A DNA stretch of 34,781 nucleotides, taken from NCBI GenBank assembly GCA_011374625.1, contig DRPN01000005.1:1-34781 (forward strand), given 5' to 3'. The stretch comes from Bacteroidota bacterium (GTDB taxonomy: Bacteria > Bacteroidota > Bacteroidia > Bacteroidales > VadinHA17). Below are positions 1 through 34,781 of this stretch, one piece after another. The notes below the pieces were generated by a model. That model did no database searches, was not told the origin of the DNA, and saw only the letters and a list, made by a program, of their open reading frames with translations. Position 1 is the first letter of the stretch, and the number at the start of each line of letters is the position of its first letter. Position numbers and translations under genes: made by a program.

Positions 1-326
1 CTGTTAAGTATGGTTAATGTATCATTCTTTATCCACATCCTTGCCACTTCTATATTCATTCCTCTTCTTAAAGAAATCATTACCCCTTCTCCCCGGATTG
101 CCTTTATATATCCTCTTAATTTTCCAGACCACTCATTTTCTTCATCAATTTGTAATTTATAGGATGTAATTACCAAAGTATTTATATCTTCTAATTCCTC
201 AACATCCGGGCTGCCTCCATTCGTCTCACCCGATACCAGCCTTTTCGTTCCACTGCATTGTATCATCGTTATGACCAGCAAAACACTACATATCCAAATG
301 AATCGTTTCCTTTCCACATTTTTCAT
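1..326 (-). CDS. DUF4292-like lipoprotein, N-terminal part (cut by window edge)
   Basis: The first 108 codons of a minus-strand gene that runs off the window. The product begins MKNVERKRFIWIC and continues with a hydrophobic stretch ending in a lipobox-like MIQC (Cys23), so it should be an exported lipoprotein. The visible mature part alternates polar and hydrophobic residues (LVITSYKLQI, WSGKLRGYIKAIRGEG), the beta-rich opening expected of DUF4292 proteins, which resemble outer-membrane lipoprotein carriers such as LolA/LolB. The ATG overlaps the TGA of the upstream TPR gene by four bases (ATGA), so the two are translationally coupled. The DUF4292 assignment rests on the start of the sequence and on gene order (dut, TPR, DUF4292) known in Bacteroidota. 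The biochemical role is unknown. Confidence 0.72.
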   Translation of the reverse strand, partial: MKNVERKRFIWICSVLLVITMIQCSGTKRLVSGETNGGSPDVEELEDINTLVITSYKLQIDEENEWSGKLRGYIKAIRGEGVMISLRRGMNIEVARMWIKNDTLTILN

Positions 327-2056
327 TTCTTCCTTCCTTCTCCTGCCTCTATTTTTTTCTTTATTTCTTCACCTTTATTTCCATTTTCAACAGATCTTTT
401 CCAGGCTTTTACCGCTTCATCCGTCTTCCCCGCATCATACAAAATATCCCCGTAATGCTCTAGTATTTCAGGGTCATTGTGTCCACCTGCATCCATACTT
501 TTCCTTATGCTCTCCAATGCTTCTTCATCCTTATCCATTTTATACAATATCCATGCGTAGGTATCCAGATAGGTATAATTCCCAGGTTCTTTTTCCAGGC
601 ATTTGTTAATCATTTCCAGCGCCTTTCCCAGTTCCTTCCCCCTTTCCGACAGGTAATAAGCATAGTTGTTGAGCACTATAATATCTTCCGGATCTATCTT
701 CAATGCTTCTTCAAACGCCCTATCAGATTTTTCATTTTCTCCTAATGCATGATATCCTTCTCCCAGCAGGGCATACAGTTCCTTTCTAATCTTTTCGCTA
801 TTTTTTACATACTTCACTCCTTTCTCCGCATATCCAACCATTTTATCATATTCCTCTTCCCCATATAAACCTATACAAATGTATAAATACAGATTTGGCA
901 TTCCGGGAAATATTTCCAGTGCTCCTTCGGCAATCCGAACCATTTCACTAAAATTTCCTGCTTCATTTTCCATAAAAATCCACTGCTCCCATACCCCAAA
1001 GTTTTCCGGGTTGATCTCTGTCATTCTTCTCAGATATTCTCTGGCACGTTCCGTATTTTTTGTCTTGATATAATAATCAGCTGCCATTGCCATGGCATTG
1101 ATTTCCTCTGGATATTCCCCCGCCAATTTTTCTATGATTCTGTCGAGTTCCTGACTGTATTCTTCCATTACATCTTCCTGATTGACATACACCAGCATGG
1201 CCTGGATTTTATCATCCAATTCAATTTCCGGATTCCCTACCGCTCTTTCAAACCATTCCAGACTTTTCTTATATTCCCCTTTTCTTCTGTAATAGGATGA
1301 AACTGACATCTGGGCAAGTCCATTTGCCGGATCAATCTTAAACAGATCCTGATATGCCTTCACCGCTTTTTCGTCTTCTCCCATTTCATCATACAATTCG
1401 GCCAGCAAACCGTGGTATTTTATTTTTTCCGGAAATACACTTATTACTTTTTTCAGTTCATTTGCTGCCAGCTTATTCTTTCCTTCCTTTGTGTATATAT
1501 TATATTTAGTCATATTCACTAACTCTGATATTCCCAGGGATTGTTCCATCTCTTCTAGAATAGTCAGGGCATCTCTGTATTTTTCATCGCTGACATTTAG
1601 TGTTGCCAGATTATACTTAATATCCATTTCCCCGGGATTTCTATCCGCTATCTCCCTGTACACGTCAATGGCCTTCTCGATATGCCCTTCCTTATGATAT
1701 AATCCAGCCAGATGCATTCCATACCATTTGTTATCCATCTCTATTCTGAATGCTTTTTCACCATACTGAACGGCCATTTCCTCTTCTCCCAGATAATTGT
1801 ATATATTTGATAATTCATACAGTGAAGCCGCATGTTCCGGATCTATTTTCAAACATTCCCGGTAAAGAATTATAGCCTGATCCAGATCGCCGAATATTTT
1901 TCTGTGAGTCGCTTCAGCAAATGAAAACTGCAACTGCATCTTCTCCTTTTCTCCTACTACTCTTTCACTTTCTTTCCCCTCTTCATGAATGACATTCTTT
2001 TGCACACCGCAGGACACCATTCCAGCTATTAGCAAAAAGATCCACCTTCTTCTCAT
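323..2056 (-). CDS. Tetratricopeptide-repeat lipoprotein
   Basis: A roughly 577-residue exported TPR protein. I chose the ATG at 2056 (MRRRWIFLL) over one seven codons upstream at 2077. It gives a compact lipoprotein signal (basic n-region, hydrophobic core, then MVSCG) and has a purine-rich GGAGGG about six bases before it. The mature protein is almost entirely TPR units of about 34 residues, with recurring signatures such as DLDQAIILYRECLKIDPEHAASLYELS, broken by less regular helices near residues 290-330. The C-terminus is very basic and acidic (EEIKKKIEAGEGRKK). TPR proteins are protein-protein scaffolds; this one is probably anchored in the outer membrane facing the periplasm. It lies ten bases after dut and overlaps the DUF4292 gene, so it is operonic. 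Its partner is unknown. Confidence 0.88.
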   Translation of the reverse strand: MRRRWIFLLIAGMVSCGVQKNVIHEEGKESERVVGEKEKMQLQFSFAEATHRKIFGDLDQAIILYRECLKIDPEHAASLYELSNIYNYLGEEEMAVQYGEKAFRIEMDNKWYGMHLAGLYHKEGHIEKAIDVYREIADRNPGEMDIKYNLATLNVSDEKYRDALTILEEMEQSLGISELVNMTKYNIYTKEGKNKLAANELKKVISVFPEKIKYHGLLAELYDEMGEDEKAVKAYQDLFKIDPANGLAQMSVSSYYRRKGEYKKSLEWFERAVGNPEIELDDKIQAMLVYVNQEDVMEEYSQELDRIIEKLAGEYPEEINAMAMAADYYIKTKNTERAREYLRRMTEINPENFGVWEQWIFMENEAGNFSEMVRIAEGALEIFPGMPNLYLYICIGLYGEEEYDKMVGYAEKGVKYVKNSEKIRKELYALLGEGYHALGENEKSDRAFEEALKIDPEDIIVLNNYAYYLSERGKELGKALEMINKCLEKEPGNYTYLDTYAWILYKMDKDEEALESIRKSMDAGGHNDPEILEHYGDILYDAGKTDEAVKAWKRSVENGNKGEEIKKKIEAGEGRKK

Positions 2057-2086
2057 GCTATACCCTCCTATCATCATATCTTCATT

Positions 2087-2533
2087 CTACCTTTTACCGG
2101 TATGTCCGAATCCTCCTTCTCCCCGGCAAGTATTATTCAGTGAGTCTGTTTCTTCCCAGATAACTTTTTCATGCCTTGAAACAATCATCTGGCATATTCG
2201 TTCTCCATCTTTTACAACGAAGTGTTCATTCGATAAATTGATCATAATAACTTTTATTTCTCCCCTATAATCCGCATCTATGGTACCCGGTGAATTCACA
2301 ATACTGATCCCGTGTTTCACTGCGAGACCGCTTCTTGGCCTTATCTGTGCTTCATAGCCAACCGGCAGCTCAATAAACAGTCCTGTTGGAATCAAAGCCC
2401 TTTCCATGGGTTTTAATTCTACCGGTTCCTCCAAATTTGCCCTTATGTCCATTCCGGCTGAATGTTCAGTGCTGTACCATGGTAATTCATGTCCTGACCT
2501 GTTTACTACTCTTACTTTAACTTCATTCTTCAT
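2087..2533 (-). CDS. dut: dUTP diphosphatase (dUTPase)
   Basis: 148 residues, the usual length of a trimeric dUTPase. It hydrolyses dUTP to dUMP and pyrophosphate, keeping uracil out of DNA and supplying dUMP for thymidylate synthesis in the cytoplasm. All five family motifs are visible in order: SAGMDIRA (motif 1), RPRSGLA (2), [14 protein letters not shown] (3, with the uracil-binding loop and catalytic Asp), GERICQMIV (4) and the flexible C-terminal arm [10 protein letters not shown] (5). It sits two bases downstream of the flippase gene and ten bases ahead of the TPR lipoprotein, so transcription is shared, although the neighbours have no obvious metabolic link. The enzyme looks intact. 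Confidence 0.97.
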
Positions 2534-2535
2534 AG

Positions 2536-4014
2536 CTACTTCATAAATATTTTTTGTATGTTATCCTTTCTTATGGCGTAAAAGAGAAATGCCGCAATAA
2601 TCAATGTGCTTAAAATGCTTTCTATTATCAGACTTTTTACCGGAATAAATTTCCAGGTAAAATACAAACCAATAGCTATTGTAATATATTTCACCATTTT
2701 CCCAACCTCGTAAGGAACAGGATATTTTTGTTTCCCCAGGAAATACGATATCAACACCATGAGTCCATAACTGGCCACATGGGCCCATGCAGAAGCATAA
2801 TATCCATATACAGGAATGAGTAACACGTTGATCAGAATGGTCACTGCACCACCGCACAGAGTGATCCATGCTCCGTATTTTGTCAGATCGTTTATTTTAT
2901 ACCATACGCTTAAATTCACGAATATTCCATATAACAGGTAACCAAAGGTAATGATGGGAACCACTCCCAGCGCTCCCTGGTATGATACCGGAATAATGTG
3001 TTTAATGAGATTAATGTATAAATTTATTGTCAGAAACAATACCAATCCGGTAATTACAAAATATTTCATTACGTCTGCATAGGCTTTCCCCGCATTTTTT
3101 TCCTTTGATTTCTCGAAAAAGAAAGGTTCCAGCGCAAACCGGAACATTTGTATAAACAATGACATTAAAACCGCAATTTTGTAATTTGCACTGTATATCC
3201 CCAGTTGCTTCATGGCCGTCTCCTGATCAGTCAACAATCTTTTCAACGCCATTTTATCCATCGCATCATTAAGTGTACCGGCCAATCCAGCCACCAACAA
3301 CGGGAAAGAATAAGAAATCATTTTTTTCCACATAATCCAGTTAAATTTCCACCGAATTTTGCAAACTTCCCCAATCAATATGAACAATGTTACAAGGCTT
3401 CCGGCAAGATTCCCTATAAACACATACACCACATCCACTTCGGGATGATATATTTTTTCAATCCAGTAATCTTCCTTACTTCCTGCCTTTTTTGGTGCCC
3501 AGTAGAGTAGAAATAACACAGATACAACAATAACTACAACATTAATTATTTTTATTATGCTGAATTTCATTGCTTTATTTTGTTGTCTCAGCCTGGCGAA
3601 AGGAATGGCGCAGAATGCATCTACAGCCACGATGGCTGAAAAAAGCATGACATATTCCACATGATCAGGGTAAACCAGCAATTGGGCTATTTCCTTTCTC
3701 CATATCCACACCACACTTAAAAACAATAAACCCGTTGTCAGCAGCGATATCACCGACGTACTGAACACGGTATCTGCATCTTCCTGTTTCCGGGCAAACC
3801 TGAAATAAGCCGTTTCCATTCCATAGGTAAGGATTACCAGCAGAACCACCACGTAGGCATACAATTCGCTGATTACGCCGTATTCTGCCTGATCTACAAA
3901 TATTCTGGTGTAGAACGGCACCAGAACAAGATAATTGATGAATCTGGGAACAATGGTTCCCATGCCGTAAACCATTGTTTGTCCGGCCAGTTTTCTTACA
4001 GGATTTATTTCCAT
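2536..4014 (-). CDS. Polysaccharide flippase (Wzx/MATE-like, oligosaccharide flippase family)
   Basis: A 492-residue integral membrane protein with about 12-14 hydrophobic segments spread along its length. The N-terminus ([30 protein letters not shown]) has the TM1 pattern of the polysaccharide-synthesis/flippase family within the MOP exporters. Such proteins flip lipid-linked oligosaccharide units across the inner membrane. Charged residues in the first helices and the middle loop ([16 protein letters not shown]) interrupt the membrane segments. No glycosyltransferases or polymerase lie beside it, so it is an orphan with respect to a polysaccharide locus. This arrangement next to dut is familiar in Bacteroidota. 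The substrate cannot be deduced. The start ATG is the only reasonable one. Confidence 0.9.
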
Positions 4015-4047
4015 AGGCCGGTTTCTTTGGTGTGCGTCATTCTTTAA

Positions 4048-4200
4048 TTATACTTTGTATTTCTTCTTTTGTTCTATGTGCTTAAACGAATACCCATTCT
4101 CTATCAATCTCTCCGGTACCACTTTCTGCCCCCTGGTCTGTACAACAGTAATTTCGATCATCGCCATTTTTAATAGTATTTCATATATCTTGGTATGAAT
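4048..4200 (-). pseudogene. Remnant resembling the C-terminus of a TIGR01777/DUF1731 epimerase-family protein
   Basis: The 283-bp gap between the patatin and flippase genes contains a short minus-strand reading frame ending at 4048. It encodes ...GQKVVPERLIENGYSFKH followed by a lysine-rich tail. This closely follows the ending of the SDR-type TIGR01777 proteins (DUF1731: hydrophobic helix, GQ-V-P--L-E-G--F-Y). Only about 50 codons are readable and no Rossmann domain lies upstream, so I read it as the fossil of a deleted gene. A 39-codon ATG-initiated frame (4167 to 4048) lies inside it and could in principle still be translated. The family assignment is from memory of the consensus and is not certain. 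Confidence 0.42.
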
Positions 4201-4297
4201 TGTGTTTCCTGTTTTCTGAACCGGTATACCCTACCTTTCCTTTTTTTGAATTCACTTCGCACAAATCCAGATAAATCACATATAACATTTTCTTTCT

Positions 4298-6595
4298 TTA
4301 ATCTATACCTCTTTTATTGAATATGATATAACCAAAATTAAACACGAAATAAAAGTTTTTATCCTTTTTATTGTAGTAATTCAGGCTTAATACCACCGGT
4401 CCGATACGTGAATGATAAACCAGTGCCGTTGTATTCATCAGGTAATATCTTTTAAATGGATTTTCATATTCCGGTACATACACCTCATCATCCTGTATCT
4501 TTCTGATTTTCCTGTAAGGAACAAACAGATAGCTTTCATTCGTCAAATGCCATGATTTCCCTATTTTTAATACCGGCATTATTCCTATGGCTCCATAGTC
4601 ATGGGCCCTGTAATTTTCCAGGAATAGTGTAGAACTATGTGGAACGGGCCTAAAGGACCTGGCATTGATTATGGTAGCATAATAATTATCCTGCAGCTGC
4701 TTACCTGACACATAAACTTCACCATATAACCCTACATTCCATTTTTCGTTTATTCTCAAATACTTTTTCCACAGTGCTTCAAGGCTGAAATATTTATAAT
4801 CCGTTTCTGACTTTTCTTCCAACCTGCTCTTTGAACCCGGTATAAACGTTGTGATTCCCCCGGTATATCTAATTCCTGCCCACACTTTTTCCCCCGAGGT
4901 GGGATATTGAATATGGTCCAGGTTGCTTCTTCCAAATCCTATATTTATTGTATAATAATCATACGTCGATCTATCGCTTGTATCGGTTTTTGAAAATTTC
5001 AGTACCTGATAATATGAATCTTTCATTCTTCCGGCTGCCATTCCCATCTTAAACGCATTATTATTCCCGTAAGGCATAGCAAAATCTATCCTTAAGTTCC
5101 CCTCATCCTGTATAATATAGGATGGTCTTACATCTTCAAAGAACGGATCTGGACTGCTGTTGTAAAAATCCCACCGGTTAAGGGTAGTGGATATCCGTGT
5201 ATAGAACGGCATGCGTGTTGGATAGTCAAACCTGACTCTCAGCTGCGCACTGCTGTACAGTCTTCCGAAATATGCATTGGCACCTATTTTCATGGAGATA
5301 TTGGTCAGGCTGTTGTATTCAATTCCGGTAAATCCCTGATTGATACTGCTGGAGGCAATATTTCCACCTACCTTAATTTTCATTTTGTCTGCCACCCTTA
5401 CATCCAGATGCAGTATATACCCCCTTTTTTCCGGATCATAGATAGCAGTTGGGTATACTTTCGATACCAATTCGTCTGCAACCAGCCTGAAATAATTTTC
5501 CCTCAAATCTTCCATATCCAATACAATCGCATCTTTCCAGATACTGTTTGCAATATATTCCGCCTGTTCCTCATTCACCCCTTCTATGTTCATTTCAATA
5601 AATTTCATTTCCGGTATCCGGCTTCTGAAAGAATCTCTCTTTGTTTTCATTTCCGATGCGCTTACCCGCCGGCTTATTTTCTTTTTTATGTTTCCTATTT
5701 GCAGGTAGGCCGCATCATATCCTTTCTTTATGATCTCTTCAGCATATTGAAAATCCAGAATTTTTATTTTCTCCAGATTGGTTTCTATCAGTACCCCCAG
5801 TGAATCATCTATGGCATATTCCGTTTTTCCAAGTAACATATTTTCCAGTTGCAGCAACATGTCTTCCTCGGTGGGTTCAGGTGAATTTGATGCAGTCTTA
5901 CTTCCGATGATATAATCCGGTTTAAATTCTTCTTCCATAACATCCACAGGAAAATTGTCATGCATTCCTCCGTCAAACAAAAGAGTTCCTTCAATACGAA
6001 TGGGGTTGAAATAAAACGGATACGTCATCGAGGCCCTCACGGCTTTTGCCAGGTTGCCTTCTTTCAGAACTACAGGTTTGTTGCGGTGAATATCCGAGGC
6101 AATACATCGGTAAGGCACCATCAGCCTATTAAATACATTCCCGGCAGCAGCAGAGGGACCGGCCAAAATTTCCATAAAGGCAAAATCCATAGGCTCAGTA
6201 GGAATAAGGTTACTGGGAAGAGCCGCTTTTGGAACAGAATCCTTTAGTGAAATATCCAGAGTAAACATCGAAGCTTCCGGATCATCCTGTTTGAAATAAT
6301 AATAATATTTTCTTTCGATTTCACCTGAAGCCCATCTCAGAAATTCCTCCGATAGGACCAGTTCGGTCATTTCTTCCACACTGTAACCCGAGGCATACAG
6401 GGCTCCGATAATAGCACCCATGGAGGTTCCTGTAATGTAATCAATGGGTATTTCATTTTCTTCCAGTGCCTTTATCACCCCTATATGCGCCAGTCCCTTC
6501 GCTCCTCCTCCGCTCAGTACCAGACCAATTTCCTGTCCGCATAAATTGCTCCACCCAGTTAACAACACAATGATAAAGATGATTTTCCGAACCAT
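4298..6595 (-). CDS. Patatin-like phospholipase with POTRA/BamA-type beta-barrel (PlpD-like)
   Basis: A 765-residue outer-membrane protein with a signal peptide (MVRKIIFIIVLLTGWSNLCGQ). The patatin domain spans about residues 23-310: oxyanion-hole GGGAKG (29-34), nucleophile elbow GTSMG with Ser58, and the catalytic Asp in DGG (Asp208), giving a Ser-Asp dyad lipid acyl hydrolase. Residues of about 330-400 resemble a POTRA domain (FIEMNIEGVNEEQAEYI). The remainder is a 16-strand-type barrel of the BamA/TamA surface-antigen family, ending in an aromatic-rich strand (FYFVFNFGYIIF). The architecture matches the type Vd autotransporter PlpD class common in Bacteroidota. Known members hydrolyse phospholipids; here the passenger's substrate and final location are unknown. 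It is transcribed divergently from the cyclophilin gene. All catalytic residues are present. Confidence 0.93.
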   Translation of the reverse strand: MVRKIIFIIVLLTGWSNLCGQEIGLVLSGGGAKGLAHIGVIKALEENEIPIDYITGTSMGAIIGALYASGYSVEEMTELVLSEEFLRWASGEIERKYYYYFKQDDPEASMFTLDISLKDSVPKAALPSNLIPTEPMDFAFMEILAGPSAAAGNVFNRLMVPYRCIASDIHRNKPVVLKEGNLAKAVRASMTYPFYFNPIRIEGTLLFDGGMHDNFPVDVMEEEFKPDYIIGSKTASNSPEPTEEDMLLQLENMLLGKTEYAIDDSLGVLIETNLEKIKILDFQYAEEIIKKGYDAAYLQIGNIKKKISRRVSASEMKTKRDSFRSRIPEMKFIEMNIEGVNEEQAEYIANSIWKDAIVLDMEDLRENYFRLVADELVSKVYPTAIYDPEKRGYILHLDVRVADKMKIKVGGNIASSSINQGFTGIEYNSLTNISMKIGANAYFGRLYSSAQLRVRFDYPTRMPFYTRISTTLNRWDFYNSSPDPFFEDVRPSYIIQDEGNLRIDFAMPYGNNNAFKMGMAAGRMKDSYYQVLKFSKTDTSDRSTYDYYTINIGFGRSNLDHIQYPTSGEKVWAGIRYTGGITTFIPGSKSRLEEKSETDYKYFSLEALWKKYLRINEKWNVGLYGEVYVSGKQLQDNYYATIINARSFRPVPHSSTLFLENYRAHDYGAIGIMPVLKIGKSWHLTNESYLFVPYRKIRKIQDDEVYVPEYENPFKRYYLMNTTALVYHSRIGPVVLSLNYYNKKDKNFYFVFNFGYIIFNKRGID

Positions 6596-6624
6596 GAAAA
6601 TCCCCGGTATTTTTTGATTTTCTC

Positions 6625-6632
6625 CAAAATTA
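6625..6632 (-). promoter_or_regulatory. Candidate -7 box for the patatin gene
   Basis: Read on the minus strand the bases are TAATTTTG, an exact match to the Bacteroidetes sigma-ABfr -7 consensus TAnnTTTG, 29 bases before the patatin ATG. This would give a leader of about 20-25 bases. I see no clear TTG at the -33 spacing, so support comes from the -7 box alone. Confidence 0.4.
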
Positions 6633-6676
6633 GGCTTTTCAACGATATTTAACGGCTGGTTTCCGTTGATTTTCCC

Positions 6677-6684
6677 TATTTTTG
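6677..6684 (+). promoter_or_regulatory. Candidate -7 box for the cyclophilin/pheS transcript
   Basis: TATTTTTG matches TAnnTTTG exactly and lies 42 bases before the cyclophilin ATG, so the leader would be about 35 bases. It is back-to-back with the patatin promoter candidate in the same 131-bp divergent region. No convincing -33 TTTG is visible. Confidence 0.4.
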
Positions 6685-6726
6685 TATCGTGATGGTTGAA
6701 TTCTTATCTCTCACGTAAATTTTTCC

Positions 6727-7545
6727 ATGCGACACTTTCGTTGTTATATTATGCTTCTCTTTGTAGCCTGTATTCCATTTTTTTCCTCCTGCACAGAACG
6801 GGAGTCAAACGGAACTCTTGTCAGGATCACCACCAATGTAGGAGAAATCCACGTCAGGCTCTATGATGATACCCCGCTTCACCGGGATAATTTTGTTCGA
6901 CTGGCCAGGGAAGGTTTTTACAATGGCACTCTTTTTCACCGGGTAATCTATGAATTCATGATCCAGGGAGGCGATCCGGATTCCCGTCATGCCGATCCCC
7001 ATGATATACTGGGAAACGGAGGTCCTGGTTATACTGTACCCGCAGAGTTACGTCCTCATCTTTTCCACAAAAGGGGTGCCCTGGCTGCAGCCAGGCTCGG
7101 TGACCGGGAAAATCCGGATCAGGCTTCTTCCGGATCACAGTTCTATATTGTTCACGGCAGGTTATGGACCGATCCGGAGCTTCATGAAATGGAAATAAGA
7201 ATCAATGAAATGCTCAGGCAATCTCTTTTTTATAAGATACTTCATCACCAGAAGCAACTGAATGCTGAACGCGAAATTCCTCTGAACGAAGAGCAACTAC
7301 AGGAACTAGCCATGATCGAGGCCCAGGATCAATGGCTTGAAAGGGAACCTTACCGTATCCCCGAAGAACACAGGGAAGTGTATCGTACAATCGGCGGAAC
7401 ACCCCACCTCGACGGCAGTTATACGGTATTCGGTGAAGTGGTTAAAGGGCTCGATGTGGTAGATAAGATTGCCTCTACTCCCACATCGCCAAACGATCGT
7501 CCGCTTACCGATATTCGCATTTTAACCATGAAAGTATCCAAATAA
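6727..7545 (+). CDS. Cyclophilin-type peptidyl-prolyl isomerase, lipoprotein
   Basis: 272 residues with a lipoprotein signal (hydrophobic core then FFSSC, Cys22), so it probably acts in the periplasm as a membrane-anchored folding helper that isomerises Xaa-Pro bonds. The cyclophilin fold is clear: GEIHVRLYDDTPLHRDNFVRLA, then GTLFHRVIYEFMIQGGDP carrying the catalytic Arg in FHRV and the FMIQGGDP loop, and GSQFYIVHG later. An insertion of about 75 residues (about 145-220, rich in Glu and Gln) separates the FYIVHG strand from the final DGSYTVFGEVVKGLDVVDKI. Insertions of this kind occur in Bacteroidota cyclophilins. It lies ten bases upstream of pheS and probably shares its transcript. Substrates are unknown. 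Confidence 0.93.
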   Translation: MRHFRCYIMLLFVACIPFFSSCTERESNGTLVRITTNVGEIHVRLYDDTPLHRDNFVRLAREGFYNGTLFHRVIYEFMIQGGDPDSRHADPHDILGNGGPGYTVPAELRPHLFHKRGALAAARLGDRENPDQASSGSQFYIVHGRLWTDPELHEMEIRINEMLRQSLFYKILHHQKQLNAEREIPLNEEQLQELAMIEAQDQWLEREPYRIPEEHREVYRTIGGTPHLDGSYTVFGEVVKGLDVVDKIASTPTSPNDRPLTDIRILTMKVSK

Positions 7546-7555
7546 ATGAATTGGT

Positions 7556-8575
7556 ATGAAAGAATTGATCCGGAAATATCTGCAGGAAGCAGCCCGTTTT
7601 GAAGCTACCGGGCCCGATGAGCTGGAGTCATACCGTATCAAATATCTGGGAAAAAAGGGCATTATTCCCGATCTGTTTGCCCGTTTCCGGAATCTTGATC
7701 CTTCGGAAAAAAAAGAAACGGGCAAATTGATCAACGAATTGAAAGAGCTTGTATCGAACAGAGTGCGTGAACAGAAGGAAAAACTTGAAACGATCCAGAG
7801 CAAATCTTCTGATATAGATCTGAGCCTTCCCGCAGAACCTTTTCAACTGGGTTCCAGGCATCCTGTATCCATCGTAAGAAATGAAATGATCGGTATCCTT
7901 CAGCGCATGGGCTTCACCATAGCCGAAGGCCCCGATATTGAGGACGACTGGCACAATTTTACCGCCCTTAACTTTCCTCTTGAACATCCGGCCAGGGATA
8001 TGCAGGATACTTTTTTTATTGAAAAAGATCCCGATATACTTCTCAGAACACATACTTCCGGTGTACAGGTCAGGGTGATGGAGCAAAACGAACCCCCCAT
8101 CCGCGTCATAGCTCCCGGCAGGGTTTTCAGAAATGAAGCCATATCGGCCCGGGCACACTGTATTTTTCACCAGATAGAAGGTTTGTACATAGACCGGGAT
8201 GTATCGTGGGCCGATCTTCGCCAGACGCTGCTGTATTTTTCAAAAGAACTGTTCGGAAAAGACACGAAGATCAGGTTGAGACCCTCCTTTTTCCCGTTTA
8301 CCGAACCCTCTGCCGAACTTGACATTTCCTGTATGGTTTGCGGAGGAAAGGGTTGCCCGGTATGCAAATACAGCGGATGGGTTGAAATTCTCGGATGCGG
8401 TATGGTCGACCCCAATGTGCTGGCCAGCTGCCATATTGACCCGAAAAAATATTCAGGTTATGCTTTTGGAATGGGTATTGAACGAACAGCCCTCAATATT
8501 TATCAGATCCATGACCTCAGGCTGTTTTTCGAGAACGATATCCGTTTCCTTAACCAGTTCAAATCGGCCATTTAA
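7556..8575 (+). CDS. pheS: Phenylalanine-tRNA ligase alpha subunit
   Basis: 339 residues, the normal length for the bacterial alpha subunit, which with PheT forms the alpha2-beta2 enzyme charging tRNA-Phe. The N-terminal coiled-coil tRNA-binding arm (about 1-85) is followed by the class II catalytic core: motif 2 in GRVFRNEAISARAHCIFHQIEG, and motif 3 as FGMGIERTALN near the C-terminus. A CxxC pair (MVCGGKGCPVCKYSGW, about residues 260-275) forms a zinc-knuckle-like insertion common to PheS of Bacteroidota. pheT is not in this window; in many Bacteroidota the two subunits are unlinked. Start ATG at 7556, ten bases after the cyclophilin stop. The gene is intact. Confidence 0.97.
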   Translation: MKELIRKYLQEAARFEATGPDELESYRIKYLGKKGIIPDLFARFRNLDPSEKKETGKLINELKELVSNRVREQKEKLETIQSKSSDIDLSLPAEPFQLGSRHPVSIVRNEMIGILQRMGFTIAEGPDIEDDWHNFTALNFPLEHPARDMQDTFFIEKDPDILLRTHTSGVQVRVMEQNEPPIRVIAPGRVFRNEAISARAHCIFHQIEGLYIDRDVSWADLRQTLLYFSKELFGKDTKIRLRPSFFPFTEPSAELDISCMVCGGKGCPVCKYSGWVEILGCGMVDPNVLASCHIDPKKYSGYAFGMGIERTALNIYQIHDLRLFFENDIRFLNQFKSAI

Positions 8576-8595
8576 CAACCTGCGAGCCTTCTCAA

Positions 8596-9024
8596 TTATT
8601 TTAATTCATGCCCGTTGATCACAATCCGGGTTGACAATTCCATGGCTTTTCTGTATGTCACGCTAACGCCACAATACCTTTCTTCCGACAGGCTGACAGC
8701 TTTTTTTATTTTATCTTCGTGTAGATTTTCTCCTGTAAATTCAAAAATTACTTCCATTTTGTAATAATGTTTCGGATGTTCTTCTGTCAGATATCCTTCT
8801 ACTCTGATATTCAGGCTATCAATGTCCACTCGCATCTTTTTCAGAATAGAAACCACATCCATTCCTGTGCATCCGCCAAGGGCAGCCATCATCAGTGGTT
8901 TCGGCTTCGGCCCCCTTTTGTTTCCACCCACTTCCGGATCAGCATCAATATAGAACTGGTGACCATTCATTTGCACTTCGAACCCCAGGTTATCTAACCA
9001 GCTCACATTTACCAATTCTTTCAT
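8596..9024 (-). CDS. OsmC/Ohr family protein
   Basis: 142 residues, the usual length for this family of small dimeric thiol proteins, several of which reduce organic hydroperoxides. The two family cysteines are present: Cys52 in ALGGCTGMDV and Cys118 in ERYCGVS. A glycine- and proline-rich loop (GGNKRGPKPKPL) precedes the central helix, and the alternating beta strands IRVEGYL and YYKMEVIFEF match the fold. The pattern is nearer the general OsmC-like (YhfA-type) branch than Ohr proper, so peroxide activity is plausible but not certain. It is transcribed away from the Crp/Fnr-type regulator and converges on pheS with only 20 bases between the stops. It could belong to a redox response controlled by that regulator. 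Confidence 0.92.
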   Translation of the reverse strand: MKELVNVSWLDNLGFEVQMNGHQFYIDADPEVGGNKRGPKPKPLMMAALGGCTGMDVVSILKKMRVDIDSLNIRVEGYLTEEHPKHYYKMEVIFEFTGENLHEDKIKKAVSLSEERYCGVSVTYRKAMELSTRIVINGHELK

Positions 9025-9060
9025 ATCTTTACATTTAAATTTTCAGGCACTAATATACTT

Positions 9061-9083
9061 GGTTTCCATCTGTTCTGCAAACC
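9061..9083. promoter_or_regulatory. Interrupted palindrome upstream of the Crp/Fnr-type gene
   Basis: GGTTTCCA (9061-9068) and TGCAAACC (9076-9083) form an 8-bp inverted repeat with one mismatch and a 7-bp spacer. It lies in the 100-bp divergent region between the osmC and Crp/Fnr-type genes, 42 bases before the regulator ATG. The dyad size suits a dimeric regulator, so autoregulation or control of osmC is possible. It is a single site and no experiment supports it. Confidence 0.3.
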
Positions 9084-9124
9084 GGATTCTTTTTTATATA
9101 TGCCTGTTATTTACGCCGTTATAT

Positions 9125-9832
9125 ATGAAAAACCTTCAGCATATTCCTCAGTGCGAACCTTGTTCCCTAAAAAACAATTCACTTTTCAAGCACCTATCCC
9201 AGGATGAATTTGATCATCTGAATTACCATAAAACCTGCTATTTCCATAAAAGAGGAGAAATCATTTATTATGAAGGAAGCCACATCAGCGGTTGTTATTG
9301 CATCAACAGGGGCATTATTAAAATTTACAAGACGGGTATCGACGGTAAGGAACAGATTATCCTGTTTGCAAAACCCGGCGATATCATCGGTTACCGGTCC
9401 ATTCTCAGCAACGAACTGGCCTGTACCTCAGCAAAAGTTATTGAGGACACCATCCTGTGTTATATACCGGCTGACACGCTCATTTCGCTGGTGAAATCGA
9501 ATCCCAATTTTTCCATGGAGCTGATGAAACTCGCCTGCAAAGAGCTAGGAGAAGCCAATGCCTATATCACCGATATTGCCCAGAAAACAGTTCGTGAAAG
9601 ACTGGCGGAGATACTGATTCACCTGAAGGATAATTTCGGTCTTGACCAGGATAATGTCCTTCAGATTTCCCTTACCCGCGAAGAACTGGCAAATATTGTC
9701 GGAACAGCCACCGAATCTGTTATACGGCTTCTTTCAGAATTTAAAACAGACCGTTTGATCGACCTGAACGGAAGAAAAATCAAGATTCTTAATGTGCAAG
9801 GACTTACGAAAATTGGAAATGTGTTTCGCTGA
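9125..9832 (+). CDS. Crp/Fnr-family transcriptional regulator
   Basis: 235 residues. I use the ATG at 9125 (MKNLQHIPQCEPC); a longer frame would need a TTG start at 9059 and adds an unlikely hydrophobic leader. The N-terminal effector domain (about 30-140) shows the cyclic-nucleotide-binding barrel pattern: KRGEIIYYEG, GCYCINRGIIKIYK, and FAKPGDIIGYRSILSN. The C-terminus has the winged helix: TVRERLAEILIHL, then ISLTREELANIVGTATESVIRLLSEF, the Crp-type recognition helix. The early cysteines (QCEPCS) recall FNR-like sensors, but I cannot show a full set of iron-sulphur ligands, and the cAMP-contacting Arg-Ser pair is not evident. The inducer is therefore unknown. It is divergent from osmC, suggesting an oxidative or redox role by inference. 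Confidence 0.92.
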   Translation: MKNLQHIPQCEPCSLKNNSLFKHLSQDEFDHLNYHKTCYFHKRGEIIYYEGSHISGCYCINRGIIKIYKTGIDGKEQIILFAKPGDIIGYRSILSNELACTSAKVIEDTILCYIPADTLISLVKSNPNFSMELMKLACKELGEANAYITDIAQKTVRERLAEILIHLKDNFGLDQDNVLQISLTREELANIVGTATESVIRLLSEFKTDRLIDLNGRKIKILNVQGLTKIGNVFR

Positions 9833-9870
9833 TACCGGCTATTCACAGTTCGTTTGCCATGCAATCCGGA

Positions 9871-10041
9871 TCAGTCGAGAATATTATTAAAAATAACATA
9901 AAACAGGAATCCCAGCAATACCAGTCCACCGCTGATCATTAACATCACATTGCTTTCCATTTTATTAAATTCTGCGTATGCCAGCACAATGATACCGGCT
10001 AAAATGAATATAATTCCAAAACGTTTTAAAAATTCTTTCAT
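9871..10041 (-). CDS. Small two-helix membrane protein, unknown function
   Basis: A 56-codon gene starting at ATG 10041 and ending at TGA 9871. The product begins MKEFLKRFGIIFILAGII and contains two hydrophobic segments: about residues 9-22, and about 32-50 (MLMISGGLVLLGFLFYVIF), joined by a short polar turn with EFNKMES. The basic N-terminus suggests an N-in hairpin in the inner membrane. Bacteroidota genomes carry many small proteins of this kind (FLKR-F-G then two helices), but I know of no assigned function. It follows ruvB by 65 bases on the same strand and may be the last gene of the nadA-MORN-ruvB transcript. The codon pattern and the start context (AGGAAAATG) look genuine. Confidence 0.68.
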   Translation of the reverse strand: MKEFLKRFGIIFILAGIIVLAYAEFNKMESNVMLMISGGLVLLGFLFYVIFNNILD

Positions 10042-10106
10042 TTTCCTGTTAATCTTGGTTTGTTTTCAGACGCTAAATTTAACTATTTTTGTTTCAACTC
10101 AATCAA

Positions 10107-11141
10107 TCAAAACAAGCTTTTTAAGTGTCCCGGGAACTTTTTTCCCAGATGCCTGTATGCCCTTTCAGTAACCACCCTTCCCCTGGACGTTCGTTTGATG
10201 TACCCTTCTTTTATTAAAAACGGTTCATACACTTCTTCCAGGGTGCCGGCGTCTTCTCCCACAGAAGTGGCAATATTTCCTATTCCAACCGGTCCGCCAC
10301 TAAATTTTTCCAGAATGGTTAAAAGTATTTTGTTATCCATCTGATCCAGACCGTGTTTATCTATTTTTAGTGCATCAAGCGCAATTCTGGAAATTTCCAG
10401 ATCGACAACACCATCTCCTTTTACCATGGCAAAATCCCTGATCCTTCGCAACAGGGCATTGGCTATCCTGGGAGTTCCCCTGCTTCTTCCTGCAATTTCG
10501 GCAGCTGCCTCATCGCTGATCCTTATATTCAAAATTCCTGCCGACCGTTTAACAATTCCCTCCAGAACGGAAGCATCATAATATTCCAGGTGTGAAGTAA
10601 TACCAAACCGTGAACGCAATGGGCCGGTGAGCAATCCAGACCGGGTAGTAGCACCTATCAGAGTAAACGGATGCAGGTTCAATTGAACAGAACGGGCCCC
10701 GGGGCCCTTATCAATCATAATATCGATTCTGAAATCTTCCATAGCGGAATAAAGGTATTCTTCCACTACGGGCGACAAACGGTGAATTTCATCAATAAAC
10801 AGTACATCGAACGGTTCCAGGCCGGTCAATAGCCCGGCCAGGTCTCCGGGTTTGTCTACAACCGGACCTGAGGTAACCCTAATTTTTACATTCATTTCAT
10901 GGGCTATAATATAAGCCAGCGTAGTTTTTCCAAGTCCTGGCGGACCATGAAGCAATACATGATCCAGTGCTTCTTCCCTCATGCGGGCAGCCTGGACGAA
11001 GATTTTCAGGTTTTCAACCGTTTCGGTTTGACCCCTGAATTCGTCAAATTTCGGTGGTCTTAATTTTTTCTCCACCTCCTGGTCTTTGTCGTCAATAGTC
11101 CCTCCGTGAATGTCGTAATATTTTTTCTCTTCGTTCTCCAT
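10107..11141 (-). CDS. ruvB: Holliday junction branch migration helicase RuvB
   Basis: 344 residues, full length. RuvB is the hexameric AAA+ motor that, with RuvA, drives branch migration of Holliday junctions before RuvC cleavage. Visible motifs: Walker A GPPGLGKT (66-73), Walker B with DEIH (117-120), sensor 1 in [11 protein letters not shown], the arginine finger region in GPLRSRFGI, sensor 2 around [17 protein letters not shown], and a C-terminal winged helix ([40 protein letters not shown]). ruvA and ruvC are not adjacent, which is usual for Bacteroidota. It lies 20 bases after the MORN-repeat gene on the same strand. Confidence 0.98.
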
Positions 11142-11161
11142 TTTCTTTATGACCAGTGATA

Positions 11162-12742
11162 CTACCTTATCAGAATTACTTCCCTTTCCGCCAGTTTTGT
11201 TCTGATCCCGTTAATCCTGTATTCCTGATTGTTCCTGTATGTAACGGTCAATATCAAATGCCCCGTTTTATCATATTTCTTCCAGTTTCTTTCCTTGATC
11301 CCCTTTGCATAATACTGTTCTTCCATCAGGGTCCCGTCAGGATAATGATAATAATGCCATCCGTCAGGATTTCCCTGTACATAGTTTCCCCTGAATTTAA
11401 GCGTACCATCTTCATAAAAATGATTCCATTCTCCTTCACGTAATCCAACAAGGTAGCTTCCTTTTTCCTGGTGATCACCAACAACATATGTCCATTCTCC
11501 TTCTTTTTCACCCTCCACATAGTCGCCCTGTGCGATAATGCTTCCGTCCTCGGCGTATTCCGTTGCCATTCCGTCTTCTTTTCCGTTGAAATATTCTTCT
11601 TCCCTCCATAGGGAACCATCGGGATAATACCATTTCCAGGTTCCGTTTTCCAGTCCGTTCCTGTATTCCCCTTCCTGTTCAGTTCTACCGGTTTCCGTAT
11701 AAAACACCCATCTTCCAGATCTTCTGTTATTCCGGTATTCTCCCTCCGCCTTCTTTATTCCGCCGGGATAATAATCCACCCACGAACCATTTCTTTCACC
11801 CTGTTCAGTAACAATGCCTTTACTAACAATTTCTCCCTTTTCGTTATATATTTCCGAAGCAATGACCTCACCACGTTCGTTGTATGCCCGGTGAATTCCC
11901 ACAGGTATGTTGTTCCGGTATGCTCCGCTTGTTTTGATCATACCGTTTTCGTAAAACGTTTGCCTGATTTCCAATGGCTGTCCTTCTGTAACGACATCGT
12001 CTTTTATTCTTCCATCTTTATAATGCAATATCATCACCAGATTACCCTCCCTGTCAAATTCCCGGTATATCCCATCCATCACATTATCGGTATAATTAAT
12101 CTCTCTTCGTACGCTTCCGTCTTCATAAAGTTCTATCCATGTTCCCTGTTTGTTTCCTTTTTCATCCCTTCGATTGATTCTTTGCCTTTCCACAAGCCTG
12201 TCGTTCCGGTATTCCATCAAGGTTATAACGGTTCCCTCCCTGTCATATTCCATGGATATCCCTTCACGCATACCATTGACAAATTGCACCGTTTCTTTGA
12301 GCTCACCCGTGGGATAGTAGTAATAGGATTTCCCCTCCTTTTTGTCATTAATATAAAGCTCTTTGGCAATAATATTTCCATTTTTTGATCTGGCACGGTC
12401 CTCCGGTTTCCCGTACTTATAGGAGTATCCGTTTTTTTTGCCGTACATATAACTGATTTTCTCCAGCGTATCTCCCGTAGACGTATAAAATAGCCAGATA
12501 CTGTCAAGCAGAAAGTTTTTCCTGTTTCCTTCCGATTTCAAGACTCCCGTTACATAATATGTTTTCCAGTATCCATCGGGTTTTCCGTTAACCATCATCC
12601 CCTCACTGGCAACCTGCCCGTTTGGATAGAAAAATCGGTTGAATCCATTTTCGTTGACTACATTCTCCTGGGCATCTATGTTTATCAGGCAGAATGTTGC
12701 ATTAATGAAAACAATCCATATCCCTAATTTTATTCCCTTCAT
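11162..12742 (-). CDS. Exported MORN-repeat protein (YwqK/toxin-antitoxin MORN-like)
   Basis: About 526 residues. The ATG at 12742 ([19 protein letters not shown]) begins a signal peptide ending near INIDAQ. A longer frame reaching 12775 would use a TTG inside nadA and is unnecessary. The mature protein is one long array of MORN-type repeats of about 20-24 residues, with cores such as [42 protein letters not shown] and [19 protein letters not shown]. These repeats form extended beta-sheets. In Bacteroidota such secreted proteins are abundant but mostly uncharacterised, and the label YwqK antitoxin attached to many of them is not informative here. It begins four bases after the nadA stop and ends 20 bases before ruvB, so it is operonic. 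Location is periplasmic or outer membrane; function unknown. Confidence 0.88.
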
Positions 12743-12746
12743 TGAT

Positions 12747-13745
12747 CTAAATCCCATTTTTATCGGATATCTCAAGCATTCTTCGAATGGGTCTGGCAGC
12801 TTTTTCTATTGTTTCCGCTTCCAGTGTTATTTCAGGTAATTCATAGGTAAGAGAAAGATATATATTTTTCAGATCGATCATCTTCATGTATTCACAAATA
12901 CTGGAATCTTTTGAATAATCGGCAGGAGGGGCAGGAATATAGATTTTTTCCGGTTTTTTTTTCTTCATCTGGTGAATGATTCCGGGTTCCGTAGCAATAA
13001 TGTATATGTTTCCGTCATCTTCCTGAACGAATTTCAGCATTTGTGATGTCGAACCGATAAATACCGCCATTTCCTGTACTTCCTGTTTGCATTCCGGATG
13101 AGCAACAATTTTTGCTTCAGGATATTTTTTAACTATTCTTTTCATTCTTTCTGGTGAAAACCGCTCATGAACATGACAATGTCCATTCCATATCAATATG
13201 TCTCTTCCCGTTTTATTTCTGATATATTCCCCAAGGTTTCTGTCGGGACCGAACAAAATCTTTTCATTTTCAGGAAGAGATTGTACAATTTTCAATGCAT
13301 TTGATGAAGTACAGGCAATATCTGTAACAGTTTTTATATCAGCTGTGGTATTAACATAGCTGATAACGGTATATCCCGCATGTTCTTCAATGAATTTTTT
13401 GAATTTGCTTACCGGACAGGAATCAGCAAGCGAACATCCGGCTTTCATGTGTGGAAGAATGACTTTCTTTTGTGGACTAAGTATTTTAGCCGTTTCAGCC
13501 ATAAAATGAACACCTGCAAAAACAATGATCTGTGCATCTGTTTCTGCTGCTTTTCTGGACAAATCCAAGCTATCTCCGACATAGTCCGCAATGTCCTGTA
13601 CCGCAGCATCCTCATAATAATGAGCCAGGATTACCGCATTCTTTTTCCTTTTCAGTTTCTCGATTTCTTCCCTCAGATCCGGTACCTGTTCCACAGGAAG
13701 ATCAATGTATCCCTTTTGCAATATTTCTCTTATATCAACACCCAT
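12747..13745 (-). CDS. nadA: Quinolinate synthase A
   Basis: 332 residues. NadA condenses iminoaspartate (from NadB) with dihydroxyacetone phosphate to give quinolinate in de novo NAD synthesis; it needs a [4Fe-4S] cluster. Sequence signs: ILAHYYEDAAVQDIADYVGDSL near residue 40, and the three likely cluster cysteines Cys104 (AGCSLAD), Cys219 (HPEC) and Cys284 (ICEYMKM), plus the internal CTSSNA motif. Three-fold pseudo-symmetric Rossmann-like repeats are implied by the spacing of these cysteines. nadB and nadC are not next to it. It is the first gene of a likely minus-strand transcript with the MORN-repeat gene and ruvB. A weak -7-like TAACTTTA (13771-13764) precedes the start. Confidence 0.97.
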   Translation of the reverse strand: MGVDIREILQKGYIDLPVEQVPDLREEIEKLKRKKNAVILAHYYEDAAVQDIADYVGDSLDLSRKAAETDAQIIVFAGVHFMAETAKILSPQKKVILPHMKAGCSLADSCPVSKFKKFIEEHAGYTVISYVNTTADIKTVTDIACTSSNALKIVQSLPENEKILFGPDRNLGEYIRNKTGRDILIWNGHCHVHERFSPERMKRIVKKYPEAKIVAHPECKQEVQEMAVFIGSTSQMLKFVQEDDGNIYIIATEPGIIHQMKKKKPEKIYIPAPPADYSKDSSICEYMKMIDLKNIYLSLTYELPEITLEAETIEKAARPIRRMLEISDKNGI

Positions 13746-14212
13746 ATAATTTTTAAAAAGATTTAAAGTTAAATAAAGATGATAATAATGGTCGTTTGAA
13801 ACTGTTAAAAATATTTTGAGATTATCATTGTAAAATTCGATATCTTCAATTTAATAACAGAAAATAAACACAAATAATACGTAAATGTCTGTGAAAAACA
13901 ATAATTTATCACGGAATTAACAGATTGTTCATTTCAATTGTAATACATACTGAAGAACAAATTTTCTTTTGATCCTGTTTATATCCATGTTTGTTTTTAT
14001 TCGAATGAAAAAGAAAAGTAAGTCTTGGTAATATGATAAATTATTTTAAGGTGATAAGTAATTGAAAAATAAAAGGGAAATTTGGTAAAATTATTCACGG
14101 ATATTAACATAGAACTGAACAAAGAAATAACAGCTTTTCGGAAAGAAGGAAAAATGGTATAAAAAGATATTAACATAAAACTGTTTTATTTACATTTGAA
14201 GGAAAAAGAGGA
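13746..14212. other. AT-rich divergent intergenic region between nadA and rpiB
   Basis: 467 bases with no convincing gene. It is much more AT-rich than the flanking coding sequence and has stop codons in all frames. It contains a weak -7-like element for nadA (minus, 13771-13764, TAACTTTA), a TACATTTG box at 14191-14198 that would leave rpiB with a leader of only a few bases, and an 18-base direct repeat at 14100 and 14166. I see no tRNA, no GC-rich hairpin with a T tract and no recognisable riboswitch. Confidence 0.6.
14100..14183. repeat. 18-base direct repeat upstream of rpiB
   Basis: GATATTAACATAGAACTG (14100-14117) and GATATTAACATAAAACTG (14166-14183) differ at one base and start 66 bases apart. 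The second copy ends seven bases before the TACATTTG box in front of rpiB. It may be a pair of regulator sites or a small duplication; nothing in the sequence decides. Confidence 0.5.
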
Positions 14213-14656
14213 ATGAAAATAGCCATTGCCAATGATCATGCAGGGTTTTTATTAAAGAAATACCTGGTAGGTTATCTTCTGAAAGCGGGATATGAGGTAA
14301 AAGACCTGGGAGCAGATAGCCCGGAAAGCACAGATTATCCTGATTATGCACACCCACTGGCTTTGGCTGTGGAAAAGGGAGAATTTGATATGGGTATCAG
14401 CATTTGCGGGAGCGGAAATGGCATTAATATAACTGCCAATAAACATCAGGGAATCCGTTCGGCTTTGTGCTGGAATGAAGAGATTGCTGTACTGGCGCGT
14501 AAACATAATAACGCAAATATTTGTGCCTTACCGGGAAGATTTATTAACAGGGAGGAAGCTGTGGTCATAATAAGGGCTTTTTTAAATACCGGATTTGAAG
14601 GAGGAAGGCATGAGAGAAGGATAAGAAAAATCCCTTTGAAGTCGTTTGATCAGTAA
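14213..14656 (+). CDS. rpiB: Ribose-5-phosphate isomerase B
   Basis: 147 residues, full length. RpiB interconverts ribulose 5-phosphate and ribose 5-phosphate in the pentose phosphate pathway. The family signature is clear: IANDHAGFLLKK at the N-terminus (Asp8-His9 region), a linker YPDYAHPLA, and the anion-hole loop with the catalytic cysteine GISICGSGNGINITANK (Cys65), followed by GIRSALCWNEE and ARKHNNANICALPGRF. The C-terminal tail is basic (GGRHERRIRKIP), as usual. It stands alone on the plus strand after the AT-rich gap. A purine-rich GGAAAAAGAGGA precedes the ATG. The allied family member LacA/B (galactose-6-phosphate isomerase) is less likely given the residues around Cys65. Confidence 0.95.
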   Translation: MKIAIANDHAGFLLKKYLVGYLLKAGYEVKDLGADSPESTDYPDYAHPLALAVEKGEFDMGISICGSGNGINITANKHQGIRSALCWNEEIAVLARKHNNANICALPGRFINREEAVVIIRAFLNTGFEGGRHERRIRKIPLKSFDQ

Positions 14657-14663
14657 TCTGAAA

Positions 14664-14939
14664 ATATTATCCAATACATGCATGTTCGGGATCTGGGCGG
14701 TCATTTAACTGGCATGGAAGGCCGTTGAAGGCAAAATGATCGGAATTAAAACCATTTCAAATGACACGGGTATTCCAACACCTTTTCTGGGGAATATTCT
14801 GCAAATACTGGCCCGGCATAAAATATTGAAATCGTGCAAGGGCCCACATGTCGGATTCACTCTGGGAAAACCTGCCGGTGAGATCCGTATGGAAAAAATT
14901 GTGGATAATCCCGGGAAGGATCGGCACTTAAGAATCTGA
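14664..14939 (+). pseudogene. Decayed Rrf2-family transcriptional regulator
   Basis: Reading from an ATA at 14664 gives ILSNTCMFGIWAVI, then an in-frame TAA (14706-14708), then LAWKAVEGKMIGIKTIS and DTGIPTPFLGNILQILARHKI, KGPHVGFTLGKPAGEI, KIVDNPGKD and a stop at 14939. This tracks the Rrf2 family from its first residues (MLS-TCEYGIRAVIYLA) through the winged helix (IPTPFL-KILQ-L, KGP-GGF-L-KPA-EI) to the start of the dimerisation helix. The start codon has become ATA, the tyrosine codon of the VIYLA motif is a stop, and the last 50 or so residues including the cysteine triad are missing. An ATG at 14736 could still give a 67-residue fragment without the first helix. Function is presumably lost. 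Confidence 0.72.
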
Positions 14940-15020
14940 CAATCTATTACAGGTATAATTTCAGGGAATGTTTCTGACAAATTTCGTAACTTGTTGTCTG
15001 AATAAACTGTTTGAATCCTG

Positions 15021-18000
15021 ATGGTTAAAAAAAAAACGGCAGGTAACATTCTGGAATGGCTGAACAGAGAACCGGTTGAGACATGGTTTGATCTGGGTCT
15101 CTTTATTGATCGGTTCCGTGAAGAAAGAATTACTTCCTCTACGTGTTTTAAGGGAAATTATGAAGCATTTGCGGAATATCTGAAATCAGGGGGAATAGCT
15201 TTTGTTACGTTTTCGTTTTCGGTAGACGGAGTAAGCATTGAGATTGAAAAATATGCATCCGTTTTCAGAAGGCTTTTTCCGGGTATCAACATCCACTATA
15301 TTGCCGGTCATTTTCGTCCCGAGTCGTATAAGATGATCCATCCCAGTATCAGGAAAAAGACAGTGGCAGAAGCCGTGGGATTCGACAGCTGGCCTCTTTA
15401 CCGTGATTATTTTTTTAGGAAATTGGAACGGGGATCGGATCTGTATAACGAACTGATTGGAAAAATGTGGAAGGAAGTTAAGGCCATTGCGGTTCAACTG
15501 GCGGACTATGCAGAGAAAAAGAAAGTAACCCTTTTTTTTCCGGTGAATGTGTGTTCCAATCCGGGCAATGTATCGCTGGCCATCGCTCTGGTGCTGGTTT
15601 CCGAATATCTGAATATACCGGTAATCAATAATGCGCATGATTATTACTGGGAAGGGGGAACCCGGCCCGAGGATATTAAAAGGTACCATCTGAGAAAAGG
15701 CCCGAGAGACTTCTTTTTTACCAATGCCCATCTGGGAGAAGTTTTTTCTCCGATAGAAGTCTTTTATCCCTGGGAATCCAGAAGGTGGATCACGCTGAAT
15801 ATCAACCGGAGGCAGTCTGATCATGTGATACGCATTAACGGACACAATCCGGCCAATGTTATGGAAATAGGGACGGCGGTGGATATGGATCAGTATACAA
15901 CCACCAACAAAAGGATCAAGATCAATACATTTTACCAGTTTGAGCAGGTACTTAGCCGTTACAGGCAGATTCTTGTAAGTTATTCGGTGGATGATGCACT
16001 CTCTAACAAGCTGGTGGAAGAAAGTGATCCCCGTCCGATCCTGATCAACGGCTATCAGACGCGCCCCCTGAAAAATTTTCTGGCTGAGAATATCATTTTT
16101 TTGCAGCCCACCCGCATTATTTCAAGAAAGAAAATTGAAGTATCATTCCGGCTGATAAGAAAACTATTCCAATCAAAGGAATTTACTGGCAAATTTTCAG
16201 AGACTGAAAATCTGAAACTTACCCTGCTGGTGACGGGGCCAATTGCAAGCGGTCATTTTGGTTATTTTGTGAAACTCCTTCAGCAGTTTGCACGACTGGT
16301 AAATGAGTTGCCGGAATTATACCGGCAAAAGATATACCTGGCATTCCTTTTCAGTGAACTGGATAAGGAACATTTCAAACGAAGGTTTGAAAAACCGGTG
16401 GGCATTCCGGAACTATACAATATTGCCTCACTGGTCCTGTTACCCAGCGAAACCGAGGGAAGGGGGTTGCCCATCATCGAAGCGGCGGCCTGCGGGGTTC
16501 CCATATTCTGCCGGAAATATGAACCGCAGAATGTGTATGAGGAAGTGATCGGTTTGCATTTACCGGAAAAAGACCGTTTACAGGTGATTGAATTCGACGG
16601 ACTGAATATAACACGTACCCATGTAAAAAAAATTCTGAACAGGGTTTTCTTTCCACATCTTTTTCAGACCGAGGTGCTTCATAACCAGATGGCCGTGAGG
16701 AAAAGATACAGTTTGCCTTCTCTGGAAAAGTCCATGGAAGGGATTTGCAGAAGATTGCATCACCAACTGCAGGACAGAGGCGAAACATCAAATTTTACGG
16801 GGACTCAGATACAGAGGTACAGACAAAAAATACTTTTCAGAAATGATACCTTACGGCAGATCATAAAAGAAACCCACAGACAATATTTACCCGGTTTTGG
16901 TAAAATGGGATTCATGATATTTCTGAAATCGTTGATCGATCCGAGTTATTTCAGGGTGGAAGAACAGTATCTGCGGGGAACAGCCATGCAATTTGCAAGG
17001 GAAATGATGTTGGATGAACAGAAAAAAATTAAAATTCCCGAAGAGAAAATAATCTCATTTTACAATGCGGTAGATGAAATTTTCAGGTATTGCGAAGGGG
17101 ACTATAAAATAATGCATGATCACTCGTTCGCATATCGGCACAGAGCTAGAAAGCATTATGCCTGGCATGATTTTACCCTTCAGGAAATCAGCGGATTAAT
17201 CAATATGATGTTCGTTGAAATTGTGCAGCCCGATAAAACTACCCGTGTACTGGAAACCAGCCAATTTTTCACCGATTGGAATCTGGCGCTGAGTCAGTTG
17301 ACCGCCAGTTCTTGTATTGCCATAGATGACAGAAAATGGTTGTTTGAAAGAATGAAGGCAAATGTTCCTATGGTAATATTTGCGGGAAGATATGTCAGTC
17401 ACGAACTGGAATTTTTTGCTCTGCAGTCGATCCGTTCCAGAATGAAGCTTGATCTGCAGGAGGAACTGACGCGGGAAATACTGGAAGAAAGTGCTTCGGC
17501 TATTGCACCGGTATATGTGTTTGCACAAAAATATACGGTAAGAAACTGGCCTGAGGTAAATGAAATAGAGAAGTTTATAAAAAGCGGCAGGTCGGGGGAG
17601 CTCAAATTGTTGTATGATTACAAGCTGTTGCGGATCATACCGGTAGAACAGTGGTGTGTGGGTATACATCTGCCACAATTGGGAGAAAAGGCTATTGCGA
17701 TCCTAAAAGAGATACGGGACCAGAACGGTCTGATCATTACCCACAGAAAAGACTCGGTGATTATGTCGGATATCATGGATATTGACCGGGTTCACATTGG
17801 AAAGGTGGAAGATCCGTTAACCGAGGGATTCATGGGGATACCCATGGGCAGCGGTTTTATTATACATATTCCGGCCGGACTCAGGGTTTGCCTGTCGTAT
17901 CCGGTACCGGTGCAAACGGCCAGGCAATTTCATGAAGCCCTGCACGGAGAGACATTCAGAAAAATGTGTGAGCGCTACGGGACAACGAACGTAATGGAAG

Positions 18001-19205
18001 AGCTGAAAAAAGATGCGGAAAATAATGGTTCTCCGGTGGCTCATGTACTGAAAAAAATGGCTGCGGGCACTGCGGTACGAAATAAAATGATAGAATATCA
18101 ATATGTTAGCGGTTTGTACGAAGACGGAATGCCGTGGAACGGGGTACTGGCCAGACTGAAAACGGGGAATCCCGAAAGGAAATGGAAGTTCATTGTTCTC
18201 AATGCCGATTCATCACCACAAAAAGTGACGCGGTTTGTCAGGGAGTTTGAGTTACAAACCGGACGTAAAGCCCTTGTGGCCTGGAATGGTGGCTACATTC
18301 TGAATGCCGAGCTGGTAGGAAAACTCGGACTTCCGGAGTCGTATATCGGTTCTCCACTCGGTATGATCATCACCGGTGGCAAAATACTGTCCGCCCCGCT
18401 GTTTTCCAAACCGGCTTTTCTGGTAGACAGGGCGGGCAACATGACTATTCAGCGTATCAGTCTTTCACAAGGCATTACCCTGTTCGATGAACAGGAAGAA
18501 ATCCACATGACGGGTGAGCAGAGAAATCCTGCACAGGTACCGGCTGACCGGCCATGTTTTTATGATTTGATGTATTCTGGCGGGGATATTCCGGCAAGGG
18601 GCAGGTCGGTTGTTCGTATGGCCGGCGACAGGATCATGGAAGTGATCAGAAAACCGGTGGGTGGCAGGGTGAAAATCATCCCGGTGGGAATAACTCTTTC
18701 TTTTCCGGAAGGAAAGGTTCCTGAAGGATGGATGCGGGAAGGAAAAGTGTTACAAATTCACATTCCGGGGTTCGAAAACATACAAGATGCGATTGAAGCA
18801 GGTCCGTTGCTGGTTAAGAACGGAAAGAAAACCATTGATATGGAAGTGGAAGGATGGAAAACGGCCTTTTCGATCGCTACGCAGGCTGCCAGGCTGGATT
18901 ACACCGATATGCGGGGTCCGAAAATTGCGGCGGGTACAGATAAGAAAGGCAACCTCCTCCTTCTGGCGGTGAACGGGAGGATTCGTGAGTCGGTGGGGGC
19001 TACCCACGAAGACATGGCCGATATCATGATCCGTTACGGGGCACATGATGCCATGGGGTTCGATCCCGGAGGAAGCAGCACACTGGTGGTGGAAGGGAAA
19101 ACCCTGAATATTTCGCCATACAACAGCCGGTATCAGGAGAATGTATTTTCTTTGCCCCCCGAACCCAGGGCTGTTTCGAATGCGGTGATTGGATACCTTG
19201 AATAA
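15021..19205 (+). CDS. Giant fusion: GT4-type glycosyltransferase, unknown middle region, C-terminal phosphodiester glycosidase (NAGPA) domain
   Basis: 1394 residues without signal peptide or membrane helix, hence probably cytoplasmic. Residues of about 1-600 form a GT-B glycosyltransferase: the acceptor half contains INNAHDYYWEGGTR, and the donor half contains LQPTRIISRKKIEVS and the EX7E motif ETEGRGLPIIEAAACGVPI (Glu479/Glu487). Residues of about 600-1085 are not recognised; they include aromatic helices and a region with GEKAIAILKEIRDQNGLIITHRKDS. Residues of about 1085-1394 match the NAGPA/phosphodiester glycosidase family (PF09992): WNGGYILNAEL, EAGPLLVKNGK, AAGTDKKGNLLLLAVNGR, GATHEDMADIMIRYGAHDAMGFDPGGSSTLVVEGK. 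NAGPA-fold enzymes cleave sugar-phosphodiesters. Building and trimming activities on one chain suggest a glycosylated or glycosyl-phosphate product; the substrate is unknown. A paralogous GT4 lies at 20369-21655. The gene is intact. Confidence 0.82.
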   Translation: MVKKKTAGNILEWLNREPVETWFDLGLFIDRFREERITSSTCFKGNYEAFAEYLKSGGIAFVTFSFSVDGVSIEIEKYASVFRRLFPGINIHYIAGHFRPESYKMIHPSIRKKTVAEAVGFDSWPLYRDYFFRKLERGSDLYNELIGKMWKEVKAIAVQLADYAEKKKVTLFFPVNVCSNPGNVSLAIALVLVSEYLNIPVINNAHDYYWEGGTRPEDIKRYHLRKGPRDFFFTNAHLGEVFSPIEVFYPWESRRWITLNINRRQSDHVIRINGHNPANVMEIGTAVDMDQYTTTNKRIKINTFYQFEQVLSRYRQILVSYSVDDALSNKLVEESDPRPILINGYQTRPLKNFLAENIIFLQPTRIISRKKIEVSFRLIRKLFQSKEFTGKFSETENLKLTLLVTGPIASGHFGYFVKLLQQFARLVNELPELYRQKIYLAFLFSELDKEHFKRRFEKPVGIPELYNIASLVLLPSETEGRGLPIIEAAACGVPIFCRKYEPQNVYEEVIGLHLPEKDRLQVIEFDGLNITRTHVKKILNRVFFPHLFQTEVLHNQMAVRKRYSLPSLEKSMEGICRRLHHQLQDRGETSNFTGTQIQRYRQKILFRNDTLRQIIKETHRQYLPGFGKMGFMIFLKSLIDPSYFRVEEQYLRGTAMQFAREMMLDEQKKIKIPEEKIISFYNAVDEIFRYCEGDYKIMHDHSFAYRHRARKHYAWHDFTLQEISGLINMMFVEIVQPDKTTRVLETSQFFTDWNLALSQLTASSCIAIDDRKWLFERMKANVPMVIFAGRYVSHELEFFALQSIRSRMKLDLQEELTREILEESASAIAPVYVFAQKYTVRNWPEVNEIEKFIKSGRSGELKLLYDYKLLRIIPVEQWCVGIHLPQLGEKAIAILKEIRDQNGLIITHRKDSVIMSDIMDIDRVHIGKVEDPLTEGFMGIPMGSGFIIHIPAGLRVCLSYPVPVQTARQFHEALHGETFRKMCERYGTTNVMEELKKDAENNGSPVAHVLKKMAAGTAVRNKMIEYQYVSGLYEDGMPWNGVLARLKTGNPERKWKFIVLNADSSPQKVTRFVREFELQTGRKALVAWNGGYILNAELVGKLGLPESYIGSPLGMIITGGKILSAPLFSKPAFLVDRAGNMTIQRISLSQGITLFDEQEEIHMTGEQRNPAQVPADRPCFYDLMYSGGDIPARGRSVVRMAGDRIMEVIRKPVGGRVKIIPVGITLSFPEGKVPEGWMREGKVLQIHIPGFENIQDAIEAGPLLVKNGKKTIDMEVEGWKTAFSIATQAARLDYTDMRGPKIAAGTDKKGNLLLLAVNGRIRESVGATHEDMADIMIRYGAHDAMGFDPGGSSTLVVEGKTLNISPYNSRYQENVFSLPPEPRAVSNAVIGYLE

Positions 19206-19215
19206 TGATGTATGT

Positions 19216-20340
19216 ATGGCCGGTGTTTATATACACATTCCCTTTTGCAGGCAATTGTGCCACTATTGTGATTTTCATAAGACCATTTCCCTGGCCCGGA
19301 CAGGAAGAATGGCAGACTGCCTGAAACGGGAACTCATCCTTCGGCGTGAATATCTCAGTCAGACGGTAGAAACCATTTATTTCGGGGGAGGAACTCCTAC
19401 TGTTCTGGCGTCCGGTCAGCTCGAAGATTTACTGCACACTGTTCAGGAGCTGTTTACGGGTTCCGGGAATCAGGAAATTACTGTGGAAGCCAACCCCGAC
19501 GATCTGGATCCAAACATGTGCGAAACACTGCTAAAAGCAGGGTTTAACAGGATCAGCATCGGGATACAGTCCTTTCAGGAGGCCGATCTGACACTGATGA
19601 ACCGGAGACATACGGCGGAACAATCTATCCGTTCGGTACAGGACGCACAAAATGCCGGTTATGAAAATATTTCCGTGGATCTGATGTACGGACTGCCGGG
19701 AATGACTACGGATACATGGAAAAGAAATGTAGAAACAGCCCTTTCGCTGAATGTACAGCATATCTCGGCCTATTATCTCACCATTGAAAAGGGAACCATG
19801 TTTTACCGGTGGAAGAAGCAGGGAAGGCTGCGGGAACAGGATGAGGCGGAGGGATTTGAGCAGTTCAGGGTGCTGAACAGGGTGGCTGCAGCGGCCGGCT
19901 TTCAGCATTATGAAATATCCAATTATGCCTTACCCGGATACCGGTCCGGACATAATTCGGCCTACTGGAAAGGCATTCCGTACCTGGGGATAGGTCCTTC
20001 GGCACATTCTTTCAACGGAAAGGAAAGACAATGGAATATATCGCACAACGCCAGATACCTCCGGGCCATTGAGGAAGGGGTCATTCCTGCAGAAAAGGAA
20101 AAACTTTCCCGCATCATGCAATTCAATGAAACGGTTATGACCGGATTGCGTACGTCCGACGGCCTGGACCTTGAGGAAATATCCGGAAAATTCGGCACCG
20201 ATCTCCGGGAGTACTGCCTGAATGTAGCAGAGAAATACATACGGAACGGATGGATGATCCGCGACCACGAAAAGCTGATTCTTACGGAAGAAGGAATGTT
20301 TCTTTCCGACACGATTATATGTGATTTTTTCAGGGAATAG
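19216..20340 (+). CDS. hemW: Radical SAM HemW (heme chaperone, HemN-like)
   Basis: 374 residues from the ATG at 19216 (MAGVYIHIPFC); the longer reading would start at a TTG inside the preceding gene. The radical SAM cluster motif is CRQLCHYCDF (Cys11, Cys15, Cys18). Phe two residues after the last Cys and the missing fourth cysteine are typical of HemW rather than coproporphyrinogen dehydrogenase HemN. The SAM-binding TIYFGGGTPTVL, the EANPDDLD strand and NRISIGIQSFQ follow. The HemN C-terminal domain is present (GLRTSDGLDLEEI). HemW binds heme and delivers it to respiratory enzymes; true oxidase activity is not expected. It begins ten bases after the large fusion gene's stop and probably shares its transcript without an obvious functional link. 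Confidence 0.93.
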   Translation: MAGVYIHIPFCRQLCHYCDFHKTISLARTGRMADCLKRELILRREYLSQTVETIYFGGGTPTVLASGQLEDLLHTVQELFTGSGNQEITVEANPDDLDPNMCETLLKAGFNRISIGIQSFQEADLTLMNRRHTAEQSIRSVQDAQNAGYENISVDLMYGLPGMTTDTWKRNVETALSLNVQHISAYYLTIEKGTMFYRWKKQGRLREQDEAEGFEQFRVLNRVAAAAGFQHYEISNYALPGYRSGHNSAYWKGIPYLGIGPSAHSFNGKERQWNISHNARYLRAIEEGVIPAEKEKLSRIMQFNETVMTGLRTSDGLDLEEISGKFGTDLREYCLNVAEKYIRNGWMIRDHEKLILTEEGMFLSDTIICDFFRE

Positions 20341-20368
20341 TGCCTGAAGGAAGATATACAGGATCAGT

Positions 20369-21655
20369 TCAGGTAAGGCCTGTACGGAGGATCAGTTCAT
20401 GCAACTTTTCCTCCAGAACATCATAGGAAAAATACTTTTTACCCAGTTGATAATTGTATTCGCCAATTTCCCTGTTTAAATCATCTTTATAGATTATTTC
20501 GGCCATTTCGCGAACCTTTTCATCGGTCAGCTGATTATCTTCAAGCATCACAATTTTAAATCCCTTGCTTCCGATATCAGGCCAGAAAACCGGCTTGTAA
20601 TTGTTTACAAAGATGGGGGTTCTGGCCAGCACAGCTTCCACAAAAGCATTGCCGAAGCCCTCATAAGTACTGAAGTATGTACAGGCCCGAGCATGAGCAT
20701 AGGCATCGGACAGGGAGTAGTTGACCTCTCCGTTCTGACCCCGTAAACCCCGGTTGTGGAAATTATCGCTGGCAAACCGGACCTGTGACCCCAGTTTCAG
20801 ATCATGGATCAGGTCGACCAGCTTCTGGTAATATTTGTTTCCTTCGTCGTCTGCCTGGCTCCCGGTGATAATCAGTTTCAAACAGGGATCTTCCAGCCGG
20901 TGTACCAGCTGAATGGCGACCTCAATGGCTTTTCGGCTGACGATACGGGTAATCTGGAAAAGCAGGATATCGTTTTTGTCAAAACCCAGGTTTTCTCTCA
21001 GGTTTTTGTTTTTCTCCGTGATCTCTCCGAAAGGCTGGTCGAAATCCATGACATTAGGCACCACCACCGCATCACGGCCATATTTTTCCAGCAGGGTTTT
21101 CCGTGCATTCGTATTGATTACCGCATGATAACTGTTTGGCAGGCGCAGGGGGAAATTTTCGGCAATAAACCGGTTGATATCTTCATGTGGAGAAAGGTAC
21201 CGGTCGCCGCGTTCCCAGGCAAAATCGTGATCATGGGTGATAATCGGAATATCCAGTTGCTGGGCCGCTTTACGGATCCCGAAACCCATTTCGAGATGGG
21301 AGGGAAGGGAAGAAGCATTTTCTGAGATCAGGAGCTGTAGCTTGTTATCCTTTACCCAGGTTTTGATTTTATTGGCAATGATGTTGGAATAAAGGAAAAT
21401 GTGGGCTTTCAGTTCATCCAGGTTCGTATCGGGGTGAAAAAAAGCCTTTTTCTGGCTCCAGAAACTTTCCGGGCTGAAAAACGACATTTCCGGAACCAGT
21501 GTTTCGAAATCATGGTTCATGGGTCTTTCCTGATACTGGCCTGACAGGATATAAACTTCATGGCCCATCCTTCTCAGCACATGGATCCATTTTTCCGCTT
21601 CCAGGGCCACTCCGTCAACCCCGCCGATCCTGCCAATGATCATACCTGTTTTCAC
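20369..21655 (-). CDS. GT4-family glycosyltransferase
   Basis: 428 residues, GT-B fold, retaining type. The N-terminal half has MIIGRIGGVDGVALEAEKW, a nucleotide-sugar GT4 opening, and HDHDFAWERGDRYLSP. The C-terminal half has ITRIVSRKAIEVAIQLVHRL, LIITGSQADDEG and the EX7E catalytic motif in YEGFGNAFVEAVLARTPIFVNNY. It shares these landmarks with the N-terminal part of the 1394-residue fusion at 15021, so the two are probably paralogues acting on related acceptors. The HDHDF-WERG type of GT4 has been linked with small-molecule acceptors such as glycerate derivatives in other bacteria; I hold that loosely. It is the last gene of the long minus-strand run, 28 bases after the coiled-coil gene, and converges on hemW. 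Confidence 0.9.
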   Translation of the reverse strand: MKTGMIIGRIGGVDGVALEAEKWIHVLRRMGHEVYILSGQYQERPMNHDFETLVPEMSFFSPESFWSQKKAFFHPDTNLDELKAHIFLYSNIIANKIKTWVKDNKLQLLISENASSLPSHLEMGFGIRKAAQQLDIPIITHDHDFAWERGDRYLSPHEDINRFIAENFPLRLPNSYHAVINTNARKTLLEKYGRDAVVVPNVMDFDQPFGEITEKNKNLRENLGFDKNDILLFQITRIVSRKAIEVAIQLVHRLEDPCLKLIITGSQADDEGNKYYQKLVDLIHDLKLGSQVRFASDNFHNRGLRGQNGEVNYSLSDAYAHARACTYFSTYEGFGNAFVEAVLARTPIFVNNYKPVFWPDIGSKGFKIVMLEDNQLTDEKVREMAEIIYKDDLNREIGEYNYQLGKKYFSYDVLEEKLHELILRTGLT

Positions 21656-21683
21656 TGCAAGTCAGGTTGGTGGATTGGGAAGG

Positions 21684-22604
21684 TTATTTCAGCAGGAATT
21701 CTGCAGAACCGATCATATACCCGTCGGCGTAAAGGGTGGCGGTATATTCGCCGGGAATGAACTGCCCGTCGTTCGGATAATAGATACACATTTCCACATC
21801 CTGATTCATGTATTCCACCTCTCTTCTGGCTGAGTAAACAATGATATTGTCCTGGTATTCAAACAGGTTGTCAACCGAAAGGGTCAGTACCAGTTCATCG
21901 GGTCTGACCAGACGCAGGTAAACATACCGTTTACCGGCAGGGGTGATCGGATTTTCCCGCAAGGTAAAACATACCATGATCTGTTCCATCCGGTTGATTC
22001 TGTCTCTTTCCTTTCCCCGGCTGTTAATCGGGGTTACTGTAATGTCGGTGGCTTTGATTATCGATGCCATCTGTACTTTCGACGAAAGCTCTTCCCTTAT
22101 CTGGGAAAGTTCTTCCTTTTCGGTCTGTACCTGCTCCAGCTGTGTTTTGACCTGAAGGTTTTCTTCCGCCAGGAGCTTGTTGCGTGTATTCAGCGAGTCG
22201 ATCTGGATAATGTACGACCGCATCACATTCCTCAGGGTTGACAGTTCTTTTTTATATAACTGGATCTTTTCCACGTTGGAAGCCTGTATGGCTAGCAATT
22301 GCCTGATCTTGTCCTGTTCACGTTCCAGTTGCACATTGAGACTGTCGTTGTTGGTTTTGAGTGTGTCGTACCCATAGATCATGGCATTCAGCTCATTTGT
22401 GAGGGAATCCTTTTCCGCCGTAAGGACTCTTTCCATGACCACCATCTCCTTTTTGGTGGTGATCTGCAGATAAGCCAGGACTCCAATGCCAATGAGTAAG
22501 ATAATGCTGGCTATGATCCATCCGGTGGCCTTTTTTTCAGCGGAGGCGGATGGTGTCTGAACCTTTTCCGCATCTTTTTCCTGAAGATTGTTTTTTGTTT
22601 CCAT
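21684..22604 (-). CDS. Membrane-anchored coiled-coil protein, unknown function
   Basis: 306 residues from ATG 22604 (METKNNLQEKDAEK); an upstream ATG at 22619 would add five residues. A cytoplasmic tail of about 30 residues leads into one membrane helix (WIIASIILLIGIGVLAYLQI), then a long alpha-helical coiled coil (about residues 50-185, rich in Leu, Glu, Gln and Asn: SLTNELNAMIYGYDTLKTNN, LREQD-like heptads, TQLEQVQTEKEELSQI). The last 110 residues look beta-rich (VMVCFTLRENPITPAGKRYVYLRLVRPDELVLTL, then CIYYPNDGQFIPGEYTATLYADGYMIGSAEF) and may be an Ig-like domain. The topology is single-pass with the coiled coil in the periplasm. It could brace or measure a periplasmic complex made with the neighbouring TPR and barrel proteins. 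I do not recognise a named family. Confidence 0.82.
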   Translation of the reverse strand: METKNNLQEKDAEKVQTPSASAEKKATGWIIASIILLIGIGVLAYLQITTKKEMVVMERVLTAEKDSLTNELNAMIYGYDTLKTNNDSLNVQLEREQDKIRQLLAIQASNVEKIQLYKKELSTLRNVMRSYIIQIDSLNTRNKLLAEENLQVKTQLEQVQTEKEELSQIREELSSKVQMASIIKATDITVTPINSRGKERDRINRMEQIMVCFTLRENPITPAGKRYVYLRLVRPDELVLTLSVDNLFEYQDNIIVYSARREVEYMNQDVEMCIYYPNDGQFIPGEYTATLYADGYMIGSAEFLLK

Positions 22605-22638
22605 AAATGCCTGGTGCATGTGTGTGTAAAGAACGTCA

Positions 22639-22646
22639 CAAAGTTA
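22639..22646 (-). promoter_or_regulatory. Candidate -7 box inside the minus-strand run
   Basis: On the minus strand TAACTTTG matches TAnnTTTG exactly in the 67-bp gap after the TPR gene and before the coiled-coil gene. It could start a secondary transcript for the coiled-coil and GT4 genes, with a leader of about 28 bases to the 22604 ATG. No -33 TTG was seen. Confidence 0.35.
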
Positions 22647-22671
22647 GGGATATTTTCCTCACCTGCGCATG

Positions 22672-23307
22672 TTATTTTATCTGTTCCAGTCCTTCCAGCG
22701 CCGAAGATCCTCCGGGAGTATGCATCAGGGCTTTCTGGAAAAGAACACGGGCTTCGTTGATCCGGTTCAGTTTCAATTTGGTCCAGCCCAGCATGATCAG
22801 GGCATCGTAATCAAAAGGATACAGGTTCACGACCTTTTCAAAATAGGGAAGAGCCCGGTGGTAGTCCTCTCTTCCGTAATAGATCAGTCCCAGCCGGTGA
22901 AGGGCTACTGATTGATTGGGACAGATCTCGAGTATTTTTTCATACTGGGCTATTACCAGGTTCCAGTTTCCCAGGGCTGAAGCAGGGTATACCAGCCCGA
23001 AGCGGGGTTCCACTGCGTACGGCATGAGGGAAACGGCTTTATTGTAGTAGGCCAAGGATTCGGTAAAGAGCCCGCACTGATAAGTAAGCCAGCCAAGCCG
23101 CAGGTTGATCTCGTATGATTTTTCATCATATACTTCTTTCAGGGCATCGATGGCTTTCTGATAATCCCCCGATGCTTCTTCCAGATAACTTTGCTGAAAC
23201 TGACCGATCACTTTGTTCATATTTTGGGTTTGACCCTGAACTTGTTGCAGGGGCCATAACCACAGGGTCATCATGGCCGTCCAGATAATTTTCTTTAAAA
23301 ATTCCAT
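22672..23307 (-). CDS. Periplasmic TPR protein
   Basis: 211 residues with a signal peptide (MEFLKKIIWTAMMTLWLWPLQQVQGQ). After it come about five TPR-like units: DYQKAIDALKEVYDEKSYEINLRLGWL, GLFTESLAYYNKAVSLMPYAVEPRFGL, NWNLVIAQYEKILEICPNQSVALHRLGLI, DYHRALPYFEKVVNLYPFDYDALIMLGW and INEARVLFQKALMHTPGG. TPR arrays bind proteins; here the likely partner is the preceding beta-barrel/TPR protein, whose gene overlaps this start by 13 bases. The overlap implies coupled translation. No catalytic residues are expected. The specific role is unknown. Confidence 0.86.
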   Translation of the reverse strand: MEFLKKIIWTAMMTLWLWPLQQVQGQTQNMNKVIGQFQQSYLEEASGDYQKAIDALKEVYDEKSYEINLRLGWLTYQCGLFTESLAYYNKAVSLMPYAVEPRFGLVYPASALGNWNLVIAQYEKILEICPNQSVALHRLGLIYYGREDYHRALPYFEKVVNLYPFDYDALIMLGWTKLKLNRINEARVLFQKALMHTPGGSSALEGLEQIK

Positions 23308-24629
23308 TGTATTCCTCCGTTTAAGGTATGTACGTTATAGTGAACATGATTTGTGCCCACCGGTTCAGCGGCCGGATAGGCATTGTATGTGCTGTGAAGC
23401 CTTGAAAGGGTATAGCTCAGCGTAAAATGTGTATTGTTTTTCAGTAAGAAGATGAGGTTTCCTCCCGCCATATATTCGATATAATCCAGTGAATTGAAAA
23501 CCGAAGCTCCCAGGTTGTCGGTAAAATTTTTCAGGTTACCCGTGTATCCGAACAACTCCATCCACAGTGATCCGGTAACTTTCCATCCCAGCTTTTCCCT
23601 GAATACGTATCTTTCATCCACGGTAATGTTCCGGGAATGTTCGGTAATTCTTGAAATTCCGGTAACCGAATACATATTTAGATTTCCGAGGGGGTAACAG
23701 GTAAGCTGCAGGTTCTGTTGCCAGTGTCGAAGCTGGTTGATATAGGTGTAGGTACCCGATATATCCAGATTGAACGGACCGGCTTCCTGGTTATAGGCCA
23801 GGTGCAGAACCACATCATTTGAAATAAATTCGGGTGCCAGCTGGATAACATGGCCGAAGCCCTGTCTCTTATATAGAGCGGGGCTTTTGGTATATACGTA
23901 GTGAAATGAGGTGATGAACGAAGCTCCGTGAAAGGCCCTGATCCTGGCCTGCAGATAGTATTGGTGCTGTGAAGTGTTTCTTTCCGGAACCACATATGCA
24001 TAGTCAGGACCGTTGTAATAAAAAAGATCGTTCTTATGGATATAGGTATACATATGCTGCAGGTGTATACGCGAAGATAGGGTATGACCCAGCGAGGAGC
24101 TGAAGTAATGAAAATGCCGGGTAAGGAACTGCATACCATCCGATGTATCGGAGGGTATGGTAAAATTACGGAACACTTCCCTGTCGTTGTTGAATGTGTA
24201 CTGATAATTCAAACCGAAGCGGGTTATGTTCGACGATCTGTCAAGAAGGTTTTTCACCCGGAACGACATGGGTAGCCGGGGGATCAATGCATGTACATCG
24301 GCATGGCGGCCGGAAAACAGGTAACAGTAATACAGATATTCCAGAGCTGTTTTATCGCCGGAATTAAAATCCAGTGCCGCCTGAAAATGAGGGATAGCTC
24401 CCCTGTAGTTTGCCGTTTCGTAAAAGGCTATGCCCAGCCTCATTCTGAGATAATAGTAATCATGTCCTTGTCTGAGTGCCTCTTTGCCGGCATTCTTCAG
24501 TTCGCCCCAGTTGTTGGTCAGGTATAACCGGTACGTTAACGTATCATAATGGATAAAGTCGTTATGATCCTGTGCCGGGGCGGTACGGAAACTAAGCACT
24601 ATCAGCGGTATGATCAGATAACGGTACAT
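23295..24629 (-). CDS. TPR plus outer-membrane beta-barrel protein
   Basis: 444 residues with a signal peptide (MYRYLIIPLIVLSFRTAPAQ). Residues of about 25-140 carry two to three TPR-like helical pairs (YYLRMRLGIAFYETANYRGAIPHFQAAL). From about 150 to the end alternating strands with many aromatic residues form a barrel of roughly 14-16 strands (RFGLNYQYTFNN, YYLQARIRAFHGASFITSFHYVYT, NTHFTLSYTLSRL), and the chain ends in the C-terminal Phe of an outer-membrane beta-signal (GGIQWNF). It overlaps the upstream UT/M23 gene by 16 bases and the downstream TPR gene by 13, the tightest coupling in the window. By inference it is the outer-membrane pore or anchor of this operon; its ligand is unknown. 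Confidence 0.84.
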   Translation of the reverse strand: MYRYLIIPLIVLSFRTAPAQDHNDFIHYDTLTYRLYLTNNWGELKNAGKEALRQGHDYYYLRMRLGIAFYETANYRGAIPHFQAALDFNSGDKTALEYLYYCYLFSGRHADVHALIPRLPMSFRVKNLLDRSSNITRFGLNYQYTFNNDREVFRNFTIPSDTSDGMQFLTRHFHYFSSSLGHTLSSRIHLQHMYTYIHKNDLFYYNGPDYAYVVPERNTSQHQYYLQARIRAFHGASFITSFHYVYTKSPALYKRQGFGHVIQLAPEFISNDVVLHLAYNQEAGPFNLDISGTYTYINQLRHWQQNLQLTCYPLGNLNMYSVTGISRITEHSRNITVDERYVFREKLGWKVTGSLWMELFGYTGNLKNFTDNLGASVFNSLDYIEYMAGGNLIFLLKNNTHFTLSYTLSRLHSTYNAYPAAEPVGTNHVHYNVHTLNGGIQWNF

Positions 24630-26812
24630 GTTGCGTTGATTTTTTCTTTCTTCCCTTCAATCTTGATCCGGTAAACACCGCCTGTTTCCAGTTTGATCTC
24701 CACGGGGATCTGTTTCAGTATGCGGTGCAGAAAATGGGTGGTGATCAGTGCCTTCAGTGAAATGCTCCCGGGTGACATGTCATCGTCCTGTTCAATATAT
24801 TCCAGCGTGTATCGGGTTCCCAGGAACATAAAAAACGGGGCCAGGAAATCCTGAAGGAACAACTGGGCCCGGCTGAAAAGAAAATGCACCGGATAGCTGT
24901 CATCGATTTTCAGGTTCCGGTAAAATCCCAGAGGAATTTTGTAGAATGAAAGATAGATATAATACAAAAGACTGCTTCTTTTTCCCTGATAATGGGTAAA
25001 ATAAAACAAACTTCCATCGTTGTAAAAATAGGCCCTGGCCCCGGTTTCCCGGCAATGGATATAACTTTTGTTATAGGCATCGGTATTGATTTCCCATTCT
25101 TCTGTATGCGGTGAATGGTTGTGTGTATATTCACAACGGATATGCTGGCCGGGTATCAGGCGGAAAGACTTCTGGAGCAGAGGGTTCAGTTGAATGTTTG
25201 AAACCTGCCAGTTCCTGGCGGGTTTCTGATGCATGCAGAAACAGTATCCGTCTCCGGTATTCCTGATGAAATAGCTGATGGGATAATCCAGGGTGGCCGA
25301 TCCGATATAGGGAGTAGTTTGCAGCTGGAAATGCAAATGCGGATAGGGCGAACGGCCTGAATTTCCCACCCGGGCAATTACCTGTCCTTCTTTTACCCTG
25401 TCGCCGGGTTTCACGGTGACCGATTCTTTTTTCAGGTGGCTCAGCTTGGAATAAAGCCCGTCTTTATGCCTGATCACGATCGTATTGCCCCAGTTTTGTT
25501 TCAGATTGACTTCTCCTACCGGGTTATCATTCACATCGTCCACCACCTCTTCCACCACCCCTTCGCCCGGGGCGGTTACCGATTTGTTGAAACAGTGGTA
25601 ATCTTCCAGGTTTTCGCCTTCGTTCTTATAGGTTTTCCCGTTGTTCCCCAGAATAACAAAATCCCATGCGTGCTTCCATTCGTCTTTGTGGGTGTATTCC
25701 CCGTCATGTCCCTGTGAAACGGTCCATTCCCCCCAGAAGGGCAGCTTGACAGGAAAATACTGAAGATACCGGAACCGGTCCGATTCATTTTTGAAGGTAT
25801 ACAGGTTCTTTTCGGGCTGGTTGTATTGGACCCATACCTCACGGAGACCTTTGGATACATGGGTTCTGAATTTCAGGACATAAAGGAACAAAAGAACGAC
25901 GAGATTGAAAGGCAGCGCATAGATCGATAGGCCGAATACCAGAAAGATCTTGTTCAGGCTGATGGTGATAATGGCTACCAGGGGAATCAGAAACAGGGTC
26001 CACAGGTAACTGGCACGGGAGGGAATCAGAAAAAATCCACCGATGGCAATGGAAGTCAGAATGAAATTGAAGCCGATATAACTGTAGTTGAAGCTGTTCA
26101 GGTCGGCACCGATGATGTTGTAGAAAAGGTATGCGGCATAAAATCCAAGAAGGGAAAGGGAAAAGGCGATTCTGGAAAAATAAAGCAATCCCAGGGCGAT
26201 CACGATCCCTGAAAGTACGCTGTACTGGAAAAATATGGCGCCCAGGCTGATAAAGTAAGTGCGCAATGATTCGGGAATGGCCAAGGAATTCCACCAGTCG
26301 TACAGGGCCACCAGACGGTTTCCACCGATCAGGTAGAGGTCGTTCAGGGTATAAATACCCCGGTCGCTGATCCCCAGCGCCGTGAAATCCTTGGTGGCCA
26401 GAAAAACCAGCCAGAGCGACAGAATAAAAGGCATACTCAGGGCCGGGAGACCGTATTTCCCGATCACTCCCTGGAGACTCATGGAAATAAACAGGGTGAA
26501 TACGGAAGCCAGCAACAGGATCAGAAAAAACAACCACCCCGGGCCGAAATAAATACCCAGGCCCAGTCCTACCAGAAGGCTGTTGAAGCCAAGCAATCCT
26601 TTTCTGATGGTTTCCGGGTGAAAATGCAGTGCACGGGCCAGCAGGTTGGTGATTAATACCGATAACAGCCCGCAGAGTCCCGCAAAAGCGTCGAAAAAAG
26701 TAATGGTGATCAGCAGAACGGCAAACACCAGATTATCGGAAAAGAAAATCTGGGAATAGCTGTTTGCCGTACACCTCAGGAACAGTAAGGCTTCTGCTTT
26801 CAGTTTTTTCAT
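24614..26812 (-). CDS. Urea-transporter-family membrane domain fused to M23 metallopeptidase
   Basis: 732 residues. Residues of about 25-315 form a polytopic domain matching the urea transporter family (PF03253), with the twofold repeat signatures GLLGFNSLLVGLGLG (71-87) and IGFNFILTSIAIGG (246-259). A linker leads to an M23 (LytM/lysostaphin) peptidase at about 360-505: HAWDF (His381, Asp384), APGEGVVEEVV, HLKKES with His459, and PHLHF (His492/His494), the zinc and catalytic residues. M23 enzymes cut peptide cross-links in peptidoglycan. The last 200 residues are beta-rich and unassigned. The fusion suggests channel and hydrolase act together, for example export of a small product coupled with local wall opening. 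Whether it carries urea here is unproven. It starts one base after the decarboxylase stop. Confidence 0.85.
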   Translation of the reverse strand: MKKLKAEALLFLRCTANSYSQIFFSDNLVFAVLLITITFFDAFAGLCGLLSVLITNLLARALHFHPETIRKGLLGFNSLLVGLGLGIYFGPGWLFFLILLLASVFTLFISMSLQGVIGKYGLPALSMPFILSLWLVFLATKDFTALGISDRGIYTLNDLYLIGGNRLVALYDWWNSLAIPESLRTYFISLGAIFFQYSVLSGIVIALGLLYFSRIAFSLSLLGFYAAYLFYNIIGADLNSFNYSYIGFNFILTSIAIGGFFLIPSRASYLWTLFLIPLVAIITISLNKIFLVFGLSIYALPFNLVVLLFLYVLKFRTHVSKGLREVWVQYNQPEKNLYTFKNESDRFRYLQYFPVKLPFWGEWTVSQGHDGEYTHKDEWKHAWDFVILGNNGKTYKNEGENLEDYHCFNKSVTAPGEGVVEEVVDDVNDNPVGEVNLKQNWGNTIVIRHKDGLYSKLSHLKKESVTVKPGDRVKEGQVIARVGNSGRSPYPHLHFQLQTTPYIGSATLDYPISYFIRNTGDGYCFCMHQKPARNWQVSNIQLNPLLQKSFRLIPGQHIRCEYTHNHSPHTEEWEINTDAYNKSYIHCRETGARAYFYNDGSLFYFTHYQGKRSSLLYYIYLSFYKIPLGFYRNLKIDDSYPVHFLFSRAQLFLQDFLAPFFMFLGTRYTLEYIEQDDDMSPGSISLKALITTHFLHRILKQIPVEIKLETGGVYRIKIEGKKEKINATCTVI

Positions 26813-26813
26813 A

Positions 26814-28172
26814 CTATTGCTTTTTTACCTGCAGATGGCCGGGAATTCTTTCCTGCTGGCGAATGGTTTCCAGGCTTTCCTTTTCTCTGATCAGATGTAC
26901 TTTTTTATCGGGATCGATCATCACCACGTTGGGCCGCAGGGTGATGAACTGCATCCACTGTGTCATATTGTATGCCCCGATACGGCTGATCACGAACCGG
27001 TCGCCTTTTTTCAGCAAGGGGAAAACCATGCTTTCCCTGATCACATCGATGTTCATGCACAGGGGGCCGAACACGGCGGTTTCTTCCGTATGCTGGGTAG
27101 ACGGCATGGCAGGAGATATCTGGTGTTCATACCAGAAAGAGGTGAACAGCAGGTTGACACCCACATCCACAATGGTGGAGCGGTATCCGCTGGACAGACG
27201 CTTGTTGGCAATGACCGTTCCCAGCAGGTAGCCGGCATCGTCAATCAGGGCCCTTCCCGTTTCCAGAATAAGCATGGGAAGGTTTTCGGGTTTGATGCCT
27301 GAATTGATCAGGGCGGAGGTAATGGCCTCAGCATATTCGTCGAATGAAGGAGCCGTGTCTGTTCCAGGCAGATAAGCTCCTTTCAGGGTGTTTTTCGAGG
27401 CGAACCCGCCTCCAACATCGATATATTTGATCACATGACCGTATTTTCTTTCCAGGCCGGTTGCCAGGTCGGCCAGTTTGGCCGCGGCAATGCCGTAAGC
27501 TTCCGTGGTCATCATGTAGGTCCCGATGTGCGCATGCAGCCCCACCAGCTCAAACGACTCGCTGATCATAATACGGTTGAGGGCATCCCAGGCTTCTCCG
27601 TTTTCATAATTAAACCCGAAACGGTCCCATTTCGGGTAGATTCCAACATCCATATTCACCCGGATGGCCACTCTGGGTTTGGTATTCATGGTAGCGGCCA
27701 GTTGTTTGAGTGTGTATAACTCGTCGAAATGGTCAATATGGATATAGGCTTTCTGCTCAATGGCTTTTTTCAGGTATTCTTCCGGCTTGTCGGGCCCGTT
27801 GAACAGGATATTGTTCCCGGGAATCCCGTTCGCCAGGGCTTTGTCGAATTCGAATCCCGAAACCACTTCAGCCCAGGAGCCTTCCTGGTGGAATACCCGG
27901 CATACGGCGTCGAGGTAATTGGTTTTGTACGACCAGGCAAACTGTACTTTCGGATAGCGGGTGGAAAAAGCCCGATAAGCTTCCTGGTAGGTTTCACGCA
28001 TGGTTTTTTCGGATATGACGAACAGGGGAGAACCATACTTCTGCATGAGTTCTTCCACGGCTACGTCGTCGATATGGGTAACGGGTTTGATTTCGGTTTT
28101 CATGCCGAATTTGCTTGGCATTCCGGCACTGAGCTTTTTAATAAACGGACGTTCAAAGGCAACTTTTTCCAT
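26814..28172 (-). CDS. Fold-type III PLP-dependent decarboxylase, diaminopimelate decarboxylase class
   Basis: 452 residues, alanine-racemase/LysA fold. PLP-binding Lys83 lies in AWSYKTNYLDAV; GLHAHIGTYM (211-220) and DVGGGF (252-257) bind the cofactor, as does ETGRALIDDAG (304-314, where most relatives have EPGR). The active-site Cys372 opens CMNID, and Tyr401 is in GAYNMTQWMQF. In true LysA this last motif reads CESGD, and the glycine and acidic residues differ here, so the substrate may not be meso-diaminopimelate. A Leu/His-rich N-terminal extension of about 30 residues precedes the barrel. It lies between the ATP-grasp gene and the UT/M23 gene with gaps of 25 and 1 bases, so it probably decarboxylates an amino acid or a ligated intermediate for that pathway. 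Confidence 0.88.
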   Translation of the reverse strand: MEKVAFERPFIKKLSAGMPSKFGMKTEIKPVTHIDDVAVEELMQKYGSPLFVISEKTMRETYQEAYRAFSTRYPKVQFAWSYKTNYLDAVCRVFHQEGSWAEVVSGFEFDKALANGIPGNNILFNGPDKPEEYLKKAIEQKAYIHIDHFDELYTLKQLAATMNTKPRVAIRVNMDVGIYPKWDRFGFNYENGEAWDALNRIMISESFELVGLHAHIGTYMMTTEAYGIAAAKLADLATGLERKYGHVIKYIDVGGGFASKNTLKGAYLPGTDTAPSFDEYAEAITSALINSGIKPENLPMLILETGRALIDDAGYLLGTVIANKRLSSGYRSTIVDVGVNLLFTSFWYEHQISPAMPSTQHTEETAVFGPLCMNIDVIRESMVFPLLKKGDRFVISRIGAYNMTQWMQFITLRPNVVMIDPDKKVHLIREKESLETIRQQERIPGHLQVKKQ

Positions 28173-28197
28173 AACGGCTTATTTCTTGTGAAGGATT

Positions 28198-29271
28198 CTA
28201 TATTGATTTGGATGATTTTTCGGGCTCCACTTCGCCCAGGGTGGAGAGCTGTTCGAATCTGGGCAGATCCACGATCATGTCGTAGGAGTACCTCACGAAC
28301 ATTTTTCCCACATCATAATGTTTGAAGGGTTTCACTTCCATTCCCAGGGCCAGTTTCACCAGGGCTTCAGGAAGGTTTTGTCCGGCCCCTACCGCCAGGT
28401 ATACCCAGGCGGGGATACGGGGATTGATCTCGATCACATACAGTTCATTCCGGGTAGTCTTGATCAGCTCCAGTTCCATACCTCCCCGCCATTGTGTTTT
28501 TGAAATGATGTGACGGGTCAGTTCCATCATGGCCGGATCGTCCAGGGTAATGCCGCCCCACGCCTTCCCCTTATCGGTAATGTACTGCTTGCGCATGGGA
28601 ACGGCTCCCACGGTTTGTCCCGTGCCGTCGCCCAGGGCTACCACATTCACCTCGGTTCCCCTGACAAATTCCTGAATGATTACCGGAAGTCCCCATTTGG
28701 CGGTTATCTTATTATAATGCATTCTTACCTGTTCTTCGTTGTATGCCAGGTAGGCATCGTAAAACTTCCCCTTGACCATGAGGGGGAACTCGAAATCCTC
28801 CCGGAGTTTTTCAATGTCCTGGTATGATAAAATATCCCGGCTTTTCGGTACCGGTACATTGTATTTTTCCCCGAAACGGGGCAGGTTTGATTTGTGCCTT
28901 TCCTCAAACTGGGCCAGGGTGGGAAGAAAAGTGCGGATACCCATTTTTTCAAGCCGCTCAGACGATTTCATAAAGGTATACAGCTCCGCATCGAAATTGG
29001 GGATTAGCACATCCACCTGTTCCTTCGACTGAATGTATTCCAGTCTTTCCAGCAGGGCTTCCACCCCGTCGGAAGGGTAGGGGATCATATAGGTCCGGTC
29101 GGTAACACCCGGCATATAAATTCCCGGCTCAAGGGTCTCGTAAGCCAGGCCTACCACTTCCATGGAAAAGGACCCCGATTCCCGGATGCTTCTGATCACC
29201 GGAACACCCGGTCCGGGATTGTCGGTGTTGTTCAGGCCGGTGGCAGCCAGTTTTAGCTTTAATTTTGACAT
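28198..29271 (-). CDS. ATP-grasp ligase, CarB/PylC-like
   Basis: 357 residues. The N-terminal Rossmann-like part starts LAATGLNNTDNPGPGVPVIRSIRES, followed by VDVLIPNFDAELY. The ATP-grasp region covers about 125-310: FPLMVKGKFYDAYLAYN (Lys167 for phosphate contact), VIIQEFVRGTEVNVVALGDG, and the magnesium-binding MELELIKTT...YVIEINPRIPAWVYLAVGAG with Glu281, Asn283 and Arg285. Such enzymes activate a carboxylate as acyl-phosphate and join it to an amine or thiol. The sequence resembles the carbamoyl-phosphate synthase large-chain branch, but it has only one grasp and no glutaminase. It sits 45 bases after the PqqD-like gene and 25 before the decarboxylase, so amide-bond formation on an amino acid or peptide substrate is likely. 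The substrate is not deducible. Confidence 0.88.
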   Translation of the reverse strand: MSKLKLKLAATGLNNTDNPGPGVPVIRSIRESGSFSMEVVGLAYETLEPGIYMPGVTDRTYMIPYPSDGVEALLERLEYIQSKEQVDVLIPNFDAELYTFMKSSERLEKMGIRTFLPTLAQFEERHKSNLPRFGEKYNVPVPKSRDILSYQDIEKLREDFEFPLMVKGKFYDAYLAYNEEQVRMHYNKITAKWGLPVIIQEFVRGTEVNVVALGDGTGQTVGAVPMRKQYITDKGKAWGGITLDDPAMMELTRHIISKTQWRGGMELELIKTTRNELYVIEINPRIPAWVYLAVGAGQNLPEALVKLALGMEVKPFKHYDVGKMFVRYSYDMIVDLPRFEQLSTLGEVEPEKSSKSI

Positions 29272-29316
29272 GTTGTTTTAGATAGGTCTTTTCAATAAAG
29301 GACTGAAAGGTGGAAA

Positions 29317-29571
29317 TTATTCCCCGTTTTCCAACAGGTTGAACTGTTTCAGCATGCCGATGAAATCGTAATAATACCTTTCCAGTGTGGCATCGTCCAC
29401 ATCGTATTTCCCGGTAAGGTCTCTGATGATATCCTCATGACTCCTGCCCTGCTGCAACAGTTTTACGATTTCCGTTCCAATGGGATTCAGTGAGTAGGAT
29501 TCTCCGGATGAGGGATCGAACACAAACCCGGAATCACTGACAGCAATGTTTTTTCTGAGACTCATAATCAT
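29317..29571 (-). CDS. PqqD-family peptide-binding protein
   Basis: 84 residues from the first ATG (a second, two codons on at 29565, is equally possible). The pattern FVFDPSSGESYSLNPIGTEIVKLLQQGRSHEDIIRDLTGKYDVDDATLERYYYDFIGMLKQFNLL is the PqqD winged-helix fold: strand pair, then NPIGTEIVKLL helix, then D---FI--L----L. PqqD domains hold the leader of a precursor peptide, or recruit a substrate, for modifying enzymes. No HprK-related kinase or radical SAM enzyme, its usual partners, is present; instead an ATP-grasp ligase and a decarboxylase follow directly. No short precursor-peptide gene was found beside it. The gap of about 50 bases upstream shows no convincing promoter. Confidence 0.85.
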   Translation of the reverse strand: MIMSLRKNIAVSDSGFVFDPSSGESYSLNPIGTEIVKLLQQGRSHEDIIRDLTGKYDVDDATLERYYYDFIGMLKQFNLLENGE

Positions 29572-29620
29572 AGGATTTAACAGCGTGGGTGTTTATTTTG
29601 AACAGATGTGCCAGGCCGGA

Positions 29621-30256
29621 TTATCCTTCCATGATCCGCTGAAATTCATCGGTGGAAAGGATGGCCGGCGTGTATGTTTCGTTACGTAATTCCAGCATCC
29701 TGACAAAGGTTCGCAGGTGTATTTTCGAGGCCCTGAGCAGGTTGGAATAAACCCGTATAACATCCGGGTTTTCAGCAAATCCATCCAGTGCTTCCTGAAG
29801 GTCGGCAATATCGGTTTCTTCGATCAGGGCTGCAGCCCGGAGGGCTTCCAGCGGATCGTCTTTTCCCCTGGCAGTCAGCTCCAGGTACAGGGCTTCCCAT
29901 TGTCTGTTCCGGAATTCGCCTTCGTCCTTATGGGCAGCCGGATCCTCCAGATCATACCTTTCCAGAAGATACAGAATGGCATCCATATGAGCCTGTTCAC
30001 TCCGGGCAATGTTTGCAAAGGGCCTCCACGAATGCCTGGAGTGGAAAAAGCGGTATACATCGCGGGCCAGTTTTTCTTCTTCTCTGAGAAGAACCAGGCT
30101 CCGGGCTTCCTCCCGGTTCAGGCTGGCCGTTTGCACGGCGGTTTGGGTCTGCAGGCAGGGGGGAACAGCGGTTTGTTCTTTCGTTGTTTGTTTCCCCTGG
30201 CCGTTTACCGTAAACAGTGTTCCGGCCAGCAGCAGAGGTATAATAAGGTATTTCAT
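29621..30256 (-). CDS. DUF2202 ferritin-like exported protein
   Basis: 211 residues from ATG 30256 (MKYLIIPLLLAGTLFTVNGQ), which begins a signal peptide; the longer reading starts at a TTG. After a polar linker with ACCLQTQ-type composition the DUF2202 core is seen: LNREEARSLVLLREEEKLARDVYRFFHSRH, then ANIARSEQAHMDAILYLLERY, the paired Glu/His helices of a ferritin-like four-helix bundle, and later ALIEETDIADLQEAL and RASKIHLRTFVRMLE. These residues could bind a di-metal centre. The function of the family is not established. It lies between an AraC-type metal-domain regulator and the PqqD-like gene, and follows a palindromic operator candidate, so regulation by a metal signal is plausible. 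Confidence 0.85.
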   Translation of the reverse strand: MKYLIIPLLLAGTLFTVNGQGKQTTKEQTAVPPCLQTQTAVQTASLNREEARSLVLLREEEKLARDVYRFFHSRHSWRPFANIARSEQAHMDAILYLLERYDLEDPAAHKDEGEFRNRQWEALYLELTARGKDDPLEALRAAALIEETDIADLQEALDGFAENPDVIRVYSNLLRASKIHLRTFVRMLELRNETYTPAILSTDEFQRIMEG

Positions 30257-30280
30257 AACAGATGCTTTTTGTTGACGATA

Positions 30281-30288
30281 CAAAACTA
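30281..30288 (-). promoter_or_regulatory. Candidate -7 box for the DUF2202 gene
   Basis: On the minus strand TAGTTTTG matches TAnnTTTG exactly, 25 bases before the ATG at 30256. The 33-bp palindrome at 30307-30339 lies just upstream, covering or abutting the expected -33 region, a position suited to repression or activation. Confidence 0.5.
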
Positions 30289-30306
30289 GGCGCAGAATTC
30301 TGTTTT

Positions 30307-30339
30307 ATGTTGCAATATTTTGATAAAATAGTGCAACAT
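30307..30339. promoter_or_regulatory. 33-bp near-perfect palindrome (operator candidate)
   Basis: ATGTTGCAATATTTT and AAAATAGTGCAACAT form 15-bp arms with one mismatch around a 3-base centre (GAT). It lies 39 bases after the AraC-type regulator's stop and 18 bases upstream of the DUF2202 -7 box. The arms are AT-rich and there is no T tract on either strand, so an intrinsic terminator is unlikely. A dimeric regulator site is the better reading. Confidence 0.6.
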
Positions 30340-30378
30340 TCCGGCATAAATTTAATACAAAACTGATAATGAAATATT

Positions 30379-30975
30379 TCAGTAAAGCTGGTCGATTGGT
30401 TTCCGGGATGCGCCTTTGCCCTGCTTGTATTCGCTCACCGTAACACCGGTCACGGCATGAAACTGCCTCGAAAGATACTGTACGCTGCTGTAATCCATCA
30501 TATACGCAATTTCACTCAGGGAAAATTCACCCTGGTTAACCAGTTCCTTGATGCGTTCGATCTTCTGCAAGATAATGTACCGTTCCAGCGTTACAGGCTC
30601 ATTAGCGGAAAACAATCTGGAAAGATACGGGTAGCTCAGGCCCAGTTTTTCTACGATGTAATCCGACTTACGGGTGATGGAATCAACGTTGTTCATCTGA
30701 TGGATCAGTTCGATGACCGCCCGCTTGATCTGTTCCACCAGCCACTTTTCACGGTTTCTGATCAGTTCGAACCCCAGTTTTTCAATGGATTTTTCGATAT
30801 CTTCCCGGGTGTACCGGGAGGAATCCATGGAAACGGTCACTTTCCCCAGTTCGATGCCCGTAATATGGTACCCTTGGTGTGTCAGTTTTTCGTTCAAATA
30901 CCAGATGCAACATCGGCACACCATGTTTTTCACAAGGAAAGTTTCGGTCGGTCGTTGCGGTTTTGTTTTTTCCAT
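30379..30975 (-). CDS. AraC-family regulator with N-terminal HMA-like metal-binding domain
   Basis: 198 residues. Residues of about 10-80 resemble a heavy-metal-associated (HMA) domain: FLVKNMVCRCCIWYLNEKL with Met18, Cys20 and Cys23 as MxCxxC (an extra Cys22 lies between), followed by GYHITGIELGKVTVSMDSS and YTREDIEKSIEKLGFELI, the beta-alpha-beta pattern. Residues of about 105-198 are the AraC/XylS double helix-turn-helix: YIVEKLGLSYPYLSRLFSANEPVTLERYIILQKIERIKELV and LSEIAYMMDYSSVQYLSRQFHAVTGVTVSEYKQ. A copper- or other metal-sensing activator is the natural inference. No metal efflux gene is next to it; the DUF2202 ferritin-like gene lies directly downstream. Start ATG at 30975. Confidence 0.9.
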   Translation of the reverse strand: MEKTKPQRPTETFLVKNMVCRCCIWYLNEKLTHQGYHITGIELGKVTVSMDSSRYTREDIEKSIEKLGFELIRNREKWLVEQIKRAVIELIHQMNNVDSITRKSDYIVEKLGLSYPYLSRLFSANEPVTLERYIILQKIERIKELVNQGEFSLSEIAYMMDYSSVQYLSRQFHAVTGVTVSEYKQGKGASRKPIDQLY

Positions 30976-30990
30976 GTCTTACTCCCCGTG

Positions 30991-31007
30991 TATGCATAAA
31001 TGCATTA
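30991..31007. promoter_or_regulatory. Paired ATGCAT palindromes before the AraC-type gene
   Basis: ATGCAT occurs at 30992-30997 and 31000-31005, making a symmetric element 16 bases upstream of the regulator's start. It could be an operator for self-control. The AT-rich context makes chance possible. Confidence 0.25.
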
Positions 31008-31037
31008 AACAAATATTACGGAGCAGGAAGGGAACGA

Positions 31038-32123
31038 TCAGCCGGAACGACCTTTTATGACATAGATATGTATCAGAATGCTTATGCCGGCGACTATAAA
31101 GGGAAGACTGAGCAACTGGCCCATATTCAGGGTCAGTTGATCTTCAAAAGGCACCTGGTTTTCTTTGATAAATTCAATGATGAACCGGGCTCCGAAAAGT
31201 ATGATCAGGAACACACCAAATATCAGAGCGGGCCGGGGATTCCCCTTCCGGCGAAGGTATATTCCCAGCAGGATAAAAAAGATCAACAGATACGCCAGGG
31301 CTTCGTAAATGTGGGTCGGATGCCTGGGCAATGCTTCTACCTGCATGGTTGCTGTGAAATAACGGTCTTCATCCTGGAATATCTGAAACACGGGCTGGCT
31401 TTCCGGAGGCAGGTAAACATTTCTTTCCTTTTGATGATAAGCCCTTTTGAGTATATCCACCACCTGCATCTGCATAACGGCCTGCAGCTCTTCCGGATTT
31501 CTGGCAGTACGTTTGAACCGGATACTCATTTCCAGGGGAACGGCCAGAGAATCCTTTACCGGTACAGTGTCTGCGGCTTTTTTGTATTGCACCCGGTCGA
31601 TCTGAGGCAGGGCCTTTACGCGGTCGCTTACATAACGTGCATATACAAAACCGGCCCCGGAACGGGTGGGATGCCCGTATATTTCAGAATTCATCAGGTT
31701 TCCCGTGCGAATGAACAATCCTGCCAGAGCCACCACAATAACCACCCGGTCGAGTACCCACCAGTAGGATTTGCCCGTTTTCCGGGCAAAAAGGTAAAGG
31801 ACAAGCAGAATGCCGATAGCCGCACCATGGCTGGCCAGCCCTCCTTTCCAGATCATCAGGATTTCAACCGGATGCTTGAGAAAATATTCGGGCTCATAAA
31901 AGAAACAGTGTCCGAGCCTTGCCCCCGCAATGGTTCCCACAGCCATGTAAATGGTCAGTTTGTCAAGCAGTTCGTTCGGAACACCTTCCATTCTGAAAAA
32001 CCGGGCCATAATAATATAGCCGAAGAAGAAGGCGGAGGCAAACAGTACACCGTAATATCTGACGGCGAAATGGCCGATGCTGAATATTTCAGGGTCAACA
32101 TTCCAGATCACGAAGTTTATCAT
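31038..32123 (-). CDS. lgt: Prolipoprotein diacylglyceryl transferase
   Basis: 361 residues from ATG 32123 (MINFVIWNVDPEIFSIG); the longer reading needs a TTG that overlaps the promoter box. Lgt moves a diacylglyceryl group from phosphatidylglycerol to the lipobox cysteine of prolipoproteins in the inner membrane. Recognisable parts: YYGVLFASAFFFGY, GTIAGARLGHCFFYEPEYF (family signature with the essential Arg), GGLASHGAAIGIL, FIRTGNLMNSEIYG and HPTHIYEALAYLL. About 110-120 residues, largely soluble and charged (KALPQIDRVQYKKAADTVPVKDS to DRYFTATMQVEALPR), are inserted between the NSEIYG and HPTHIYEA motifs, making it longer than the E. coli enzyme. Such insertions occur in Bacteroidota. It serves the many lipoproteins seen in this window. 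Confidence 0.95.
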   Translation of the reverse strand: MINFVIWNVDPEIFSIGHFAVRYYGVLFASAFFFGYIIMARFFRMEGVPNELLDKLTIYMAVGTIAGARLGHCFFYEPEYFLKHPVEILMIWKGGLASHGAAIGILLVLYLFARKTGKSYWWVLDRVVIVVALAGLFIRTGNLMNSEIYGHPTRSGAGFVYARYVSDRVKALPQIDRVQYKKAADTVPVKDSLAVPLEMSIRFKRTARNPEELQAVMQMQVVDILKRAYHQKERNVYLPPESQPVFQIFQDEDRYFTATMQVEALPRHPTHIYEALAYLLIFFILLGIYLRRKGNPRPALIFGVFLIILFGARFIIEFIKENQVPFEDQLTLNMGQLLSLPFIVAGISILIHIYVIKGRSG

Positions 32124-32144
32124 GGTGAACGGGGCTTTGTTGGC

Positions 32145-32152
32145 CAAAACTA
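32145..32152 (-). promoter_or_regulatory. Candidate -7 box for lgt
   Basis: On the minus strand TAGTTTTG matches TAnnTTTG exactly and lies 22 bases before the lgt ATG. It overlaps the TTG that a longer reading would use, supporting the shorter start. No -33 TTG is evident. Confidence 0.45.
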
Positions 32153-32168
32153 CTAAAATAATGTTACA

Positions 32169-32201
32169 TTGTCGTTAATCGCTCCAAACTTTGTAAGTTT
32201 G
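32169..32201 (+). promoter_or_regulatory. Candidate promoter of the Ig-like lipoprotein gene, with a 17-bp palindrome
   Basis: TTG (32169-32171) and TAAGTTTG (32194-32201) are separated by 22 bases, within the range accepted for Bacteroidetes promoters. The -7 box is half of a perfect inverted repeat, CAAACTT-TGT-AAGTTTG (32185-32201). The ATG at 32207 would leave almost no leader; a second ATG at 32246 would allow one of about 38 bases. Confidence 0.4.
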
Positions 32202-32206
32202 TAGCC

Positions 32207-34012
32207 ATGCGGGAATGTTCTGTTAAACCGGTTGTACGGCAGCTAATGTTGTTGCTCTGTCTGCTCCCTTTTGTTATATTTTTCAGCCGGTGTGCCAAAG
32301 TGGTGGCTCCTACCGGAGGGGACAAAGATACCATTCCGCCCGTGGTTACATCCTGTTTGCCACCCAACTATTCTACGGAGTTCGGCAGCCAGGTGATCGA
32401 TATCGGTTTCGACGAGTTTATCCAGCTGAGGGATGTGAACCAGAAGCTCATTGTTTCTCCCCCCATGAAACAAAAACCCGACGTGCAGATACGCGGAAAA
32501 GGGATCCGGATCAGGATAAACGACGAGCTGTTGCCGAATTCCACCTATACGCTTAATTTCAACGATGCCATTGTAGATAACAACGAAGGCAATCCGCTGG
32601 AAGGCTTCGAATATGTGTTTTCTACCGGCAGGGAACTCGATTCCCTGCAGATAAGGGGCACCATGGTCAATGCCCTGACCCTTCAGCCCGAGGAAGGAGC
32701 CTATGCCATGCTGTATGAAAACCTCCATGATTCGGCTCCGTATCTGCAGGCACCTTATTATGTGGGGAAAACAAGTAAAGACGGGGAATTCACCATTAGT
32801 CATATCCGGACCGATACGTTCCGCCTGTTTGCTCTGAAAGATATGAACATGAACTATCTGTTCGATCAGGCAAACGAAGCCATTGGTTTTCTTGATAGCC
32901 TGATCATTCTCCCGGTAGAAGGAGATATACGGCCTGATACCCTGGCTTCTGATACGGGAACGGTTGCCGGGGCCGGCATCCGGGTTCCGTCCTTCAGGCT
33001 GAAAATGTTCACGGAAGAAAGGGAAACGGGGCAGTACATTTCTTCTTCTTCCAGAAGCACCAGAAACCGACTGATGATCGTTTTTGGGACTCCGCTCGAC
33101 TCTCTGCCGCGGTGGGGTGGAATATCCGAACACGGATCTTCCGGCGATTTCGTGACCGAAGTGAATCCCCGGAAAGACACCCTGGTACTTTGGATACGCG
33201 ACAGCCTGCTGATGAACAAAGAAAATATCGACCTGTCACTGAGCTACTTGTCCAAGGATTCCTCCGGGACAAACCTGTGGGTGACAGATACCCTCAGCTT
33301 CAGATACACATCGTCCCGACGCGCGAGGAGGGATGACCTGCCGGAAGAAGGAACCGGTCTGCCTGCATTCGCACTGACACCCGTGACAAGAAACAAATCC
33401 CAGCTTGATCTGAACAGGCCGGTGGTTCTGGAAGGAAATTTTCCGGTAACCGCTACCGATACCTCCCGTATCAGCCTGAAAATGGATATCGACAGTATAC
33501 AGCACAATGTGCCGTATTCATTGACCCGCGACTCCCTGCGGCCGAGGAGATTTCTGGTTACCGCCGCCTGGGAACCCGAAACGAAATACAAACTGGACAT
33601 TCTGCCCGGAGCGTTTACCGGATACCTCGGGAATAGTCACGATACCCTCAAACTGGAGTATACCACACGTAAAGCCGATTATTACGGGAACCTGTATCTG
33701 AATGTAACGGGTGTGGAGGGTCAGGTCATTGTGCAGATGCTGGGAACCTCCGGAGAGGTATTGCAGGAGAAAGTCATTGCGTCAGATACTTATCTGGAAT
33801 TTGAATATCTGCACCCGGGAAAGATCATATTCAGGGCGATCGACGACCGGAACGGTAACGGGAAATGGGATACCGGCCATTATCTGCAGAAGATACAACC
33901 CGAAAGGGTGCATTATTACAGGGAGCAAGTCAACGTGAGGGCGAACTGGGATATTGAACTGAACTGGGACATTGATTTCGAAGTGGAAACGGTGCCCGTG
34001 CAGGCTGAATGA
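32207..34012 (+). CDS. Ig-like (Big_5) domain lipoprotein
   Basis: 601 residues. A basic n-region (MRECSVKPVVRQ) and hydrophobic core end at FFSRC (Cys29), a lipoprotein signal; I keep the ATG at 32207 because the later one lacks the basic residues. The first mature domain (about 40-145: PTGGDKDTIPPVVTSCLPPNYST, IDIGFDEFIQLRDVNQKLIVSPP, YTLNFNDAIVDNNEGNPLEGFEYVFSTG) is a bacterial Ig-like Big_5 domain, and a carboxypeptidase-like beta domain follows (TFRLFALKDMNMNYLFDQANEAIGFLDS). More beta-rich repeats fill the rest, ending with a second DRNGNGKWDTGHYLQ calcium-loop-like stretch. In Bacteroidota this large surface or periplasmic lipoprotein type is common but of unknown function. It is transcribed divergently from lgt. 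Confidence 0.88.
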   Translation: MRECSVKPVVRQLMLLLCLLPFVIFFSRCAKVVAPTGGDKDTIPPVVTSCLPPNYSTEFGSQVIDIGFDEFIQLRDVNQKLIVSPPMKQKPDVQIRGKGIRIRINDELLPNSTYTLNFNDAIVDNNEGNPLEGFEYVFSTGRELDSLQIRGTMVNALTLQPEEGAYAMLYENLHDSAPYLQAPYYVGKTSKDGEFTISHIRTDTFRLFALKDMNMNYLFDQANEAIGFLDSLIILPVEGDIRPDTLASDTGTVAGAGIRVPSFRLKMFTEERETGQYISSSSRSTRNRLMIVFGTPLDSLPRWGGISEHGSSGDFVTEVNPRKDTLVLWIRDSLLMNKENIDLSLSYLSKDSSGTNLWVTDTLSFRYTSSRRARRDDLPEEGTGLPAFALTPVTRNKSQLDLNRPVVLEGNFPVTATDTSRISLKMDIDSIQHNVPYSLTRDSLRPRRFLVTAAWEPETKYKLDILPGAFTGYLGNSHDTLKLEYTTRKADYYGNLYLNVTGVEGQVIVQMLGTSGEVLQEKVIASDTYLEFEYLHPGKIIFRAIDDRNGNGKWDTGHYLQKIQPERVHYYREQVNVRANWDIELNWDIDFEVETVPVQAE

Positions 34013-34096
34013 TAAAGCCGTTTTCCTGATCTGCATTTTTTTCCGGGGGGAATGTATTATCTTTTCATTTTGTTCTGATAGGAATCAAAAGAAACC

Positions 34097-34513
34097 ATGA
34101 GCCAGTTCCTGTTGTTTCTTTTTAAAGTGCTGGTGGCTATTGGATTCATCAGCATATTTGTGATTTCGGTGGTTTTCATACGGCCTCTGCGGATCAACAA
34201 GTTGTGGCCCCGTTCCACCCTGTTCCTGAAATTCAGTTATCTTACTTATTTGCTGGTGATCCTCGTGTTTTTTTATTATCTTATTTTTCAGGAAAAGGAA
34301 CTGGTGGATGTGATCGATATCAGGCGGTTTTTTATGTTGCTGGGATGCCTGTTTATTCCCAATGTGGGTATGCTGGTAAGACGAAAAATGAAAAAATGGA
34401 GAAGCCGGTATAATTACCTGTTGGGCATAATCCATCTGCTGGTCATTTATTATCTGGCCTCTCTGTTCGTGATGATCGAAAATTATACCGGCCCGGCCAT
34501 TTATCCTTTATAA
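34097..34513 (+). CDS. Small polytopic membrane protein, unknown function
   Basis: 138 residues with four hydrophobic segments: LLFLFKVLVAIGFISIFVISVVFI (about 4-28), FSYLTYLLVILVFFYYLIF (about 46-64), FFMLLGCLFIPNVGMLV (about 77-93) and YLLGIIHLLVIYYLASLFVMI (about 107-127). Basic loops (RPLRINK, RRKMKKWRSR) suggest the usual positive-inside orientation. I do not recognise a family. It lies 84 bases after the Ig-like lipoprotein gene and 61 before the AMP-binding gene; that second gap contains its own promoter-like signals, so it may belong with the lipoprotein. Confidence 0.75.
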   Translation: MSQFLLFLFKVLVAIGFISIFVISVVFIRPLRINKLWPRSTLFLKFSYLTYLLVILVFFYYLIFQEKELVDVIDIRRFFMLLGCLFIPNVGMLVRRKMKKWRSRYNYLLGIIHLLVIYYLASLFVMIENYTGPAIYPL

Positions 34514-34519
34514 AGCAGG

Positions 34520-34552
34520 TTTGTGAAATTTGAGACGCAATGTTTACATTTA
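34520..34552 (+). promoter_or_regulatory. Candidate promoter of the AMP-binding enzyme gene
   Basis: TTTG (34520-34523) and TACATTTA (34545-34552) are separated by 21 bases; the latter differs from TAnnTTTG at the last base. The ATG follows 22 bases after the box. This is the only site in the window with a four-base -33 match. Confidence 0.45.
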
Positions 34553-34574
34553 ACCCCACAAATACAAATACATT

Positions 34575-34781
34575 ATGTTGAAAGAAAATTTTATCGAGTA
34601 TCTGGAAAATGCCATCCAAAACACCTGGGACGGGAATGCCTTTTCCGATTATAATGGCAAGACCATGACCTACCGGGAAGTGGCCGGACAGATTCTGAAG
34701 TTTCATCTATTCTTTGAAAAGGCAGGCATCAAAAAAGGGGATAAAATTGCCCTGCTGGGGAAAAATTCGACCAACTGGGGA
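34575..34781 (+). CDS. AMP-binding (long-chain acyl-CoA ligase type) enzyme, N-terminal fragment
   Basis: The first 69 codons of a gene that runs off the window end. The product begins MLKENFIEYLENAIQNTWDG, and the sequence FSDYNGKTMTYREVAGQILKFHLFFEKAGIKKGDKIALLGKNSTNWG has the opening pattern of the adenylate-forming superfamily (TY-E----- then G-KKGD-VA--- -NS--W), as in long-chain fatty acid-CoA ligases. These activate a carboxylate with ATP and pass it to CoA. The adenylation motif and the rest of the active site lie beyond the window, so the acid specificity is unknown. An ATG with a promoter-like region directly upstream supports the start. Confidence 0.85.
   Translation, partial: MLKENFIEYLENAIQNTWDGNAFSDYNGKTMTYREVAGQILKFHLFFEKAGIKKGDKIALLGKNSTNWG

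Follow-up and report, generated by a model that had tools for sequence, protein, structure and literature searches.

Six genes, encoding a PqqD-fold protein, an ATP-grasp ligase, a fold-III PLP decarboxylase, a urea-transporter (UT)/M23 peptidase fusion, a TPR-barrel protein, and a TPR protein, form the conserved core of an operon in the 34,781-nucleotide stretch of Bacteroidota DNA analysed here (contig DRPN01000005.1; hereafter the window), and almost certainly constitute one functional system. The set seems to be hitherto undescribed and common to many Bacteroidota-group bacteria; we found no published description of it in the open-access literature, preprints being outside the scope of the search. 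Its chemistry is probably conjugation of an amino acid through the side chain, followed by decarboxylation.

All eight minus-strand open reading frames that a first-pass annotation had placed at 20369-29571 are present in our ORF calls. The core runs from the PqqD-fold gene (29317..29571; 84 aa) through the ATP-grasp ligase (28198..29271; 357 aa), the decarboxylase (26814..28172; 452 aa; PF02784/PF00278), the UT/M23 fusion (24614..26812; 732 aa), and a protein with an N-terminal TPR and, in its predicted model, a 14-strand outer-membrane-type barrel (23295..24629; 444 aa), to the TPR protein (22672..23307; 211 aa). Two non-core genes follow on the same strand, for a coiled-coil protein (21684..22619; 311 aa) and a GT4-type glycosyltransferase (20369..21655; 428 aa; PF00534). 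The domain labels given at first pass agree with matches to PF05402, PF15632, PF02784, PF03253 plus PF01551, TPR, and GT4 models. Gaps of 45, 25, and 1 bases separate PqqD/ATP-grasp, ATP-grasp/decarboxylase, and decarboxylase/UT-M23; UT-M23/barrel and barrel/TPR overlap by 16 and 13 bases, and the gaps for TPR/coiled-coil and coiled-coil/GT4 are 52 and 28. The minimum gap of 1 and the two overlaps reported earlier therefore stand, whereas the reported maximum of 67 becomes 52 by the starts used here. Promoter and terminator scans were uninformative, with no clear excess of sigma-70-like sites (16 vs a shuffle mean of 18.0) or terminator-like sites (20 vs 14.3, sd 4.1), and Rfam and tRNA scans of the window were empty.

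The six-gene order recurs identically in 91 of 121 other loci, or 88 of 118 distinct loci once three doubly fetched places are removed (three named loci coincide with three order loci). The six profiles derive from the order set, and a home-made ORF script called the genes in the loci. The named loci are the best 80 of at least 580 relatives and so favour close relatives; 57 of them have the exact order, and the remaining 23 are either interrupted by the locus end (20) or lack the second half (3). A less biased test used 148 genomes of the phylum, in which the ATP-grasp and UT/M23 genes both occur in the same 15 (E 1e-60), 133 have neither, and none has only one (Fisher 7.6e-21, a value that ignores shared ancestry and includes the window's own genome). 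Among six tested genomes, the three with UT/M23 have the ATP-grasp gene and the three without it (G041, G069, and G112) do not. The operon is split in four genomes, always after the decarboxylase and with the remaining half elsewhere in the genome: G053 and G090 carry PqqD–ATP-grasp–decarboxylase away from UT/M23, and G353 and G354 carry UT/M23 away from the enzyme genes. G198 has the enzyme half and no UT/M23, and both halves are thus retained in four of five split cases; in G053 and G354, UT/M23 has no barrel or TPR gene alongside. The check across Bacteroidota that the first-pass annotation proposed, of gene order and co-occurrence, has in this way been run, and fixed order, co-occurrence, and split-half persistence indicate, as it had supposed, one conserved system and not chance neighbours.

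No inserted gene qualifies as a constant seventh core member, as the insertions vary from locus to locus. In G210, UT and M23 look like two separate genes, but this case was rejected; it consists of two overlapping frames, the second without a visible ATG, with no barrel or TPR match, and is probably a frameshift or decay. By hand count, 85 of the 198 genomes sampled from one order carry the UT/M23 marker (some matches being partial; E 1e-80 or better), and cultured genera with the operon include Algoriphagus, Cyclobacterium, Rhodonellum, Labilibaculum, and Marinifilum; such a distribution suggests that the operon should be useful to many environmental bacteria.

The proposal that all eight genes belong together did not hold, since the coiled-coil and GT4 clusters recur in just 6 and 5 of the 121 other loci; these genes are lineage-restricted followers, and the GT4 protein scores 219.6 bits against NF041101 (cut-off 640). 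Upstream of the core, on the same strand, lie an accessory DUF2202 gene (29621..30283, minus strand; PF09968, E 3.3e-48) at a gap of 49 and a gene for an AraC-type regulator with an N-terminal HMA-like domain (30379..30975, minus strand) at a gap of 95, the latter matching PF12833 over cut-off and HMA below cut-off. With the window included, the DUF2202 cluster is found in 16 of 122 loci (15 at −1 or −2; 12 on the core strand) and the HMA-AraC cluster in 46 (40 on the core strand); in two genomes the operon-adjacent HMA-AraC copy is 54% identical to the regulator of the window, and paralogs elsewhere are 37-39% identical to it. The HMA-AraC protein is a probable operon regulator, and because both genes adjoin the core and recur elsewhere, the functional unit may begin further upstream than first thought. 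A T9SS-tailed secreted protein is encoded in 15 of the 122 loci, always on the core strand, and is absent from the window's operon.

The PqqD-fold protein matches PF05402 well above the gathering score (E 5.6e-13; 49.4 bits vs 23.4), and the PqqD profile match directly precedes the ATP-grasp match in all 80 of the named loci, the best 80 of at least 580 relatives. It lacks any invariant Cys, Lys, Ser, or acidic residue at the C-terminus and does not belong to the acyl carriers, which leaves analogy as the only ground for a carrier role; a LysW-type carrier with a C-terminal glutamate was considered and rejected, as the C-terminus is not conserved. The ATP-grasp ligase (PF15632, E 5.3e-10; 39.6 bits vs a cut-off of 29.1; structure 2pn1, E 6.8e-12) has E268, E281, and N283, which we take to be the usual Mg ligands, invariant among 18 aligned rows. 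As noted at first pass, the usual PqqD partners are missing: judged mostly by eye, neighbour clusters of at least four loci contain no HprK-type or PqqE-type gene, and the single radical SAM gene among the recurrent neighbours, seen in the window and three other loci, is HemW-like and lies on the opposite strand.

The nearest solved structures of the PqqD-fold protein are lasso-peptide B1 proteins (5v1u, TbiB1; E 1.4e-13), which bind leader peptides, and a peptidase, modifying enzymes, and a channel are encoded side by side. These features would fit a RiPP-like pathway, in which the PqqD-fold protein binds the leader of a peptide encoded elsewhere, the ATP-grasp enzyme and decarboxylase modify the peptide, and the M23 domain removes the leader before export. 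We regard this as unlikely, however, because clustering of 2951 small ORFs (14-110 aa) from flanks and wide gaps revealed no conserved small ORF on either side of the core or between its genes, and the listed matches of the ATP-grasp enzyme are to PF15632 and CarB-like models and include no graspetide family. The five small-ORF clusters of at least four loci appear, by our own reading, either to run antisense to the AraC gene or to be fragments of it. Of the product foreseen at first pass, a conjugate or modified peptide, the conjugate is supported by the decarboxylase, and a modified ribosomal peptide is unlikely.

Judged by its residues, the decarboxylase (PF02784, E 8.8e-32) is not a typical LysA, and its pocket resembles that of FigC. 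The closest solved relative is 7kh2, the N-citrylornithine decarboxylase FigC (E 5.5e-80 vs 9.3e-59 for DAPDC), and the scores fall under the curated TIGR01048 (LysA) cut-off (226.8 vs 297.9 bits) and that of NF041039 (233 vs 500). The PLP Lys, Arg, His, Gly loop, and cross-dimer Cys (K83, R171, H213, G254-256, and C372) are intact in 39 of 39 decarboxylases, as are the pocket residues T344, W347, Y348, M373, N374, I375, and Q405. In DAPDC, an Arg binds the distal carboxylate and an acidic residue adjoins the catalytic Cys (PMC7857480); T344 and M373 align with the DAP-binding Arg and Glu of 1twi, neither of which is kept (39/39). Equivalents of FigC T327, Y331, and M355 are kept (determinants from PMC7857480), whereas the citrate-contacting H357 and R387 are replaced by I375 and Q405 in 39 of 39. 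That paper groups FigC, SbnH, AcsE, MccE, and BtrK with DAPDC in a single clade, and describes FigC as decarboxylating a side-chain-conjugated amino acid and BtrK as an enzyme whose amino-acid substrate sits on an 87-aa carrier; BtrK is among the matches to our decarboxylase profile. Because the operon enzyme is nearest to N-citrylornithine decarboxylase and lacks the DAP-binding residues, a decarboxylated amino-acid conjugate, as the first-pass annotation anticipated, is the best-supported chemistry. Its label 'LysA-like' misleads as a pointer to lysine or DAP chemistry, as a separate LysA over the curated cut-off is present in eight of nine genomes with the operon decarboxylase; none over cut-off was found in G198 or in the window's own assembly.

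This relationship to a siderophore enzyme is one reason to consider a metallophore, a chelator like a carboxylate siderophore arm that would be exported by the channel and barrel under metal-sensing HMA-AraC control. Of the five relatives outside the polyamine enzymes that PMC7857480 lists in the decarboxylase clade, three are siderophore enzymes. In 36 of 96 testable loci the HMA-AraC cluster lies no more than five genes upstream, as DUF2202 does in 11; nine loci have RND efflux genes in the vicinity of the core, and six have CusB-like ones. We nonetheless think a metallophore rather improbable: the citrate-contacting residues are absent, inspection by eye of neighbour clusters of at least four loci turned up neither an NIS synthetase nor a frequent TonB receptor, and urea channels carry small neutral molecules, not chelates. 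HMA metal sensing was rejected as proof of a metallophore, since only 23 of the 45 regulator copies that could be read contain the CxxC pair.

The UT/M23 protein matches PF03253 (E 4e-62; 210.5 bits) and PF01551 (E 4.3e-18), scoring 129 bits on TIGR03441 (cut-off 274.6), and its model (pLDDT 90.6) comprises a UT fold (~1-345), an M23 domain (~352-530), and a mostly beta C-terminal part, with Z scores of 35-36 against urea transporters and 12-14 against M23 enzymes. The pore residues Q21, F24, F76, L80, F195, F248, and L252 are each found in 55-58 of 58 proteins, but 56 of the 58 have Ala at the position of dvUT E187, and at the second signature hydroxyl 46 have Ser and 12, including the protein of the window, have Ala; urea itself may therefore not be carried. 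The M23 metal and catalytic residues H375, D384, H459, H492, and H494 are present in 58 of 58, H375 being the presumptive first metal ligand because the canonical position (K380) is not His. Lys plus Arg per sequence number 2.14, 1.05, 1.00, 0.95, and 3.55 (C-terminal tail) on one membrane side and 0.00, 0.09, 0.02, and 0.24 on the opposite side, a positive-inside pattern that favours a cytoplasmic location of the M23 domain and argues against its predicted action at the envelope; if it does work there, it would to our knowledge be the first channel-coupled M23 domain with a role in the cytoplasm.

A cell-wall system, with a periplasmic M23 domain cutting peptidoglycan and the enzymes recycling or modifying peptidoglycan amino acids, could account for the intact M23 residues and for the structural matches to LytM-type endopeptidases. 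Six stand-alone M23 relatives were inspected, two were readable, and one (L191) has a signal-peptide-like start, which suggests that the subfamily can be exported and sits uneasily with a cytoplasmic position of the fused domain. With charge pattern and UT fold both favouring the cytoplasm for the fused domain, and with the DAP-binding residues lost and a separate LysA-type enzyme present in eight of nine genomes, such a system is very unlikely. Gene order and co-occurrence refute the idea that these genes, each from a common family, merely share an operon, and it is extremely improbable.

The TPR-barrel protein is modelled as TPR helices plus 14 strands (135-443; pLDDT 90.4), with Z about 20 to FadL, TodX, CymA, and OmpG. 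It is poorly conserved (mean column identity about 30%), and profile search did not find it in L051 and L071. The TPR protein (PF07719, E 5.9e-22; aligned relatives 37-63% identical), whose N-terminus appears signal-peptide-like by our own reading, directly follows UT/M23 in five of nine distant loci, and in four of these five an ORF that is short, unmodelled, and barrel-like at its end lies just past it.

We propose that the ATP-grasp ligase would activate a carboxylate and couple an amino acid via its side chain to an acceptor that is held by, or is, the PqqD-fold protein, and that the decarboxylase, whose pocket suits a substrate conjugated through its side chain and neutral at the far end, would strip the free alpha-carboxylate. 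The M23 domain at the cytoplasmic face of the channel would hydrolyse an amide and free the product at the pore mouth; the product would then enter the periplasm through the urea-type channel, and its passage across the outer membrane would fall to the TPR protein and TPR-barrel, with the HMA-AraC protein regulating many of the operon copies. Taken whole, this account, in which the six genes together produce a small decarboxylated amino-acid derivative and export it, is tentative, and its full release-and-export route is doubtful. A stricter version, with a PqqD-fold carrier on which the amino acid is decarboxylated while attached, and from which M23 cuts it free at the channel mouth so that release and export become one step, is an unlikely one; if true, it would represent a new class of small-molecule pathway scaffolded on a peptide or protein, widespread in the Bacteroidota/Balneolota group. 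The operon points to an undescribed metabolite, to a new role for the PqqD fold, and to an M23 peptidase in a surprising location, and it calls for caution in annotation, as its decarboxylase can be taken for LysA.

Several known systems resemble parts of this operon. The lasso-peptide B1/PqqD chaperones share the fold and family of its small protein, but there is no precursor near the core and no lasso cyclase or PqqE-type gene was recognised in recurrent neighbours. BcsC/PgaA porins likewise place TPRs before an outer-membrane barrel, and the BcsC entry 9b8a is among the Foldseek matches; the operon barrel, however, has 14 strands and one short TPR stretch, its best second-look matches are FadL-type channels, and the core is without a polysaccharide synthase. 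Some Bacteroidetes graspetide loci combine ATP-grasp with TPR genes, but these clusters are defined with a precursor gene, of which none was found near the operon core, and 'decarboxylase' and 'M23' do not appear in the main text of PMC8939145. The channel closely resembles dvUT (3k3f; fold Z 35.9 over 311 residues) and keeps most pore residues, but is fused to M23 and has E187 replaced by Ala.

Butirosin BtrI/BtrJ/BtrK similarly combines a ~85-aa protein, an ATP-grasp enzyme, and an alanine-racemase-fold decarboxylase, with the alpha-carboxylate left free. BtrI is an acyl carrier and BtrJ an ATP-grasp ligase; the small protein of the operon, in contrast, has a PqqD fold and no invariant phosphopantetheine Ser, and we know of no urea-channel/M23 fusion or TPR-barrel among the butirosin genes. 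A search of the open-access literature for BtrJ/BtrK, with preprints outside its scope, returned nothing. FigC/FslC of rhizoferrin biosynthesis differs in its citrate-contacting His and Arg, which the operon enzyme is without, and in its partner ligase, an NIS synthetase rather than an ATP-grasp enzyme; it is nevertheless the best solved relative of the operon decarboxylase, and the Thr, Tyr, and Met pocket positions are common to both.

At 20369-29571, eight genes on the minus strand are packed as the first-pass annotation described; two pairs overlap and the remaining gaps measure 1-52 bases. The annotation's domain labels are borne out by Pfam and NCBIfam. Its proposal of a single eight-gene unit does not hold across genomes; among 121 other loci, the coiled-coil gene recurs in just 6 and GT4 in just 5 (some loci end too early to show them), so neither is core. 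The two occur together in five loci, all inside the window's own 12-row clade, and L108, a locus outside this clade, has the coiled-coil gene without GT4. Elsewhere in the window, a plus-strand gene at 15021-19205 codes for a 1394-aa protein that combines a GT4 part, similar to NF041101 like the operon GT4, with an NAGPA phosphodiester glycosidase domain at its C-terminus.

The remaining genes form a core with a conserved order, PqqD, ATP-grasp, decarboxylase, UT/M23, TPR-barrel, and TPR. A search for the UT/M23 fusion in 198 genomes of the same order found it at an E-value of 1e-80 or better in 85 (counted by hand, with some being partial matches at contig ends), and 40 of these loci plus a second copy in the window's own genome were read by six-frame profile search, requiring all six genes on one strand. 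The order is present in 34 of these 41 loci, partly by construction as the profiles were derived from this set. Among loci picked on ATP-grasp similarity alone, the best 80 of at least 580 relatives, 57 have the same one-strand order and all 80 have PqqD preceding the ATP-grasp gene; merging three places common to both sets gives 88 of 118 loci, the second set again being those best 80. Of the other 23 loci in the best 80, 20 stop short at the locus end but keep the order as far as they extend, and three (L087, L096, and L132) have no UT/M23 next door. The seven exceptions among the 41 loci are a contig end (L005), a locus without TPR (L041), two with the enzyme half at another place (L045 and L052), two in which the profile did not find the barrel (L051 and L071), and L049, which has a complete core plus a second PqqD on the opposite strand. 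This second PqqD lies apart from the core (L049 17970-19901) in a run with kinase-like and sulfotransferase-like genes, as judged by sequence reading, resembling an HPr-rel-A kind of cassette.

Co-occurrence is also seen phylum-wide, with ATP-grasp and UT/M23 (both at 1e-60) found in the same 15 of 148 genomes and in no others; in three genomes lacking UT/M23 that were tested, ATP-grasp is absent too. Loci from nine of the 15 genomes were fetched. The full six-gene order is present in three of them, L183, L184, and L187, with a weak barrel match in the latter two; in five, TPR comes straight after UT/M23 and no barrel separates them; and in L182 neither barrel nor TPR was detected nearby. Four of these five TPR-after-UT/M23 loci (L186, L188, L189, and L190) have a frame of 272-315 residues just after TPR whose start is signal-like and whose aromatic end resembles that of a barrel; it may be a relocated barrel without its TPR part. 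In the one-contig genome G210, the UT and M23 portions are divided between two overlapping frames (L182 4923-7195). Split operons break after the decarboxylase: genomes G053 and G090 retain PqqD-ATP-grasp-decarboxylase at a separate place, G353 has UT/M23-barrel-TPR elsewhere, and G354 has UT/M23 alone elsewhere; no UT/M23 was found in genome G198. Carriers among the best 80 of at least 580 relatives are labelled Bacteroidales, Cytophagales, Flavobacteriales, Balneolota, and Chlorobiota, with one Kapaibacterium and one Neomarinimicrobiota metagenome genome, although metagenome labels can be wrong; the closest to the window by ATP-grasp are Bacteroidales/Bacteroidota metagenome genomes, and the Balneolota rows group into a single clade of the ATP-grasp tree.

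The window covers positions 1-34781 of contig C16 in an assembly of 2.72 Mb (completeness 96.8%, contamination 6.1%), which has a second PqqD-ATP-grasp-decarboxylase-UT/M23 copy at G000:C29 22180-27054 (L005 13185-18055), 45-72% identical by gene and cut by the contig end; this copy may be either a true paralog or a contaminant. In a third, decayed copy at G000:C56 (L006 7809-9277), an in-frame stop interrupts PqqD, the DUF4405-like gene is intact, and ATP-grasp survives only as a broken start; in L083, too, a DUF4405 gene sits between PqqD and ATP-grasp.

Several neighbors recur. Upstream, an HMA-AraC regulator was found in 46 of 122 loci when the window is counted, with 40 of the copies on the core strand, and it lies within five genes upstream in 36 of the 96 loci that have enough sequence on that side. 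In two genomes the operon-side copy is 54% identical to the window regulator versus 37-39% for paralogs elsewhere, and in G199 and G201 only paralogs of 35-38% identity were found. DUF2202 recurs in 16 loci, counting the window. In 15 loci (e.g., L042 12414-13226), a core-strand neighbor encodes a secreted protein of ~265 aa bearing a type IX secretion tail, which was not seen in the window's operon; an HGSNAT-like membrane acyltransferase lies beside the core in nine loci, on mixed strands (e.g., L041 11904-12947).

The decarboxylase family profile scores 272 bits against the N-citrylornithine decarboxylase FigC (7kh2), 202 against DAPDC (LysA), and 138 against the butirosin decarboxylase BtrK. 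Specificity-setting residues of FigC are named in PMC7857480, and we mapped the pocket by alignment to FigC and DAPDC. Window T344, Y348, and M373 match FigC T327 (R343 in DAPDC), Y331, and M355 (acidic in DAPDC, L/ODC, and ADC), and W347, I375, and Q405 align with T330, H357, and R387; all six are invariant in 39 of 39 decarboxylases. As aligned, these positions offer no acidic or basic residue for the far end of a substrate. This makes free DAP, lysine, ornithine, or arginine a less likely substrate and fits an amino acid with its side chain already conjugated to something neutral. A separate LysA scores above the curated cut-off in eight of nine genomes carrying the operon decarboxylase, with none above it in G198 or in the window's own assembly.

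The UT/M23 model (pLDDT 90.6) matches urea transporters with Z of 35-36 and M23 enzymes with Z of 12-14. Pore residues, the Phe positions among them, are mostly retained, with numbering and pore roles that we take to follow the bacterial urea transporter dvUT; the E187 position is Ala in 56 of 58 sequences, and the second signature Thr position is Ser in 46 and Ala in 12, including the window. M23 residues H375, D384, H459, H492, and H494 are invariant (58/58). The M23 domain had been placed at the envelope, but the positive-inside pattern favors the cytoplasm: Lys plus Arg number 0.95-3.55 per sequence in loops on the C-terminal-tail side versus 0.00-0.24 in other short loops. The inverted repeat was used to assign sides, and the long linker 142-186, with about one Lys/Arg at each end, is ambiguous. 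Since the charges are one-sided, the model has no further membrane-length helix, and urea transporter termini are cytoplasmic, a cytoplasmic position is expected for the M23 domain, although a stand-alone M23 relative in another genome with a signal-peptide-like start counts against this. The TPR-barrel protein, the least conserved core member, is modeled with TPR helices and 14 strands (pLDDT 90.4), and its closest folds are FadL, TodX, CymA, and OmpG (Z ~20).

From the observed gene content, order, and residues, we infer a pathway in which an amino acid would be conjugated via its side chain and then decarboxylated, with the M23 domain releasing a product to be exported via the urea-type channel and barrel. 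The PqqD fold would equally suit binding of a peptide substrate, and it is closest to lasso B1 proteins, but we found no conserved small ORF near the core.

We found no description of the six-gene set in the open-access full-text literature; the nearest paper, on graspetides (PMC8939145), appears to deal with other ATP-grasp loci. Every component is a member of a known family, and no whole-system label tested fits, each failing on a defining feature. The trio of small protein, ATP-grasp, and clade-2 decarboxylase recalls the butirosin system, in which, according to PMC7857480, BtrK works on an amino acid borne by an 87-aa carrier.
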